Origin: an uncultured Bacteroidales bacterium
Lineage (GTDB): Bacteria > Bacteroidota > Bacteroidia > Bacteroidales > Muribaculaceae
DNA: 64,000 bases
Direction of reading: 5' to 3'
Assembly: GCA_947573135.1 (NCBI GenBank)
Contig: CANPDU010000013.1
Coordinates: 1 to 64,000 of the forward strand
Part shown: one piece after another, positions 1 through 64,000 of the stretch
Layout of the letters: the number at the start of each line of letters is the position of its first letter
How positions within the stretch are numbered: position 1 is the first letter of the stretch
Notes under the pieces: model-generated
What the model saw: only the letters and a program-made list of their open reading frames with translations
What the model was told of the DNA's origin: nothing
The model's database searches: none
Program-made: the position numbers and the translations under genes

Positions 1-115
1 GAATTTCAATAATTTCAAAGAACTCTTATGATTTTTTAGTGGACACTAATGATAAATGAAGTAAGATCCAAAATCAGCTTGCTATAAGATAAACAGCCCA
101 GACTCTGATAAGTTC

Positions 116-156
116 AAAAAAAATTTGGCCGCAGATCGCGAAGATCCACGGCCAAA
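116..156 (-). terminator. Rho-independent terminator after nuoN
   Basis: Read on the minus strand, 14-nt arms (143-156 and 124-137, two mismatches, GC-rich core GGCCG/CGGCC) enclose a 5-nt loop and are followed at once by eight T (116-123). It lies about 20 nt past the nuoN stop codon and is the only strong terminator I found in the 17-kb nuo/atp operon. In bases 1-115, to its left, I see nothing recognisable. Confidence 0.85.
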
Positions 157-178
157 CCAAAAGATGATGTGATGAATG

Positions 179-1651
179 TTATACAAAGTATGCTGCAAGA
201 CCGCTCACCGCCGACATGTCGAGCAAGCCGCTGTAGACACAGCTTACGATACCGAGAAGCAGGATACCGGCCACTGCGATCCACATGCCGAGACGCTCGC
301 TGCAAGACGAACGGAAATTGGCGATCTGACATTCGTCCTCACTGATAAACATTGCCTTTACAACAAGCAGATAATAGTACAGCGAGATGATCGTGTTGAT
401 CAATGCGATCAGCACAAGAACATAGATCGCTGTCGAGCCCTGGTTGATGGCTGAAGTGAAGATGAAGAATTTCGAGAAGAAACCTGCGAAAGGCGGAATA
501 CCGGCAAGAGAGAACATCGCGAGCATCATAGTGAACGACAGGCGCGGGTTGGTCTTGTAGAGACCGCGGTAGTCGTCCATCGATACGCGTCCTGTGGCAT
601 TCTCGATGGCTCCGATAACTCCGAAGGCTGCAAGGTTGGAGAAGATGTAGACGAGGATATAATAGATCATAGCCGCAACACCCATAGTGTTGAAAGCAAT
701 GATGCCGAGCATTATGTAACCGGCCTGCGAAACGGAAGAGAAAGCAAGGAAGCGTTTCATGTTGCGCTGACGGATAGCAAAAAGGTTACCTACGGTAATA
801 GTAAGGATAATGAGAGCGTAAAGCATCCATTCCCATACACGGCTGTAAACCGATCCGAAGACCTGCGCGAGAATAACCATGAACGCAAACGCAGCCGCAC
901 CCTTTGATATAACCGAAAGGTAGGAAGTAACCGAAGTCGGAGCGCCCTGATAAACGTCGGCTGTCCAAAGATGGAACGGAACGAGCGAGAGTTTGAAACC
1001 GATACCGGCGATGACAAACGCAACTGCCATGACAAGCATTAAACTGAATTGCGAGGTCAGCGCAAAATATATCTTCTCAAAATAGAGCGAGCCGGTCAGA
1101 CCATATACAAAAGAGAGTCCCATCATGAATACAGCAGAAGAGAAAACGGCAGTAAGCATATACTTGACAGCAGCCTCGTGACTTTCGTAGCGGTTCTTGT
1201 CGAGAGCGACCATAGCAGCGAGAGGCAGCGAGGCAGCTTCGAGACCTATGATGAACAAGAGGAAGTGACGGGCTGAAATCATAAGATACATGCCGAAGAG
1301 GGTCACAAGGAGAAGTTCATAGAATTCACCGCGGCGATAGTGCATAGGCTCCGAATTAGCCCATTTAATCGATTGTACAAGCACGATGAACACGCCTACA
1401 TTAAGCACATTCTTGATCGCTGCGATGACCGGAGATGTCTCATACATGCCGGCGAATGCAGTTGTAGCCGAACCGTGAGCACAGCAGCAGAAAATGCATC
1501 CGACAGTGAAGATAAGCATCAGCACGGCAGTGAAGCCCGGAAGCGCGCGCAGAGAGCGACGCGGCATGAACATATCGTAGAGGAAGACGAGCAGGAAGAC
1601 GATCAGCAGACCGATCTCCTGTTTCATTGCTAAAAACTGTGAATAATCCAT
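179..1651 (-). CDS. nuoN: NADH-quinone oxidoreductase subunit N
   Basis: A 490-residue, very hydrophobic membrane subunit of complex I, one of the three antiporter-like proton-pumping subunits (ND2 family). About 14 membrane helices can be seen, with the family's conserved middle part (KLSLVPFHLWTADVYQGAP near residue 220, a charged lysine inside a helix) and a later GIPPFAGFFSKF motif. It is the last gene of the nuo operon, 13 nt after nuoM and followed by a terminator. The ATG start directly opens a membrane helix. Length and order (L-M-N) are normal for the family. Confidence 0.96.
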   Translation of the reverse strand: MDYSQFLAMKQEIGLLIVFLLVFLYDMFMPRRSLRALPGFTAVLMLIFTVGCIFCCCAHGSATTAFAGMYETSPVIAAIKNVLNVGVFIVLVQSIKWANSEPMHYRRGEFYELLLVTLFGMYLMISARHFLLFIIGLEAASLPLAAMVALDKNRYESHEAAVKYMLTAVFSSAVFMMGLSFVYGLTGSLYFEKIYFALTSQFSLMLVMAVAFVIAGIGFKLSLVPFHLWTADVYQGAPTSVTSYLSVISKGAAAFAFMVILAQVFGSVYSRVWEWMLYALIILTITVGNLFAIRQRNMKRFLAFSSVSQAGYIMLGIIAFNTMGVAAMIYYILVYIFSNLAAFGVIGAIENATGRVSMDDYRGLYKTNPRLSFTMMLAMFSLAGIPPFAGFFSKFFIFTSAINQGSTAIYVLVLIALINTIISLYYYLLVVKAMFISEDECQIANFRSSCSERLGMWIAVAGILLLGIVSCVYSGLLDMSAVSGLAAYFV

Positions 1652-1664
1652 TTTGTCTATCTTA

Positions 1665-3194
1665 TTAGTTCAGGCCGAGCACTTTGAAGATTTCGGGGGA
1701 GAATGTGAAGTTGATCAAATTATTGAAGAAGTTGGGGAAACAACCGATGCCGGCTACACAGATGATGAGTGTTGCGGTCGAGAGACGTTCCCACCATGTA
1801 GCATCAGTAAGCTCGAGATGGTGTTTGTCCTGAACCGGGCCAAAAAGGAGCTTACCGACAACACGGAGAATATACACGGCTGTGATAACGATGGAGCAAC
1901 ATGCGATGATCGTAAACACGAGGCGCAGCGAACCGGCGCCGGCAAGATAGTCGGTCATGCCCTGTTCGAACGAACCCACAAAGATCGTCATTTCCGCAAC
2001 GAAACCGCTGAGACCGGGAAGGCCGAGAGAGGCCATACCTGCGATGACATAGCAGACGGCAAGATAAGGCATGATGCGCATCAGACCGCCCATCTGACGG
2101 ATATCACGAGTGTGTGTACGGCCGTAGATCATACCGATCAATGCGAAGAAGAGAGCAGTCATAAGACCGTGAGAGAGCATCTGCATGATGGCACCGGTCA
2201 TCGCTGTAGTGTTGAGCATGAGGATGGCGAAGAGCACCAGACCGCAGTGAGACACGGATGAATAAGCGTTGATATATTTGAGGTCTGTCTGCACACACGC
2301 GCTGAATGCACCGTAAACGACCGAGATACCGGTCAGGATAAGGAATATCCATGCGAGTTCGTTGGCAGCCTCAGGCATCAGGAAAATTGCGACGCGGAAG
2401 CAACCGTAACCGCCAAGTTTCATAAGGACTCCGGCATGAAGCATCGACACAGCAGTCGGTGCCGAAGCGTGACCGTCGGGCGACCAAGTGTGGAAGGGGA
2501 ACATGGCACCAAGCACACCGAAGCCGACAAATGTCATCGGGAAGAGGAAATACTGCCAGCCACGGTCGATCGAGGCGTTTTCGGCAATCTCAAGGATATT
2601 CCATGTAAGTGTGCCGCCTTCGGGAGCCGAATGGTAGTAGATGCCGATAAGGCCGAGCATCAGGAACGCAGATCCGCCCATGAGCATGAGAGTCAGCTTC
2701 ATGGCTGAATAATTCTTGTTGCCCGATCCCCAGACACCGATAAGAAGGTACATCGGAATAAGAGCTACCTCATAGAACATGAACATTGTGAACAGGTCGA
2801 TCGAGATAAAGAAACCGAACACACCTGTCGAAAGAAGAATGAGCCAGAGGAAGAATTCTTTTGGCTGGGCAATTGTCCATGATGCGAACGATCCGGCAAA
2901 AACAATGATTGACGAAAGCAGAAGCATTGCTATCGAAATGCCGTCGACACCGACAGCAAGATTGATGTTAAGAGGACCAAACCACTGCCAGGAGCCGGTG
3001 TAGAGCATGGGAGCCGTTTCACCGGCAGCACGCAGACCGAGATACTCAACCAACAGATAGACCGAAAGAGCAATCAACGCGACAGAACCAACAACAGCCA
3101 CCGCGCGGATCTGCCTTATATTTCGGCAGAGCGCAATACCCGCCAGCATCAACAGCGGGATCACGACGAAATAGATCAGTATATTGGAAAACAT
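1665..3194 (-). CDS. nuoM: NADH-quinone oxidoreductase subunit M
   Basis: A 509-residue ND4-type antiporter-like subunit of complex I, thought to carry one proton channel. It has about 14 membrane helices. Family motifs visible include the helix-embedded glutamate in FYEVALIPMYLLIG, the FPFHTWSPDGHASAPTAVSM segment and AYSSVSHCG. It follows nuoL after 36 nt and precedes nuoN by 13 nt in the same operon. Start ATG, full length, no frameshift. Confidence 0.97.
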   Translation of the reverse strand: MFSNILIYFVVIPLLMLAGIALCRNIRQIRAVAVVGSVALIALSVYLLVEYLGLRAAGETAPMLYTGSWQWFGPLNINLAVGVDGISIAMLLLSSIIVFAGSFASWTIAQPKEFFLWLILLSTGVFGFFISIDLFTMFMFYEVALIPMYLLIGVWGSGNKNYSAMKLTLMLMGGSAFLMLGLIGIYYHSAPEGGTLTWNILEIAENASIDRGWQYFLFPMTFVGFGVLGAMFPFHTWSPDGHASAPTAVSMLHAGVLMKLGGYGCFRVAIFLMPEAANELAWIFLILTGISVVYGAFSACVQTDLKYINAYSSVSHCGLVLFAILMLNTTAMTGAIMQMLSHGLMTALFFALIGMIYGRTHTRDIRQMGGLMRIMPYLAVCYVIAGMASLGLPGLSGFVAEMTIFVGSFEQGMTDYLAGAGSLRLVFTIIACCSIVITAVYILRVVGKLLFGPVQDKHHLELTDATWWERLSTATLIICVAGIGCFPNFFNNLINFTFSPEIFKVLGLN

Positions 3195-3230
3195 TATAGT
3201 TACTGTATTTTAAAGTTTACGACTCAAGGA

Positions 3231-5240
3231 TCAGATCAGACATAACGCTGTGATAACACCAAGCAAGAGAGCTCCGATGAGGTAAACCCAGACATAATAC
3301 TGGATCTGGCCTGACTGGAGAGGACGTATAAGCTCTGAAGCCTTATTGGTAATAGCAGCGAACGAATCCATGGTTCCGTCGATGATGTGACGGTCAAACC
3401 AGGCTATCGGACGACAAACGCCATTGAAAATAATCTTGTGAGTGATGAACATGTAAAGTTCGTCCCAATAGAAGCGGTGGAAACACCAGCGCCACAGAGC
3501 GGGTACAGCCTGTCTGAATTTTTCGGGAAGGCTGTTTTCCTTGCGATACATCACGGTAGCGAGTAAAATGGCAAGGACAGCTACAGTAAGGCTGACGCCG
3601 GCGACAGACCAGTCGAAGTGAGCCATGAAGTCATAAGGTTCTCCATTCCAACTTACGAGTTTGCCGAAGGGAATAAATCCTGCGACACATGAGACCGCGG
3701 CGAGGATGATAAGCGGCAGTGACATTGTCCAGGGCTGATCGTGAGGAGCATGATGGCCTTCGGGGATCTTATGTTCCTTCCACCAGAAAATAAGGTAGTA
3801 GAGACGGAACATATAGAACGCCGTGAGACCGGCAACCATCGACATCCATGCATAAGCGAGCCAGTCGTAACCGGCGCATGCGCTGAGGATCTCGTCTTTC
3901 GAGAAGAAACCTGAGAAGGGAATGATACCGGCGATAGCTAGACAGCCGATAAGGAATGTCCAATGAGTGACAGGCATGTATTTGCGCAGACCGTGCATCG
4001 CTGTGTAATCGTTAGAACCGATAGCATGGATGAGCGCACCTGCGCCGAGGAATAGAAGTGCCTTGAACATTGCGTGAGTGAAAAGATGGAACATCGACGC
4101 CATATAGCCGAGACCTTCGTGGATCTCAGGACGGGCGACACCGAGAGAAACCATCATAAATGCGATCTGTGAAATAGTCGAGAACGCCAGAACGCGTTTG
4201 ATGTCGATCTGTGTACAAGCAACCATCGCAGCATAGAAGGCAGTCAGCGCACCGACAACGGTTATGATCTCAAGCGCACATTCCTCCATCAGATAAAGCG
4301 GGAAGAGGCGGGCTACAAGATAGACACCGGCAACGACCATAGTAGCTGCATGGATAAGAGCCGATACAGGGGTCGGGCCTTCCATAGCGTCGGGGAGCCA
4401 GATGTGAAGAGGAAGCATTGCCGATTTACCCATGCCGCCCATGAAGATGAGCACCAGAGCCCATGTCAGCACCGAACCGCCGAGGAAGACGGGAGCCGCG
4501 CTGTTCTGGAAAATGTTGCGGATGCTGTCGGCTGTCTCTGTGCTGACGCGATAAACGTCATTGAGGCCTTCGACGGGAACAGATGTCAGCTGGGTGAAAT
4601 CGAATGTTCCTGTATAATATGACAGGATAAGAATACCGATAAGGAAGCCGAGGTCGGCGAAACGCGTCACTATGAATGCTTTCTTTGATGCGGATACAGC
4701 TGACGGTTTTGTATAATAGAAACCGATCAGCAAGTAGGACGAAGCTCCAACAAGCTCCCAGAAAATATACATCTGGAAAATGTTAGTAGCCACAACAAGA
4801 CCGAGCATCGAGAAGCTGAAGAGCGACAGGAAAGCGTAGAAACGCTGGAAACCGCGCTCGTAGACACCGTGATGGTCACGCATGTAACCGAGACTATAAA
4901 GATGAACCATGAACGATATTGTAGTGATCACAACAAGCATCATGGCCGAGATCGGATCGAGAATAAAACCGAGCTTGATCACAAGCGACTTGGTGAAAGC
5001 AAGCCAAGTGTGATTGAAAACAAGGTATTGCAGACGGTCGCCGGCCTCGGTGATGAAGTCAGCCGAACCGCTGAAGAAATAGGTAAATGCTGTCATATAT
5101 GCCAGCACAAGAGTAACTCCCATACCGAGAGTGCCGAGAGTACCGGCAAGTTTATGAGTCATCTTACCTCCAAGCAATCCGAGGAAAATGAACATAAACA
5201 ATGGTATGGCCAATATCAACAAAGGTATTGTAATATCCAT
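3231..5240 (-). CDS. nuoL: NADH-quinone oxidoreductase subunit L
   Basis: A 669-residue ND5-type subunit, the most distal proton-pumping part of the membrane arm, whose C-terminal part carries the lateral helix along NuoM/N. Family motifs seen are FWELVGASSYLLIGFYY, a GKSAMLPLHIWLPDAMEGPT stretch, ALIHAATMV and FSTISQIAFMM. The C-terminal about 150 residues (extra helices ending in YLIGALLLGVITALCLI) fit the lateral-helix region. It is 5 nt from nuoK and so tightly coupled. Confidence 0.97.
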   Translation of the reverse strand: MDITIPLLILAIPLFMFIFLGLLGGKMTHKLAGTLGTLGMGVTLVLAYMTAFTYFFSGSADFITEAGDRLQYLVFNHTWLAFTKSLVIKLGFILDPISAMMLVVITTISFMVHLYSLGYMRDHHGVYERGFQRFYAFLSLFSFSMLGLVVATNIFQMYIFWELVGASSYLLIGFYYTKPSAVSASKKAFIVTRFADLGFLIGILILSYYTGTFDFTQLTSVPVEGLNDVYRVSTETADSIRNIFQNSAAPVFLGGSVLTWALVLIFMGGMGKSAMLPLHIWLPDAMEGPTPVSALIHAATMVVAGVYLVARLFPLYLMEECALEIITVVGALTAFYAAMVACTQIDIKRVLAFSTISQIAFMMVSLGVARPEIHEGLGYMASMFHLFTHAMFKALLFLGAGALIHAIGSNDYTAMHGLRKYMPVTHWTFLIGCLAIAGIIPFSGFFSKDEILSACAGYDWLAYAWMSMVAGLTAFYMFRLYYLIFWWKEHKIPEGHHAPHDQPWTMSLPLIILAAVSCVAGFIPFGKLVSWNGEPYDFMAHFDWSVAGVSLTVAVLAILLATVMYRKENSLPEKFRQAVPALWRWCFHRFYWDELYMFITHKIIFNGVCRPIAWFDRHIIDGTMDSFAAITNKASELIRPLQSGQIQYYVWVYLIGALLLGVITALCLI

Positions 5241-5245
5241 AGCGA

Positions 5246-5557
5246 TCAGAATTTCATTTCGTTAAGTCCGCGTACGTCGACATTCTTGGTCGCACGGAAA
5301 ATATTGATTATAATCGCGATTGCAAGAGCAGTCTCAGCGGCGGCAATGGCAATAGCAAACAAAGTGAAGAACATGCCTTCCATCTGTCCGGGGAAGAGGA
5401 ATCGGTTGAACACCACAAAGTTCACATCGACAGCGTTAAGCATCAGTTCAAGAGAAATGAGCATTGCGATCATATTTTTACGTGTAATGAAACCGTAGAC
5501 TCCGCAGCAGAACATTATCAGGCTGGGGATAAGATAGTATATAGCTGTTATTTCCAT
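5246..5557 (-). CDS. nuoK: NADH-quinone oxidoreductase subunit K
   Basis: A small (103-residue) ND4L-type membrane subunit of complex I with three transmembrane helices. The helix-2 glutamate is in SLELMLNAVDVNFV and the helix-3 acidic position in AAAETALAIAI; both glutamates are known to matter for proton translocation. Spacing to nuoJ is 7 nt and to nuoL 5 nt. Usual length for the family is about 100 residues. Confidence 0.96.
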   Translation of the reverse strand: MEITAIYYLIPSLIMFCCGVYGFITRKNMIAMLISLELMLNAVDVNFVVFNRFLFPGQMEGMFFTLFAIAIAAAETALAIAIIINIFRATKNVDVRGLNEMKF

Positions 5558-5564
5558 ATTTCCA

Positions 5565-6077
5565 TTAACGTCTGCGGGCGATTACAACGCCACCGATTAT
5601 ACATGCCAACAAAAGGACACTGACAGCTTCGAACGGGAGAAGATACTGTCCGTCGCCGGTACCCATTAATGTTGTGCCGAGATCACTCATCAACGGAGCT
5701 TCCATAGCCGGACGCACAGCATAATTAGCACAACGGGCCACCAACGCCCATCCTGCAACGCCGAGCATCGCCACAGAAGCCACAAGCCCGAGCGCTCGAG
5801 ATTTAGAAGTTAGTTTCTCGGAATTGTCGCCGGGCTTGCTTGTCAGAAGAATTGAGAAGACAAACAACACAACAATACCACCTGCATAAACTGCAATCTG
5901 GACAGCGCCAAGGAACTCATAGTCGAGCATAAAGTAGATGGCCGCAGCAGCAAAGAGCGTAAAAAGCAGGTAAGTGGCCGCACGCAAGATTTTGCGAGTG
6001 GTCACAGCGAGTACCGAGAAAAGGATCATCGCCAGAACGACGATCACGTAAGTGATGATACTTCCTACTGATTCCAT
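5565..6077 (-). CDS. nuoJ: NADH-quinone oxidoreductase subunit J
   Basis: A 170-residue ND6-type membrane subunit of complex I with five hydrophobic segments. The third helix contains the AVQIAVYAGGIVVLFVF stretch, the pi-bulge helix linked in other species to coupling and active/deactive switching. It ends in a basic ARRR tail. It lies between nuoI and nuoK with 6-7 nt gaps. Confidence 0.95.
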   Translation of the reverse strand: MESVGSIITYVIVVLAMILFSVLAVTTRKILRAATYLLFTLFAAAAIYFMLDYEFLGAVQIAVYAGGIVVLFVFSILLTSKPGDNSEKLTSKSRALGLVASVAMLGVAGWALVARCANYAVRPAMEAPLMSDLGTTLMGTGDGQYLLPFEAVSVLLLACIIGGVVIARRR

Positions 6078-6083
6078 ATTGGT

Positions 6084-6725
6084 TTATTGATTTTTATTTT
6101 CAGTATTATCGTCTTCAGGAGCCTTTGCAGTCTCAGAAGCATTCGCAGCACCGGCAGCCTCGGCCTCGCGGGCAGCTTTCAGAGCAGCAGCTTTAGCCTT
6201 TGCGGCTGCAATCTTGGCCTCGCGTTCGGCAGCTGCCTTTGCAAGTTCCTCGGGCGACAACGCCGGTTCCTCTTTTTCGGGAAGGTAATTGAGTTTCTTC
6301 ACGAGTTTGTCGCGCGTAAAGACAGCCTGTTCGAAATCATTTGAGAATGCAAGCGCATTGGTCGGACAGTTAGTGACACACAGTGAACAGAACGTACAAC
6401 TGCCGAGATCATAGAAGTACTTGTCGAGTTTCTTCTTTTTTGTACCGGCCGGAGTGTCGACCTTTTTAGTTTCAAGAGAAATCGTGCCATTGGGGCAAAC
6501 ACGTTCACAGGTTCCGCAGGCAATACACTTGTGGTTGCCGTCTTTATCGTAAACGAGTTCAAGGATGGCGCGAAAACGTTCGGGCACATGCCTTGTATCA
6601 CGATCCTCAGGATAACGTTCGGTAATCTTAGGCGTAACAAATTCCTTGCCGGTCACCTGCATGCCCTTGAGAAGGCTTACGATGCCAGAGCCTAACGATG
6701 AGAAATAATCTTTTACACTACCCAT
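6084..6725 (-). CDS. nuoI: NADH-quinone oxidoreductase subunit I, two 4Fe-4S clusters
   Basis: A 213-residue peripheral subunit that binds iron-sulfur clusters N6a/N6b and passes electrons to NuoB. Two CxxCxxCxxxCP motifs are present: C67, C70, C73, C77 and C110, C113, C116, C120. The cluster domain ends near residue 150. The remaining 60 or so residues are an Ala/Lys/Glu-rich, probably helical or disordered tail (AAAEREAKIAAAKAKAAA) that the core family lacks. It is the first nuo gene after the atp block, 43 nt after atpG, with no promoter that I can recognise in the gap. Confidence 0.96.
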   Translation of the reverse strand: MGSVKDYFSSLGSGIVSLLKGMQVTGKEFVTPKITERYPEDRDTRHVPERFRAILELVYDKDGNHKCIACGTCERVCPNGTISLETKKVDTPAGTKKKKLDKYFYDLGSCTFCSLCVTNCPTNALAFSNDFEQAVFTRDKLVKKLNYLPEKEEPALSPEELAKAAAEREAKIAAAKAKAAALKAAREAEAAGAANASETAKAPEDDNTENKNQ

Positions 6726-6768
6726 TGAAAAATGTCGTTATAAAATCGGTTAAATATTATCAGTATAA

Positions 6769-7662
6769 TCAATCACGAACCTGTCCGCCGACGATATCGA
6801 GGAGTTCGGTCGTGATACTCTGTTGACGCAATTTATTAAATTCAAGCTGCAACTGCTCGAGCAATTTCTTAGCATTGTCGTTTGCGCTTTGCATTGCCAT
6901 AACTCTTGCAGCCTGTTCGGAAGCCCGGTTCTGGGCAAATATCTCCTGCATTACGGACAAAAGAAATAACGGAAGAACCGATCTGAATATGGTTTCAGGG
7001 TCGGGCTCGAAAATATAAGGTCTGCCGGAAGTAGGCTTCACACCTTCGGCTGAGAAAGTAGAACTGTCGACAGGCAGTATTTTTTCTAATCTGACAGTCT
7101 GACGTCCCGCAGAGTGATAATGCATATACAGACAATCGACCATATCAACATTGGCCTGAATAAACTCCTGTTCGAGATAACTAATAAATCTCTTGACTGC
7201 GGAGCCCTCGCTTTTTGAATTGATATCGTCGCCGCACGCTACTATATTAAGTGAATTATCTTTTATGCGCGAAACTATCTTGACCATTTTACGGCCAACC
7301 GGATAGATGTCAATACCCACACCGGTGCCATATGCTTCACGCAATTCGACAATTCGTGCTGTCAGACGTTTTGCAAGATTAACATTATAAGCACCGCACA
7401 AGCCGTCATCACTGCCCAAAATCACAATAGCCACGCGTCTGACTTCTGAACGGGACTCGACAAGCGGCGATGCAAAAGTCGCGTCAGCACTCAGCAAGTT
7501 GGCAATGACGGCCTCGATCTGCGAACGATAAGGCACAAGTCTGCGCAAGGCGCCTTCGGCCTTGTGCATCTTTGCCGATGAAATCATCTTCATCGCGCCG
7601 GTGATTTTTCCGGATGAGGCTACTGAACCTATGCGGCCTTTAAGTTCTCTTAATGTTGCCAT
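6769..7662 (-). CDS. atpG: ATP synthase gamma subunit
   Basis: A 297-residue central-stalk subunit whose N- and C-terminal helices form the rotating coiled coil inside the alpha3beta3 ring. The N-terminus (ATLRELKGRIGSVASSGKIT, then AMKMISSAKMHKAE) and C-terminus (a KLLEQLQLEFNKLRQQSIT stretch followed by ELLDIVGG) match the family. Length is typical. It is the last gene of the atp block on the minus strand; the next gene downstream is nuoI, not the end of the operon. Confidence 0.97.
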   Translation of the reverse strand: MATLRELKGRIGSVASSGKITGAMKMISSAKMHKAEGALRRLVPYRSQIEAVIANLLSADATFASPLVESRSEVRRVAIVILGSDDGLCGAYNVNLAKRLTARIVELREAYGTGVGIDIYPVGRKMVKIVSRIKDNSLNIVACGDDINSKSEGSAVKRFISYLEQEFIQANVDMVDCLYMHYHSAGRQTVRLEKILPVDSSTFSAEGVKPTSGRPYIFEPDPETIFRSVLPLFLLSVMQEIFAQNRASEQAARVMAMQSANDNAKKLLEQLQLEFNKLRQQSITTELLDIVGGQVRD

Positions 7663-7680
7663 CGCGTAGTGATAAACTTA

Positions 7681-9252
7681 TTAAAATTGTCCCGCAATCT
7701 GAGAAGCAGCTTCTGTAAGTTTTGAAGTCACATCGTCGGTCAGCTTGCCGGCTCTGATAGGATCAAGGACATCGGCACGATATTTAGCCTCGAGAAGCTG
7801 AAGCAACTGTCTTTCAAATTCACCGACCTTATCAATCGGCACATTCTCAAGCAGACCGTTGACACCGCAGAAAATAAGTGCGACTTCATTTTCTACCGCC
7901 ACTGGATGGTACTGCGGCTGAATGAGAAGACGCTCGTTTTTGCGACCTTTGTCGATCACACGTGCAGTGACGGGGTCGATATCACCACCGAACTTGGTAA
8001 AAGATTCCAGCTCGCGGAACTGAGCCTGATCGATTTTGAGAGTACCGGCGACTTTCTTCATTGATTTGATCTGGGCATTACCACCGACACGCGACACTGA
8101 AATGCCGACATTGATAGCCGGACGGATACCGCGGTTGAACAATGCAGTCTCAAGGAAGATCTGACCGTCAGTGATCGAAATAACGTTAGTAGGGATGTAA
8201 GCGGAGACGTCTCCGGCCTGAGTCTCGATGATCGGAAGCGCGGTTAGCGATCCGCCACCCCTGACGATGGGTTTTAGAACATCGGGAAGATCGTTCATTG
8301 TCGAAGCTACTTCCTGATTATCGATGATCTTTGCAGCACGTTCGAGCAGACGCGAGTGGAGATAGAATATATCACCTGGATATGCTTCGCGTCCGGAAGG
8401 ACGTTTAAGAATAAGAGAAATTTCACGATAAGCCACGGCTTGCTTAGAGAGATCATCGTATACAATAAGTGCGTCGCGGCCGGTGTCGCGGAAATATTCG
8501 CCGATAGCAACTCCCGCGAAGGGGGAATAATAGCGCATGGCAGCTGAGTCAGAAGCCGTAGCAGCAACAACAACCGTATAATCGAGAGCGCCGAAACGAC
8601 GGAGAGTGTCTACGGTTGCGGCAACCGACGATGCTTTCTGACCGATAGCCACATAAATACAATAGACGGGCTTGCCTTCTTCGAAGTTCTTGCGCTGGTT
8701 TATGATAGTATCGATTGCAATAGCAGTCTTACCGATCTGACGGTCGCCGATGATAAGCTCACGCTGTCCGCGGCCGATGGGAACCATTGAATCCACCGCC
8801 TTAATACCGGTCTGCAACGGCTGATTGACCGGCTGACGATATATTACACCGGGAGCCTTGCGCTCGAGCGGCAAATTTATCAGTTTGCCGTCAATTGGGC
8901 CGCGGCCGTCTATCGGCTCGCCAAGCACATTGATAACTCGGCCAAGGAGACCTTCGCCAACAGGAATGGAAGCGATCTCACCCGTTCGGCGCACGCTCAT
9001 GCCTTCTGAAACTTTATTAACGCTGTTGAGCAAAATCACACCGACGTTGCTCTCTTCAAGGTTGAGCGCCACACCTTTAACACCATTTTCGAATTCGACC
9101 AATTCATTGGCGCATACGTTGTCGAGGCCATAGACGTGAGCCACGCCATCGCCAACTTCGAGCACAGAGCCTACTTCCTCGAAAGAAACTTTCGAATTGA
9201 CACTCTCGAGCTGTTGTTTCAGTACTTCCGAAATCTCGCTTGGATTTATCAT
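7681..9252 (-). CDS. atpA: ATP synthase alpha subunit
   Basis: A 523-residue F1 alpha subunit that binds a non-catalytic nucleotide. The Walker A motif GDRQIGKT is at about residue 169, and the arginine-finger region SVSRVGG lies near residue 380. The N-terminal beta barrel ([17 protein letters not shown]) and C-terminal helical domain are complete. The gap to atpH is 27 nt and to atpG 18 nt. Confidence 0.98.
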
Positions 9253-9279
9253 TGTATATGCTTAAAGGCTAATTAATAA

Positions 9280-9822
9280 TTACTTTAAAAGGTTAACACG
9301 CAATTGTTTTAACTCATTGCTTACCGACGCATCGAGCTTACGGTTGTCAATGGTCACAGTAAAACCACCGATAAGATCAGGATTCACACGGCTCGAATAC
9401 TCCATGGTTCCACCCTGAAGGTTCTTTTCGATAAGATCCTTCAGACGCTTTTCGTCATTGTCAGACAGCGGAGCTGCGGAAACGACGTCAACTTTGTAGA
9501 TACCTTTCTCCTGCCGATAAAGCGCTGAATATTCACGGGCAATCGCAAAAATCATGTCAAGACGCCTGTTGGCGGCAAGCAATTTGATGAAATCTGCAAA
9601 GGTCGGATTGTCTGAACCTTCTCCGGCTGCAGTAGTCACAAGACCACTTTTGTCTTTAACGGACACAAACGGATTTGCAACAACAGCCGCCAGCGACGGC
9701 TGAGCGGCACATGCGTCGTTGAGCCGGTTCATCACCGCGTAAAGCAAATCTGCATCGCCGCGTTCGACAGCGACTTTGTAGAGTGCCTTTGCGTATCGGC
9801 GTGGTATGAGTCCTTCGTTCAT
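9280..9822 (-). CDS. atpH: ATP synthase delta subunit
   Basis: A 180-residue peripheral-stalk subunit that joins the top of F1 to the b subunits. The N-terminal helical bundle starts IPRRYAKALYKVAVERGD. The C-terminal part has the family signature around GGFTVTIDNRKLDASVSNEL (residues about 150-170). It lies between atpF and atpA in the normal order; the gap to atpF is 9 nt. Confidence 0.95.
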   Translation of the reverse strand: MNEGLIPRRYAKALYKVAVERGDADLLYAVMNRLNDACAAQPSLAAVVANPFVSVKDKSGLVTTAAGEGSDNPTFADFIKLLAANRRLDMIFAIAREYSALYRQEKGIYKVDVVSAAPLSDNDEKRLKDLIEKNLQGGTMEYSSRVNPDLIGGFTVTIDNRKLDASVSNELKQLRVNLLK

Positions 9823-9831
9823 TACGATGTA

Positions 9832-10329
9832 TTAATTTTTACTTTCGATCTCGTCTAAAAGAGAGTTGACCAATTTTGTCTGAGCCTGCTTGTCGGCCAT
9901 CTGATTTTTGACAACTTTCTCGGCAATGTCGAGCGCAAATTCGCTGACCTGATTGCGGAACTGCTTCTCGGCCTCTTTCTGCTGCTGCTGGATCTGCACC
10001 TTGGCGGAGTCCATCACTTTCTGAGCCTCAACCTGAGCAGCCGAGCGTGCCTCTTCGATAATCTGAGTCTTGATACGATCTGCATCTCTCATCATATCGG
10101 CCTGCTGACGACGTGCCTCGGCCACATATTCTTCAGCCTGCTGACGGGCATTGTCAAGCTGCAGCTTGGCATTCTGAGCATACTCCACACCTTTGTCGAT
10201 AAGGTCGGCACGGCTGTCGACATTTTTCAGGATGACGGGCCATGCGAACTTCCACAACACGAAGAAGAGCACCGCGAAAGCGACGAACATCCAAAATATC
10301 AAGCCGAAATCAGGCGTGAATAATTCCAT
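9832..10329 (-). CDS. atpF: ATP synthase subunit b
   Basis: A 165-residue peripheral-stalk subunit. One N-terminal membrane helix (about residues 8-28, IFWMFVAFAVLFFVLWKFAW) is followed by a long charged, Gln/Ala/Glu-rich coiled coil that reaches up to the delta subunit. Only one b gene is present, so a b homodimer is expected. It lies 17 nt downstream of atpE. Confidence 0.96.
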   Translation of the reverse strand: MELFTPDFGLIFWMFVAFAVLFFVLWKFAWPVILKNVDSRADLIDKGVEYAQNAKLQLDNARQQAEEYVAEARRQQADMMRDADRIKTQIIEEARSAAQVEAQKVMDSAKVQIQQQQKEAEKQFRNQVSEFALDIAEKVVKNQMADKQAQTKLVNSLLDEIESKN

Positions 10330-10346
10330 TTAAATTTGTTTGGAGA

Positions 10347-10598
<252 letters not shown>

Positions 10599-10626
10599 TT
10601 AAGAGTTTGAATTATTTTGATTTTGT

Positions 10627-11739
10627 TTATTCTGATTGAGTTGTAATTTTGAGTTCGTTTTTGTGGGCCTCTTCCGCGTGATGCTCCTCCTCAACCTGGG
10701 CTAACGAAATGAAAATCGTTGACAGCATTGTGAATACATATGCCTGAATGAAGCTGACAAGCACATCAATAAGGAGCATGAAGATAGAGAAAAGTACAGA
10801 TATCACCGTTGTAGCACCACCGGCAACCGGACTTACAGCCGCGAATATGAAGATGAGGAGAGTCAGCACTATGACGATCATATGGCCTCCCATCATATTT
10901 GCAAAAAGACGCACAGTGAGAGCGGCCGGTTTTGTGAACATGCCGAAAATTTCTATTGCGGGCATAATCGGCAGCGGGAACTTAAGCCAAAGCGGCACCT
11001 CAGGCCAAAAAATTTCTTTCCAGTAATGACGAGTCGCAAAAAGATTGGTCACCATGAACGTAAGGACAGCAAGCACCAATGTCACGGCAATGTTGCCTGT
11101 AAGATTGGCTCCGCCGGGAAATATGACGATAAGCCCCAGAAGGTTCATCACAAATATGAAGAAGAACACCGTGAGCAGATATGGCGCGAATTTCGCAGAC
11201 TTCTTGCCGAGGGTCGACTTGATCACAGAGTCATAAATAAAATCAACCAGAAGTTCAAGGAAACCAAGTCCCTTACGAGGCGCCTTATACCCGTGTTTTT
11301 TAATGAATGATCTGAGCCAGAGCATCAGGCCGATTACGATCATGACGGCAATAAAAATGCCGCAGACATTCTTGGTTATCGAAATATCGAATGGGCGCAC
11401 TTCTTTACCATCGACAATTTCAATAACCTTGCCTTTAAAATCACTATCCTTTCCCGCAAGCTTGAAAGTCGTATTGCCGTCGATATATTCTTTACCGCCG
11501 GTAATATGTGACGAAGAGAAAATATGCAAGCCGTCACTTCCGAAAACTATTACGGGAAGGGGGATACGCTTATGATGATTAAACGGCACCTCCCAGCCGT
11601 AGCCGTCACCGAGATGCTCAAATATGATCTCCTTTGGATCGAGTTTGCCATCACCATGCGAATCATCGTTCGCCATTACAGCCGGCGTCAAAATCAAAGC
11701 GCTGATGAAAGCGGTAAATATAACGATTAACTTCTTCAT
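10627..11739 (-). CDS. atpB: ATP synthase subunit a, extended N-terminus
   Basis: A 370-residue stator subunit with the proton half-channels, longer than the usual 240-270. Residues 1-23 look like a signal peptide. They are followed by about 100 mostly polar residues (DDSHGDGKLDPKEIIFEHLG and on) before the first core helix near residue 130. The core has the essential arginine in AALTVRLFANMMGGH. Such an exported N-terminal extension is usual in Bacteroidetes subunit a. A His/Glu-rich tail (EEEHHAEEAHKNE) ends the protein. The gap to atpC is only 3 nt. Confidence 0.96.
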   Translation of the reverse strand: MKKLIVIFTAFISALILTPAVMANDDSHGDGKLDPKEIIFEHLGDGYGWEVPFNHHKRIPLPVIVFGSDGLHIFSSSHITGGKEYIDGNTTFKLAGKDSDFKGKVIEIVDGKEVRPFDISITKNVCGIFIAVMIVIGLMLWLRSFIKKHGYKAPRKGLGFLELLVDFIYDSVIKSTLGKKSAKFAPYLLTVFFFIFVMNLLGLIVIFPGGANLTGNIAVTLVLAVLTFMVTNLFATRHYWKEIFWPEVPLWLKFPLPIMPAIEIFGMFTKPAALTVRLFANMMGGHMIVIVLTLLIFIFAAVSPVAGGATTVISVLFSIFMLLIDVLVSFIQAYVFTMLSTIFISLAQVEEEHHAEEAHKNELKITTQSE

Positions 11740-11742
11740 AAG

Positions 11743-11982
11743 TCAATAAAGGCAAACCGATATTATATTATTATCAACATCGACAATACCGCCATCAATT
11801 TCCTGACGGCTCTCTTCATTCGAGCCAATGATCCTATAAATCATTGTTCCCTTGACAAGAGTCGATATTATGGACGCATGGTTTTTCAGCACTGTAAAAG
11901 CGCCGACCGCACCCGGCAACGTCACGGAATCGACATCGCCTTCAAAAACAACAGCTTCGGGAGATATGACTTTAAGTTTCAT
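11743..11982 (-). CDS. atpC: ATP synthase epsilon subunit, N-terminal domain only
   Basis: A 79-residue epsilon subunit made only of the beta-sandwich domain (MKLKVISPEAVVFEGDVDSV, then TLPGAVGAFTVLKNHASIIS). The usual protein has about 130-140 residues. The whole C-terminal two-helix domain that can insert into F1 and block ATP hydrolysis is absent. There is no frameshift sign: the gene stops 3 nt before atpB in a compact operon, so the short form is natural. Short epsilon subunits are known in Bacteroidetes. Confidence 0.93.
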   Translation of the reverse strand: MKLKVISPEAVVFEGDVDSVTLPGAVGAFTVLKNHASIISTLVKGTMIYRIIGSNEESRQEIDGGIVDVDNNIISVCLY

Positions 11983-12016
11983 TTGTCGATGATTTTGATT
12001 AGCTCAAAAGTCGGTT

Positions 12017-13534
<1,518 letters not shown>

Positions 13535-13598
13535 TTATCCTTTTACGGATGCTTGTTGATTAATTCGAATTCTGATATTGGAATATTACTGTCTCTGA

Positions 13599-14675
13599 TT
13601 AGAAATGCCAGCCGAAAATGATGATACAAACCATCAGGGCAAGATTGAAAAGATTGATAGGCAGCAGATATTTCCATTCAAGAGAAAGCAACTGGTCGAT
13701 ACGGAGACGCGGGAAGGTCCATTTAAACCAGATTATTACGAACGAGAGTACAATCGCTTTTCCGATAAACCATACAACAGAAGGAATATAGTCCATTATA
13801 TGATTGAATGCGTCCCAACCGGGAATATGCAGAGGCATCCAGCCTCCGAAGAAAAGCAAAGACGCAACTCCTGCTACAATAAACAGGTTAAGATATTCAG
13901 CAAGATAGAAGAAGCCGAAATGAATACCGGAGTATTCTGTATGATAACCTGCCGTCAGCTCACTTTCCGCTTCAGGAAGGTCAAACGGGCCACGGTTAGT
14001 TTCGGCCGTGCCTGCGATCATATATATGACAAACGCAATCAGAGCCGGCACGTGGCCTTTGAATATAAACCAAAGATCAGCCTGTTCGTCAACGATACCG
14101 CCGACAGACATCGTACCCGCCAGACAGACCATCGTCAGCACACTAAGACCTATTGAAAGTTCATAGCTGACCATCTGAGCTCCGGAACGCAACGCGCCTA
14201 TAAGCGTAAACTTATTGTTACTCGACCAGCCGGCAAGAAGTATGCCAAGCACTCCGATCGACGATACGGCTACAAGGAAAAATATGCCGATATTGAAATC
14301 GATGACCTGAAGGCCGTTGCCCCACGGCAACACCGCAAAAGCGAGCATTGACGCAATTATTACAAGATACGGAGCCAGCGCAAAGAGAAATTTGTCGATG
14401 TGATCAAGATGGATAAGCTCCTTGATGAGAATCTTAAACATATCTGCGAAACTCTGTAAAAGCCCCCAGGGGCCCACCCTGTTGGGACCGATACGGCACT
14501 GGAATGCTGCACACACCTTTCTTTCATAATAAATATAGAAAAGAGCCAGCAGCGAGTATACGAGCAAAAGACCGACACCGATGAGGACACACTCTACAGT
14601 GGTTGTCAGCCATCCCGGCATAAATGAGAGAAGGAAGCTGTGGATAGCGTCGGTTATAGTTGAAAAATCTTGCAT
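13599..14675 (-). CDS. nuoH: NADH-quinone oxidoreductase subunit H
   Basis: A 358-residue ND1-type membrane subunit that forms part of the quinone chamber next to NuoB/NuoD. Family motifs visible are [20 protein letters not shown] (residues about 49-68), [20 protein letters not shown] (about 222-241) and [15 protein letters not shown]. It follows nuoCD after 44 nt. In most genomes nuoI comes next; here the atp block intervenes. Confidence 0.97.
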
Positions 14676-14719
14676 AACGTTATGTAATTACTATATTTTC
14701 ACTTCTGTATCAATCGACA

Positions 14720-16339
14720 TCATCGGTCCATGTCCGGCACGATATAATCAAGCGAACCGCCGATTGTGATCAGGTCTGCGATCTTCGAACCGCGTGTTAT
14801 ATGATCAACAACACCGGCAAGCGGCAGACACGGAGGTGCCAGCTTGAGGCGATAAGGCTTCGTCGAACCGTCGCTTTCGATATATATGCCGAATGCTCCG
14901 CGGCACCCTTCGACGACTGTAAACCAACGTCCCACAGGCAGTTTCAGAACCTTCGGAACCTTTACGCAATATTCGCCTTCGGGGATATTGTCGACGAGTT
15001 GCGCGAGTATCTTGGCAGACTCTTCCATTTCGCGCATACGGACCTTGAAACGAGCCATCGAGTCGCCTTCAGTAGCTGTGATCTCTTCAAAATCAAGTTC
15101 GGAGTAGATACTGTAAGGATGTAATTTACGCATATCGCAAGCCCAGCCCGAAGCGCGTCCTGACGGGCCTGTAACAGCATATGATATAGCGTCTTCACGC
15201 GACAGATAACCTACACCTTCCATACGGTTCTTGGCGATGACGTTGCCCGTGAAAATCTTGTTATATTCCTTAATATTCTTTGGCAAGACTTCAAGAAGCG
15301 CCTTGACATCCTTCTGGAAATCAGGAGCAATATCCTGCATCACACCGCCGATGCAATCATAGTTGAATGTCATACGGGCACCGCAGGTTTTCTCCATGAT
15401 ATCAAGTATCTGCTCCCTCACGCGCAAAGTGTAGAACAACATCGTCGTTGCTCCGAGGTCCATGCAATATGTGCCGATAAAGAGACAGTGGGATGCGATA
15501 CGCGAGAGTTCGTCCATCATGACGCGAATCACCTCGGCGCGGCGCGAAATCTGAATGCCTGCCGCCTTTTCGATCGCCAGACAGAGACCGTGATGATAGT
15601 TGTGAGCCGAGAAATAGTCCATTCGGTCCATAAAAGGCAAAGTCTGAGGATACGTAAGATCTTCACAAAGTTTTTCGATGCCGCGGTGGATGTAGCCCAT
15701 ATATACATCGATCTTCTTGATCTCTTCACCGTCAACAGCCGTGCGGAAACGCAAAACTCCATGAGTTGCCGGGTGCTGCGGACCTATATTCACTACGAAC
15801 TCACCGGGTTCGAATACAGCGACTTCTTTTTTCTCTACCTTTCCGTCAGGCAATTCTATATACGTATCTGTGGTATCGCTCTGACGCTCGTTTTCAACCG
15901 AAACTTCGTTAACCTCGGCATAATCCTTGCGGAGCGGATATCCTTTCCAGTCGATGCTGAGGAACAGGCGGCGCATATCCGGATTACCGATAAATATGAT
16001 ACCGAAGAAGTCATACACTTCTCGTTCATAGAGACAAGCGACTTTCCATACGTCGGCTGCGGAGTGAAGCATCGGACGCTCACGGTCGGATGTGGTCACC
16101 TTTACGCCGCACATCGTATTGTATTTGCTTGACATAAGATAATAGATCGCACCGAGAGAATCGGTCCAGTCCATACCAACTACCGTTACCAGATAATCCA
16201 TCTTACAATCCTCGTCATCACGCAGCGCTATCGCGAGGTCATGCCACTGGTTGTCAGGGATACTGATCACGGGCACCTCTTCACTTCCGATCTGAGCATC
16301 AGGGAAGAGTTTGGCAATCTTTTCTTGAAAATCAGCCAT
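14720..16339 (-). CDS. nuoCD: NADH-quinone oxidoreductase fused subunits C and D
   Basis: A 539-residue fusion. Residues 1 to about 150 are the 30-kDa NuoC part (VACLYEREVYDFFGIIFIGN, then the RLFLSIDWKGYPLRKDY signature). Residues from about 170 are the 49-kDa NuoD part (FVVNIGPQHPATHGVLRFR, MGYIHRGIEKL), which lines the quinone site together with NuoB. The C/D fusion is common in Bacteroidetes and enterics. The expected quinone-site HPATHG loop is intact. It lies 40 nt after nuoB. Confidence 0.97.
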   Translation of the reverse strand: MADFQEKIAKLFPDAQIGSEEVPVISIPDNQWHDLAIALRDDEDCKMDYLVTVVGMDWTDSLGAIYYLMSSKYNTMCGVKVTTSDRERPMLHSAADVWKVACLYEREVYDFFGIIFIGNPDMRRLFLSIDWKGYPLRKDYAEVNEVSVENERQSDTTDTYIELPDGKVEKKEVAVFEPGEFVVNIGPQHPATHGVLRFRTAVDGEEIKKIDVYMGYIHRGIEKLCEDLTYPQTLPFMDRMDYFSAHNYHHGLCLAIEKAAGIQISRRAEVIRVMMDELSRIASHCLFIGTYCMDLGATTMLFYTLRVREQILDIMEKTCGARMTFNYDCIGGVMQDIAPDFQKDVKALLEVLPKNIKEYNKIFTGNVIAKNRMEGVGYLSREDAISYAVTGPSGRASGWACDMRKLHPYSIYSELDFEEITATEGDSMARFKVRMREMEESAKILAQLVDNIPEGEYCVKVPKVLKLPVGRWFTVVEGCRGAFGIYIESDGSTKPYRLKLAPPCLPLAGVVDHITRGSKIADLITIGGSLDYIVPDMDR

Positions 16340-16379
16340 ATATTTTTATTGACTTGCTTGTTTTACAAAGTGGTTATTT

Positions 16380-16988
16380 TCAATCCTCAACACCTTCAAC
16401 CGGATGTGTTGTCAGAAATTCGCGCTGTTTTTCCTGACGGTTGACACCGCCGAAGAATTTCTCGACCTTGATCTTACGTGAGAGCTGCATAATGCCATAA
16501 ATCATAGCCTCAGGACGTGGAGGACAACCGGGCACATACACGTCGACCGGCACGATATCTTCAATACCGCGGGCCACGTGATAGCTTTTACGGAACGGGC
16601 CGCCTGAAATCGCACAACTGCCACATGCAATCACATATTTAGGTTCTGCGAGCTGGTCATACAGACGTCTGAGCACAGGTGCCATACGGTTTACAATCGT
16701 ACCGGCCACCATGATAAAGTCGGCCTGACGGGGCGAAGCGCGTGCAACTTCCCACCCAAAACGAGCCATATCGAAACGAGCCGCACCAAGCGACACAAAT
16801 TCGATACCGCAGCAACTGGTGGCGAAAGTGAGTGGCCATAATGAGTTAGACCGCCCCCAGTTGATCAGCTTATCAAGAGAGCCGACAATAACGTTCGTTC
16901 CGTTCTCTTTTAGCTGCTGAACGAGTTTTTCGATATACTCGTTATCTTTAAATGCCTCGTAAGGCATGCTTTTTGTTGTTACTTCCAT
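16380..16988 (-). CDS. nuoB: NADH-quinone oxidoreductase subunit B, N2 cluster
   Basis: A 202-residue subunit carrying the terminal 4Fe-4S cluster N2. Expected ligands are C59 and C60 (tandem CC), C125 in ACGSCAISGG and C155 in VPGCPPRPE. The start overlaps the nuoA end by 10 nt, which implies translational coupling. An alternative start at Met8 would remove the overlap, but either is possible. Confidence 0.97.
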   Translation of the reverse strand: MEVTTKSMPYEAFKDNEYIEKLVQQLKENGTNVIVGSLDKLINWGRSNSLWPLTFATSCCGIEFVSLGAARFDMARFGWEVARASPRQADFIMVAGTIVNRMAPVLRRLYDQLAEPKYVIACGSCAISGGPFRKSYHVARGIEDIVPVDVYVPGCPPRPEAMIYGIMQLSRKIKVEKFFGGVNRQEKQREFLTTHPVEGVED

Positions 16989-17359
16989 TCAAGAGCTCCT
17001 TTCCGCCAGGCATATACAAGCCCGAGCACCAAAACGCCGAAGAAAACTGCAATGCTGATCAGCCCATCCACACCGAGCTCGCGCATACGTACTGCCCAGG
17101 GATAGAGAAACACAGTTTCGACATCAAACATTAGAAAAAGAATTGCAAAGAGGTAATAGCCGACTCTAAACTGCGACATACTTTTTCCGCGCGTCGGAAT
17201 ACCACATTCATATGCTTCGCCTTTCTGAGGATTGAATGAACGCGGCGAGATGAGCTTAGCAATCCACATGGCAAGAGCTACCAGCGCAAAACCCGTAAGC
17301 AAAGCCGTGATAGCAAGCAGACCATTGTTCGTAATACCAAAAATGTCTAAAGATATCAT
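16979..17359 (-). CDS. nuoA: NADH-quinone oxidoreductase subunit A
   Basis: A 126-residue ND3-type membrane subunit with three helices. The loop after helix 1 has the GEAYECGIPTRGKSMSQFRV signature (the cysteine loop of the ND3 switch region), and helix 2 begins YYLFAILFLMFDVETVFLYPW. It is the first gene of the nuo/atp operon. The promoter is about 90 nt upstream. Confidence 0.96.
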   Translation of the reverse strand: MISLDIFGITNNGLLAITALLTGFALVALAMWIAKLISPRSFNPQKGEAYECGIPTRGKSMSQFRVGYYLFAILFLMFDVETVFLYPWAVRMRELGVDGLISIAVFFGVLVLGLVYAWRKGALEWK

Positions 17360-17448
17360 ATTGATTTATAATGATTTTTCGAGCTGTTAATTTTCGAATG
17401 GCTTATTAGACTTTGTCGTAATACGACCTATAAACCCATAATATAGTG

Positions 17449-17456
17449 CAAAGGTA
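17449..17456 (-). promoter_or_regulatory. -7 promoter element of the nuo/atp operon
   Basis: The minus strand reads TACCTTTGC here, an exact fit to the Bacteroidetes housekeeping -7 element TAnnTTTG. I see no clear TTTG at the -33 position. It predicts a start near 17442 and a leader of about 80 nt before nuoA. It is the only convincing promoter that I found for the 18 genes downstream. Confidence 0.7.
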
Positions 17457-17588
17457 GTCAATTTTCCATAAAAACCATAATGTTTCCTTAAAAACTTTTT
17501 AGCTAAATGATAGCTCCGGATATATGTTCATATGGCTATCCAAACCCAAAATGTGACACAATGAACATGACTGCGATCTATTTTGGAA

Positions 17589-18365
17589 TTAAGGCAAAAA
17601 TAGCATAGGATCGACAACCTTACCGCCGTATCTGACCTCGAAATGGAGATGAGGGCCTGTGGAATTTCCCGTAGTGCCTACAAGTCCAACCGGCATATTG
17701 CAGCCGACTGTATCCCCCTTCGCAACTAATACTTTCCCAAGGTGAGCATAGCGGGTCTCAAGACCGCAATTATTGACTACGCATACATACCATCCGTAGC
17801 CATTGCGGTCAAACCCTTTTCTGACTACGCGACCGGGTAGCGCCACTCTGACGGTGTCGCCTCTTTTTCCCTTAAAATCAACACCAAGATGCATTTTACC
17901 GCTTTCGGGCCTTATGCCGAACGGAGAATTCACCCTACCCTTCACCGGTCTTCTGAGTTTAGACTTGTCAAACTCAGGCAAAGGCCCCACATGCAATTCA
18001 TACTTTACCGACCGCGTCTTTGGCTCCCAGCTTCCGGATTCATAAAAACCCGTTCCGTCACATATATCGGCCAGATAATCAAGCACAAATATAGCCGAAT
18101 CATTCGACTGCTTATATTTCGAGACTTCTTGAGACGCATCTTCTGATTCTCCTAACCCGGACAAAAATTCTACAAGATCTGCCACGCATACACTGTCGTT
18201 TCGCAATGGCGCCGACGAATCGCCGACAACAACAGAGGCCGCCGGTTTACTTCCGACAGCCTCTATAAGTCTGACCATTGAGTTATTATCTTCTGATTTC
18301 GAAACAAAAAAGCTTCCTGCAAGTGCTATTATGATCAAAACCGCTGCAGCTCTTTCGCCCGACAT
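17589..18365 (-). CDS. M23-family murein endopeptidase, membrane-anchored
   Basis: A 258-residue protein with an N-terminal hydrophobic segment (residues 7-21, signal anchor or uncleaved signal), a Ser/Glu-rich linker and a C-terminal LytM/M23 domain (about 140-258). Zinc ligands are H159 and D163 in MHLGVDF and H241 in the HLHFEV motif, with H208 and H239 as the other conserved histidines, so the site looks active and should cut peptide cross-links in peptidoglycan. It is 18 nt after the Wzz-like gene in the same operon, hinting at opening of the wall for a surface-polymer export complex. A homologue acting only as an activator would lack these ligands. Confidence 0.88.
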   Translation of the reverse strand: MSGERAAAVLIIIALAGSFFVSKSEDNNSMVRLIEAVGSKPAASVVVGDSSAPLRNDSVCVADLVEFLSGLGESEDASQEVSKYKQSNDSAIFVLDYLADICDGTGFYESGSWEPKTRSVKYELHVGPLPEFDKSKLRRPVKGRVNSPFGIRPESGKMHLGVDFKGKRGDTVRVALPGRVVRKGFDRNGYGWYVCVVNNCGLETRYAHLGKVLVAKGDTVGCNMPVGLVGTTGNSTGPHLHFEVRYGGKVVDPMLFLP

Positions 18366-18383
18366 CTTATTTATGCTTCTGTA

Positions 18384-19499
18384 TTACTTCGATTTATCTT
18401 TGTACTGCGCAAGTTTCTCCTTGTAATCGTCAAGCATCGGCGAGAGGAACAAAATCCAGGCCGAGCAAGCGACAAAAGCCATAAACACAAACCCGATCAA
18501 AATCATCGCTTTCTTAGGTTTTGTCTGGCGGATAGGAACTGTCGCCGGCGATATTATTGCATAGACCGGAGTCGCTTCCTGAACCTTGGCCTGTGCTTTC
18601 TGCACCTGCTGGGCGGTCTGATTGTAAAGCGAGAATGCAAGCTGAGCCTCATTGGCCAGACGTTCACTTTCAGTTTGTGCTGAACGGAAAGCTATGCCCT
18701 GATTATGGTCGAGGTATTCCGCATATTTCTGCTGGGCAGCATAATATTTGGCTCGTGCCTCTTCGTTAAGCAACTCGGCATACCGCAAGTCGCCGCGTGC
18801 CTTATTAGTGCGGTAATCCGTAATATATTCCTGAAGCCTTGACACAACTGTATCGGCAAGCATCGCCGACACAAGAGGATCCTGCATCATGACGTTTATA
18901 GTTATAACCGAAGTTTTTTGATCTACACTCGCGCTCACACGCTCACCGAGTGCTTTAACAAGACGGTCTTCGTCAAATGTCAGCTGGAAATTATCAAGCA
19001 CATGCCCTTCACCGGCCTCATCCGACGACTTGAAAAGTCCGATGATCTTGCCGGGAAGTCCCAGCACATAGCCCCACCACGGGCCGTGGGTCTCATCTTC
19101 AAGATATTGTGCCACTGTGAATGTTTCTCCATTTTTCTTCGTCGTTACATTCACATCGAAAAGTCCGGTCAGAAAAGGCACCGATCCGACTACATCCGGA
19201 TACAACTGAGGATAAACCGCATCCATTCCGGCTGAAGCGCCCGATGACAATCCGGCCATCGACGCAAGCGCGCTAAGGCCGCCGCTTGATGCTTTCGGAT
19301 CTGTTATTTCAGGAGAAAGTTTGACAGTTGTCGTATACTCCTTCGGTATGCTGAAAGCGACTACAAGACCGATAACCGCACCCCATATACACCATCTGAT
19401 CACACGCTTTCTCTGGTTCCACAGTTTGACGGCGAGTTCCATTACGTCTATTTCCTTCTCTTCGCCCTCTTTCTCCATTGTTTTATTTTCTTCCTGCAT
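18384..19499 (-). CDS. Wzz-family polysaccharide chain-length / export co-polymerase
   Basis: A 371-residue inner-membrane protein with the Wzz layout: a charged N-terminus, TM1 near residues 35-52 (VIRWCIWGAVIGLVVAFSIP), a periplasmic part with a long helical region (about 215-310, rich in Ala/Gln/Glu), a proline-rich stretch ISPATVPIRQTKPKK and TM2 near 332-352. Wzz proteins set polymer length or bridge to the outer-membrane exporter. The following tail is short and lacks a tyrosine-kinase domain. It is encoded 28 nt after the Wza-like gene, so the two form a unit. No glycosyltransferases are adjacent. Confidence 0.88.
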   Translation of the reverse strand: MQEENKTMEKEGEEKEIDVMELAVKLWNQRKRVIRWCIWGAVIGLVVAFSIPKEYTTTVKLSPEITDPKASSGGLSALASMAGLSSGASAGMDAVYPQLYPDVVGSVPFLTGLFDVNVTTKKNGETFTVAQYLEDETHGPWWGYVLGLPGKIIGLFKSSDEAGEGHVLDNFQLTFDEDRLVKALGERVSASVDQKTSVITINVMMQDPLVSAMLADTVVSRLQEYITDYRTNKARGDLRYAELLNEEARAKYYAAQQKYAEYLDHNQGIAFRSAQTESERLANEAQLAFSLYNQTAQQVQKAQAKVQEATPVYAIISPATVPIRQTKPKKAMILIGFVFMAFVACSAWILFLSPMLDDYKEKLAQYKDKSK

Positions 19500-19527
19500 G
19501 GTTAAAGCTATTGTTTGAGTTGGAAAT

Positions 19528-21939
19528 TTATTTCGTCATACTTGAAATAGCCGCAGCCATTGTAGCTACTGACGTGAGGCCGGTTGTTATCGAAAGGATT
19601 TTAGCCCAGTCAACGCCGCCTGTCTTTGACTTCGACGGCACAATAATCTGGCAGCCCGGTTCAATCGGCGTCTTGCCTTTGGCTTTTGCCACTGTACCGT
19701 TCATATACACGACAAACGCATGGTTTTTTTTAGCACGCTGGCCATAACCGCCTGCCTGTTCGATATAATATTTAAGTTTTTTACCGGGAACATACACAAC
19801 CGTATTGGGGAACAACACATCTCCTGCAATCTTGACAGTTGACTGCTGTTGCGGAATAAAGAGTCTGTCGCCGGGCTGAAGGATAAAATCATATGAAGAA
19901 CCGGGGTTATCGATAGCCTGCTGCAAATCGATACCTACATTATAATCATGCGATATATCAAGCTTATTCACGGCTATCGAGTCTCCCATTCCGGCAGAAC
20001 TGTTGGATACAGCCAACTGCAATGCTGCTCTTCTTGAATTGTATTCATCATCAGAGAGACGGCGTGTCAGATACGCACCCTTCACATAAGCACCGTCGAC
20101 AATTCCGCCCGCACGACGCAACAGATCGGTTATTCTCTCGTTGCGACGCTGGAGAGTATAGGTACCGCCGAAAAGTACTTCGCCATCGATTGTCACAGAT
20201 TCCTGAGGCTCATAGCCCGGACTCCTGCGGATATGGACAACATCATAGGGTTCAAGCATAAATCCTTTAGCCTTTCCCACAGCAAGGCCATTTTCTATTG
20301 AGACAGAAAACACGTTTGAAATCTGCTGACTCTGCTCTGTGGCAGTCGGATCAACAATTCTGCGAGATATATCCACGCGAGCCGTAGAAGCGCCTTCGAG
20401 CAGGCCGCCGGCAGCAAATATCAGATCCTCAAGAGTGAAATGCTCTGCATAAGGGTATGTACCGGGGCGCGCAACCATACCGTCAATTGTGAATGCGCCG
20501 CGTTCCTGCAGTTCGTGGATACTTGAAACGACCAGCACATCATTACGCTTCAGCTCAATATCGCTTGCAGTCCCGTCGATAATCGCTCCGAGGTCGAACG
20601 AAAGCACCTGAAGTTCGAGATTCGGGCCTTCACGATAGAGGAGCACGCGATCTGTATAGGCATCATCCATCAGACCGTCAGCCTTCGATATCAGCTGGCT
20701 TACCGTCTGAAGATCATTACTTATCGCAAACATTCCCGGACGGTAAACGGCTCCCTTCAGTTCCACTCTGTTAGCATAGCGGTCGAGTATCGTGCCGACA
20801 GTCACAATGTCTCCGTCCTGAAGACGATATGTCGAAAAATCAGCCTCTCCGACATTGAACAACTCGTTCTCGCTTCCTGACTGACGCGCTACGCGAACCA
20901 TATCCGAATATGCATCGCCGGTGAAACCGCCGGCATAATCTATCAGCGACTTGATGCTCTCATTCGGTTTTACCTCATAGAACATCGGTCGCTTTACATT
21001 GCCGTTGATATTTACTAAAGTCTCATAAGGAGGAACAATTATGACGTCTCCTTCCTGAAGACGGATATTTCCGGCTGTTTTACCGTCGAACAGATATTCA
21101 TAAATATCCACACCGGCAATCTTCTTACCGTTGCGGAGCACCTGTATGTTACGAAGTGTGCCGATATCATTGATACCGCCGGCTCTGTACAGAGCATGGA
21201 AGACCGACGAGAACGGCGACATTCTGTATGTGCCGGGGACCGCAACTTCGCCCATAAGGTCGATCTGTATAGAGCGAACCTGACCTAACGTGACCTGAAC
21301 ATCAGTCTCGGCGTCGTTGACACCCGCATATTTCTTTGAAAAAGCACTTTTCACATGCTGATTGGCATCGTTTATGGTCATGCCGTTAAGATATACCGGG
21401 CCAACCTGATCGATCATAATACTGCCTTCGGGAGATATGGTTTTACGAAGATGATCCTCCGAAGTTCCCCATATATCGATTATCACCTCATCGCCGGGAC
21501 CGAGTCTGTAATTCTGCGGAGTTGCGAGATTGTCACTCGGCTCGAAAGTGAGCGAACGCGAATTGAACACATCGTGTCCGAATATACGCCGTGCAGAAAC
21601 AGCACCCGTTCGGCCTTCTTCCACGGCACGGTTAACGTCGTCCAACGAAGCCGCCGTAATATCGCTTGCTACGTTATGACGGCGCTCCCGATTTGCAGCA
21701 GCGACATTTTGTGTCGTCACAACCTTATCTGACCCTTCCTGAGCCTCATATGCCGCTTTTATACGTTCGGCTTGCTCTGGCGTTACTCCTTTGGCCAACA
21801 ATTCTTTACCGATCTGTTGTTGAGATTTTCCGGCTGCAATTCCGGATTTGACATAGGCTATGACTTCCTGATCTGTCATCGCAAAACACGACAGAGCGCA
21901 GCAAAGCAGCCCGGATAGCAATAAGCGCTTTATTTTCAT
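19528..21939 (-). CDS. Wza-like polysaccharide export protein with multiple SLBB domains
   Basis: About 803 residues from the ATG at 21939 (signal peptide MKIKRLLLSGLLCCALSCFA); an upstream in-frame ATG at 21987 would place 16 residues before the signal and is less likely. A polysaccharide-export domain (YRLGPGDEVIIDIWGTSED, about residue 145 on) is followed by about six soluble ligand-binding beta-grasp (SLBB) repeats, each beginning like VNINGNVKRPMFYEVKPNES, and a final TM-like end. Long multi-SLBB versions are typical of Bacteroidetes capsule or exopolysaccharide exporters; E. coli Wza has about 380 residues. Its partner Wzz-like gene follows. Confidence 0.9.
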   Translation of the reverse strand: MKIKRLLLSGLLCCALSCFAMTDQEVIAYVKSGIAAGKSQQQIGKELLAKGVTPEQAERIKAAYEAQEGSDKVVTTQNVAAANRERRHNVASDITAASLDDVNRAVEEGRTGAVSARRIFGHDVFNSRSLTFEPSDNLATPQNYRLGPGDEVIIDIWGTSEDHLRKTISPEGSIMIDQVGPVYLNGMTINDANQHVKSAFSKKYAGVNDAETDVQVTLGQVRSIQIDLMGEVAVPGTYRMSPFSSVFHALYRAGGINDIGTLRNIQVLRNGKKIAGVDIYEYLFDGKTAGNIRLQEGDVIIVPPYETLVNINGNVKRPMFYEVKPNESIKSLIDYAGGFTGDAYSDMVRVARQSGSENELFNVGEADFSTYRLQDGDIVTVGTILDRYANRVELKGAVYRPGMFAISNDLQTVSQLISKADGLMDDAYTDRVLLYREGPNLELQVLSFDLGAIIDGTASDIELKRNDVLVVSSIHELQERGAFTIDGMVARPGTYPYAEHFTLEDLIFAAGGLLEGASTARVDISRRIVDPTATEQSQQISNVFSVSIENGLAVGKAKGFMLEPYDVVHIRRSPGYEPQESVTIDGEVLFGGTYTLQRRNERITDLLRRAGGIVDGAYVKGAYLTRRLSDDEYNSRRAALQLAVSNSSAGMGDSIAVNKLDISHDYNVGIDLQQAIDNPGSSYDFILQPGDRLFIPQQQSTVKIAGDVLFPNTVVYVPGKKLKYYIEQAGGYGQRAKKNHAFVVYMNGTVAKAKGKTPIEPGCQIIVPSKSKTGGVDWAKILSITTGLTSVATMAAAISSMTK

Positions 21940-22028
21940 AATAATAGAGTAAATTACGTAATTCCTTAATTTCATCAGATATGCCATAAGCAGACGGGTG
22001 ACACAGCCGGATTGGCAATATTCGGATG

Positions 22029-22058
22029 CAAATTTAACACAATTTCAACAATTGCAAA
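22029..22058 (-). promoter_or_regulatory. Promoter of the polysaccharide-export operon
   Basis: On the minus strand, TTTG (22055-22058) lies 18 nt upstream of TAAATTTG (22029-22036), close to the Bacteroidetes consensus TTTG-N19-21-TAnnTTTG. The predicted start is near 22022, giving an 80-nt leader before the export gene at 21939. Confidence 0.65.
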
Positions 22059-22089
22059 AATTAACACTCAATTTTTTAATAGACAAGTT

Positions 22090-22968
22090 CTAATATTTTC
22101 CCTCAAACTTAACCGTATAATCTGTTCCTCTGTAGTCACAATGGAACTCAAGTTTCATTCCTTCGGAATAATTTACCGTACCTTTAAGTTTCGAAATAGG
22201 GAAACTCGGGAATGGGACTCCCTCACAGTTCGGAGTAAGAGAATCGCAGCTGAGAGTCACCTCTCCATTCGACATCGTGAAATCGACATTTTCAAATGTC
22301 ATGTTCAGCGACGGCATCCGGTTTAGAAATTTCGCATTGAAAATATAAATATCGGCCTTCGATGTCTTGAAATTGAAATCAACCCAATAGATAGGTCGCT
22401 TATCTTCTGCTAACGAAGTGTCTTCTTCCGGAACATACACCGTTTCGCCTGCCGATGAAACTGTTTTTCCTGTCATACAGCAACCGACAAGTTCAGCATC
22501 TGTTCCGTCGGCTTCTATTTCAAATTTATACATGATGCCCGGCTCATAGGTATTGCCGTTAAAAGCATCAAGCAACATAAATTTCAGTTTCTTGAACTCA
22601 GGAACAGCCGTGATCCCGGTTATCTCAGGTTTTACATTCTCTATTTCTACAACTTTCCAGCCACTTTCATTATAATTCCACGGCAGAGACGAAAAACTCA
22701 TTTTTGGGAATCTCAGACCCGTAGTGCTACCGGCCTGAGGAATCACCACGCCGGTCATTGCCAGATCAACAGTATTGTTGCTGTAGTTATACTGTGCCGA
22801 AAACGACATCCGGCTCGTACATTGCGCATGAGTCGTTACATCCTTTGCAACACTCAAACAGTGGCCGAGTGTCTGATCACTAACGAGATCTGATGTGTCA
22901 TTCTTACACGAAGTCAAACTTGCGGCTGCAATTGCTATGAAAAATAATTTGATTATATGCTTTCTCAT
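22090..22968 (-). CDS. Uncharacterised lipoprotein
   Basis: About 292 residues from the ATG at 22968, chosen because it directly opens a lipoprotein signal (MRKHIIKLFFIAIAAASLTSC, lipid-modified Cys21) and lies at the right distance from a consensus promoter. The mature protein looks all-beta, with two similar-looking halves each ending in a long strand-rich segment. I do not recognise a family with certainty; it resembles the DUF-type lipoproteins common in Bacteroidales. It has its own promoter and lies between the export operon and the TonB receptor; a link to the receptor is possible but not shown. Confidence 0.75.
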   Translation of the reverse strand: MRKHIIKLFFIAIAAASLTSCKNDTSDLVSDQTLGHCLSVAKDVTTHAQCTSRMSFSAQYNYSNNTVDLAMTGVVIPQAGSTTGLRFPKMSFSSLPWNYNESGWKVVEIENVKPEITGITAVPEFKKLKFMLLDAFNGNTYEPGIMYKFEIEADGTDAELVGCCMTGKTVSSAGETVYVPEEDTSLAEDKRPIYWVDFNFKTSKADIYIFNAKFLNRMPSLNMTFENVDFTMSNGEVTLSCDSLTPNCEGVPFPSFPISKLKGTVNYSEGMKLEFHCDYRGTDYTVKFEGKY

Positions 22969-22997
22969 TGAAGTAATTATGTGATTAATCTTTTTTG

Positions 22998-23029
22998 CAA
23001 AATTACACATAAATAGACCGCCCGACAAA
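22998..23029 (-). promoter_or_regulatory. Consensus promoter of the lipoprotein gene
   Basis: On the minus strand, TTTG (23026-23029) is followed after 20 nt by TAATTTTG (22998-23005). Both boxes and the spacing fit the Bacteroidetes sigma-ABfr consensus exactly. The start is predicted near 22990, 20 nt or so before the ATG. Confidence 0.75.
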
Positions 23030-23078
23030 ACATATGCCTGACAAAGAGCGTCATTTAATATATTTTATGTTTGTTATA

Positions 23079-25316
23079 CTATTTGTTAAGTTGCGCTGCC
23101 GCATCAAACGTCAGCCTTACTGTTGCTCCCACACGCCAGGGCAATCCCCGTTGCACAAAAGCGTTGCCGATCGACACAAAGTAAAATGTGTTATATTTCG
23201 TCGATGTCAGATTTTCGCCCCAGAGCCTGACACTCCAGTTGTCTTTCTCGACAGCGGCCGAAGCGCCGATTAACACATAAAACGGCTGCCGCACACTGTT
23301 AGCTTCATCCCAGTGTATATCGCCGGCTCCTCTTAAATTCACATTAAGCGAAGGCCTCGTGCCTGCGATTTCAATAGGCAACGACCAGTTGATTCCTGCA
23401 AATAATGTCTGAGCCGGGGCATAAGGCAGACGCTTGCCTCTGTAATCTCCTTTAGTGTCTGCAAAGCGGCTGAAAGTCGCATGTGTATATCCGTAGCTCG
23501 ACCTTATCACAAGCTCATCCGTAACGTGCCAGGTCAATGAAATTTCTGCTCCTCGGCTTTTGGTTCGGCCCGCATTGGTCATTATGCGTCCCGTAGTCAT
23601 GCCGGGCGGAAACATTGTCAGCTGCTGATCGCGGCAGTCAATATAAAATAATGCTGCGTCTGCCGATAAGCGTCCGTTAAGCCACGCAGATTTTACTCCT
23701 AATTCATAATTCCAGCTTTTTTCGGGCTTATAGCTCACAATATCGCTTAAATTATAGGTCATTGACAGACCCATATACTGCATTATTCGTTGCTGAAGCA
23801 CATCACTGAACATCTGCGTATTATAGCCGCCTGATTTATATGCTTTACTCACAGTGGCATATATTTTGACATCAGGCAACTGATAAGCCACTGCCATTTT
23901 CGGCAGAAGTTCCATATAATTATTTTTCAATGATCCTGAATCATTTATCTTAAGCGGCGTGTGTCGGAATGGCCGTAATTGACCGTCATCTGTTTTTTCA
24001 AGAGTCTCATAACCTGTATCGCAATGGCTGCGGTGATCAAGACTTACCCACTCGCTGTCCCACCGCAACCCGAGCTGAAATTCCCAGCGGTCAAGATGAT
24101 AGGTACTCTCGTGATAAAGAGCAAAACCGCGCGACTTCTGTTTGAAATCACTGCCGAGCACAAAACTGCGTTCGTCCCACCTTATAGGATAATCGGGGTT
24201 CATTTCATTTCTGTGATTTTCTATAAGCTTTGTAATTCCCGTATCGAAAAAAGTTACCGGTGCATCCATGTCGCCTGACTTGGAAAACGCGAATACGCCG
24301 CCAAGCCAGTCATATGAACCGCGCGAACCCTTCGTGTACAAATCCTCCGTAAAAGACCATTCACGGCGTTTTTGTGTCAGAGCGAAATAATCGTCGGGCA
24401 GAAAATCCTGATCAAGAGTCATATTGTCATCGATATATTGGGCCGTTGTCACAGACGTGACTATAACCCTTTTCCCTGCCCACGCCACAGTCAGACCGTC
24501 AGCAAAGGTCGTCCGCTTATAAAAACATGTGTCATTATATGCTATCTTGCCCGACGACAGCGATTCATAGGGATATCCGCTTTGCCTGCCGTGTGAAAAC
24601 GATGCTATATTTGTTACTGAAGACCATGAGCGCGGACGCCATGCAAGCTTCCATCTCACTGCTCCGTTACGGTCGCTCCCGGTCTTCTGGCCATTGTATT
24701 CATTGCTGTAATAGCCGTCATTCATACTGTATAGGGCGCTCAACGCACTCCCCCACTTCTCTGAGAATTTATGATACCATCCGATCGAGGCTCTTGTATC
24801 ATTATTACGGCCATAGCTCGCCATAGCTCGCCAGCCCGTAAAGCTCCATGGAGATAAAGTTCTTATATTTACCTGACCTCCCATCGTATTACGTCCGTTA
24901 AGCAACGACTGGGCTCCTCTCAGCACTTCTATGCTTTCAATATCGGCGACATCGAAATCATAGGCGTCTTTATTCAGTATAGGCACATTATCCACGCTCA
25001 AACCTATTATGGGCTGATCCATCCTCGCACCCAGACCTCTGACATATATTGATGATGTCATTCGCGATCCATAATCAGGAATATAAAAATTGGGAGCCAT
25101 TTCGCTAACATCCTTGAGCCCCGTTATTCCATATCTGCGTATCATACCGGCTCCGATACGCGTTGTGGCTGCGAGCTCGGTTGCCGGAGCCTGTTTGACT
25201 CCGACCACTTCAAGTCCTTTCAGTTCTCTGTGGCGTCCGGCAAGTGTGTCTGTGACCTCGCCCGACATATTCAGTGCGAATGAAAGCAACGATATAATAA
25301 TGATGAGATGTTTCAT
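23079..25316 (-). CDS. TonB-dependent outer-membrane receptor
   Basis: A 745-residue outer-membrane active transporter. Signal peptide 1-19; plug domain about 40-155 (IRRYGITGLKDVSEMAPNFY, SIYVRGLGARMDQP, IESIEVLRGAQSLLNGRNTM, GGQVNIRT); then a 22-strand barrel with aromatic-rich strands and a C-terminal RVGATVRLTF strand. It has only about 40 residues before the plug, so the carboxypeptidase-like N-terminal domain of SusC proteins is absent, and no susD gene is near. A siderophore, cobalamin or other small-ligand receptor is therefore more likely than a glycan porter. It is divergent from an ECF sigma factor gene, 116 nt away, but lacks the signalling N-domain of trans-envelope regulators. 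Confidence 0.92.
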   Translation of the reverse strand: MKHLIIIISLLSFALNMSGEVTDTLAGRHRELKGLEVVGVKQAPATELAATTRIGAGMIRRYGITGLKDVSEMAPNFYIPDYGSRMTSSIYVRGLGARMDQPIIGLSVDNVPILNKDAYDFDVADIESIEVLRGAQSLLNGRNTMGGQVNIRTLSPWSFTGWRAMASYGRNNDTRASIGWYHKFSEKWGSALSALYSMNDGYYSNEYNGQKTGSDRNGAVRWKLAWRPRSWSSVTNIASFSHGRQSGYPYESLSSGKIAYNDTCFYKRTTFADGLTVAWAGKRVIVTSVTTAQYIDDNMTLDQDFLPDDYFALTQKRREWSFTEDLYTKGSRGSYDWLGGVFAFSKSGDMDAPVTFFDTGITKLIENHRNEMNPDYPIRWDERSFVLGSDFKQKSRGFALYHESTYHLDRWEFQLGLRWDSEWVSLDHRSHCDTGYETLEKTDDGQLRPFRHTPLKINDSGSLKNNYMELLPKMAVAYQLPDVKIYATVSKAYKSGGYNTQMFSDVLQQRIMQYMGLSMTYNLSDIVSYKPEKSWNYELGVKSAWLNGRLSADAALFYIDCRDQQLTMFPPGMTTGRIMTNAGRTKSRGAEISLTWHVTDELVIRSSYGYTHATFSRFADTKGDYRGKRLPYAPAQTLFAGINWSLPIEIAGTRPSLNVNLRGAGDIHWDEANSVRQPFYVLIGASAAVEKDNWSVRLWGENLTSTKYNTFYFVSIGNAFVQRGLPWRVGATVRLTFDAAAQLNK

Positions 25317-25324
25317 TTCAACTG

Positions 25325-25332
25325 CAAATTTA
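25325..25332 (-). promoter_or_regulatory. -7 element of the TonB receptor gene
   Basis: The minus strand reads TAAATTTGC. The ATG of the receptor begins only 8 nt after the element, so the transcript would have almost no leader. A -33 TTTG at the right spacing is not visible, so the element could also be chance in A/T-rich DNA. Confidence 0.45.
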
Positions 25333-25396
25333 CATCATAATTATCAAAAAATCATAAATAGATTCTCCCTCAGGCATCTTTTTAAAAAATTATGAG

Positions 25397-25404
25397 TAAA
25401 TTTG
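25397..25404 (+). promoter_or_regulatory. -7 element of the ECF sigma operon
   Basis: TAAATTTG fits TAnnTTTG. The ATG of the sigma factor lies 28 nt downstream. No good -33 box is visible. Together with the element at 25325-25332, it makes this 116-nt gap a divergent promoter region. Confidence 0.45.
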
Positions 25405-25432
25405 AACGCAAAACCAACCATACGCATTCCAA

Positions 25433-25990
25433 ATGGCCGATTTGCCGACTGAAAACAACCTGCTCATTGCTCGACTTCGCGACCCTCAAACGTGCCGCGA
25501 AGCTTTCGGTGAAGTCATCAAGACTTACACCGAGCCTCTTTATTGGCAGATCAGACGTATGGTTCAGTCACACGACGATGCCAACGACGTCCTTCAGAAT
25601 ACTTTTCTGAAAGCTTGGTCTTCGATCGAAAATTTCAGAGGTGATGCAAAGCTCTCTACCTGGCTATATAAAATTGCGATCAACGAAAGTATCACTTTTT
25701 TGGATCGAGAACGAAAACGCCTCAGCATATCGATCGACGATCAGGAAGCCGATCTCGCTCGAACTATCGAAGCTGACCCACATTTTGACGGTGATGAGCT
25801 TCAGAGAAAACTCAGAATCGCGATCGCATCACTCCCTGAAAAGCAGAGACTTGTATTCAATATGAAATACTTTGACGACATGAAATACGAAGACATGTCC
25901 AACATTCTCGGCACAAGTGTCGGAGCTCTCAAAGCGTCATACCATCTTGCAGTCAAAAAAATCGAGAGCTTTTTCTCTGAGACTGATTAA
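25433..25990 (+). CDS. ECF-type RNA polymerase sigma factor
   Basis: A 185-residue sigma-70 family protein with only regions 2 and 4. Region 2 is about 25-95 (DDANDVLQNTFLKAWSSIENFRGDAKLSTWL, continuing into the KIAINESITFLDRER part). Region 4 is about 125-180 (SLPEKQRLVFNMKYFDDMKYEDM, then the helix-turn-helix NILGTSVGALKASYHLAVKK). The following two genes encode a one-helix membrane protein and a Spy-like periplasmic protein, so it probably responds to envelope stress. The start follows a -7 element by 28 nt. Confidence 0.93.
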   Translation: MADLPTENNLLIARLRDPQTCREAFGEVIKTYTEPLYWQIRRMVQSHDDANDVLQNTFLKAWSSIENFRGDAKLSTWLYKIAINESITFLDRERKRLSISIDDQEADLARTIEADPHFDGDELQRKLRIAIASLPEKQRLVFNMKYFDDMKYEDMSNILGTSVGALKASYHLAVKKIESFFSETD

Positions 25991-26052
25991 ACTTTATTGA
26001 CTTTTTGAAGTCAATATCATATATAGATATAGAGATTAAAAATATCACTTAA

Positions 26053-26523
26053 ATGAAAAATCAACGCGACATACTCACCGAAATAAACCACAAGGACGGC
26101 CTGACCGTTCCTGACGGATATTTCGAATCCTTTGCCGCAAAATTGTCTGAGGCTTTGCCTTTCAGAGAAGAAGCTGAGATGCCGGCCAATATTATACGGC
26201 CGCCACACACCCTTTGGACTCGCATAAGGCCTTACGTTTATCTTGCGGCGATGTTTGCCGGCATATGGTGCATGTTGAAAATGTTTTCGCTTATGATTTC
26301 TCCGTCTGACGCCAACAATGTGATTGATCGCAATCCGGTTTTGGCCGAAGCTATTAAAAACGACGTTTTTATCAACGATTATATTTTCAATGACCTCAAT
26401 CAGTGGGATATTATTGACGAAATGATCGAAGATGGTTTTGACAGTTCTTCTCTTGAAGAAATTGCTGTTTCGGATTCTGATGTGACTTTTATTGATCCCG
26501 CAGCGCTGCCTGTAGCTGAATAA
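26053..26523 (+). CDS. Single-pass membrane protein, probable anti-sigma partner
   Basis: A 156-residue protein with an N-terminal cytoplasmic part (about 1-60, NHKDGLTVPDGYFESFAAKLSEALP), one membrane helix (about 68-90, VYLAAMFAGIWCMLKMFSLMI) and a strongly acidic C-terminal part. The topology (N-in, one helix, encoded directly after an ECF sigma gene) suits an anti-sigma factor, but I see no zinc-binding HxxxCxxC signature. The role is inferred from context only. Confidence 0.75.
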   Translation: MKNQRDILTEINHKDGLTVPDGYFESFAAKLSEALPFREEAEMPANIIRPPHTLWTRIRPYVYLAAMFAGIWCMLKMFSLMISPSDANNVIDRNPVLAEAIKNDVFINDYIFNDLNQWDIIDEMIEDGFDSSSLEEIAVSDSDVTFIDPAALPVAE

Positions 26524-26534
26524 ATCTTTAACGT

Positions 26535-27017
26535 ATGAACAAAGCATTATCTTTTATATTATTTTTTGTCGCTGCTTCGTTTTCCTTTATATCTTTTGCT
26601 CAGCAGCCTGACGAGAATGACCGTCAGAAATGGATAAGCGAAGTTAGAAATTATAAACACGAATTTTTGGCTAAAGAACTCGACCTGTCGAAAAGCCAAC
26701 AATCTGAATTCTTTGACATTTACGACGAAATGGAAGATAGGGTTGAAAAACTCAACTCCGAGTCTCGTGATCTCGTTCAGCGAGTCCTGTCAGATCCTGA
26801 TGCTACCGATGTCGAACTTGATGCCGCAGCCAGGGTCGTATACCAGCTTAAAAACGAAGAAAGCAAGATTGAACTCGAATATTTCGATCGCTTCAAAAAA
26901 ATACTTCAGCCTCGTCAGTTGATACTTTTGAAAAGTGCCGAAAGAAAATTCACTCAACAATTGATGATCCATCATCGCAGGCTGAAAAAAGCCGACAATG
27001 GACGCAAAAAATCTTGA
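26535..27017 (+). CDS. Spy/CpxP-like periplasmic helical protein
   Basis: A 160-residue protein with a signal peptide (residues 1-22, ending SFISFAQ) and an all-helical, highly charged mature part. The segment ELDLSKSQQSEFFDIYDEME and the later ILQPRQLILLKSAERKFTQQ resemble the LTxxQ-type repeats of Spy/CpxP and periplasmic metal-sensor proteins. It is encoded 11 nt after the membrane protein gene and followed by a terminator, so it is the third gene of the sigma operon. Possible roles are a periplasmic chaperone or stress sensor. Confidence 0.75.
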   Translation: MNKALSFILFFVAASFSFISFAQQPDENDRQKWISEVRNYKHEFLAKELDLSKSQQSEFFDIYDEMEDRVEKLNSESRDLVQRVLSDPDATDVELDAAARVVYQLKNEESKIELEYFDRFKKILQPRQLILLKSAERKFTQQLMIHHRRLKKADNGRKKS

Positions 27018-27038
27018 TCACACCCCCCGATTTATATG

Positions 27039-27064
27039 CTAAGCCCCGATGCGTCGGGGCTTAG
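27039..27064 (+). terminator. Hairpin terminator of the ECF sigma operon
   Basis: A perfect 11-bp stem (27039-27049 with 27054-27064, core GCCCCGA/TCGGGGC) encloses the loop TGCG. It is 21 nt after the stop codon. No long T run follows; the next bases are TGACTTTA and then the repeat element begins. Confidence 0.75.
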
Positions 27065-27070
27065 TGACTT

Positions 27071-27292
27071 TAAGAGCTTGTTTAATAATAAATGTTGCCG
27101 GCAGGGTTGCATATCTTGAGGAGCAGGGCTAAAAGCTCCCAAGATATGTAAAGCAAAGGTAATTTTAAATTAATCAAATCTATTGCGTAAAGATCTTAAA
27201 AGAAATGAAAAGATGTAAGTATTATAAAAAGAATAGCAGCCTACGGCCGGTCGCCGGCATGCCAATAACATTTATTTTTAAACAAGCTCTAA
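27071..27292. mobile_element. MITE-like element with 23-bp inverted ends and TAA duplication
   Basis: Ends 27074-27096 and 27267-27289 are inverted copies of each other (GAGCTTGTTTAA... , 23 nt, one mismatch). They are bounded by the same three bases TAA on both sides (27071-27073 and 27290-27292), as a target-site duplication would be. The 216-bp body has no coding potential. It holds an imperfect hairpin (27110-27148) and a minus-strand TACCTTTGC promoter-like box (27154-27161). GAGC ends and 3-bp TNA-type duplications recall IS5-family (IS1031-group) elements, so an IS of that kind elsewhere in the genome may have mobilised it. It lies between the sigma operon terminator and the acyl-CoA ligase gene and fills most of this 315-bp gap. 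Confidence 0.8.
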
Positions 27293-27332
27293 ATCAAACA
27301 CTTTTCTGCTTTTCGCGTTATAACAACAAAAA

Positions 27333-29000
27333 ATGATTTCAACTATGACTCGTAAAGACGACATCAACCAATACATCGCTCAAGCCATTAAAGAAAACTG
27401 GGAGAGCCTCGCGCTGACTGATTTTGACGGTTCTTCATTCCAGTATCGCGATGTTGCGCGAAAAATCGCAAAACTCCATATCCTGTTTGATCACACAGTC
27501 ATTAAATCCGGTGATAAAATCGCGCTTTGCGGTCGCAACAGCGCCCAATGGGCGATTGCTTTTCTCGCCGTTGTGACTTATGGTGCCGTTGCCGTTCCCA
27601 TCCTTCATGATTTCAAGGCCGACAATATCCATCATCTTGTAAATCACAGCGAGTCTAAGTTACTCTTTGTTGATGCGGCGATCTGGGAGAATCTTGATCC
27701 CGACAACATGACTTTACTCGAAGGCGCATTACTAATCAACGATTATTCAATTCTGTTGAGCCGAAGCAAGCGACTCGACACATCACGCCACAATCTGAAC
27801 CGTCTGTTCGGCGAGAAATATCCCGAACGCTTCACGGCTGATAATGTCGAATACTTCTCCCCTGCGCCCGACAGGCTTGCTCTGATAAATTACACTTCTG
27901 GTTCTACCGGTCTCTCAAAGGGCGTGATGTTGTCTTACGGCAATCTCTGGTCTAACGTGCAGTTCTGCATCGACGGCCTCGACTTTCTTATGCCGGACGA
28001 CGGTCTTGTATGCATGCTTCCGCTTGCTCACATGTTCGGACTGATGGTCGAACTGTTGCACCCTTTTGTAAAAGGTTGCCACGTGTCTTTCCTCACACGC
28101 ACGCCATCGCCGAGAGTCATCATGGAAGCTTTTGCCCGTGTAAAGCCAAAACTCATAGTCACGGTGCCGCTTATTATCGAGAAAATCATTCGCACACGCG
28201 TATTCCCTATGCTCGACAAACCTTTGATGAAACTTCTTCTCAATGTTCCGGTAATCGACGACAAACTTTTTGCTCGGATTAAAAATAAGCTCACCGAGGT
28301 ATTCGGCGGAAACCTCAGGCAGATCATCATTGGTGGTGCAGGCCTCAACAATGATGTCGAGAAATTTCTTCGCCGCATCCATTTCCCCTACACTGTCGGT
28401 TATGGCATGACCGAATGCGGACCTCTCGTAGCTTACGCGCCATGGGACATTCAGCGCCAAAGTTCTTGTGGCAGGATAGTCGACCGTATGGAAATGAAAA
28501 TTGCATCCGACGATCCCGCCAACAAGCCGGGCGTACTGTGGGTCAAAGGCGACAACGTCATGCAGGGTTACTACAAAAATCCCGAAGCCACGGCAGCGGT
28601 TTTCGACGACGGATGGATGAACACCGGCGACATATGCACAGTCGATCCCGACGGCTTCCTATATATCCGCGGCCGTGATAAAAACATGATTCTCGGCCCC
28701 TCAGGTCAGAACATATATCCCGAAGAAATCGAGATGCAGCTCAACGCAATGCCCTATGTCGGCGAATCTCTTATCGTCGAGCGCAACGGTAGACTTGTCG
28801 CTCTCATATACCCCGACATCGAAAACGCAAAGCGCCAGCAGATGAGCGACTCCGAGCTTGCCGACATAATGCGCCAGAATATTGCGGCCCTTAACTCTGC
28901 ACTCCCGGCATTCAGTCAGATAGCAGACCATAAGATCATGAGTGAGGAATTCGAAAAAACGCCCAAGCGTTCAATCAAAAGATATTTATACCAACATTAA
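27333..29000 (+). CDS. Long-chain acyl-CoA ligase (AMP-forming)
   Basis: A 555-residue member of the ANL adenylate-forming family, which activates a carboxylic acid to acyl-AMP and then transfers it to CoA. The AMP-binding P-loop is YTSGSTGLSKGV (about 188-199), with the GYGMTECGP motif near 353, the WMNTGDI hinge region near 430 and the C-terminal domain with KNMILGPSGQNIYPEEIE. It is slightly shorter than E. coli FadD (561). It is the first gene of a group with bioB, a methylase gene and radA (gaps 32, 2 and 9 nt). The close link to bioB is not enough to call it a pimeloyl-CoA synthetase. The MITE sits just upstream and may have altered its promoter. Confidence 0.9.
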   Translation: MISTMTRKDDINQYIAQAIKENWESLALTDFDGSSFQYRDVARKIAKLHILFDHTVIKSGDKIALCGRNSAQWAIAFLAVVTYGAVAVPILHDFKADNIHHLVNHSESKLLFVDAAIWENLDPDNMTLLEGALLINDYSILLSRSKRLDTSRHNLNRLFGEKYPERFTADNVEYFSPAPDRLALINYTSGSTGLSKGVMLSYGNLWSNVQFCIDGLDFLMPDDGLVCMLPLAHMFGLMVELLHPFVKGCHVSFLTRTPSPRVIMEAFARVKPKLIVTVPLIIEKIIRTRVFPMLDKPLMKLLLNVPVIDDKLFARIKNKLTEVFGGNLRQIIIGGAGLNNDVEKFLRRIHFPYTVGYGMTECGPLVAYAPWDIQRQSSCGRIVDRMEMKIASDDPANKPGVLWVKGDNVMQGYYKNPEATAAVFDDGWMNTGDICTVDPDGFLYIRGRDKNMILGPSGQNIYPEEIEMQLNAMPYVGESLIVERNGRLVALIYPDIENAKRQQMSDSELADIMRQNIAALNSALPAFSQIADHKIMSEEFEKTPKRSIKRYLYQH

Positions 29001-29032
29001 CGGCCTTAGAGCCGATCATTTATCACGTTACA

Positions 29033-30010
29033 ATGGATTTTAACTTTCTGATCTCCCGTCTCAAGTCAAAAATTCTTGATGGCGGAGACATTGACGATAA
29101 CGAAGCCTATGCTCTGGCTGAAACTCTGCCCGAGTCGGCCGACGCTTTGCGCGAGGCCGCGGCTGAAATCACAGCATGCCTCTGTAGTCGTACATTCGAC
29201 TCTTGTTCAATTGTCAACGCACGTTCGGGACTTTGCAGCGAAAATTGTAAATGGTGCGCTCAGTCAAAACATCATTCGACAGCCTGTGAGACATACGACC
29301 TCATCGATCACGACGAATGCCTCGCTGCCGCACGCGACAACCGTTCCAAAGGCGTCCGCCGCTTTTCGCTCGTCGCCAGCGGACGCGCCGTCAAAGGCAA
29401 TGCGCTTAAAAGTATGTGTGCTCTCCTTCGCGAAGCTAAAGAAACAACCGGCATCAGCACATGCGCCTCACTCGGACTTCTCGACCGCGACGATCTTCAG
29501 TTGCTTTGGGATGCAGGTGTGCGGCGATATCACTGTAATCTTGAGACTGCGCCCTCTCATTTCGTGAAACTTTGCACCACTCACACAATCGACAACAAAA
29601 TAAAAACTATCCGCGCGGCTAAGGAAATAGGTTTCGAAGTTTGCTCCGGTGGCATTATCGGCATGGGTGAGACCCGGCGACAGCGTGTTGAGTTTGCGTT
29701 AAAGCTCCGCGAAGTCGAGCCTCATTCAATTCCCATCAACATTCTGTCACCGATACCCGGAACTCCGCTCGAACATCAGGAAGCCATCAGCGATGACGAC
29801 ATACTCGACACTGTCGCTCTGTTCCGCTTCATCCATCCTCGCACTCAGCTACGTTTTGCCGGCGGCCGCAAGCGCCTGTCTCGCGACTTACAGCTCAAAG
29901 CGATGAAAATCGGCATTAACGGCGGCATTGTAGGAGATTTATTAACAACATTAGGCTCTACTGTCGCCGATGACAAAAGACTCATCGACGAAGCCGGATA
30001 TACATTTTAG
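29033..30010 (+). CDS. bioB: Biotin synthase
   Basis: A 325-residue radical-SAM enzyme that inserts sulfur into dethiobiotin. The radical-SAM cluster is C68-x3-C72-x2-C75 in ARSGLCSENCKWCAQS. Further features are the YHCNLETAPSHF region with the auxiliary-cluster Cys (about residue 166), the GGIIGMGETRRQRVEFA segment and the NILSPIPGTPLE loop. All belong to BioB and not to HydE or ThiH. No other biotin genes are in the window. It ends 2 nt before the next gene, so the two are probably translated together. Confidence 0.93.
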   Translation: MDFNFLISRLKSKILDGGDIDDNEAYALAETLPESADALREAAAEITACLCSRTFDSCSIVNARSGLCSENCKWCAQSKHHSTACETYDLIDHDECLAAARDNRSKGVRRFSLVASGRAVKGNALKSMCALLREAKETTGISTCASLGLLDRDDLQLLWDAGVRRYHCNLETAPSHFVKLCTTHTIDNKIKTIRAAKEIGFEVCSGGIIGMGETRRQRVEFALKLREVEPHSIPINILSPIPGTPLEHQEAISDDDILDTVALFRFIHPRTQLRFAGGRKRLSRDLQLKAMKIGINGGIVGDLLTTLGSTVADDKRLIDEAGYTF

Positions 30011-30012
30011 AC

Positions 30013-30801
30013 ATGCCCCAACTGACCAATGCTCTGCGGAAACTCGTGCGCTCTTTAGGCGACGCAAAAGCTCGGCGCGAACATCGCCTTTTCGTTGTCG
30101 AAGGATCAAAATGCGTCTGCGACATTGCCTCGCATTTCACGTGTCGATACCTTTTTGCCCGCTCTTCATGGATCGAAGATAATCCCGCCGTCATTAATCT
30201 CTTAGGCGATGCCGAAATATTTCACGCTACATCCGCTGACCTCGAACGCATGACTCAGCTTTCAACTGCCCCGCAGGTCATAGCGGTCTGTCAGATACCC
30301 GACGAAGCAGATATGTCCGGCTTGTCGCATCTCCGTGATCAGCTCGTTGTGGCTCTCGACCGCATTCAGGATCCCGGCAATCTCGGCACTATAATCCGTC
30401 TCTGCGACTGGATGGGAGTCACCGCCATTCTCGCCTCTCGCGACACTGCCGATGTCTGGTCGCCTAAGGTCGTTCAGTCGACTATGGGAGCTGTTGCGAG
30501 AGTCAGCGTTATCTACTGCGACGATCTGCCGGCCGTTCTACGCGACTGGGGTGCACCGGTCTATGGCACGTTCCTTTCAGCTCCGAACATTTATACTGCC
30601 GAGCTCGGAGCCTCGGGCGTCGTTGTGTTCGGCAATGAAGGTCAGGGCATATCGTCAGACGTTGCGGCGTGCGTTACCGACCGCCTCTTCATTCCCTCTT
30701 TTCCCCCCGATCGGCCGACATCTGAGTCTCTCAACGTTGCGACAGCGGCAGCGATAACACTCTCTCAGTTCCGCTGTCGTCAGCTCCGATCACGAAACTA
30801 A
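30013..30801 (+). CDS. SpoU/TrmH-family RNA 2'-O-methyltransferase
   Basis: A 262-residue protein with an N-terminal substrate-binding part (KLVRSLGDAKARREHRLFVVEGSKCVCD) and a C-terminal SPOUT knot domain. The three SPOUT motifs are present: LDRIQDPGNLGTIIRLCDWM (about 114-133), FGNEGQGISSDV (about 206-217) and SESLNVATAAAI (about 236-247). It is probably a 23S rRNA ribose methylase like RlmB or TsnR types; the exact target cannot be read from sequence. Confidence 0.9.
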   Translation: MPQLTNALRKLVRSLGDAKARREHRLFVVEGSKCVCDIASHFTCRYLFARSSWIEDNPAVINLLGDAEIFHATSADLERMTQLSTAPQVIAVCQIPDEADMSGLSHLRDQLVVALDRIQDPGNLGTIIRLCDWMGVTAILASRDTADVWSPKVVQSTMGAVARVSVIYCDDLPAVLRDWGAPVYGTFLSAPNIYTAELGASGVVVFGNEGQGISSDVAACVTDRLFIPSFPPDRPTSESLNVATAAAITLSQFRCRQLRSRN

Positions 30802-30810
30802 GAGCTTATT

Positions 30811-32181
30811 ATGGCAAAAAAACAGATAAAATCTATGTGGTTTTGCTCCGAATGCGGAGCCGAGTCCGCAAAATGGGAAGGTCGATGCCCCTCATGCGGC
30901 CAATGGAACACTATGGTCGAAGAGAAAGTGGCAGTCGGCCCGTCACGTTCGCCGTCGCCGGTTGCTTCGGCACGTCGCGACAAAGCTCAGGCCGTCAACG
31001 ACATTCAGCCGCTCGACCAACAGCGAGTCATCATGCCGTCGGCCGAGCTCAACCGTGTTCTCGGAGGCGGTCTTGTGGCCGGATCTCTTGTCCTTCTCGG
31101 AGGTGAGCCGGGCATTGGAAAATCTACCCTCGTTCTCCAGAACCTTCTTTCTATCAAGTCTAAGACTATCCTTTACGTCTCCGGCGAGGAAAGCGCAACC
31201 CAGCTTAAGCTTCGCGCCGACCGCATCGGACGCGGCAGCGACAACTGTTTCATCGTCTGTGAGACTTCTCTCGAAAATATATTCGCTCATATCGAGGAAC
31301 TCAACCCCGGTATTCTCGTCGTTGACTCCATTCAGACCATTGCTTCCGACGCTCTCGAGTCAGCCGCCGGCAGCGTCAGCCAGGTCCGCGAATGCGCGGC
31401 CCGACTTCTCGCCTACGCAAAATCGTCGGGTGTGCCCGTACTGCTGATCGGACATATTACTAAAGACGGCTCACTTGCCGGTCCGAAAGTGCTCGAACAC
31501 ATCGTCGACGCCGTTCTTCAGTTCGAGGGCGACAGGCAATATATGTACCGCATTCTGCGTGCCATCAAAAACCGCTTTGGCAGCACATCCGAACTCGGCA
31601 TCTACGAAATGGGGCGCCGCGGTCTGCGCGAAGTGACCAATCCTTCCGAGATGCTTATGTCCCACAGCGACGAGGATCTGTCAGGTGTGTCGGTCGGAGT
31701 GTCTGTCGAAGGCAACCGCCCTTTCCTCATCGAAATACAGGCTCTTGTCAGCACAGCCGCCTACGGCACACCGCAGCGCTCCGTGACCGGCTTCGACAGC
31801 AGGCGCCTAAATATGCTGCTTGCTGTCCTCGAAAAACGTGTCGGTTTCAAACTCGCTCAGAAAGACGTGTTCCTCAACATTGCCGGAGGTCTCAAAGTCA
31901 ACGATCCCGCTCTCGACCTTGCCGTGATCTGCGCCATTCTTTCAAGCAATGTCGACATGGCTGTCGGACGCCGATTCTGCATGGCCGGCGAAGTCGGACT
32001 TACAGGCGAGATTCGCCCTGTCACCCATATCAGCCGACGCATTTCCGAGGCGGCAAAACTCGGCATGACCGACATTATCATCCCCAAAGGAAATCTTAAG
32101 GGAGAGGAGAACCCGCCCGAATCCATCACAATACACGAAGTGGCTAAAGTCGAAGAAGCCTTCCGCACCCTATTTGCGTGA
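30811..32181 (+). CDS. radA: DNA repair protein RadA
   Basis: A 456-residue RecA-like helicase that extends branch migration during recombination. The N-terminal zinc finger is C12-x2-C15 with C26-x2-C29. The Walker A motif GGEPGIGKST is at 97-106. The RadA-specific AIKNRFGSTSELGIYEM stretch (KNRFG motif) and a C-terminal Lon-protease-like domain (GGLKVNDPALDLAVICAIL) are present. The last 12 nt overlap the end of the convergent nhaC-like gene, so there is no room for a separate terminator. Confidence 0.97.
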   Translation: MAKKQIKSMWFCSECGAESAKWEGRCPSCGQWNTMVEEKVAVGPSRSPSPVASARRDKAQAVNDIQPLDQQRVIMPSAELNRVLGGGLVAGSLVLLGGEPGIGKSTLVLQNLLSIKSKTILYVSGEESATQLKLRADRIGRGSDNCFIVCETSLENIFAHIEELNPGILVVDSIQTIASDALESAAGSVSQVRECAARLLAYAKSSGVPVLLIGHITKDGSLAGPKVLEHIVDAVLQFEGDRQYMYRILRAIKNRFGSTSELGIYEMGRRGLREVTNPSEMLMSHSDEDLSGVSVGVSVEGNRPFLIEIQALVSTAAYGTPQRSVTGFDSRRLNMLLAVLEKRVGFKLAQKDVFLNIAGGLKVNDPALDLAVICAILSSNVDMAVGRRFCMAGEVGLTGEIRPVTHISRRISEAAKLGMTDIIIPKGNLKGEENPPESITIHEVAKVEEAFRTLFA

Positions 32182-33510
32182 CGTGAATGCTATCCCGGCC
32201 GCTACCGTGGCGGCAAGCGCCCACGGATAATAGAGATACGGCCACGGATCGCCGGGCGACATTTCTGCAAGCCCGGCGGCGAGAAGCGCCTGCGCGCCGT
32301 ATGGCAGCAGACACTGAGTGATGCACGAACATGTATCAAGCAGACTCGCAGTCCGCGCGCCGCTGACACCATACTTATCTGCTATTTTCTTGGCCAGAGA
32401 TCCGACCGTCAGGATCGCGACCGTATTGTTTGCCGTACACACATTGACTGCCGACACCAGAGCGGCTATCGACACTTTTGCGCCGCGCGCTCCGTGAATC
32501 CGCCCAGTAAGCTGTTGCAGCAGAAAATCTATGCCTCCCGTCGACTTTATGATGCCGAGCATTCCGGCCGCGAGAAGCGTCACTATAATAAGTTCGCCCA
32601 TCGAGTCAATCCCCTCGCCCATATATCCGGCCAGATCAAGCAGCTGATATCCTTCCGCGAGACAGGCGATAAGCAGAGCCGATACGATTCCCAGCACGAG
32701 CACTATCAGTACATTCAGTCCGGCAATAGCCGTAACTATGACAAGCAGATAAGGCACAAGAAGGAGTGCGCTTGAAGTTTCGCCGGATCCGCTGCTCACA
32801 GTTTCGGCCGCCGCGCCCCCGGCGCCCGTCAGGCCAAGCAGCGCATAGACCGCAAGCGCGACCACGGCCGCCGGCAGTGCGACACGCAGATTCGCCTTGA
32901 ATTTGACATTCATTGCCACATCCTGAGTCCGCGTCGCCGCCACTGTCGTATCCGAGATAAACGACAGATTGTCACCGAAAAACGCGCCGCCGAGAACCGC
33001 TGCGACAAACATTGCTCCGTTGCCGCCTCCGGTGTTAGCAAGATCGACGGCCAGCGGAGTCAGAGCGACCACAGTGCCGACCGACGTTCCGATCGAAAGT
33101 GATATCAGACATGCCGCCAGAAAAATTCCCGGCAGTAAAAGCTGGTGAGGCAGATAGTTGAGCACTACATTAACCGTCGCGTCAACAGCGCCGATCTCTT
33201 TGGCCAGCGTTGCAAAGGCGCCGGCAAGGATAAATATCCATATCATATATATAATACCCGGATTTCCGGCCGACTTCGACATCGTTTCGATTCTCGCGCT
33301 CAGCGGCTTGCCGCTGTCTGTCACTATCGCCCATAACGAAGCCGCGACGAAAGCCACTGATATAGGCATAGCGTAAAAGTCGCCCGAACATAACGACACC
33401 ACAAGATACAGCACCAGAAACACCGCTATCGGCGACAGTGCCCGCAATCCGTTTCTTACGCTGATATGGCGCAAACTGTTTATTGATTTATTGTTATCCG
33501 GAATATTCAT
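32170..33510 (-). CDS. NhaC-family Na+/H+ antiporter
   Basis: A 446-residue inner-membrane protein with about 11 helices. Family features are the double domain with the SLSIGTSVGTVVALTPLAVDLA segment (about 135-156), FFGDNLSFISDTTVAATRTQ (about 176-195) and the second-half NTVAILTVGSLAKKIADKYG. It should exchange cytoplasmic sodium, or a small organic anion, for protons. The gene stands alone, with a promoter-like box directly upstream, and its end overlaps radA by 12 nt. Confidence 0.88.
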   Translation of the reverse strand: MNIPDNNKSINSLRHISVRNGLRALSPIAVFLVLYLVVSLCSGDFYAMPISVAFVAASLWAIVTDSGKPLSARIETMSKSAGNPGIIYMIWIFILAGAFATLAKEIGAVDATVNVVLNYLPHQLLLPGIFLAACLISLSIGTSVGTVVALTPLAVDLANTGGGNGAMFVAAVLGGAFFGDNLSFISDTTVAATRTQDVAMNVKFKANLRVALPAAVVALAVYALLGLTGAGGAAAETVSSGSGETSSALLLVPYLLVIVTAIAGLNVLIVLVLGIVSALLIACLAEGYQLLDLAGYMGEGIDSMGELIIVTLLAAGMLGIIKSTGGIDFLLQQLTGRIHGARGAKVSIAALVSAVNVCTANNTVAILTVGSLAKKIADKYGVSGARTASLLDTCSCITQCLLPYGAQALLAAGLAEMSPGDPWPYLYYPWALAATVAAGIAFTSRK

Positions 33511-33521
33511 ATTTTACCATG

Positions 33522-33529
33522 CAAAATTA
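33522..33529 (-). promoter_or_regulatory. -7 element of the nhaC-like gene
   Basis: The minus strand reads TAATTTTGC. The ATG (33510) begins 11 nt after the element, so only a few leader nucleotides are expected. No -33 box was found. Confidence 0.5.
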
Positions 33530-33587
33530 AACATTTTTTCCGATTAAACGCTCAACATTCACCGTCTTCAATTCGTTTAGCCATCGA

Positions 33588-33611
33588 AGCACCGGTGATT
33601 GATGCGGTGCT
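33588..33611. repeat. Short inverted repeat upstream of nhaC-like gene
   Basis: AGCACCG (33588-33594) and CGGTGCT (33605-33611) form a 7-bp perfect stem with a 10-nt loop. It is located 78 nt upstream of the nhaC-like start. It may be an operator or part of the 3' end of the glucosaminidase transcript. Confidence 0.4.
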
Positions 33612-33654
33612 CCCGACCTCTTCAAGATGGTTGAATGTTATATAATTCTGCAAG

Positions 33655-33680
33655 ATTGCTCCGCCCCTGCGCGGAGCAAT
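33655..33680 (-). terminator. Hairpin terminator after the glucosaminidase gene
   Basis: A perfect 10-bp stem (33655-33664 and 33671-33680, ATTGCTCCGC/GCGGAGCAAT) with a 6-nt loop lies 18 nt past the stop codon on the minus strand. The T run is weak in either direction, as often in Bacteroidetes. Confidence 0.65.
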
Positions 33681-33698
33681 TTTGATTCCTTGCGCGGC

Positions 33699-34355
33699 TT
33701 ACTCGTCTGAAAAGCCGAGCAACATTTCGTAGAGCTTCAGTATTCGCTTCCCGTAGTGGGAATTCTGGGCCCAGCGCCCCGCGAGATCATGCCACGTCGT
33801 CGCCGATCCGCGTCTGACCGCGCCGAACCGCGGATCCACAAGCGACTCCCCTTCCGGCAGATCAATATGACCTTTCTTACAATCGACCGCATAGGCATAG
33901 AGATGCTGCAGGTGCGCCCTGACGCCGTCTCCGACCGACGGAAAACTGGCTCCGCGGCGGCCTAACTTCACGACTCCCAGCCCGCAGTAATTATGATCGT
34001 CGGCCGTCATCGCCGTGCCACCGTTGAACCTGAACCACCCCGTCTCGACAATCGCCTGACAGAATGCCACATCGCCGCGCACACCATATATGCGCCCGAT
34101 CTCGACATAAGCCTCGGCTATCGAGTGGTCGAAATCCGGATTATGGCGTCTCACGAAAGCCGTCATCATCTCAGCGCTGACCCTCATCTCGCCGCATATC
34201 GAAAGACCGTCCGACACATCATCAAAATCCATCCCGCAGATAGCCTCCTCGATAGCATCATCAAGAAGATCAGCCTGTCCGCAGACATCCGCCGTGCCAC
34301 AAAACAGAACGGCACAGACCGCCACCAACCTTATATATCGTCCTAAAAAACACAT
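33699..34355 (-). CDS. Exported glucosaminidase (peptidoglycan hydrolase)
   Basis: About 218 residues from the ATG at 34355; a TTG four codons upstream is a less likely start and lies in the promoter box. Signal peptide 1-26 ends near ADVCGQ. The glucosaminidase domain (pfam01832 type) shows the catalytic glutamate in FCQAIVETGWFRFNG and the following NYCGLGVVKLG and GVRAHLQHLYAYA segments. It should cut the glycan strands of peptidoglycan in the periplasm. It is a single-domain enzyme with no wall-binding repeats. Confidence 0.88.
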   Translation of the reverse strand: MCFLGRYIRLVAVCAVLFCGTADVCGQADLLDDAIEEAICGMDFDDVSDGLSICGEMRVSAEMMTAFVRRHNPDFDHSIAEAYVEIGRIYGVRGDVAFCQAIVETGWFRFNGGTAMTADDHNYCGLGVVKLGRRGASFPSVGDGVRAHLQHLYAYAVDCKKGHIDLPEGESLVDPRFGAVRRGSATTWHDLAGRWAQNSHYGKRILKLYEMLLGFSDE

Positions 34356-34364
34356 AACACCCTG

Positions 34365-34372
34365 CAAAGATA
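34365..34372 (-). promoter_or_regulatory. -7 element of the glucosaminidase gene
   Basis: The minus strand reads TATCTTTGC, an exact TAnnTTTG match, with the ATG 9 nt beyond it. This would give an almost leaderless mRNA. Confidence 0.5.
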
Positions 34373-34451
34373 ATCCATTTTTCCCTCACAACCCACCCCC
34401 ACCCTCCAAAAAAGCAAATCCCCGTCCCCCAAACTCCACCTCGCCCAACCT

Positions 34452-34533
34452 GTCCGACCCTGTCCGAAAAGTCCGACTCGTCCGAAAAGTCCGACCCGTC
34501 CGACCCGTCCGACCCGTCCGACCCTCTCCGACT
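34452..34533. repeat. Nine-bp tandem array of GTCCGAnnn units
   Basis: About nine consecutive 9-bp units start GTCCGA (GTCCGACCC, GTCCGAAAA, GTCCGACTC). One extra T interrupts the register after the first unit, and the final unit is altered. It lies between the glucosaminidase and BspA-like genes. A second, shorter set with the same words lies at 38249-38301, so the two arrays bracket the BspA-like gene. Between 34373 and 34451 I see only C-rich DNA without a feature. Confidence 0.8.
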
Positions 34534-34600
34534 CGTCCCCCGGGAAAAAGCCCCCGCGAGATTATTGCCCCAAAATTTCACCAATCCCGAATATTTTCAC

Positions 34601-34608
34601 TAACTTTG
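34601..34608 (+). promoter_or_regulatory. Promoter before the BspA-like gene
   Basis: TAACTTTGC fits TAnnTTTG; TTTC (34576-34579) sits 21 nt upstream as a near-match to the -33 box. The start is predicted near 34614, which would give a leader of about 340 nt. Confidence 0.6.
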
Positions 34609-34613
34609 CATCG

Positions 34614-34953
34614 CAGACCCAAATCTGCAACTACATAATTTTGAAAGCGTTTACTCGGCGCTCGTTCTTGGCTTGTTGAAACTTCGCAAACTTCAGTCTT
34701 CGTCAGGAATGCGGCAGACGGTAGATGCCTTGTTGGATATGTATATCCGCCCGAGCACGGTGGCGTCCCCACTGTTGCCAAGCTTATATTCATATTCCGC
34801 GTGAGGCTTCTGCTCTTTTGCCCGTTCTACGAAGATGGGCAATGCGAAGGCCTCAACAAGCAGAGCGGACAAAAAGTACAGATTCTCACGCTTTTTTGCA
34901 TATAGTAACCCCCATGAATTCGGAGAATCTATAGTGGATCGAATTGTATCCTT
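34614..34953 (+). other. Long leader of the BspA-like gene; stop-free frame without start
   Basis: This is 340 nt between the promoter box and the ATG at 34954. One frame is open from the TGA at about 34639 to the TAG at about 34906 (near 87 codons) but has no ATG. Its peptide would include SWLVETSQTSVFVRNAADG. From memory, similar peptides occur as small predicted proteins in several Bacteroidales genomes, which suggests a dispersed leader sequence and not a private UTR; this could not be checked here. It may be the remnant of a gene or a structured regulatory leader. Confidence 0.45.
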
Positions 34954-37900
34954 ATGTATGTAAAGACCTTTTATCTAAGAGCGAAGACCTGCCTGACCCT
35001 GCTGCTCGTCGCGTTGTGTTCGTTGCCATCGTTCGCCGATGTCACCCTCGACCAGCTCGAATTTACATTAAACAATGATGGAACCGGCTACACCGTCCGC
35101 AAAAAAGAAGGAGCCACCCTCGAAGGCGCCCTCACAATCCCCGAAATCTACAACGGCCTCCCCATCACAGAAATCGGCATTAGCGCATTTTACGGCTGTA
35201 AAAAGATTACTGAAATCGTCATCCCGAATTCTGTCACTTCAATCGGAAACAGCGCATTCGATAGTTGTAGTTCCCTATCTAAAATTAACATTCCGAACTC
35301 TGTAACTTCTATAGGTGATTGGGCATTTGGCGTTTGTACTTCCCTCTCTGAAATAAACATTCCCAATTCTGTCACAACAATCGGAAGCTACGCATTCAGA
35401 AGTTGCAGTTCCCTATCTAAAATCAATATTCCCAATTCTGTAACCTATATTGGGGAAGAAGCATTTGCATATAGTGGTCTCAGAAGCCTGATTATTCCAC
35501 CGTCTGTCATCAAGATAGGAAATTATGTAGCAGGAAATTACGGCAACGTCAAGATTGCTTATCCCGAAGGTCTAAATTACGAAGTGGGAGATAACTGGAT
35601 TAAGCCTATCCAATATCCTCGCAATGCAATTATTGAGAATGGTGTTATCTATGACGCAGACAAGACAAAACTTTATTTCGCTGATGCACTATACCAAGGT
35701 GATTATATAATTCCGAGTACAGTTACAGAAATAGGCGACTATGCCTTAGCAAATTGTAATTTCGCTGAAATGCTAATTCCACCATCCGTTTTAACAGCCG
35801 GAGACAATTCATTCTTTACGACATTCATTAAGAAAACCGCATTCCCGGAAAAGTTTGCCAAAATATTGGATAACGCCGCCGATCCGGCTCGCATCAGTAT
35901 CCCCTATCCTGATGATTGCATCGAGTCCGGCGGCATGATTTATTCTCCCGATAAATCTGTTCTCTATTTTGCCCCCTCTGCTTTGACCGGTGAATACACA
36001 GTGCCGACCGAACTGAAAGAGATAGGAAATTATGCGTTTGCCTATTGCGATTCTATTTCGAGCATTAAGGCGCTCCCGACCGTTCCGCCAACGCTTGGCA
36101 GCGATAATTTTACCAATCTTTTTGATAAAATCCCTCTCGAAGTCTCTACTGCATCTCGCGGCTCCTATGCTAACGCCGAAGGCTGGGGAAAATTCATTAA
36201 CATTGAAAACCGTATCGTCGAGGATGGCGACAGCATCGAAGTCATCAACGAAAAAGCCGGCGATCTAATAAAAGGCATCGATCGCTCGAAACTCGATAAA
36301 TATGTAAGCCTCAAGATCTCGGGACCGATCAACAGCGCCGACCTCATCATGATCAACCGTATGCCGAATCTTTTGTCTATCGACATGAGCGACGCCACCG
36401 TCGAGGCATCCGATCGATATTATTATCAGCTAGACGGTGTCAATTATTACACTGCCGATGACCGTCTCGGCAGCTATTGGTTCAACGCTATCGCTCCTGT
36501 CGAAGTCCGGCTCCCGTCTGTCTCGGCTCTTGACCAAAACGCTCTCCGCAACAACGCCATCGAATCGCTTACCATACCCGGCACGGTGCAGTCTATTGCA
36601 TCCTCAGCTCTGGCAGGAAACCGCCTGAAAACAGTAATTCTCGAAGCCGGCGAAGGTGCCATATCATGCAGTTCAGATAATTATCTGCTCAATCAGCCTA
36701 TCGACAGCGTTGTCTACAACCGCCCCGTCAGCTCGGCGATATTCTCAGGTTGCAAATCGCTCCGGCACCTGACAATCGGCGAAAGCATCACCGAAATAGG
36801 CCCAAGCGCGTTCAGCGGTTGTATCGGCCTGACTGATATCACAATCCCGGCATCAGTTTCATTCATCGGCTCACAGGCTTTCCAGTCATGCTCCCGCATC
36901 AAGAACCTCTCTTTACCCGAATCCCTTGTGACTATCGGCTCTCAGGCTTTCCAAAACTGTTCGTCTCTTGAAAAGCTCGTTCTGCCCGAATCCGTGACCT
37001 CGATCGGAGCCGGAGCCTTCCGCAGCTGCACAAGCCTCGACTCTTTGATTATCCCCGAATCAATCACTACCGTCAGTGATGAGACTTTCGCCGCTTGCAC
37101 GGGTTTGAGATCTGTTGTAATTCCCAACTCTGTCAATTCGATAATGAGCAACGCATTCAACGGTTGCTCGTCTCTGACCGAAATCGAGTTCCCTTCTTCT
37201 CTCAACACTATTGCCAGCTATGCTTTTGCTTGGTGCACGGGGCTAAAAAGCGTCATAATTCCTAATTCGGTCAATTCGCTCTACGGCAATCCTTTCACCG
37301 CTTGTTCGGGTCTTATCAAAAGCGCCTACCCCGACAACTTGGCCAATCCGTTCAGCGACGGCATTTCGGTTGCTTATCCTAAAACCGGTTCTGTTATCGA
37401 AAACGGCTGGATATTCAGCGCAGATTCGACTGCCTTATATTTTGCGCCTGTCGATCTCGCTGGTGAGTATTCTATTCCTGAAAAAGTTTCGGCTGTGAAC
37501 CGCTCCGCGTTCAGCGGTTGCTCTGAATTAGAGTCCGTCATCATTCCGCCGTCCGTCACGCAGATAAGGGACAATGCATTCAGCCGGTGCGACAAGCTTT
37601 CGTCTGTCAATATATCTGATATGGCCGCATGGTGCAACATCACTTTCAGTAATGCCGAGGCCAACCCTCTCCTGACCGCCCATAGTCTCGTACTCGACAG
37701 CGTAGAAGTAATCAATCTTGTTATACCGGCAGGCATACAACGTATCAACGACTACTCGTTTGCCGGGGGCAGCAACTTAAGAAGTGTATCTATCAGCGAG
37801 GAAATTGAATCTATCGGCATTGGCGCATTCAGCGGCTGCACTTCGATCGACTCCATCAGTTGCTTCCCCGCCACGCCGCCGGCCCTCGTCAACGAATCGT

Positions 37901-38163
37901 TCGACGCTTCGCTCTACGACACAGCCCAATTAGTCGTTCCCGAAGACAGCGAACTCGACTATTATCTCCATGCAATCTGGGGCAAATTCATAAAGATCAA
38001 AGGCACTGACCTCTCCGGCATCGAAGAGATAATCTGCGATAACGACGACACTCCTTATGAACTCTATAATCTTCAGGGTGTGAGAGTAGATCGCGACAAC
38101 GTAACACCCGGCATCTATATAAGACGCCAAGGCAATAAATCAACAAAGATATACATGAGATAA
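34954..38163 (+). CDS. BspA-like leucine-rich-repeat surface protein
   Basis: A 1069-residue exported protein with a signal peptide (1-28, ending LPSFAD). It has many LRR_5 (BspA/TpLRR) repeats of about 23 residues with the pattern ITEIVIPNSVTSIGNSAFDSC. The repeats fall in two blocks (about 45-420 and 520-1000) with a non-repeat region near 425-520. The C-terminal about 35 residues (DTPYELYNLQGVRVDRDN, then PGIYIRRQGN) look like the short sorting-type tail seen on secreted Bacteroidales proteins. Such proteins bind host or bacterial surfaces in known cases. At DNA level the first block has near-identical repeats, so the copy number may vary by recombination. A terminator follows. Confidence 0.92.
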   Translation: MYVKTFYLRAKTCLTLLLVALCSLPSFADVTLDQLEFTLNNDGTGYTVRKKEGATLEGALTIPEIYNGLPITEIGISAFYGCKKITEIVIPNSVTSIGNSAFDSCSSLSKINIPNSVTSIGDWAFGVCTSLSEINIPNSVTTIGSYAFRSCSSLSKINIPNSVTYIGEEAFAYSGLRSLIIPPSVIKIGNYVAGNYGNVKIAYPEGLNYEVGDNWIKPIQYPRNAIIENGVIYDADKTKLYFADALYQGDYIIPSTVTEIGDYALANCNFAEMLIPPSVLTAGDNSFFTTFIKKTAFPEKFAKILDNAADPARISIPYPDDCIESGGMIYSPDKSVLYFAPSALTGEYTVPTELKEIGNYAFAYCDSISSIKALPTVPPTLGSDNFTNLFDKIPLEVSTASRGSYANAEGWGKFINIENRIVEDGDSIEVINEKAGDLIKGIDRSKLDKYVSLKISGPINSADLIMINRMPNLLSIDMSDATVEASDRYYYQLDGVNYYTADDRLGSYWFNAIAPVEVRLPSVSALDQNALRNNAIESLTIPGTVQSIASSALAGNRLKTVILEAGEGAISCSSDNYLLNQPIDSVVYNRPVSSAIFSGCKSLRHLTIGESITEIGPSAFSGCIGLTDITIPASVSFIGSQAFQSCSRIKNLSLPESLVTIGSQAFQNCSSLEKLVLPESVTSIGAGAFRSCTSLDSLIIPESITTVSDETFAACTGLRSVVIPNSVNSIMSNAFNGCSSLTEIEFPSSLNTIASYAFAWCTGLKSVIIPNSVNSLYGNPFTACSGLIKSAYPDNLANPFSDGISVAYPKTGSVIENGWIFSADSTALYFAPVDLAGEYSIPEKVSAVNRSAFSGCSELESVIIPPSVTQIRDNAFSRCDKLSSVNISDMAAWCNITFSNAEANPLLTAHSLVLDSVEVINLVIPAGIQRINDYSFAGGSNLRSVSISEEIESIGIGAFSGCTSIDSISCFPATPPALVNESFDASLYDTAQLVVPEDSELDYYLHAIWGKFIKIKGTDLSGIEEIICDNDDTPYELYNLQGVRVDRDNVTPGIYIRRQGNKSTKIYMR

Positions 38164-38192
38164 CGGCACTGGCAAACACACAAATACCCCCC

Positions 38193-38230
38193 AAGCGCAT
38201 TTCGGCACATCCCCCGGAATGCGCTTTTTT
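38193..38230 (+). terminator. Terminator of the BspA-like gene
   Basis: AAGCGCATT (38193-38201) pairs with AATGCGCTT (38219-38227), with extra C/G pairs near the loop, and T6 follows (38225-38230). It begins 30 nt after the stop codon. Confidence 0.85.
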
Positions 38231-38248
38231 ATCACCACCATCCCCAAT

Positions 38249-38301
38249 GTCCGCCCGAAAAGTCCGACCTGTCCGACCCCGTCCGAAAAGTCCGCCCCGT
38301 C
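38249..38301. repeat. Second GTCCGA-type repeat cluster
   Basis: Five GTCCG words in 53 bp, with the same GTCCGAAAA and GTCCGACC units as the array at 34452-34533 but less regular spacing. It lies between the terminator of the BspA-like gene and the terminator of the minus-strand RNA. Confidence 0.65.
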
Positions 38302-38309
38302 TTTGACAA

Positions 38310-38520
38310 TAAAAAAACCGTGAGCCGGGCAATAAACCCGACTCACGGTCACGTTTCAACTATTTATTTATGAGAGCCTCCGATCCCAGTTTCACAACCC
38401 GGAGGGGAGGACGAGGGATGCTGAATATTAGAGCGCGTCTCTATAAAAGTCTTTACGCTTTGTTTATATAACGTTTCACGCTCTCTAACAGCCCTCGCCA
38501 ACCCGCTAAAAGAGATTAAT
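38310..38520 (-). ncRNA. Candidate structured small RNA with own terminator
   Basis: Read on the minus strand, this gap holds three successive structures. The first is a long rod (38497-38412; CCCTCG/CGAGGG, CAG/CTG and CTCTAA/TTAGAG pairs, with an inner TATAAA/TTTATA stem). The second is a hairpin (CGGAGG 38400-38405 with CCTCCG 38377-38382). The third is a strong terminator stem (38317-38349) followed by seven T. A box reading TAATCTTTGC (38526-38534; one base longer than TAnnTTTG) lies at the 5' side, overlapping the sequence just after the recQ stop. Length about 200 nt and the rod with an internal bulge recall 6S RNA, but I cannot assign a family. It may instead be a long recQ 3' UTR. 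Confidence 0.45.
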
Positions 38521-38553
38521 TTATGCAAAGATTAGCCACTGACGGCCTATGTT

Positions 38554-40458
38554 TCAGCAATTATAGCCTATCCGGTTGCCGTCAAGACTGATTATGCCAT
38601 CTTCGGCAAGCTTACGCAGCGCTTCTGCAACGATCTTGCGAGCTGTGGGGAACAATACCATCAGTTCCTCAACTGTCATATTGTGTCTCGCTGACAGATA
38701 TGTCTCTATAGTCTTGGCAAAGCGGTCGATTTCCGTGTCGCTGTATTCGTTACGGACTACGCGGCTGCGGCAGATGTCGCAGTGGCCGCAGTCGCGGATG
38801 TCGTCTTTCTGGCCGAAATATTCCAGAAGGATGCGCGAGCGGCAGCAGTCGTCGGAAAAAGCGAAACGCTTTATCGCGTCGAGCCGGGCGGCAAAACGCT
38901 GTCGCTGATCCTCGTAAACCGCCTTTGGTATTACAAGATATCTCGGCAGCTCGCGCGACGTCGGATAATAGACATAAGGCGTCATTCGGCGCGGTATATA
39001 ATGGATGACGTGCATACGCGACAGTGTGACAAGCGCCGTAGTCACCGCCAGTTCGCTGACGCCCATAGTCGATGCTATGCGCGATTCGCTGATCGTGACA
39101 TAGTCCGAAAATAAGCCGGGATATATGCGGAGTATTCCCTGGAATATCGCCTCGGTCGTCGCGTCAAGTTCAAGTCCATAGAAATCCGACTTGTCGACGA
39201 GTATCATTATGCGTGACATTGTCAGCGACTCGTCGGAATACTCTATATAACCTGCCCGGCTCAGTATCGACAGAGCGCTGCGCGTCACCGCCGGCTGGAG
39301 TTTGAAAAGCAGACAGAAACGGTTGAAGTCACATTCGTAGACATGATTGTAGCCTCCTCCGACCACAACGTCGAGAAAATTGCCAAGCAGTTCATAGACA
39401 CGCAGAATGTATTCCTTTGGCGGATAAGCCTCGCCGAGTCGCCGGGTCAGCAATGCCTTGTCCGATTTGGCGACGAGGAGCACGGCAAACGACGGGTGTC
39501 CGTCGCGCCCCGCACGTCCGGCCTCCTGATAATACTCTTCAAGCGATGACGGCAGATCATAATGGATCACGACTCTCACATCATGCTTGTCAATACCCAT
39601 GCCGAAAGCGTTGGTAGCCACAATCACCCTTATCTCTCCCCTCTTCCAACGGTCCTGACGGTCGGCTTTCTCTTCGGGCGACAGACCGGCATGATAGAAG
39701 TCAGAAGTGATACCGGCAGCGCGGATGGTGTCAGACAGTTCGCGGCAGCGGCGGCGCGAGCGCACATAGACAATCGACGACCCCGACGTGTTGGCGAGCA
39801 CCTTGAGCATACGTCCTTCCTTGTGCTCGTCGCGGCGCACGATATAACTGATGTTGTCGCGGGCAAAGCTTTTAGAGAAAATCTGAGGCGATCTGAGAGC
39901 GAGTTTGTCGGCGATGTCGGCCACGACGTCGGGAGTGGCCGACGCTGTGAGTGCAAGCACCGGCACATCGGGAAACATTTCGCGAAGATCCTTTATTGCA
40001 AGATACGACGGCCTGAAATCATAACCCCACTGCGATATACAGTGTGCTTCGTCGACGACTATCGCCGACACGCGCCACTGACGCAGTTCGTCAGTGAAAT
40101 TTTTCTGTTTCAGCCGCTCGGGCGACAGATAGGCGAGTTTTACTTTCTCGAGACGACAGCGGTCGAGCGCCAGACGGCTCTCGCGGCGTGTCAGCCCGGA
40201 GTGAAAATAGACCGCCCTGATGCCGCGCTGATAGAGATTGTCGACCTGATCTTTCATCAGAGAGATCAGTGGCGACACGACTATTGTAAGCCCGTCGAAC
40301 ATCATCGCCGGCACCTGAAACGTCAGCGACTTTCCGCCGCCGGTCGGCAGAAGACCGATCGTGTCGCGGCCGGAGAGCAGCGAGTCTATGATCTCGGCCT
40401 GCAGGGGCCTGAAAGAATCATATCCCCAGTATCGCCGCAGTATCTCAACGGGTGTCAT
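38554..40458 (-). CDS. recQ: ATP-dependent DNA helicase RecQ, short form
   Basis: A 634-residue superfamily 2 helicase. The Walker A motif PTGGGKS is near 38-44, the DEAH box is in VVDEAHCISQWGYDFRPSY, and motif VI is EAGRAGRDG. The zinc-binding part of the RecQ-Ct region has Cys in CCRSRILLEYFGQ and CGHCDICRSR (about 553-585). A winged-helix-like end follows; the HRDC domain usual in longer RecQ proteins is not visible. It lies 30 nt after recJ, consistent with a joint role at stalled or broken forks. Confidence 0.94.
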   Translation of the reverse strand: MTPVEILRRYWGYDSFRPLQAEIIDSLLSGRDTIGLLPTGGGKSLTFQVPAMMFDGLTIVVSPLISLMKDQVDNLYQRGIRAVYFHSGLTRRESRLALDRCRLEKVKLAYLSPERLKQKNFTDELRQWRVSAIVVDEAHCISQWGYDFRPSYLAIKDLREMFPDVPVLALTASATPDVVADIADKLALRSPQIFSKSFARDNISYIVRRDEHKEGRMLKVLANTSGSSIVYVRSRRRCRELSDTIRAAGITSDFYHAGLSPEEKADRQDRWKRGEIRVIVATNAFGMGIDKHDVRVVIHYDLPSSLEEYYQEAGRAGRDGHPSFAVLLVAKSDKALLTRRLGEAYPPKEYILRVYELLGNFLDVVVGGGYNHVYECDFNRFCLLFKLQPAVTRSALSILSRAGYIEYSDESLTMSRIMILVDKSDFYGLELDATTEAIFQGILRIYPGLFSDYVTISESRIASTMGVSELAVTTALVTLSRMHVIHYIPRRMTPYVYYPTSRELPRYLVIPKAVYEDQRQRFAARLDAIKRFAFSDDCCRSRILLEYFGQKDDIRDCGHCDICRSRVVRNEYSDTEIDRFAKTIETYLSARHNMTVEELMVLFPTARKIVAEALRKLAEDGIISLDGNRIGYNC

Positions 40459-40488
40459 TGCCTTGACGCAAATGCCGGACGACCTCGG

Positions 40489-42216
40489 TCAGTCGTCGCA
40501 GATATGGATCTGTTTGACGAGCAGCTGCAGGGTCGAAGCCGCGTTGCGGTGCTTGTTCTCCTCGATGGTAAAGCAGATATCGAAATGGCGTCCGGCGTGT
40601 ATGGCCTCGAAATATTGCGCGGCATTGAACGCTATGGCGTTGAACACTTTGCCCGACGTATCGTCGACAAGCTCGAGCTTTATGTGTTCGAGTTGTTTGC
40701 CGACAAGCTTGCTTGTGCCGAAATCCTTCACACGATGGGCGCAGAAAGTCGGTTTCTGATTGCCGGGGCCGAACGGATTGAAGAGTCTGAGCGTCGACAC
40801 AAACTCGGGCGTGATCTGACCGAATGTGATCACGGCGTCGATATCGATCTGAGGCGTGAGCTGCTCTTCGAGTATGTTGGTCGCCACGTATTCTTCAAAC
40901 CGGCGCGTGAACTCCGCGATATTCTCTTCTTTCATCGAAAGTCCGACAGCGTATGTGTGTCCGCCGAAGTTCTCAAGCAGATCGCGCGTCGACTCGACAG
41001 CCTTGTAGACGTCGAAACCCTGGACAGAGCGCGACGAACCTGTAGCCAGTCCGTTGGCAAAGGTCAGCACTACCGCGGGCTTATAATAAAGCTCGGTCAG
41101 ACGCGAGGCGACAATACCGATGATGCCTTTGTGCCAGTCCTTGTTATATATCACGATCGACCGCTTGTCGGAGTCCATCTCTCCACGTGAAGTGAGGATA
41201 GCGTTAGCCTCCTCGGTGATGCGCTTGTCGAGTTCCTTGCGGTCTTTGTTATACTGATCGATGGCCAGACTGCGACGGGTCGCGTCCTTCATGTCGCGGC
41301 TGACAAGGAGCTCGACAGCCTCACGACCGCTCTGCATGCGACCCGATGCATTGATGCGCGGCCCTATCTTGAAGATAACGTCGCTGATTGTTATTTCCTT
41401 GCCGCCAAGTCCGCAGGTGCGGATAATGGCTCGGAGTCCCATATTCGGATTCGAGTTGAGGCGTTTGAGCCCGACATATGCCATCACTCGGTTTTCGTCG
41501 ACCATAGGCACGATGTCGGCCGCGATGCTGACAGCCACAAGATCGAGCATACCGTCGAGCTCGGCGGTGCCGATGCCGTTGCTGATCGAGAATGCCTGCA
41601 TGAACTTGTAGCCTACGCCGCAGCCCGAAAGATGCTGGCAGGGATAAGTCGAGCCTTCAAGTTTCGGATTAAGGATCGCTACAGCCGGAGGCAGCTCGTC
41701 GTCGGGCACATGATGGTCACAGATGATGAAGTCGATACCCTGCTCTTTGGCATAGGCGATCTCGTCGATAGCCTTTATGCCGCAGTCAAGAATGATGATG
41801 AGCTTCACGCCCTGCTCGACAGCCATGTCGACCGTGCGGCGCGAAATGCCGTATCCCTCGTCATAACGGGTCGGGATATAATAATCGATCTCAGAATAAA
41901 AATTCTGCAGGTAACGGTAAACGAGTGCGACAGCGGTAGTGCCGTCGACATCATAGTCACCGTAGACCATGATTTTTTCTTTAGATCCCATAGCACGATT
42001 AAGACGGTCAACCGCCTTATCCATGTCAGGCATCAGAAACGGATCGTGAAGGTCACGCAAAGACGGATGGAAAAACTTCTCGGCCTCGCCGAGAGTCGTA
42101 ATTCCTCTCTGCAGCAACAATTCACTCACCGGAGCGCAATTCGCAAAGCGCCTCGTAAGTTCGTCATGCCTCTGTTCGTCGGTGTAATGGGATAAATAAT
42201 TCCATTTACTTGTCAT
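40489..42216 (-). CDS. recJ: Single-stranded-DNA exonuclease RecJ
   Basis: A 575-residue DHH-family 5'-3' exonuclease. DYDVDG is at 87-92, followed by the LIIILDCGI acidic motif, the IICDHHVPDD (DHH) motif near 165, and the DHHA1 part with the GGHTYAVGLSM glycine/histidine motif near 440. The C-terminal OB-type domain is complete. It comes just before recQ in the same operon; RecQ unwinding and RecJ resection act together in the RecF pathway. The upstream 190 nt contain a palindrome and the mscS terminator. Confidence 0.95.
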   Translation of the reverse strand: MTSKWNYLSHYTDEQRHDELTRRFANCAPVSELLLQRGITTLGEAEKFFHPSLRDLHDPFLMPDMDKAVDRLNRAMGSKEKIMVYGDYDVDGTTAVALVYRYLQNFYSEIDYYIPTRYDEGYGISRRTVDMAVEQGVKLIIILDCGIKAIDEIAYAKEQGIDFIICDHHVPDDELPPAVAILNPKLEGSTYPCQHLSGCGVGYKFMQAFSISNGIGTAELDGMLDLVAVSIAADIVPMVDENRVMAYVGLKRLNSNPNMGLRAIIRTCGLGGKEITISDVIFKIGPRINASGRMQSGREAVELLVSRDMKDATRRSLAIDQYNKDRKELDKRITEEANAILTSRGEMDSDKRSIVIYNKDWHKGIIGIVASRLTELYYKPAVVLTFANGLATGSSRSVQGFDVYKAVESTRDLLENFGGHTYAVGLSMKEENIAEFTRRFEEYVATNILEEQLTPQIDIDAVITFGQITPEFVSTLRLFNPFGPGNQKPTFCAHRVKDFGTSKLVGKQLEHIKLELVDDTSGKVFNAIAFNAAQYFEAIHAGRHFDICFTIEENKHRNAASTLQLLVKQIHICDD

Positions 42217-42312
42217 TTATGTTGTTCTTTTTTATATATCGAAGCAAAGAGCGGCACATCAGCCGCTTGTACAGAGAGGGAACAGAGGAGACCGGCCACC
42301 GTGAGAGAGAGA

Positions 42313-42328
42313 CGGACAATTCTGTCCG
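42313..42328. promoter_or_regulatory. Palindrome CGGACA-N4-TGTCCG upstream of recJ
   Basis: Perfect 6-bp inverted arms with the spacer ATTC lie 97 nt upstream of the recJ start. The arms are the same words as in the cluster before the export operon (49085-49140), but in the opposite order. It may be an operator. A second inverted pair (AGCGGC/GCCGCT, about 42250-42268) lies nearer the gene. Confidence 0.4.
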
Positions 42329-42340
42329 ACGGTTATGCAA

Positions 42341-42375
42341 AAATAGCCAAAATTATCGGATAATTTTGGCTATTT
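42341..42375 (-). terminator. Terminator of the C11 peptidase-mscS operon
   Basis: A 17-bp perfect inverted repeat (42341-42357 and 42359-42375, one central base) lies 32 nt past the mscS stop on the minus strand and runs into a short T run (TATTTTTG). The perfect symmetry and A/T-rich stem are unusual for a plain terminator. Confidence 0.75.
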
Positions 42376-42406
42376 AAGGTTATTTAATAGTAGTCGTATA
42401 TAATCC

Positions 42407-43546
42407 TTATTGCTGCTCCGGCCGGACGACCCGTGAATCCAGACGACCGTCGAGATGCACATCCATCTGCGGGAACGGGAAGTTTACGCCTGACTGCGGC
42501 AACTCGTTATAGATTCGCTCGTTGATTTCAAAAAACACATCCCAATAGTCAGAATTACGGGTCCAGGCTCTTACTTTAAGCTGCACGGCGCTGTCAGCGA
42601 GATTCTCGACATAGACTTTCGGCGACCCGTCGGTTTTGGGAAGCATCTTGCGCACCTTTTCTGCCTGCGCCTCCTGCCATGTCTGTATCTTTGCCTTTAC
42701 CGGCGACTTGTGGAATAATTTCTGAAGCCAGGTCCGTTTGGGTTCGGGAAGAGCATCGGGAATACCGTCACCGTCGAGATCGGCTATGGCTTCAAGCTGC
42801 TCCTGCTGACGCTTGTCACGGTCATCCTCGATAAAGCCTTTCACTATGCGTTCGTCAGAGTCGAGTATAGCCAGAATAGCCTTGCGCGCGGTCTCGACGC
42901 TGTCTCCGTAGGAAATACCGACAGCCCAGTCTACACGTCTGTAATCGGCCCTGGAATAATTATTGACCGATCCGGTCGACAGACCGCCGTTGGGTATTAT
43001 GATCTGTTTGTTGTCGGGAGTCGATATTACGGTATGAAAAATTTGTATTTCACGGACTGTGCCGGCATAGCCTGCGGCTTCTATATAATCGCCTATTTTA
43101 TAAGGTTTGAGTAAAAGTATCAGCACACCGCCGGCAAAATTCTGGAGCGTTCCGCTCAGAGCCATACCGATAGCGACGCCGGCCGAAGCAAAGATCGCGA
43201 TAAACGATGATGTCTCGATGCCGAGGATACCGATTACGGTTACGATCAGAATGAAATAAAGCAGCATTCTGACAAGACTAAGCACAAATGTGCTCAGCGA
43301 CGCATCGACCTTGCGGCGCAGAAGGATGCCCGATATCACCCGATAGATCTTGTTGATGATATAACGGCCAACGTAGAACACTACTACCGCGATAGCCACA
43401 TTGATAGCAAGCGACACGAGACCGTTGACCATTTTGTCGAGCAATTCGTCGAGAGGCAGCGATTTCAGCATCTGAAGTTCTTCCTTGGGATCGGGAATAG
43501 AGTCCGGAACGACCGGGACTTTAAGAGGATCTTGAGCAAATAACAT
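42407..43546 (-). CDS. MscS-family mechanosensitive channel with inserted acidic loop
   Basis: A 379-residue inner-membrane channel. TM helices lie at about 44-60, 86-110 and 113-140; the pore helix TM3 is GVAIGMALSGTLQNFAGGV, followed by the KPYKIGDYIEA start of the beta domain. The C-terminal alpha/beta domain is interrupted by about 70 extra residues (about 238-306) that hold DLDGDGIPD (256-264), a motif resembling calcium-binding loops of TSP3 or dockerin type, and a charged helix. Its function is presumably release of osmolytes on hypo-osmotic shock. It is encoded 17 nt after the C11 peptidase gene. Confidence 0.9.
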   Translation of the reverse strand: MLFAQDPLKVPVVPDSIPDPKEELQMLKSLPLDELLDKMVNGLVSLAINVAIAVVVFYVGRYIINKIYRVISGILLRRKVDASLSTFVLSLVRMLLYFILIVTVIGILGIETSSFIAIFASAGVAIGMALSGTLQNFAGGVLILLLKPYKIGDYIEAAGYAGTVREIQIFHTVISTPDNKQIIIPNGGLSTGSVNNYSRADYRRVDWAVGISYGDSVETARKAILAILDSDERIVKGFIEDDRDKRQQEQLEAIADLDGDGIPDALPEPKRTWLQKLFHKSPVKAKIQTWQEAQAEKVRKMLPKTDGSPKVYVENLADSAVQLKVRAWTRNSDYWDVFFEINERIYNELPQSGVNFPFPQMDVHLDGRLDSRVVRPEQQ

Positions 43547-43563
43547 AGTTGAACGTCGTAATA

Positions 43564-44766
43564 TTAATCAAGCAATGCGGAGGCGACATCCCTGAACCAG
43601 TCGAGACGGCTGTAGTTCATCCGCGCCGCATCATTGTCACTACTCATTATAAACGTTGAGAGGCCGGAATGTTCATTGATCGGGAGTTGATTCCAGATGC
43701 GGTCGGTAGCCAGTTCAAGTTCAACGACATCATCCAATGCCGCTTTGTATGCAGCCGCCTGCTGACTGTCAGCCGTAAGAGCACCGACATAGCCGCCGAA
43801 ATCGCAGTAATAGTAACCTCGCGAAGTTGTATATGACTGAGGGGAATAACCGGCCGGCACACCTGTCGGATTATTAATGTAGATTGCACGCGTCGCAGCC
43901 GCGAGATCTTCGAGAGCCGCAGTGTTGATCACCGAAACCGTACACATGCGATAACGCGGATTTGTCATCGACTGATAGAAGTCGAATGTGTTCTGCGCGG
44001 CCTCGGTTAGTTCAGGCTCCGGAGCAAAGAAATGTTTGACATTGAGATCATATGGCATCCCCCACGCCAGAACCTCGGTCGGATATGCAACTATGCGTGG
44101 AGCGGCGTGACGCAGCTGATACATCACTTCGACCGACGCCATGTAGCAGCAATCGAAATAAATGAAACTGAAACCGCGTCCTTCGAGCACTGAGGCCATC
44201 GTGGTGATGTTCATCTTGTACTTGCCGTCGTTTTCGCTGCCATAGGAAAAAGTCTGGGCGTCGCCGGTCTCATCCTCGGCTAAGCCGTCCTCGATCCAGC
44301 CCGTGCCGTGGCCCCACAGTATCAGACCGTAGTCACGCGCCGGCGACAGTTCGTTCATGTCGTCGAGGACTTCAGTCATGCGGGCCGCAGACTGAGGCCT
44401 GATTTCGCTGTCATAAATCTTCAGAGTGTCGATCGTGCCCTCCGAATTAATTTCTTTGAGTATCTGACGGCCGTTCGACGACGAGTGAAAGACGATCAGC
44501 CGTCCGCCGGCGAGATCACCGGCCGCCGCGGCCTTGCGCATCTCGCGTATGTCCTGCATGTCATAGTCGTAAGGATCCGACGCCCCGAGGCCGTTGTTTG
44601 ACGAGAGCATGTAGACAAGCACGGTGCGCGACACCTGTTCGGGTTTAGGTTTGACAGGATTGTCGGGTTCGTCATTTTTATCGCCGCATGATACTGCTGC
44701 CAGCGAGAAGAAGATCACCGCAGGCAGCAGAAAGGGAATTGAGTATAAACGTTGTAATATATTCAT
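43564..44766 (-). CDS. C11 (clostripain-type) cysteine peptidase lipoprotein
   Basis: About 400 residues from the ATG at 44766; the in-frame TTG one codon upstream is less likely. Lipoprotein signal with lipobox LAAVSC and lipid-modified Cys27, then a Pro/Lys linker. The clostripain-fold catalytic His is H153 in LILWGHGTGW, and the catalytic Cys is in FIYFDCCYMASVE (C206/C207). C11 enzymes cleave after basic residues and often self-activate. Its pairing with an MscS gene is unusual and may only reflect shared transcription. Confidence 0.9.
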   Translation of the reverse strand: MNILQRLYSIPFLLPAVIFFSLAAVSCGDKNDEPDNPVKPKPEQVSRTVLVYMLSSNNGLGASDPYDYDMQDIREMRKAAAAGDLAGGRLIVFHSSSNGRQILKEINSEGTIDTLKIYDSEIRPQSAARMTEVLDDMNELSPARDYGLILWGHGTGWIEDGLAEDETGDAQTFSYGSENDGKYKMNITTMASVLEGRGFSFIYFDCCYMASVEVMYQLRHAAPRIVAYPTEVLAWGMPYDLNVKHFFAPEPELTEAAQNTFDFYQSMTNPRYRMCTVSVINTAALEDLAAATRAIYINNPTGVPAGYSPQSYTTSRGYYYCDFGGYVGALTADSQQAAAYKAALDDVVELELATDRIWNQLPINEHSGLSTFIMSSDNDAARMNYSRLDWFRDVASALLD

Positions 44767-44789
44767 CAATCATATAGTTTTATTCTTTA

Positions 44790-44797
44790 CAAAGTTA
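44790..44797 (-). promoter_or_regulatory. -7 element of the C11 peptidase-mscS operon
   Basis: The minus strand reads TAACTTTG, an exact TAnnTTTG match, 23 nt before the ATG at 44766. No -33 box is evident. Confidence 0.55.
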
Positions 44798-44881
44798 CGA
44801 AAAAAGGCCGAGATATGAAAACATAGCCCGGCGCAAGCCGTTTTTTAATAGTGCATATCACCGTTATATGGCTTTTTTGAG

Positions 44882-44889
44882 TAATTTTG
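44882..44889 (+). promoter_or_regulatory. -7 element of the queA-fbp operon
   Basis: TAATTTTGC matches TAnnTTTG and lies 22 nt upstream of the queA ATG. The gap between the two divergent operons (44770-44911) therefore holds both promoters. Confidence 0.55.
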
Positions 44890-44911
44890 CCGCAAACAAC
44901 CGGTTATAAAT

Positions 44912-46135
44912 ATGGATCCCCGTAATATCGACATAAAAGACTACAACTATCCTCTCCCTGACGAAAAGATTGCCAAACATCCGCTCGCACAGCGCGATGC
45001 GTGCCGCCTGCTCGTCAGATCGGCCGATGCCTCGGTCTCTGACCGGCGCTTCGACGAGCTGCCGGGACTGCTGCCTGACAACGCACTGCTGATCTACAAC
45101 AACACCCGCGTGATCAACGCCCGTCTGCGCTTCCGCAAACCGACAGGCGGCATGATCGAGATATTCTGTCTCGAACCGGCGTCGCCGTCAGACTATGCCC
45201 TCAACTTCGCCTCGACATCGGGCTGCTCGTGGCACTGCCTCGTCGGAAATTCAAAACGTTGGAAAGACGGACCGCTCGATGGCGCCGTGACTCTCGCCGA
45301 CGGACATACAATAAAACTCACAGCCGTCAGGACTGAGCGCACAGACGCCGAATCGATCGTCGCATTCGAATGGGACGATCCGGCCGTCACGTTCTCGGAA
45401 ATAATTTCGGCGGCCGGCGAGATACCGATACCGCCCTACCTCAACCGCGAGACCGAGGAGAGCGACCGCGACGACTATCAGACCGTCTACAGCCGCGTCG
45501 AAGGTTCGGTCGCCGCCCCGACGGCCGGGCTGCATTTCACCGACAGTGTGCTCGAAGCCATCGACCGCCGCGGCATCGGACGCCGTGAAGTGACGCTCCA
45601 CGTCGGAGCCGGCACATTCCGCCCCGTGAAATCGGAACTCATCGGCGACCACGACATGCACAGCGAGTTTATCGTCGTCAGCCTCGATCTCATCGACGAA
45701 CTCGCCGCCATTGCCGGGAACTGTTCGAAAAAGATTATCGCCGTCGGCACCACCTCAGTGCGCACTCTCGAAAGCCTCTACCATATAGGCTGCATGATGT
45801 CAGCCGGCGACTGGGACGGCGAGCTGCCGCAATGGTATCCCTACTCCGAAAACCATCCCGGACTGACAACCGCCGGGGCGCTGAAAGCCCTCGCCGCATA
45901 TCTGCGCAACCGCGGCCTGACTTCTCTTGTGGCATCGACACGCATAATCATCGCCCCCGGCTACGAATACCGCATTGTCGGCGGCATGGTGACCAATTTC
46001 CATCAGCCGCAGTCGACACTGCTGCTGCTCGTATCGGCCTTTATAGGGCCGCAGTGGCGCGAAATCTATGACCACGCGCTCGCGTCGGACTACCGCTTCC
46101 TCAGCTACGGCGACGCATGTCTCTTTCTCAAATAA
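44912..46135 (+). CDS. queA: tRNA preQ1(34) S-adenosylmethionine ribosyltransferase-isomerase
   Basis: A 407-residue enzyme that transfers and isomerises the ribosyl part of S-adenosylmethionine onto preQ1 in tRNA to give epoxyqueuosine. Family motifs include YPLPDEKIAKHPLAQRDACR at the N-terminus, LLIYNNTRVINARL, GSVAAPTAGLHFT (about 204-216), LHVGAGTFRPVK and TNFHQPQSTLLLLVSAF. The length is above the usual 340-360, with extra residues in the 280-320 region (YHIGCMMSAGDWDGELPQWY). It is followed after 22 nt by fbp. Confidence 0.95.
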   Translation: MDPRNIDIKDYNYPLPDEKIAKHPLAQRDACRLLVRSADASVSDRRFDELPGLLPDNALLIYNNTRVINARLRFRKPTGGMIEIFCLEPASPSDYALNFASTSGCSWHCLVGNSKRWKDGPLDGAVTLADGHTIKLTAVRTERTDAESIVAFEWDDPAVTFSEIISAAGEIPIPPYLNRETEESDRDDYQTVYSRVEGSVAAPTAGLHFTDSVLEAIDRRGIGRREVTLHVGAGTFRPVKSELIGDHDMHSEFIVVSLDLIDELAAIAGNCSKKIIAVGTTSVRTLESLYHIGCMMSAGDWDGELPQWYPYSENHPGLTTAGALKALAAYLRNRGLTSLVASTRIIIAPGYEYRIVGGMVTNFHQPQSTLLLLVSAFIGPQWREIYDHALASDYRFLSYGDACLFLK

Positions 46136-46157
46136 ATTATTTCCCGGATCCAACACT

Positions 46158-48155
46158 ATGTCAGCCAATATACATTACTCCACAGCCGAACTTGAAAACG
46201 ATCTGCGATATCTCAAGCTTCTCTCGCGCTCATTCCCCACAATCGCCGCGGCGAGTACGGAGATAATCAATCTCGAAGCCATACTCAACCTTCCAAAAGG
46301 CACCGAACACTTTCTCACCGACATCCACGGCGAATACGAGGCTTTCCAGCACGTGCTGAAAAACGCCTCGGGAACAGTCAAGCGCAAAGTTAACGAAATT
46401 TTCGGCAACAGCCTCCGCGAGTCGGAGAAAAAAGATCTGTGCACCCTGATCTACTATCCTCAGGAGAAACTCGAGCTCGTCAAGGCCGACGAAGCCGACA
46501 TGAGCGAATGGTATGAGATCACCCTCAACCGTCTGGTCAAAGTCTGCCAGAGCGTATCGTCGAAATATACCCGTTCGAAAGTCAACAAGGCTCTGCCTAA
46601 AGACTTCAGCTACATCATCCAGGAGCTTCTCCACGAAACCGAAGCCGATCCCAACAAACACGCCTATTTCAATCAGATCATCTCGACGATCATCTCGACG
46701 CGGCGCGCAGACGCTTTCATCATCGCGATGTGCAATCTCATCCAGCGCCTCGCCATCGACAGTCTGCACATCGTAGGCGATATCTACGACCGCGGCCCAG
46801 GCGCTCACATCATAATGGACACCATCTGCGACTATCACAACTTTGACATCCAGTGGGGCAACCACGACATACTGTGGATGGGAGCCTTCGCCGGCAACGA
46901 TGCCTGTATCGCCAATGTGCTGCGCATAGCACTGCGCTACGGCAACCTCGAGACTCTCGAAGAAGGTTACGGCATCAACCTGCTGCCGCTGGCGACTTTC
47001 GCAATGGAGGTTTACCCCGAACTCAACGGCGACATATTCACTCCACGCATCAACTACTCGCGCCGTGTCTACTCCGACACCGAGCTGAAGATCATTGCCA
47101 AGATGCACAAGGCGATCAGCATCATACAGTGGAAACTCGAAGGCCGCATGATAAAGGAGCATCCCGAATACGCCATGTCCGACCGTCTGCTGCTCGACAA
47201 GATCAACCGTGCCGACAGCACAGTCACTCTTGCCGACGGACGTGTCTACAAAATGCTCGACACCGATTTTCCGACCCTCGATCCGACCGATCCCTACGAG
47301 CTTACTCCGCAGGAAGCCGCTCTGCTCAAGACCATCCACCACTCGTTTGTCAACAGCGAGAAACTGCGCAAGCACGTCTACTGTCTGCTGCGTCACGGAT
47401 CATTTTATCTCGCCCGCAACAATAATCTGATGTACCACGCGTCGATACCTCTCGAAGCCGACGGATCGTTCCGTCAGGTGACAGTTCTCGGCCGCCCGTA
47501 CGCCGGCCGACGTCTGCTCGACCGCCTCGACGAACTCGTGCAGATAGCCTGCCGCATCAACTCCGACGATCCGGAACGCACTCAGGCCGTCGACTACATG
47601 TGGTATCTTTGGTGCGGCCCCGACTCTCCGCTTTTCGGCAAAGACCGCATGGCGACCTTCGAACGCTATTTCATAGCCGACAAAGCCACCCACGCCGAGG
47701 GTAAAGGCAACTATTACAATTTTATCGACGACCCGGCCATGTGCGACAAGATACTCGCCGAATTCGGACTCCCGGCCGAGAGCTCGCATATAATCAACGG
47801 CCATGTGCCGGTCAAGACCCTTAAAGGCGAAAATCCGGTCAAAGCCGACGGCAAACTGCTTGTCATCGACGGCGGATTTTCAAAAGCCTATCAGTCGACG
47901 ACGGGCATCGCCGGTTATACGCTTGTCTACCACAGCCGCGGTTTCCAGCTTGTGCAGCACGAACCTTTCGAATCGCGCAAGAAGGCAATCGAAGAAGGCC
48001 AGGACATTATTTCCAATACAGTTCTGAGTGAGTTCAAGGCCCGGAGACTCTTAGTGAGAGACACCGACAAAGGCCATGAACTTGCCGCCCAGGTCTGCGA
48101 GCTAAACAAACTGCTCGCCGCCTACCGCCGCGGCCTCATCCGCGAACAGGTCTAA
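46158..48155 (+). CDS. fbp: Fructose-1,6-bisphosphatase, class III
   Basis: About 665 residues from the ATG at 46158 (MSANIHYSTA). An in-frame extension back to 46068 would overlap queA and is rejected. Class III (Bacillus-type) enzymes are calcineurin-like metallophosphatases. The metal motifs are DIHGEYEAF (about 54-62), GDIYDRGP and GNHDILWMG (about 210-240), and a late IDGGFSKAYQSTTGIAGYTL motif follows. It hydrolyses fructose-1,6-bisphosphate in gluconeogenesis. Its stop is 2 nt from the stop of the convergent gene, so the transcripts must overlap. Confidence 0.96.
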   Translation: MSANIHYSTAELENDLRYLKLLSRSFPTIAAASTEIINLEAILNLPKGTEHFLTDIHGEYEAFQHVLKNASGTVKRKVNEIFGNSLRESEKKDLCTLIYYPQEKLELVKADEADMSEWYEITLNRLVKVCQSVSSKYTRSKVNKALPKDFSYIIQELLHETEADPNKHAYFNQIISTIISTRRADAFIIAMCNLIQRLAIDSLHIVGDIYDRGPGAHIIMDTICDYHNFDIQWGNHDILWMGAFAGNDACIANVLRIALRYGNLETLEEGYGINLLPLATFAMEVYPELNGDIFTPRINYSRRVYSDTELKIIAKMHKAISIIQWKLEGRMIKEHPEYAMSDRLLLDKINRADSTVTLADGRVYKMLDTDFPTLDPTDPYELTPQEAALLKTIHHSFVNSEKLRKHVYCLLRHGSFYLARNNNLMYHASIPLEADGSFRQVTVLGRPYAGRRLLDRLDELVQIACRINSDDPERTQAVDYMWYLWCGPDSPLFGKDRMATFERYFIADKATHAEGKGNYYNFIDDPAMCDKILAEFGLPAESSHIINGHVPVKTLKGENPVKADGKLLVIDGGFSKAYQSTTGIAGYTLVYHSRGFQLVQHEPFESRKKAIEEGQDIISNTVLSEFKARRLLVRDTDKGHELAAQVCELNKLLAAYRRGLIREQV

Positions 48156-48157
48156 GA

Positions 48158-48841
48158 TTAAGCGCGACGGGCGAGTTTGCGGGCGAGCTTTTCGGCTCTG
48201 CGCCGCTCGGCTCTCGACAGCCTCACGGGAGCGGCAGGTTCAGTGTGATCAGAAGCCTCTGAGATCTCTGAGTGCTCAGAGTCCTCAGAGTGCTCGGAGT
48301 TCTCTGAGATCTCTGAGGCCGCGAGAGTGATCAGCGCGTTATTGACGCTTTTGGTCGTGTCATCGGCCACGACGAGCACCGACAGCCGGCATTTCACCTG
48401 CAGGGCGACAAGGCGTTTCATGATATATGCGACCGAGGCATTGCGGCCGAACGACAGCGCCGCGATGCGGTTGACCGAATCGATCACAAACGTGCGGATC
48501 GAAGTTGTCCGTATCGCCTGTTCGATAGCCTCGAACACCAGATCGGCATAATCGGCCGTATCGTCGATCGACTCATATTCAGGAGTAAACACATAGAAAT
48601 TGTCGCTGTAGACAGTCTTGCCTGCATATTGATCGATATGCTCCGCGGCATTGACATAGAGCACCTCGCGGCCCGACCGGGAAAGATCAGACGCGATAGC
48701 GAACGCTTTTGCTGTCTTGTCGATGTCGCGCGGACCGTGGATCAGCGCCGTCGTGCCTTCTTTCCATTTGTTTTCATAGAGAAAGACTGATTTTTTTACT
48801 TCCGAGAAAAAATTGTTTGCTTTAATAAATTTGTGTTCCAT
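48158..48841 (-). CDS. P-loop-like protein with degenerate Walker A and Ser-Glu repeats
   Basis: A 227-residue protein of RecA/KaiC-like layout, not assigned to a named family. The nucleotide loop is HGPRDIDKTA (36-44), with Asp in place of the usual second glycine. A Walker-B-like segment TFVIDSVNRIAAL lies near 115-127, and LSVLVVADDTT forms a further strand. From about 176 to 197 it has eight tripeptide units of S-E/D-x (SEISENSEHSEDSEHSEI and on), encoded by imperfect 9-bp DNA repeats (48255-48317), and then a very basic tail (RAERRRAEKLARKLARRA). This makes a nucleic-acid-binding tail plausible; nothing else is known to me. Confidence 0.75.
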   Translation of the reverse strand: MEHKFIKANNFFSEVKKSVFLYENKWKEGTTALIHGPRDIDKTAKAFAIASDLSRSGREVLYVNAAEHIDQYAGKTVYSDNFYVFTPEYESIDDTADYADLVFEAIEQAIRTTSIRTFVIDSVNRIAALSFGRNASVAYIMKRLVALQVKCRLSVLVVADDTTKSVNNALITLAASEISENSEHSEDSEHSEISEASDHTEPAAPVRLSRAERRRAEKLARKLARRA

Positions 48842-48877
48842 ATTTTTTGTTATTTTGAATGATTAATTTGTTTACTG

Positions 48878-48885
48878 CAAAGTTA
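48878..48885 (-). promoter_or_regulatory. -7 element of the P-loop-like gene
   Basis: The minus strand reads TAACTTTGC, an exact match to the -7 consensus, with about 36 nt to the ATG. A TTTTG box lies 25 nt upstream, slightly too far for a normal -33 element. Confidence 0.5.
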
Positions 48886-48912
48886 TAGAGTAAAATCGCA
48901 GTATTTTTAGCA

Positions 48913-48934
48913 AAATCGGACGTTTGTCCGATTT
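48913..48934. promoter_or_regulatory. Palindrome AAATCGGAC-N4-GTCCGATTT
   Basis: Nine-bp perfect inverted arms with spacer GTTT lie in the 390-bp gap between the P-loop-like gene and the export operon. The core CGGAC/GTCCG is the same word as in the cluster at 49085-49140. It lies 27 nt upstream of the -7 box of the minus-strand gene, so it could act on either side. Between 48935 and 49084 I see only A/T-rich DNA. Confidence 0.5.
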
Positions 48935-49084
48935 AATCTTTATTAAGAATTTAATCTTAAGTCCTTCAGCAGATTGCTCAAAAAAAAATTTTAGCTGAAC
49001 GTAATTTTTAACAATTAAGACGAAAATTAAGACGTCAGACCGCATCACCGACGTCGTTCATAGCAATATCGCGTTACGGCAAGG

Positions 49085-49140
49085 TGTCCGCGATTGTCCG
49101 ACTGTCCGATTTAGGGCACAAATCTGTCCGAAAACGGACA
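49085..49140 (+). promoter_or_regulatory. TGTCCG site cluster, putative activator binding region
   Basis: Four TGTCCG words (49085, 49095, 49103, 49125) end with an inverted CGGACA (49135-49140); the last two form the perfect palindrome TGTCCG-N4-CGGACA. The cluster lies 45-100 bp upstream of the sigma-54-like promoter, the distance expected for an NtrC-type activator, and such a regulator is encoded at the far end of the operon. Confidence 0.55.
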
Positions 49141-49184
49141 ATCGTCATTTTTGGTCATTACTGATTGACAGCGTATTAACCATA

Positions 49185-49200
49185 TGGCACGGTTTTCGAT
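49185..49200 (+). promoter_or_regulatory. Sigma-54-like promoter of the export operon
   Basis: TGGCACG (49185-49191) is an exact -24 box. After the usual N4, TCGAT (49196-49200) stands where TTGCA/T is expected, so the -12 box keeps T and G but loses the C of GC. The predicted start near 49211 gives a leader of about 22 nt to the ATG at 49233. No TAnnTTTG box lies in this stretch. Confidence 0.55.
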
Positions 49201-49232
49201 ACAATAATGTGCAAAAACAAACATATCTTACA

Positions 49233-50480
49233 ATGGACCGACAAATCACCAAAGCCGAACGTCGCGCATCGCTCCGACGCACAATAATAAAATACGTTAT
49301 CGTCGCTGTCGCGATAATCGCAGCCGCATGGGCCGTATTCGCATGGTCGCGGTCGTCAGTCAAGCTCTCGGAACTCAAGATCACCACCGTCACCCGGGGC
49401 GACATCGAGACGACAGTTACAGCTTCGGCCAAGATCACGCCTGCATTTGAGGAAATAATCGTTTCGCCGATCACATCGCGCATCGTCGAAGTCTACCACC
49501 GCCCCGGCGACGAGGTCGAAGCCGGCACACCGCTGCTGCTGCTTGACATCGAAAGCGCACGCACTGACTACGAAAAGCGTCTCGACGCCCTGTCGGCTTC
49601 GCGTCTGCAGCTCGAACAGCTCAGAGGCAACATCCGTACAAAGCTCAGCGACCTCAAGATGCGCATCAAAGTGACAGAAATGAAGGTCAAGCGCCTCGAA
49701 GCCGAACTCGCCGGCGAACGCTACCTCGACAGCATCGGCAGCGGAACAACCGACCGTGTCCGCGAAGCCGATTTCGCCCTCAGTTCAGAGCGTCTGTCGC
49801 TCGAGCAGCTGCGCCAGCAGTACAGCAACGAACAGATGGCGTGCGAGACCGACATCAAAATGAAACAGCTCGAAATCGAGATCAGCGAAAAAGAACTGAC
49901 CATGCTGCGGCGCACTCTTGCCGACGCCGAGATCCGGGTGCCGCGCCGCGCCACTGTCACCGAGATCAGCGATCAGATAGGCTCACAGATCGGAGCAGGC
50001 TCACAGATCGCCCGCATCGCCGACCTCGACCACTATAAAATCTCGGCCGATGTACCCGACGGATACGCCAATCAGATATCATTGGGATGCCGCACTCACA
50101 TGAAAATCAAGGGTAACGACATCGACGGAAAAGTCGTCAGCATATCGCCTACGTCGTCCAACGGCATGATATCATTTACCGTCGTGCCCGACTGCGACAG
50201 CGTGTCTGTGCTTCGGCCAGGCCTCAAAGCCGACCTCTATGTCAATTCGGGTCTTTGCTCCGATGTGCTCCGCATCGACAACGCTCCATTCTACACCCAG
50301 CCCGGAGTCTACAATCTCTATGTCAGAAACGGCGATGAGATCGAACTGCGCAGAGTGCAGCTCGGACTCGCCAGCTACGACTACGTCGAAGTGATCTCCG
50401 GACTCAGCGAAGGCGAGGAAGTGGTGACAAACGATCTGAGTCGCTTCAAAGGAGCCCCGGCGATAAAATTAAAGAAATAG
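49233..50480 (+). CDS. HlyD/MacA-type periplasmic adaptor protein
   Basis: About 415 residues from the ATG at 49233, chosen over an in-frame GTG at 49209 because it suits the promoter. An N-terminal membrane anchor (about 19-37) is followed by a barrel-sandwich half (FEEIIVSPITSRIVEVYHRP, then GDEVEAGTPLLLLD). A long coiled-coil hairpin (about 105-225, rich in Leu/Glu/Arg) leads to the second lipoyl half (RATVTEISDQIGSQIGAGSQ), a beta-barrel domain and a membrane-proximal domain. It should link the inner-membrane permeases to the TolC-type channel encoded at 61856. It is the first gene of the export operon. Confidence 0.92.
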   Translation: MDRQITKAERRASLRRTIIKYVIVAVAIIAAAWAVFAWSRSSVKLSELKITTVTRGDIETTVTASAKITPAFEEIIVSPITSRIVEVYHRPGDEVEAGTPLLLLDIESARTDYEKRLDALSASRLQLEQLRGNIRTKLSDLKMRIKVTEMKVKRLEAELAGERYLDSIGSGTTDRVREADFALSSERLSLEQLRQQYSNEQMACETDIKMKQLEIEISEKELTMLRRTLADAEIRVPRRATVTEISDQIGSQIGAGSQIARIADLDHYKISADVPDGYANQISLGCRTHMKIKGNDIDGKVVSISPTSSNGMISFTVVPDCDSVSVLRPGLKADLYVNSGLCSDVLRIDNAPFYTQPGVYNLYVRNGDEIELRRVQLGLASYDYVEVISGLSEGEEVVTNDLSRFKGAPAIKLKK

Positions 50481-50515
50481 CTTTTGATTAATAAATAAAA
50501 CGACGAATGTGACAT

Positions 50516-50584
50516 GAGCCGGCAGCCGGCCACCTATGGTTCATGAATCCGATTTTAGGTATTAAAGATATCACATACCGGCTC
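50516..50584 (+). other. Nested hairpin in the gap between adaptor and first permease
   Basis: GAGCCGG (50516-50522) pairs with CCGGCTC (50578-50584). Inside, ACCTA (50532-50536) pairs with TAGGT (50556-50560), enclosing a near-palindrome GGTTCATGAATCC. This gap of 152 nt is the longest within the operon. The structure may be an attenuator, an RNA-processing site or an operator; no T run follows. Confidence 0.4.
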
Positions 50585-50632
50585 CGCCTCATGGATCATT
50601 CATCACCCGACAGACCATCAGATTAAAATTAC

Positions 50633-51940
50633 ATGATACTGACCCACTTCAAACAAGCCCTGCAGTCGATCAGACAAAACCGCCTGTTCTCGACGATCTA
50701 TATCGCAGGTACGGCGCTGGCGATCGCTTCGACAACAGTGTTTGCCATCGTCTACTACATCAAATATGCACCCGTCTACCCCGAGTACAACCGTCAGCGC
50801 ACCGCGACGCTCAACGCCGTTTATTACAATCCGGAACACACTGTCGGTTCAGGCATACCTTATGATCTGGCCACCGGCTGTCTGAGCAAGGTCGACAACG
50901 CCGATGCGGTCGCAATGTACTATGAGGCACGTGCCGTGCCGGGAAGAATAAACTACAACGACGGCAAATCAAATCTCGGCGTAAATGTAAAACCGGTAAA
51001 CACTGCTTATTTCGAGGTGTTTCCCTTCGAGTTCATCTCTGGCAGAGCGTTCAGTCAGGCAGAATTTGACGGCGGAACAAGAGTTGCTGCCATCAGCGAC
51101 AGGATCGCTGAAAAAGTTTTCGGAACAACTGAGGGTCTGACGGGAAAAAACATCTCGCTGAACTATACCGACTACACGATCACCGGAGTCTTCAGAGAAG
51201 GCACCCGGCTTTGTCGCAACTCATTCGCCGAGATATTCATACCTTACACGGTCATTCCTAATTACGAAAAAAAGACCGACATGAGCAAAATGCTTATAAC
51301 AGGTGCATACACACTCATCTTCCTCACCGACGACCCCGATGCCCTCCAGTCGGAACTGAATGAAATAGCGCGGCGCCTCAACAGTCAGCCCGGAGATGAA
51401 GAGGGCAAAGAGACCTATTATTTCGACAATACCCTGAAAGACAATTTTGCAATGGCTTTTGAAGGAGACAGTCTGTTCGAACGCGACGACAATTCAATTA
51501 ATGCCCTCATCAGGAAATGCCTGCTCATACTGATTGTGCTGCTGATCGTGCCGGCGCTCAATCTCAGCGGCATCATAGCAGGGCATATGGAAGAGCGTCG
51601 CGGCGAGATCGGTGTGCGCAAATCTTTCGGCGCCACCGGCAACAGGATGCTCAGCCAGATATTATGGGAAAATCTTGTCCTGACGCTTTTTGGCGGTATA
51701 ATAGGGCTTGTTGCCGCATGGCTGATAATCTGTTTCGGCGGAAACTGGATCTTCGTCAGCATAGGTGATTTCACGATCAGCGGTTCTGCCGATGTAAGAA
51801 TCAATCCGGAGATGCTTTTTGCGCCGGCCGTCTTTCTGTTCTCTTTCACACTGTGCCTGATATTGAACCTTCTGTCCTCGCTGCTGCCGGCAAAACTGGC
51901 TGTCAGCAAGCCTATTGTTGAAACGATAAATTCCAAATGA
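50633..51940 (+). CDS. FtsX/MacB-type permease A1
   Basis: A 435-residue A-type permease. TM1 (about 20-42, TIYIAGTALAIASTTVFAIVYY) is followed by a large periplasmic domain (about 43-285) and three more TM helices (about 288-310, 340-365, 395-420). The cytoplasmic loop after TM2 has GEIGVRKSFGATGNRMLSQI, the conserved coupling segment of the FtsX family. It is the most diverged A copy. Its end overlaps permease B1 by 4 nt (ATGA). Confidence 0.9.
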   Translation: MILTHFKQALQSIRQNRLFSTIYIAGTALAIASTTVFAIVYYIKYAPVYPEYNRQRTATLNAVYYNPEHTVGSGIPYDLATGCLSKVDNADAVAMYYEARAVPGRINYNDGKSNLGVNVKPVNTAYFEVFPFEFISGRAFSQAEFDGGTRVAAISDRIAEKVFGTTEGLTGKNISLNYTDYTITGVFREGTRLCRNSFAEIFIPYTVIPNYEKKTDMSKMLITGAYTLIFLTDDPDALQSELNEIARRLNSQPGDEEGKETYYFDNTLKDNFAMAFEGDSLFERDDNSINALIRKCLLILIVLLIVPALNLSGIIAGHMEERRGEIGVRKSFGATGNRMLSQILWENLVLTLFGGIIGLVAAWLIICFGGNWIFVSIGDFTISGSADVRINPEMLFAPAVFLFSFTLCLILNLLSSLLPAKLAVSKPIVETINSK

Positions 51941-53244
51941 TCATGATATCACTGATAATAAAAAATTTGTGGCACCGCCGCGTGGCCAATATATGGCTCT
52001 TTATCGAGCTCGTTGTCGTCACTGTCGTGACCTGGGTCATCATCGATCCTGTCGTCGTGAGAGTCTCTGACCGCTGTCTGCCGCTCGGCTATGACGAAGA
52101 CCGGCTTTTCTATATCTCGCTTAACGAGCAGCCGTCCGGATCGCCGTTGTATAATGAAAATGCCGACAACAATGAGAGCCGCGAAAAAGATATCGACCGC
52201 ATTGTGATGAAGCTAAACTCTATTGATGGGATTGAATCGGTCGGAGTCACGGCAATACCCTTAAACATGATAGCAGTCATCGAAAGCTATAAATGCGGCG
52301 ACGAAAAGACTGACTCCCTTAACAAAAGCATATTGCACGATGCTTTCGAGATAAAAGACAAGATTTTCAGCACTATCGGAGCCGAGGCTGCCGACGGATG
52401 CCCGTCAGTTGAAGAACTTGAAAACATGTCGTTCGGCTACAATGACATTATCCTTACCGAAAGCGCCGACCGCTTCTATTTCCCCGACCACCGCGGGGTC
52501 AATAAGAAATTCCTTAAAAAGCGTGTCGGGCCTGACCATCTTATCGAATGCAAAGTGGTCGGTGTGCTGAAAGACATAAGACTCGTAAACACTGACCGCA
52601 ATACAGCATATGCGTTTCAGAACTATCACTCAAACTTCCGTGTGCCGTCTCTTCTTATCGTGAGACTGAAAGACGGCATAAATACCGAAGAATACATCAG
52701 CGACAACCGCGAGCTCCTGCAGGCCGCAGCCACGACAGTCAACTATTATGTATCAGATATAGTGTCTGTGGCCGAGAACAACCGTACACTTGAAGAGCGA
52801 AAAGGAATTACGGCAAACCGCAACCTGCGCGTCTCGCTCGCTGCGCTGTTTCTGCTCAATCTGATCCTGGGTATTGTCGGCACCGTCTGGCTTCAGACGC
52901 GCCGCCGCATCTCGGAAATCGGTATCCACCGGTCGTTCGGCGCGTTTAGATTCAACATCCGATCGATGATCGTGGGCGAGAATGTCCTGCTGGCTTTGTG
53001 CGCTGTCGCTGTCGGACTGCTGATATATCTGCAGTATGCCCTCAAAGAAGGCCTCTACGACTCTCAGCTGGGCGCCGGCCAATATATCACAAACCACTCC
53101 TGGGTAACGGAGTTCGGTGTCCATTTCGCTATTGTGTCAGCGATTGTGGCGGCAATTATTATCGCGTGTGTCGTCGCCGGCACATGGATCCCGGCGCATC
53201 GGGCCGGCAAAATCGCTCCTGTCGACGCTCTCCGTGACGAATAA
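51937..53244 (+). CDS. FtsX/MacB-type permease B1
   Basis: A 435-residue B-type permease; the ATG at 51943 (MISLIIKNLW) fits the other B copies better than the overlapping ATG at 51937. TM1 lies near 16-36, the periplasmic domain about 37-300, and then come three TM helices. The FtsX coupling segment is SEIGIHRSFGAFRFNIRSMI. It ends AGKIAPVDALRDE, where the other three B copies end SRIEPVDALRDE. It presumably forms a heterodimer with A1. The ATPase gene follows after 49 nt. Confidence 0.9.
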   Translation: MIMISLIIKNLWHRRVANIWLFIELVVVTVVTWVIIDPVVVRVSDRCLPLGYDEDRLFYISLNEQPSGSPLYNENADNNESREKDIDRIVMKLNSIDGIESVGVTAIPLNMIAVIESYKCGDEKTDSLNKSILHDAFEIKDKIFSTIGAEAADGCPSVEELENMSFGYNDIILTESADRFYFPDHRGVNKKFLKKRVGPDHLIECKVVGVLKDIRLVNTDRNTAYAFQNYHSNFRVPSLLIVRLKDGINTEEYISDNRELLQAAATTVNYYVSDIVSVAENNRTLEERKGITANRNLRVSLAALFLLNLILGIVGTVWLQTRRRISEIGIHRSFGAFRFNIRSMIVGENVLLALCAVAVGLLIYLQYALKEGLYDSQLGAGQYITNHSWVTEFGVHFAIVSAIVAAIIIACVVAGTWIPAHRAGKIAPVDALRDE

Positions 53245-53293
53245 TCAACAACGTAAATCAACAATAAAAATTAACCATAAAAAACTACAAGTC

Positions 53294-53965
53294 ATGTCAA
53301 CAATCATCAAATTAACCGACGTTTCAAAAATCTACCGTACGAAAACCATCGAGACTCAGGCGCTCGACAGTGTCAACCTCGACATCAACACCGGCGAGTT
53401 TGTCAGCATCATGGGTCCGTCGGGCTGCGGCAAATCGACCCTGCTCAACATTATCGGTCTGCTCGACAAACCGACCACCGGCACCGTCGAACTCTGCGGC
53501 CGCACAGCCGAAGGCCTGAAAGACAAGGCTCTCGCACGTCTGCGCAACGAGACTCTCGGCTTCGTGTTCCAGAGCTTCCATCTGATCCCCACCCTGTCGG
53601 TTCTCGACAACGTGACCGTGCCGCTGATCTACCGCCCGGGATCGCGCAACAACCGCAAACTCGCCCTCGAAGCCCTCGACAAAGTCGGTCTTAGCCACCG
53701 CGTCCACCATATGCCCTCGCAGCTCTCCGGCGGCCAGGCCCAGCGCGTCGCCATCGCCCGTGCCATCGTCGGCAACCCCTCGATCGTCCTCGCCGACGAA
53801 CCCTGCGGCAACCTCGACTCAAAAATGAGCGGCGAGATCATGGATCTGCTCCACTCGCTCAACCGTGAGGACGGACGCACAATCGTGATGGTGACCCACA
53901 ACGAGGATCAGGCCCGCGCCACCGACCGTATCATCCACTTCTTCGACGGACGACGCGTAGAATAA
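53294..53965 (+). CDS. MacB/LolD-type ABC transporter ATPase
   Basis: About 222 residues from the ATG at 53294 (an in-frame extension to 53117 overlaps B1 and is rejected). Walker A GPSGCGKS is at 41-48, the Q-loop near 92, the signature LSGGQ at 143-147, Walker B IVLADEP about 163-169 and the switch histidine in MVTHNED (201). It is the only ATPase in the operon and lacks a membrane part, so it must serve the separate permeases, probably all four pairs. Confidence 0.95.
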   Translation: MSTIIKLTDVSKIYRTKTIETQALDSVNLDINTGEFVSIMGPSGCGKSTLLNIIGLLDKPTTGTVELCGRTAEGLKDKALARLRNETLGFVFQSFHLIPTLSVLDNVTVPLIYRPGSRNNRKLALEALDKVGLSHRVHHMPSQLSGGQAQRVAIARAIVGNPSIVLADEPCGNLDSKMSGEIMDLLHSLNREDGRTIVMVTHNEDQARATDRIIHFFDGRRVE

Positions 53966-53979
53966 GAGCTTGTTTAATA
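53963..53979 (+). repeat. 17-bp match to the left end of the MITE
   Basis: TAAGAGCTTGTTTAATA at the end of the ATPase gene is identical to bases 27071-27087, that is the duplicated TAA plus the first 14 bases of the MITE end. The stop codon TAA of the ATPase is part of the match. No second end is nearby, so this is at most a remnant. Confidence 0.5.
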
Positions 53980-54000
53980 GCACCAATCAGCCGAAAAAAA

Positions 54001-55284
54001 ATGATAGCGACCCACATCCGTCAGGCTTGGCAGCTGCTCCGCCAGAACAAGCTGTTCTCGACGATCTATATTGTCGGAACGGCCCTCGCCATTGCCTCAA
54101 CTACAATTTTCGCCATAATCTACTACGTCAAGCTCACTCCGGTCTATCCCGAGTCCAACCGCTACCGCATGGCGACGATCGACCGTGTCGAGCAGAAAGA
54201 TGACTGGTCTTCGATGCAGAGTTCTCTGTCCTACTCTTCGATTGGTCAGTTTAAAAACAATCTCAAGAGTGCGGAACTCATCTCGGCTTATCAGAGACTT
54301 TGGGGCGGCAACCGAATGACTTTCAACGACGGTCGCCGTGACCGCAATGTGACTCTCCGTCCGACCGACACGGCTTTTTTCAAAATTTTCAACTATGATT
54401 TCCTTGCCGGAGCGCCGTTCAGCGACGTCGACTTCGAAAGCGGAGTGCGCAAAGCCGTGATCTCCGACCGCCTCGCCGAGGAAGTTTTCGGATCGGTCGA
54501 TGAAGCCGTCGGCAAAACCGTCACTGTTGATTTCAGGAAATATGACGTCTGCGGTGTGATACGCGAAGGAAGCGCCATCAACCGTCACTCGTTCGCCGAT
54601 GTGATCATACCCTACACTGTGTTTGACAACTATGCCGGAAATAACGATCCCGATACTTACACCGGGAAATACAAGATCCTGCTGCTGACCGACGACCTTC
54701 CGGCCGTGCAGGCAGAGATAAAGGAGATGGAACGCAAATATGAAAGCTCACATCCCGGCAAGGAACTCAACTTTTGGAACCAGCCGCAGTCGGCGGCAAT
54801 CGACGCTCTCGGCATCGATCCGGTCGACGAAGACTTCGATCTGGGTAAATTTGTCCGTTACAACTTTCTGGTGCTTCTCACTCTTCTCCTCGTTCCGGCC
54901 CTTAATTTGAGCGGCATGATCGCCGGACGCATGGAGTCGCGCAGCGGCGAGTTAGGTGTCCGCAAATCGTTTGGCGCTACCGACGGTTCGCTGATGAGTC
55001 AGGTTCTGTGGGAAAATCTCATCCTCACCGTCATCGGCGGAGCGATCGGCCTCGGCCTGACGTGGATCACACTGTCGACCGATGCGACATTCGTACTGTC
55101 GATCATCGGAGAGAAATGGTTCGACTTCAATTCGGCAGCGACCGTGCGTCTGACGCCCGACATGATGTTTGCGCCGGCTATATTCCTCTTCGCTTTCGGA
55201 GTCTGCATCGTGCTCAACCTGCTCTCCGCCGCGCTCCCTGCCTGGCTCGCGCTGCGGCGCCCGATTGTCAAATCTCTAAAATGA
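54001..55284 (+). CDS. FtsX/MacB-type permease A2
   Basis: A 427-residue A-type permease starting MIATHIRQAWQLLRQNKLFS. TM1 is about 20-42 (TIYIVGTALAIASTTIFAII), the periplasmic domain about 45-280, and the last three TM helices end RRPIVKSLK. The coupling segment is GELGVRKSFGATDGSLMSQV. The N-terminal 45 residues are almost the same as in A3 and A4, while the periplasmic domain differs strongly. It begins 35 nt after the ATPase gene. Confidence 0.9.
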   Translation: MIATHIRQAWQLLRQNKLFSTIYIVGTALAIASTTIFAIIYYVKLTPVYPESNRYRMATIDRVEQKDDWSSMQSSLSYSSIGQFKNNLKSAELISAYQRLWGGNRMTFNDGRRDRNVTLRPTDTAFFKIFNYDFLAGAPFSDVDFESGVRKAVISDRLAEEVFGSVDEAVGKTVTVDFRKYDVCGVIREGSAINRHSFADVIIPYTVFDNYAGNNDPDTYTGKYKILLLTDDLPAVQAEIKEMERKYESSHPGKELNFWNQPQSAAIDALGIDPVDEDFDLGKFVRYNFLVLLTLLLVPALNLSGMIAGRMESRSGELGVRKSFGATDGSLMSQVLWENLILTVIGGAIGLGLTWITLSTDATFVLSIIGEKWFDFNSAATVRLTPDMMFAPAIFLFAFGVCIVLNLLSAALPAWLALRRPIVKSLK

Positions 55285-55293
55285 TAATGGTCT

Positions 55294-56589
55294 ATGTTTA
55301 AACTGATAGTCAAAAACTTGTGGCAGCGCCGCCGTCAGAATGCGTGGCTCTTTGCCGAACTGATCATCGTCACAGTTCTGACCTGGATCATCGTCGATCC
55401 GACAGTCGTAGGGCTGTATGACCTCAATGCGCCGCTCGGCTACGATGCCGACCGTATTGTCAGAGTAAGCGTCGCGACATATCCCGAAGAAGCAGAGCAA
55501 TATGACTCGCTGGTTGTGACCGACGAGGCCTACGAGGCACTTCGCGCAAAGGCCGACCGACTGCCTGAGGTCGAAGCCGTCTCATATCTCTCAATGGGAA
55601 TAGACGACAACAGCTCCATCAACAATGGCTTAGAGACCGGTAACGAAGCCGTAGATACCGTCGTCGGCGCTATCTACGGATATAATATTGTGCCGGGCGA
55701 AAAATTTTTCACGCTCTATGGCATCGAGCCGACCGAAGGATCGCCGTCGGCCGAAACTCTTGACTCCGGGATTCTGGGCGAACGCGATCTTATCATAACC
55801 GAGTCGGTCGACAAAGCTTTCTGGCCCGACCGCCGCGGACTGAAAGACAAAAGGTTTATAGCCTACACCAAGGACGGCGACACGACCTGGCGTAACGTAA
55901 TCGCAATCGTCAAAGATTTCCGCTTCCACGCCGCCACACGCACAGGTGCTGTCTCCATGGGAAAGTATAATTATCCTCTCGAAAAAGAGTACATTGACCT
56001 GACCCTGCGCCTCGCCGACGGAGTCGATGCCGAAGACTATGTCCGCGACTACACCGACGCAATCACCAAGGAACTGCAGATCGGCAATTATTATGTCAGC
56101 GACATCATTACCCAGCGGCAGCAGATCAGTAAAATCGAGACTACAAGCGGAGCAGCGTCTCGGCGCAATCTCCACTTCTTCGTCGCCGCTCTGTTTCTCG
56201 TCAACCTGATCATAGGTGTAGTCGGATGCGTGTGGCTTCAGACCGGCAAGCGCGTGCAGGAAATCGGAGTGCTTCGCTCTTACGGCGCACGTCGCCGCAA
56301 TATCGTCCGTATGCTCATCGGCGAGTCGGCCGTTCTTGCCACAGCCGCCTTTATCATCGGAGACCTTATTTATCTGCAGTATGCGCTCAAAGAGGGGCTC
56401 TCAGACGGCGTCGAGAACAACGCATACTACATCCCTGCCGAAACGTGGATCACTGATTTCGGAGAGCATTTTGCAATCATCTCGGCTATAGTCTACGCTA
56501 TAATTCTGATCTGCGCTGTCATAGGCACCTACTTCCCGGCTCGCCACGTGAGCCGCATCGAACCCGTCGACGCCCTGCGCGACGAATAA
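55294..56589 (+). CDS. FtsX/MacB-type permease B2
   Basis: A 431-residue B-type permease starting MFKLIVKNLWQRRRQNAWLF. A single TM (about 17-38) is followed by a periplasmic domain and three TM helices with the coupling segment QEIGVLRSYGARRRNIVRML. The C-terminus VIGTYFPARHVSRIEPVDAL is identical or nearly so in B3 and B4. It follows A2 by 9 nt. Confidence 0.9.
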   Translation: MFKLIVKNLWQRRRQNAWLFAELIIVTVLTWIIVDPTVVGLYDLNAPLGYDADRIVRVSVATYPEEAEQYDSLVVTDEAYEALRAKADRLPEVEAVSYLSMGIDDNSSINNGLETGNEAVDTVVGAIYGYNIVPGEKFFTLYGIEPTEGSPSAETLDSGILGERDLIITESVDKAFWPDRRGLKDKRFIAYTKDGDTTWRNVIAIVKDFRFHAATRTGAVSMGKYNYPLEKEYIDLTLRLADGVDAEDYVRDYTDAITKELQIGNYYVSDIITQRQQISKIETTSGAASRRNLHFFVAALFLVNLIIGVVGCVWLQTGKRVQEIGVLRSYGARRRNIVRMLIGESAVLATAAFIIGDLIYLQYALKEGLSDGVENNAYYIPAETWITDFGEHFAIISAIVYAIILICAVIGTYFPARHVSRIEPVDALRDE

Positions 56590-56604
56590 TTATTATTTAA
56601 GACA

Positions 56605-57888
56605 ATGATAACAACTCATTTCAAACAGGCATGGCAGCTGCTGAGGCAGAACAAGCTGTTCTCGACGATCTACATCGTCGGAACAGCTCTCGCTATTGCA
56701 TCGACTACAATCTTCGCAATTATATATTATGTGAAGTTGGCGCCCGTCTACCCGGAGTACAAGCGGCATCAGATCTATACCGTCTCCAACATCGAGGTAG
56801 AAGACACTGACGGAATGCTGATGGGATCTCCGTCTTTCTCTTACAACCTGCTCGACAATCTGTTTTATAAACTTGACAATGCAGAGGCTGTGTCGGGCTA
56901 TATCGTTGAGCCCGGTCTTAAGGTGCTGACCGTTCCCGGCTCTGAAAAAGTCTATGAGGTGATGAAACGCCGCACGGATACGAAATATTTCAAGATAATC
57001 GACTATGAGTTCATTGCCGGCAGACCCTTCAGTCAGGCTGAATTTGAAAGCGGCGCGCGTAAACTCGTCGTCAGCGACCGCATGGCCGAAAAAATATTCG
57101 GTTCGGCGGAAGCGGCAGTAGGAAAGACAGTCAGCGTCGACTTTTCCGACTATGAGATCTGCGGAGTCTTTCGCGAGGGCAGCGCCCTCAACTCGATGTC
57201 ATATAATCATGTCATCACGCCCTACACTGACGACGAAAACTATAACAGTTCGTACGATGAGTGCTGCGGAAGGTATCAGGCCCTGATACTGACAGACAAT
57301 CCGGATGGAATGACAAGCGAAATCGAAGACTACTATCAGAAATACAAGTCGACCCACGAGGGCCGTGAACTTGTCTTCCCGAATCAGCCGCGTTCGGCAG
57401 TCATCCGCGCGCTTAACCCCAGAAACGACGAAGACTTCGACCTCATGTCAGTAGTCAGGCTCAACTTCCTGATACTGCTCACCCTGCTCATCGTTCCGGC
57501 GCTCAATCTCAGCGGCATGATCGCAGGCCGCATGGATGCCCGCAACGAAGAACTATCGGTCAGAAAATCGTTCGGAGCCACGTCACGCCGTCTGCTCAGT
57601 CAGGTGCTGTGGGAGAACATGTTCCTGACGCTTGCCGGCGGCATCATCGGTCTCTGTCTCACATATCTGACACTGTATGCCGCATCTGATTTCATCGTGG
57701 CGAGCATAGGAGCCGCCGGACAAATGTGGATGGACAGCGCTATCGAGATGCATCTGACACCCGACATGATGTTCGCCCCGGCCGTGTTCGTCGGCGCGCT
57801 GCTCATCTGCGTTGTGCTCAATCTCATGTCCGCGCTCATACCGGCATGGCACGCGCTCCGTCAACCTATTGTGAAATCAATGAAATAA
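56605..57888 (+). CDS. FtsX/MacB-type permease A3
   Basis: A 427-residue A-type permease. Its first 110 nt are nearly identical to those of A4. TM1 is followed by a periplasmic domain of about 240 residues with its own sequence (it has a Cys-Cys pair, DECCGRYQ). The coupling segment is EELSVRKSFGATSRRLLSQV, and the C-terminus RQPIVKSMK. It lies 15 nt after B2. Confidence 0.9.
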   Translation: MITTHFKQAWQLLRQNKLFSTIYIVGTALAIASTTIFAIIYYVKLAPVYPEYKRHQIYTVSNIEVEDTDGMLMGSPSFSYNLLDNLFYKLDNAEAVSGYIVEPGLKVLTVPGSEKVYEVMKRRTDTKYFKIIDYEFIAGRPFSQAEFESGARKLVVSDRMAEKIFGSAEAAVGKTVSVDFSDYEICGVFREGSALNSMSYNHVITPYTDDENYNSSYDECCGRYQALILTDNPDGMTSEIEDYYQKYKSTHEGRELVFPNQPRSAVIRALNPRNDEDFDLMSVVRLNFLILLTLLIVPALNLSGMIAGRMDARNEELSVRKSFGATSRRLLSQVLWENMFLTLAGGIIGLCLTYLTLYAASDFIVASIGAAGQMWMDSAIEMHLTPDMMFAPAVFVGALLICVVLNLMSALIPAWHALRQPIVKSMK

Positions 57889-57894
57889 TCAGCC

Positions 57895-59205
57895 ATGTTG
57901 AAGATAATTTTCAAAAATCTGTGGAGCCGCCGATCAAAAAATGCGTGGCTGACAGTCGAACTTATCGTAGTGACTTTATTATCGTGGATAATTATCGACA
58001 GTGCTGTGGTCAGTCTGCACGACAGCAATTCCGATCTCGGATACGACGCCGACAGGATTATCAATATCACTATGGAGTGTATCCCTCGCGACGCTCCGAC
58101 GTTCGACAACTCGGCTTACGACCCGGAAGTCGCTAAGCAGCAGTTTGAGACCATGCTATTTAAAGCCTCGACGCTGCCTGAAGTCGAACGAATGTGTCAT
58201 AACTATAGCGGCATCAACGGCGACATGTGGATGTCAACGCCCATGTTTACCGGCGATCAGGCCATCGACTCGATCGCCCCGCTGGTCACGAAGATCGGGT
58301 TCTTAGGCGATGAAAAGCCGCTGTCGGTCTACGGCATAGAAGCAGCCGAAGGTTCGCCTTCGGTCGAGGAGCTGGAAGCCCGTCCGCTCGGCCCCAACGA
58401 TCTTATCATCACCGAGTCGATCGACCGTTACTACTGGCCCGACCGCCGGGGGATCAAAGACAAATATTTCATCGAACCCTATTCGCGTGATTCGACCCGC
58501 CTCAATGTTGTCGGCATAGTCAGGGATTTTCGCCACAAATCGTTTGTTCGCTCCGGCGCGACCTTCATTCAGGGTAAGGAACACTATAAAAATGAATATT
58601 ACAACAAAACGACTCTGATTTTGCGCCTGAAGCCCGGCATCGATGCCGATCAGTATATCCGCGACAATATCGCGCAAATCACGTCGCAACTGCGCACCGG
58701 CAACTACTATGTACGCTCTGTCCAAAACCAGCGGCAGATGATCGGTGAGGAGGAATATTCTTACGGCATAAGCTCACACCGCAATCTGATGATATTAGTC
58801 GCCGCACTGTTCCTGATCAATCTGATTGTCGGAGTGACGGGCTGCGTATGGCTTCAGACCGGAAAACGCATTTCCGAAATGGGTGTGCTGCGGTCGTTTG
58901 GCGCCCGGAAATCACAGCTCATGCGTCTGCTTATCGGCGAGTCCGCCGTTCTTGCCACGATTGCCTGTCTGATCGGAATTTTCATCTATTTCAACTACGC
59001 TCTGTCGCATGGTCTTGCCTGCGGATTTGAAGATAATAGCGAGTATATGCCCGACAACTCATGGGTCAACAGTTTCGGAGCCCATTTTGCAATTATCTCG
59101 GCTATAGTCTATGCTATAATTCTGATCTGCACTGTCATAGGCACCTATTTCCCTGCGCGTCACGTCAGCCGCATCGAACCGGTCGACGCCCTGCGTGACG
59201 AATAA
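57895..59205 (+). CDS. FtsX/MacB-type permease B3
   Basis: A 436-residue B-type permease starting MLKIIFKNLWSRRSKNAWLT. The coupling segment is SEMGVLRSFGARKSQLMRLL. The last 130 nt are almost the same as in B2. The periplasmic domain shares the YYWPDRRGIKDK motif with B2 and B4 (xxWPDRRG), which may be a contact point to the A partner or the adaptor. It lies 6 nt after A3. Confidence 0.9.
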   Translation: MLKIIFKNLWSRRSKNAWLTVELIVVTLLSWIIIDSAVVSLHDSNSDLGYDADRIINITMECIPRDAPTFDNSAYDPEVAKQQFETMLFKASTLPEVERMCHNYSGINGDMWMSTPMFTGDQAIDSIAPLVTKIGFLGDEKPLSVYGIEAAEGSPSVEELEARPLGPNDLIITESIDRYYWPDRRGIKDKYFIEPYSRDSTRLNVVGIVRDFRHKSFVRSGATFIQGKEHYKNEYYNKTTLILRLKPGIDADQYIRDNIAQITSQLRTGNYYVRSVQNQRQMIGEEEYSYGISSHRNLMILVAALFLINLIVGVTGCVWLQTGKRISEMGVLRSFGARKSQLMRLLIGESAVLATIACLIGIFIYFNYALSHGLACGFEDNSEYMPDNSWVNSFGAHFAIISAIVYAIILICTVIGTYFPARHVSRIEPVDALRDE

Positions 59206-59234
59206 TTACTTTTAAAACCTCATTCATACCGACA

Positions 59235-60521
59235 ATGATAACTACTCATTTCAAACAGGCATGGCAGCAGCTGAGGCAGAACAAGCTGTTCTCGACGATC
59301 TACATCACCGGAACAGCTCTCGCCATTGCCTCGACTACAATCTTCGCCGTTATCTATTACGTCAGACTCGCGCCGGTCTATCCGGAATTTAAACGGCAGA
59401 ATATCTCGACAGTCGAAGGTGTCTCTTATGATACAGAAAGAGGCTCTCATACTAATTTTCCGGGGGTGTCACGGCAAGCGCTGGAAAATGTTTTTTCTAA
59501 GTTTGAAAATGTCAGGGACGTATCAGGCTATCTCAATAATTTCGTTTGCGACATAACGGCCGACAAAAAACCGACGTCAGTAAGCGTAATGCTGACTTAT
59601 ACCGATCCGGCCTTTTTCCGCATCATGGATTATGATTTTTTAGCCGGTGGCCCGTTCAGTCAGGACGATCACACCTACGCCGTCAAAAAAGTTGCTGTCA
59701 GCGATCAGATTGCATCACGCTTTTTCCCCTCGCCCGAAGAAGCGGTCGGCAAGACAATCTCTATTGACTTCACGGATTATGAAATATGCGGAGTCTTCGT
59801 CGAAGGCAGTGCCATAAACCGGCTGTCATACGCTCAGGCTTTCGTATCGTTCAACACCTCAGGCTTTGTAAATTTTGCCCCGAAAGATAACCCGGACGCA
59901 GGACCGCTAAAACTGATCATTCTTAGCGATAATCTGTCAGGAGTCAAGGAAGAACTCGCCGAATACTGCCGCAAATTCAAAGCGACTCATGACGGCCGTG
60001 AATTTAATTTTCACGATCAGCCGCGACCGGCTTATGTGAGCGCATTGAATCCGGAGCCTATGGCAGAATTCGACCTTATGAAAATAATCCGCTTCAACGC
60101 TCTCATACTGCTCACCCTGCTGATCGTGCCGGCGCTCAATCTCAGCGGTCTGATAGCAAGCCGCATGGAGTCAAGACGCGGGGAAATCGGAATACGCAAA
60201 TCGTTTGGAGCCAACCGGCGCGCTCTTCTCGGTCAGGTGCTGTGGGAAAATCTGTTTCTGACTGTCATCGGCGGTGCGGCGGGTCTCGCGCTGACATGGT
60301 TGATACTGTCGACCGACGCGACATTCATATTCGCAAGCATCGGAGCACCGCTGACAGGGACAATCGACAGTTCGGTCAACGTAAGGCTGACGCCTGACAT
60401 GATGTTTGCTCCGGCAATTTTCATATTTTCATTTATTATCTGCGTCGTGCTCAATCTGATGTCGGCTATAATTCCGGCATGGAACGCCCTGCGCCACCCC
60501 GTTGTAAAATCTCTCAAATAA
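59235..60521 (+). CDS. FtsX/MacB-type permease A4
   Basis: A 428-residue A-type permease. The N-terminus (MITTHFKQAWQQLRQNKLFS) and C-terminus (HPVVKSLK) follow the A pattern, and the coupling segment is GEIGIRKSFGANRRALLGQV. The periplasmic domain again has its own sequence. It lies 29 nt after B3 and is followed by B4 after 1 nt. Confidence 0.9.
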   Translation: MITTHFKQAWQQLRQNKLFSTIYITGTALAIASTTIFAVIYYVRLAPVYPEFKRQNISTVEGVSYDTERGSHTNFPGVSRQALENVFSKFENVRDVSGYLNNFVCDITADKKPTSVSVMLTYTDPAFFRIMDYDFLAGGPFSQDDHTYAVKKVAVSDQIASRFFPSPEEAVGKTISIDFTDYEICGVFVEGSAINRLSYAQAFVSFNTSGFVNFAPKDNPDAGPLKLIILSDNLSGVKEELAEYCRKFKATHDGREFNFHDQPRPAYVSALNPEPMAEFDLMKIIRFNALILLTLLIVPALNLSGLIASRMESRRGEIGIRKSFGANRRALLGQVLWENLFLTVIGGAAGLALTWLILSTDATFIFASIGAPLTGTIDSSVNVRLTPDMMFAPAIFIFSFIICVVLNLMSAIIPAWNALRHPVVKSLK

Positions 60522-60522
60522 T

Positions 60523-61836
60523 ATGTTCAGGATAATATTTAATAACCTCCGAAACCGCCGGAAGCAGAACGGATGGCTTTTTGCCGAACTGATCATAGTC
60601 TCGATCCTTACCTGGGTAATCATCGATCCTACAGTTATCATTCTGCACGACATCACTTCAGATCCGGGATATGATGCCGACCGTATTATCAACATACGCA
60701 TCAATAATTATGAACCGGGTTCAAAATATTTTGATGTCAGCGGATATGATGCAGAAACAGCAATGAATAATTTCAACATCATCCGTTCAAAAGTCAGCCA
60801 TATGCCTGATGTTAAAAAATTCGCAGTCAGCCGCGACGTCATCAACGCCGGAAGCTACATGAGCGGACATTTTAACTCGGGCAATCCCGCCATAGACACA
60901 ATAGCCGGAAGCAGCATGACAATGGACTATTTACAGGGGGAACCGTTCTTAAGCACCTACGGACTTGAGGCCGCGGAAGGATCGCCAAGTATCGAGCAAC
61001 TGGAAACAGCATCTTTGAACTGGAACGATATCATCATAACAGAATCACTTGACCGTACATACTGGCCTGACCGCAGAGGGATAAAAGACAAACAGTTCTA
61101 TATGTTTACCTCGCAGGGCGATACACTCGTAGAGAACGTTGTGGGTATAATAAAAGATTTCAAACCGTTCTCCTACTCACAGCTCTCTGCCGTCAAATTA
61201 TGGCCGAATGAAATCGAGGATCATGAAAGTTTCAACACTATAAACCTGATAGTAAGGCTAAAGGACGGCATCGATCCGGAAACTTATATAAAAGACAACG
61301 ATAAGACCATCCGGAACGAACTGCAGGTAGGCAATTTTTATGTCAAGTCAATTGTAAGCCAGAAAGGACTGATCAGAGAATACGAAAACAAGAAGGGCAT
61401 TACGTCGCAGCGCAATCTCAACCTGTTTATAGCCGCGCTGTTTCTGATCAACCTTATCGTAGGTGTGACGGGATGCGTCTGGCTTCAGACAGGCAAAAGA
61501 GTCGCCGAGCTCGGCATACTGCGTTCTTACGGCGCACGGCGGTCTCAGATTATAAAAATGCTTATGGGCGAGAGTATCGTGCTCGCCACGGCTGCGGCCG
61601 TCATCGGATGCATAATCTATCTGCAATATGCCCTTAAAGAAGGTCTGTCGGTCGGCTACGAGGGTAATGTCGGCATAATCGCTCCCGAGTCGTGGGTCAA
61701 TAATTTCGGCGCGCATTTTGCAATCATCTCTGCTATAGTCTATGCCATTATCATTATATGTGTGATAATCGGCACTTACTTCCCGGCGCGCCACGTGAGC
61801 CGCATCGAACCGGTCGACGCCCTGCGCGACGAATAA
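60523..61836 (+). CDS. FtsX/MacB-type permease B4
   Basis: A 437-residue B-type permease starting MFRIIFNNLRNRRKQNGWLF. It carries the B motifs (TYWPDRRGIKDK; coupling segment AELGILRSYGARRSQIIKML; end RHVSRIEPVDALRDE). It lies 1 nt after A4, so the pair is likely translated together. It closes the permease array; the TolC-type gene starts 19 nt later. Confidence 0.9.
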   Translation: MFRIIFNNLRNRRKQNGWLFAELIIVSILTWVIIDPTVIILHDITSDPGYDADRIINIRINNYEPGSKYFDVSGYDAETAMNNFNIIRSKVSHMPDVKKFAVSRDVINAGSYMSGHFNSGNPAIDTIAGSSMTMDYLQGEPFLSTYGLEAAEGSPSIEQLETASLNWNDIIITESLDRTYWPDRRGIKDKQFYMFTSQGDTLVENVVGIIKDFKPFSYSQLSAVKLWPNEIEDHESFNTINLIVRLKDGIDPETYIKDNDKTIRNELQVGNFYVKSIVSQKGLIREYENKKGITSQRNLNLFIAALFLINLIVGVTGCVWLQTGKRVAELGILRSYGARRSQIIKMLMGESIVLATAAAVIGCIIYLQYALKEGLSVGYEGNVGIIAPESWVNNFGAHFAIISAIVYAIIIICVIIGTYFPARHVSRIEPVDALRDE

Positions 61837-61855
61837 ATACAAACATTCCACGATT

Positions 61856-63331
61856 ATGAAACTGAAATCAATATTCTTTACACTTGCCGCTGCGGCGACC
61901 CTGAATTCGTGGGGAGCCGACAAAATGCAGCTGACTCTCGACGACGCCATACTTCTCGCCCGCACACGGAGCGTGGATGCGGCGGTGGCTCTCAACACCC
62001 TGCGGACGGCCTACTGGGAGTACAGGACTTTCCGCGCCGGACTGCTGCCCGAAGTGACGTTCAAAGCAACTGTGCCAAGCTACAGCAAACAATACTCGAG
62101 CTATCAGAACGCCGACGGATCGTACAGCTTCGTCCACAACGACAATCTGTCGATGACCGGATCACTCTCGCTCGAACAGCGCATATGGCTGACGGGCGGC
62201 ACGATTTCGGTGACATCGTCGCTCGACTTCATGCGCCAGCTCAGCGGCACGATCGGCAACCGCTATATGTCGGTGCCCGTGGCGCTGCGTCTCACCCAGC
62301 CGATCTTCGGAGTCAACGACGTGAAATGGAACCGCAAGATCGAACCGACGCGCTACCGCGAAGCCAAGGCCGATTTCATCAGTTCGACCGAGGAAGTGGC
62401 CATGACCGCCATACAGTACTATTTCAATCTGCTGTCGTCGCGCCAGAACGAGGCTTCGGCCCATCAGAACGTCACCAACGCCGAGAAGCTTTATGAAGTC
62501 GCCATAGCAAAGCGCAAAATGGGACGGATAAGCGCCAACGACGTACTGCAGATCGAGCTAAATCTGCTCAACTCACGGTCGGCCCTGACATCATGCGAAA
62601 GTCAGGTCAAGAGCGACATGTTCCGTCTGCGCACCTTCCTCGATCTCGACACAGCGGTAGAGATCGAACCTGAGATCCCCCACATCATACCCCACACCAA
62701 GGTCGACTTTGATCTCGCGCTCGGCTATGCTCTCGAAAACAACGCCTTTGTCGACAACATACGCCGCCGGCAGCTCGAAGCCGACTATCAGGTGGCGGCA
62801 GCCAAGGGCGCGCAACGTCAGATCAGCCTTTTCGCACAGGTAGGCTACACCGGCACAGACCGTAACTTCCACGGAGCTTATGACCCTCTCAACAGTAATC
62901 AGGTCGTCGAGATAGGCATGTCGATTCCCATCCTCGACTGGGGCAAACGCCGCGGACGCGTCAAAGTGGCGCAGAGCAACCGTGACCTCGTCAGCAGCCG
63001 TATGCGCAAGGAGCGCGCCGAGTTCAGCGAAAACCTCTATATCCTCGTCGAGCGCTTCAACAACCAGCAGGCTCAGCTCGACATAGCGCGCCGCGCCGAC
63101 GAAATAGCGATGCAGCGCTATGACAGCAGCGTCGAGACATTCATGATCGGCAAGATCTCGGCTCTCGACCTAAACGACTCACAGACAAGCAAAGACAGCG
63201 CAAGGCTGAAATATCTGTCGGAACTTTTCTACTACTGGTATTATTACTATCAGCTGCGCAGCCTGACACTCTGGGACTTCCCGACCGACTCACCGATCAA
63301 CACCGATATTGAAAAAATCTTGAAAATGTGA
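61856..63331 (+). CDS. TolC-family outer-membrane channel
   Basis: A 491-residue outer-membrane efflux protein. Signal peptide 1-20 (MKLKSIFFTLAAAATLNSWG). There are two outer-membrane-efflux repeats: helical regions near 155-235 and 340-450, and strand segments such as GSLSLEQRIWLTGGTISVTS and GAYDPLNSNQVVEIGMSIPI. It completes the tripartite exporter with the adaptor at 49233. It lies in the same operon, 24 nt before the regulator gene. Confidence 0.92.
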   Translation: MKLKSIFFTLAAAATLNSWGADKMQLTLDDAILLARTRSVDAAVALNTLRTAYWEYRTFRAGLLPEVTFKATVPSYSKQYSSYQNADGSYSFVHNDNLSMTGSLSLEQRIWLTGGTISVTSSLDFMRQLSGTIGNRYMSVPVALRLTQPIFGVNDVKWNRKIEPTRYREAKADFISSTEEVAMTAIQYYFNLLSSRQNEASAHQNVTNAEKLYEVAIAKRKMGRISANDVLQIELNLLNSRSALTSCESQVKSDMFRLRTFLDLDTAVEIEPEIPHIIPHTKVDFDLALGYALENNAFVDNIRRRQLEADYQVAAAKGAQRQISLFAQVGYTGTDRNFHGAYDPLNSNQVVEIGMSIPILDWGKRRGRVKVAQSNRDLVSSRMRKERAEFSENLYILVERFNNQQAQLDIARRADEIAMQRYDSSVETFMIGKISALDLNDSQTSKDSARLKYLSELFYYWYYYYQLRSLTLWDFPTDSPINTDIEKILKM

Positions 63332-63355
63332 TGATTGTTTCGTACCTTTGTCTAT

Positions 63356-64000
63356 ATGATACTCATAGTTGATGACGATCCCGCTATCAGAGCCTCGCTC
63401 TCGCTGCTGCTGACCCACGCCGGTTATAAATGCAAAGCCGTCGCCAACCCTCAGGAGGCAATCGGCGAAGTCAGACGCGGCGCGCCCGACCTTGTGATGC
63501 TCGACATGAATTTCTCACACTTCACTACCGGCGAGGAAGGCCTCACCCTGCTGCGCCAGATCAGAATTTTCGCCCCCGAAACGCCGGTGATACTGATGAC
63601 GGCCTGGGGCAGCATAGAGCTTGCCGTGGCCGGGATGAAAGCCGGAGCATTTGACTTTATCACAAAACCGTGGGACAACAACCATGTGCTCAAGACCATC
63701 CGCACCGCCATCGATCTCAACTCAGGCCGCGGCATCGATCCCGAGCCTGACACGGAGGAGGAATTTGACCGTTGCGGCATAATCGGCAATGATCCGGTGC
63801 TCACCAATGTCCTCAACACAGTCGCACGTATAGCTCCGACAAACGCAACCGTACTTATCACCGGCGAAAGCGGCACCGGCAAAGAGCTTATAGCCGAAGC
63901 CATCCACCGCAACAGCCTGCGTCGCGACAAACCGTTTGTCAAAGTCAATCTCGGCGGCATGTCGCAGTCGCTTTTCGAAAGTGAGATGTTCGGCCACTGC
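63356..64000 (+). CDS. NtrC-type sigma-54-dependent response regulator (cut by window end)
   Basis: The first 215 residues of a gene that continues beyond the window. The receiver domain has acidic pocket D6-D8, phosphorylation Asp50 in [10 protein letters not shown]82 and K104 (FITKPWD). After a linker, the AAA+ domain begins with GESGTGKE (Walker A, 170-177) and ends here just before the expected GAFTGA loop (MFGHC). It is probably partnered by a histidine kinase encoded further right. Its position behind the export genes and the sigma-54-like promoter before them point to local control. Confidence 0.93.

Follow-up and report, generated by a model that had tools for sequence, protein, structure and literature searches.

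How an exporter with a single ATPase can make use of eight FtsX-type permeases is the question raised by an operon at the end of the window, the whole 64,000-nucleotide stretch of an uncultured Bacteroidales (Muribaculaceae) contig analysed here. Shared ATPases are familiar among importers, an example being the multitasking MsmK. No description was found in the literature searched, most subscription papers lying outside it, of a tripartite exporter in which several interchangeable heterodimeric permeases accompany a single ATPase; PMC12502800 and PMC3411805, in the portions available, are unrelated to such an array. We lean towards reading the operon as a tripartite exporter of the MacB-like (type VII ABC) kind, whose chassis is fixed and whose permease cartridges can be exchanged; it would be induced by envelope stress and act on amphipathic substrates. 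Its features are the following.

49125–49140, no strand: predicted UAS/operator of an NtrC-type regulator, palindrome TGTCCGAAAACGGACA (sequence scan)
49185–49200, + strand: sigma-54-like -24/-12 promoter TGGCACGGTTTTCGAT (matching the consensus at 10 of 12 positions)
49233–50480, + strand: periplasmic adaptor, HlyD/MacA-like membrane fusion protein (Pfam HlyD_3, HlyD_D23)
50633–51940, + strand: permease A1 (Pfam MacB_PCD and FtsX)
51937–53244, + strand: permease B1, its start overlapping the A1 stop (Pfam FtsX)
53294–53965, + strand: ABC ATPase, the nucleotide-binding protein (Pfam ABC_tran; motif check)
54001–55284, + strand: permease A2 (Pfam)
55294–56589, + strand: permease B2 (Pfam)
56605–57888, + strand: permease A3 (Pfam; AlphaFold pLDDT 90.0, MacB-type fold)
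57895–59205, + strand: permease B3 (Pfam; AlphaFold pLDDT 92.2, MacB-type fold)
59235–60521, + strand: permease A4 (Pfam)
60523–61836, + strand: permease B4 (Pfam)
61856–63331, + strand: TolC-type outer-membrane channel (Pfam OEP)
63335–64000, + strand, running past the window end: NtrC-type response regulator with receiver, sigma-54 AAA+ and Fis HTH domains (Pfam)
L004:336–1700: the whole NtrC-type regulator gene
L004:1705–3018: histidine kinase, directly after the regulator and past the window

The exporter genes fill positions 49233–63331, all on the + strand and with frames open throughout, and the ORF listing together with Pfam bears out the composition originally predicted: an adaptor, one ATPase, four A/B permease pairs and a TolC channel. 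The beginning of the operon had been placed at 48842, where the intergenic region starts; the adaptor most likely begins at 49233 (an ATG, with the protein starting MDR- as in relatives). The ATPase gene follows pair 1, its true start at 53294 replacing a listed ORF start at 53117 that falls within B1, and a motif check found Walker A, LSGGQ, Walker B and the His loop. The four A permeases match MacB_PCD and FtsX and the four B permeases FtsX alone, while the adaptor (HlyD_3, HlyD_D23) and channel (OEP) matches lie above cut-off, so that adaptor and channel are encoded alongside the pump as expected of a tripartite ABC exporter. Eight of the 16 FtsX-family matches in the 2.85 Mb genome fall within the operon, a concentration above chance. 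Beyond the window lie the rest of the regulator, the histidine kinase and then genes on the opposite strand, and none of the nine additional genes scanned out to the contig's end region encodes a further ABC ATPase that might serve the pairs. No RNA families were found at gathering scores between 46000 and 64000.

The relationship of the permeases to known transporters was addressed with structural models and with NCBIfam, the latter comparison taking in five of the eight permeases plus the ATPase and adaptor. The AlphaFold models of A3 and B3 each show four helices of transmembrane length and an ectodomain, the architecture of the MacB/type VII superfamily, and their top PDB matches are MacB, Spr0694 and LolCE at query TM-scores of ~0.4–0.58, with YbbP also matched. 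Between TM2 and TM3 the coupling helix is a separate short helix in B3 (326–334) and is not separate in A3. Conserved coupling segments would be expected too of paralogues served by another ATPase, a point against the shared motor. MacAB-TolC shares with this operon the permease fold (5gko is the top match of B3, and 5lil, 5gko and 5nik are among the top matches of A3), an adaptor, a TolC-type channel and a four-TM permease with a large periplasmic domain, but here the ATPase is a separate protein, an A/B pair takes the place of a homodimer, several pairs accompany one ATPase and the promoter is of the sigma-54 type. MacB proper (NF007826) was accordingly rejected, the five permeases reaching 24–48 and the ATPase 224 of 966 bits. 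Since the adaptor passes the model of an RND-type adaptor subfamily (TIGR01730, 98 bits against a cut-off of 95), its family is no pointer to MacA in particular.

Other systems resemble the operon in part. Spr0693-0695 and YknXYZ combine a MacB-like permease, an adaptor and a separate ATPase, and A3 has its top structural match in 5xu1; these Gram-positive systems possess a single permease gene and no outer channel. Among NCBIfam models the ATPase scores best against DarD of the darobactin exporter, whose DarB is a duplicated permease, and the adaptor matches DarC, but the scores (248 of 375 and 60.6 of 450 bits) are below the curated cut-offs and, unlike a darobactin-type setting, the genes flanking the operon include none for peptide biosynthesis. 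In ADOP proteins (TIGR03434), whose genes occur grouped without ATPases, A matches the N-terminal half and B the C-terminal half (137–155 and 66–83 of 622 bits for the five permeases); this family was set aside, with two genes and an ATPase present in the operon. LolCDE likewise joins a heterodimer of two MacB-fold permeases to one separate ATPase, as a single pair with no adaptor and no TolC channel, and it too scores low (lolCE 19–23 of 362 bits for four of the five permeases; ATPase 234 of 308 against LolD). A BceAB peptide-resistance transporter, with one long permease of about ten TM helices, is at odds with models showing four TM-length helices on each of two separate chains, and a comparison of six proteins with known anti-phage systems returned ATPase-type matches for the ATPase only.

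A spare ATPase elsewhere in the genome could in principle serve the array. The two nearest (C35 and C28) each belong to a set of their own that includes permeases, an adaptor and a channel. A third, on contig C19, is 43% identical to the operon ATPase, has LolD as its best model (238 of 308 bits) and lies on a contig without any FtsX-type gene, among neighbours with no transport genes by Pfam (four scanned, two of them without any match). Being LolD-like in a genome where permeases on C1 and C41 have lolCE as their best model (125–133 bits), it is probably their partner, and thus probably LolD rather than a spare motor for the array.

Counting permease pairs in related genomes, a check proposed with the original prediction, gave one to six pairs in complete loci and about seven in one contig-truncated array; the assemblies of several relatives are interrupted within the array. 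Larger permease arrays than this one occur in Bacteroides, and eight permeases in one locus are not exceptional. Whatever the pair number, exactly one ATPase is present in 30 of the 31 complete related Bacteroidales loci, and this range of one to about seven pairs per single machine suggests that the machine is constant and its cartridges exchangeable. Related loci differ in the number and content of their pairs, and relatives keep orthologous pairs separately. The four pairs all trace back to a single small clade, and because one pair is typical of related loci in the genus to which the window belongs, the array is a local expansion, separate from those of Bacteroides and of Prevotella-type bacteria.

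The upstream region points to dedicated control. A -24/-12 promoter, an operator and genes for an activator and for RpoN, the last in the window's own genome, are all present, as predicted of a sigma-54-controlled operon. Among 45 adaptor-first loci, operator half-sites precede 39 (shuffle mean 3.3), the spaced palindrome with one end base off allowed precedes 20, and sigma-54 sites scoring at least 10 precede 27 (shuffle mean 0.86, maximum 3). Separate scans for sigma-70 sites (27, shuffle mean 13.3) and terminators (11, shuffle mean 14.6) added no decisive signal. The palindrome TGTCCG-N4-CGGACA has two perfect copies in the genome, one of them before the operon, and only perfect copies are informative, as one mismatch yields nine genomic places against seven for a reversed control. 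Elsewhere, operator and sigma-54 sites also precede three DUF2807 genes and two channel genes that lie outside arrays, a shared arrangement that hints at an envelope-stress regulon. The second perfect operator stands before an outer-membrane barrel gene followed by flippase and glycosyltransferase genes, a neighbourhood that fits envelope remodelling as well as defence.

Such a regulon could also belong to native envelope logistics, in which the pairs would extract lipids, lipoproteins or surface glycans native to the cell, or put them in place, one class per pair, and envelope stress would just raise supply. LolCDE and YbbAP handle hydrophobic envelope compounds, the permease models match the folds of LolCE and YbbP, and both the second operator's neighbours and the predicted DUF2807 members would suit this role. 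We nevertheless regard it as unlikely: the adaptor and TolC-type channel suggest export out of the cell, the differing pair number and content of related loci are unlike housekeeping, and the lolCE scores are low when two other permeases of the genome (C1, C41) fit that model better.

The permeases themselves have diverged unevenly. Identity among the four copies is 82% (A) and 55% (B) in the N-terminal/TM1 segment and 58% and 61% in TM2-4, falling to 37% and 36% in the ectodomain; between copies, ectodomains are 28–46% identical against 48–91% for membrane parts, and the coupling region is kept in every copy. Differing periplasmic domains, as had been proposed, are thus evident beside conserved membrane and coupling segments. 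Fourfold sites show no excess in the conserved parts, save a mild one at the B2-B4 C-terminus, which suggests that membrane conservation mostly reflects selection; recent gene conversion was rejected as its cause, fourfold sites having diverged there about as much as elsewhere. A redundant dosage array, with four pairs retained for capacity on the same substrates, would agree with their origin in one small clade and their common chassis, but the contrast between ectodomains and membrane parts and the separate retention of orthologous pairs in relatives make it improbable.

Alternatively, pair 1 might be the sole pump, the other pairs being sensors or decaying copies. The single-pair loci of the genus with the closest ATPases (L114, L116-L118, L120, L121) place their pair immediately ahead of the ATPase, and the operon encodes its own kinase, a partner of the kind that BceB serves as sensor. 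Yet all eight permease frames are intact, which counters the suggestion of decay, and their coupling regions are kept; orthologues of pairs 2-4 persist in relatives at 56–65% identity, their synonymous sites being close to saturation or beyond it (dS 1.6–4.1 or not computable, so that dN/dS supports a qualitative statement only); and G122, the closest relative with the whole operon among those compared, has two pairs following the ATPase and none in front. We consider this reading distinctly improbable. That A and B of different pairs mix to give up to sixteen pumps from four pairs is conceivable from the likeness of their membrane segments, but very improbable, for the two partners within a pair co-evolve: the A and B trees mirror each other (r 0.864), partner shuffling within loci lowered the correlation in 500 of 500 trials (mean 0.482, maximum 0.779), and A and B have the same nearest outside pair in 44 of 58 pairs.

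The fixed chassis with exchangeable cartridges is further favoured by the contrast between ATPases and permeases, as ATPase identity of at least 95% accompanies syntenic permease identity of at most 55% in 22 of 45 comparable locus pairs. Between the window genome and G122, the common parts of the array are 81% (adaptor), 84% (channel) and 91% (ATPase) identical, against 52/63, 71/48 and 80/83% in two single-pair loci, a comparison of one genome pair only, in which chassis transfer could explain the difference too. Unusually fast permease evolution special to the array was rejected, other FtsX-family permeases being likewise 41–60% identical between these genomes (reciprocal best), and when adaptor identity is equal, multi-pair loci show no clear excess of divergence in their best-matching permease over single-pair loci, the latter a small sample of 9 locus pairs. 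The original proposal, in which exchangeable modules share a motor and an outlet, thus gains good comparative support from the single ATPase per locus, the co-evolution of A and B, the conservation of membrane and coupling segments beside divergent periplasmic domains and the near-identical ATPases beside divergent pairs, from which we infer that one ATPase may physically energise several pairs.

In the mechanism we envisage, one ATPase dimer would dock on any A/B heterodimer present, whose periplasmic domains would capture a substrate located in the periplasm or the outer leaflet; powered by ATP, the stalk would then close and push the substrate through the adaptor into the TolC channel, both of them shared, by the bellows-type mechanotransmission that has been proposed for MacB. 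With its own periplasmic domain, each pair would probably have its own substrate, most likely membrane-active amphipathic compounds such as antimicrobial peptides, lipopeptides and similar host or competitor molecules, and the kinase/NtrC pair would induce the operon through sigma-54, most likely upon envelope stress.

More tentatively, and a little short of probable, these loci may represent a Bacteroidales-wide cartridge exporter in which pairs are gained, lost and replaced on a nearly unchanged chassis under a dedicated sigma-54 envelope-stress regulon that takes in DUF2807 proteins and detached channels as well, the whole amounting to a resistance repertoire that can evolve against peptides or lipopeptides of the gut. 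The operator offers a route to finding the whole regulon. If the modules are exchangeable, swapping pairs would allow the substrate choice of MacB-type pumps to be mapped, and the number and type of pairs would be a measurable trait that may track the antimicrobial exposure of gut commensals.

Open reading frames and Pfam matches bear out the predicted layout, in which one adaptor, one ATPase, four A/B permease pairs and one TolC-type channel all lie in one direction:

49125-49140, perfect palindrome TGTCCGAAAACGGACA, predicted operator, upstream of the adaptor (from sequence)
49185-49200, sigma-54-type site, 44 bases after the palindrome, upstream of the adaptor (from sequence)
49233-50480, forward strand, adaptor (Pfam)
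between adaptor and ATPase, forward strand, permeases A1 and B1 (Pfam)
53294-53965, forward strand, single ABC ATPase (Pfam)
between ATPase and channel, forward strand, permeases A2/B2, A3/B3 and A4/B4 (Pfam)
61856-63331, forward strand, TolC-type channel (Pfam)
after the channel and extending beyond the window end, forward strand, NtrC-type regulator (Pfam)

The A proteins match MacB_PCD and FtsX, and the B proteins FtsX alone. Beyond the window the same contig carries the remainder of the regulator, a histidine kinase and then, on the opposite strand, esterase, phosphodiesterase and AMP-binding enzyme genes; the original prediction had named an extra ATPase just past the window as one finding that would count against it, and none is present among the nine genes scanned there. 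Upstream, a Clostripain-family (C11) peptidase (43564-44769, reverse strand) is probably unrelated to the operon, since queA-like and fructose-bisphosphatase genes stand between, and 34954-38163 encodes a 1069 aa protein with BspA-type leucine-rich repeats.

Pairs 2-4 might instead be served by a spare ATPase from elsewhere in the 2.85 Mb genome, where FtsX-family genes occupy 16 places, 8 of them within this operon. The closest ATPase relative (66% identical, contig C35) belongs to a single-pair locus with adaptor, ATPase, A, B, channel, regulator and kinase; the second (52%, C28) lies in a set with two permeases, an adaptor and a channel; the third (43%, C19) has LolD as its best model (238 of 308 bits), with no FtsX-family gene on its contig, and lolCE is the best model for two permeases on C1 and C41. 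A spare ATPase is therefore unlikely. The C35 response regulator (locus L005, 177 aa), which combines a receiver with a Fis-like end, has no sigma-54 AAA+ domain and may depend on the other regulator.

Counting permease pairs in related genomes was one of the checks originally proposed. Searching GTDB genomes by similarity yielded 76 loci (best 80 kept, a sample biased toward relatives of this family), to which loci from the same genus and from Bacteroides were added. Among the 31 complete clusters (those lying 1 kb or more inside the sequence at either end; the pair number is the lower of the A and B counts), 18 have one pair, three have two, four have three, four have four, and one each has five and six. 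Exactly one ATPase is found in 30 of the 31; L041, which has four pairs, is the only complete locus with two in its array. A contig-truncated array in genome G191 has about seven pairs, with one A gene split and the last pair cut. In the window's genus, the loci with the closest ATPases mostly have one pair, with one two-pair locus and several fragments; A3 matches at 1e-60 occur in 29 of 149 sampled family genomes, with four in the window's genome only.

The four pairs do have different periplasmic domains, as had been claimed: ectodomain identity is 37% among A1-A4 and 36% among B1-B4, against 82% and 55% in the N-terminal/TM1 part and 58% and 61% in TM2-4. At fourfold-degenerate sites the conserved parts show no extra similarity, apart from a mild excess towards the C-terminus of B2-B4, so conservation of the membrane parts is mostly due to selection and not to recent conversion. 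The AlphaFold models for A3 and B3 (pLDDT 90.0 and 92.2) each contain four transmembrane helices plus a periplasmic domain, and their best Foldseek PDB matches include MacB, Spr0694, LolCDE, HrtBA and YbbP, with query TM-scores of at most 0.58.

When 76 A and 76 B proteins were placed in trees (quick search, SH-aLRT support, no bootstrap), the four home pairs grouped with four close relatives in a single ten-row clade (SH-aLRT 99 for A and 98 for B), separate from Bacteroides and Prevotella-type arrays, so the expansion is local. Distances in the two trees correlate at 0.864 (500 within-locus partner shuffles: mean 0.482, maximum 0.779), and the nearest outside pair is identical for A and B in 44 of 58 pairs from multi-pair loci, home pairs 2-4 included and pair 1 not. 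Each A/B pair is duplicated, and then diverges, as a single unit, which is how obligate heterodimers should behave.

Pair content turns over on a common chassis of ATPase, adaptor and channel. Among 49 locus pairs with ATPases at least 95% identical (26 loci, hence not independent), ATPase-adjoining permeases are comparable in 45, and at least one is at most 55% identical in 22 of these; in some others their identity is 95-100%, so retention of pairs occurs too. Loci L036 and L055 share 99% identity in adaptors and 98% in ATPases, with adjoining permeases at 38-50%; insertion accounts for part of this difference, since L055 carries an additional pair and, over the whole of both loci, the closest matches reach 80% (A) and 66% (B). 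Between L041 and L049, adaptor, channel, regulator, kinase and ATPase are 92-99% identical, and the pair preceding the ATPase 66% (A) and 63% (B), the ectodomains alone 56% and 46%. In the 15 pairs of multi-pair loci whose adaptors share 90-100% identity, A permeases have a mean best match of 67% and B permeases one of 60%; contig-truncated loci are among them and lower these values. Two controls temper the contrast: between the home genome and G122, the closest sampled relative with a whole operon, the remaining FtsX-family permeases are likewise only 41-60% identical, and when loci of equal adaptor identity are compared, multi-pair loci (94 locus pairs) show no clearly greater divergence of the best-matching permease than single-pair loci do (9 locus pairs).

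Predicted control sequences recur upstream of many of these loci. RpoN is encoded in the home genome, and sigma-54 sites were scored against a 12-position consensus. Upstream of 45 adaptor-first loci (recognised duplicates removed; 50 shuffles as control), a site scoring at least 10 of 12 occurs in 27 (shuffles: mean 0.86, maximum 3), TGTCCG or CGGACA half-sites in 39 (mean 3.3, maximum 8) and the spaced palindrome, one end base allowed off, in 20; the 12 loci in which the adaptor is not first have no sigma-54 site, half-sites in one and no spaced palindrome. Searched as one pattern (perfect palindrome, 30-60 bases, TGGCA), the two elements match 22 times, in 12 of 21 genomes selected for holding such loci, and the reversed control has no match. 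As their first downstream gene, 12 of the matches have an adaptor, two an ATPase, two an A permease (one short), two a channel and three a DUF2807 gene; in one case the gene is unclear. Both channel genes are in Bacteroides-titled genomes: G193 has a complete array without a channel, which lies elsewhere followed by regulator and kinase; in G191, whose cut array may have had a local channel, the separate channel has neither after it. G191 also has a second operator and TGGCA site within its array, directly upstream of the ATPase (L145, contig C31, from base 15763). On contig C3 lies the home genome's other perfect operator, again with a sigma-54-type site spaced 44 bases away; it stands before a gene for an outer-membrane barrel protein (L167:1916-4876; 986 aa, OMP_b-brl_3), after which come polysaccharide flippase and glycosyltransferase genes.

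The DUF2807 genes (L194:4879-5811, L195:4229-5200 and L196:696-1538, in Bacteroides-titled G188, G191 and G193), which have the same operator and TGGCA site upstream, encode candidate members of an envelope-stress regulon. DUF2807 is part of the Toastrack group, tied to PSP/Lia envelope-stress systems in PMC11237479; the analogy is loose, since Toastrack is predicted there to be intracellular while these proteins start like exported ones.

Home array proteins reach none of the NCBIfam cut-offs for MacB, ADOP, LolCDE or darobactin exporter parts, and we rate the system a type VII tripartite exporter in a new form. The sigma-54-permease link is already published, since PMC12316311 reports sigma-54 promoters enriched before COG0577 permeases in Bacteroidia; descriptions of the operator, multi-pair arrays, single ATPase or pair turnover were not found in the consulted portions of the literature searched, including PMC5985334, PMC8277102, PMC12316311 and PMC11237479. 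In MacB, according to PMC5985334, the stalks and periplasmic domains close when ATP binds, driving substrate via the adaptor into TolC; here a single ATPase would power such a cycle on any of the four A/B heterodimers. The inducing signal and the substrates are inferred from the family and from the predicted regulon: antimicrobial or membrane-active compounds seem the likeliest substrates, and native envelope molecules are possible ones.
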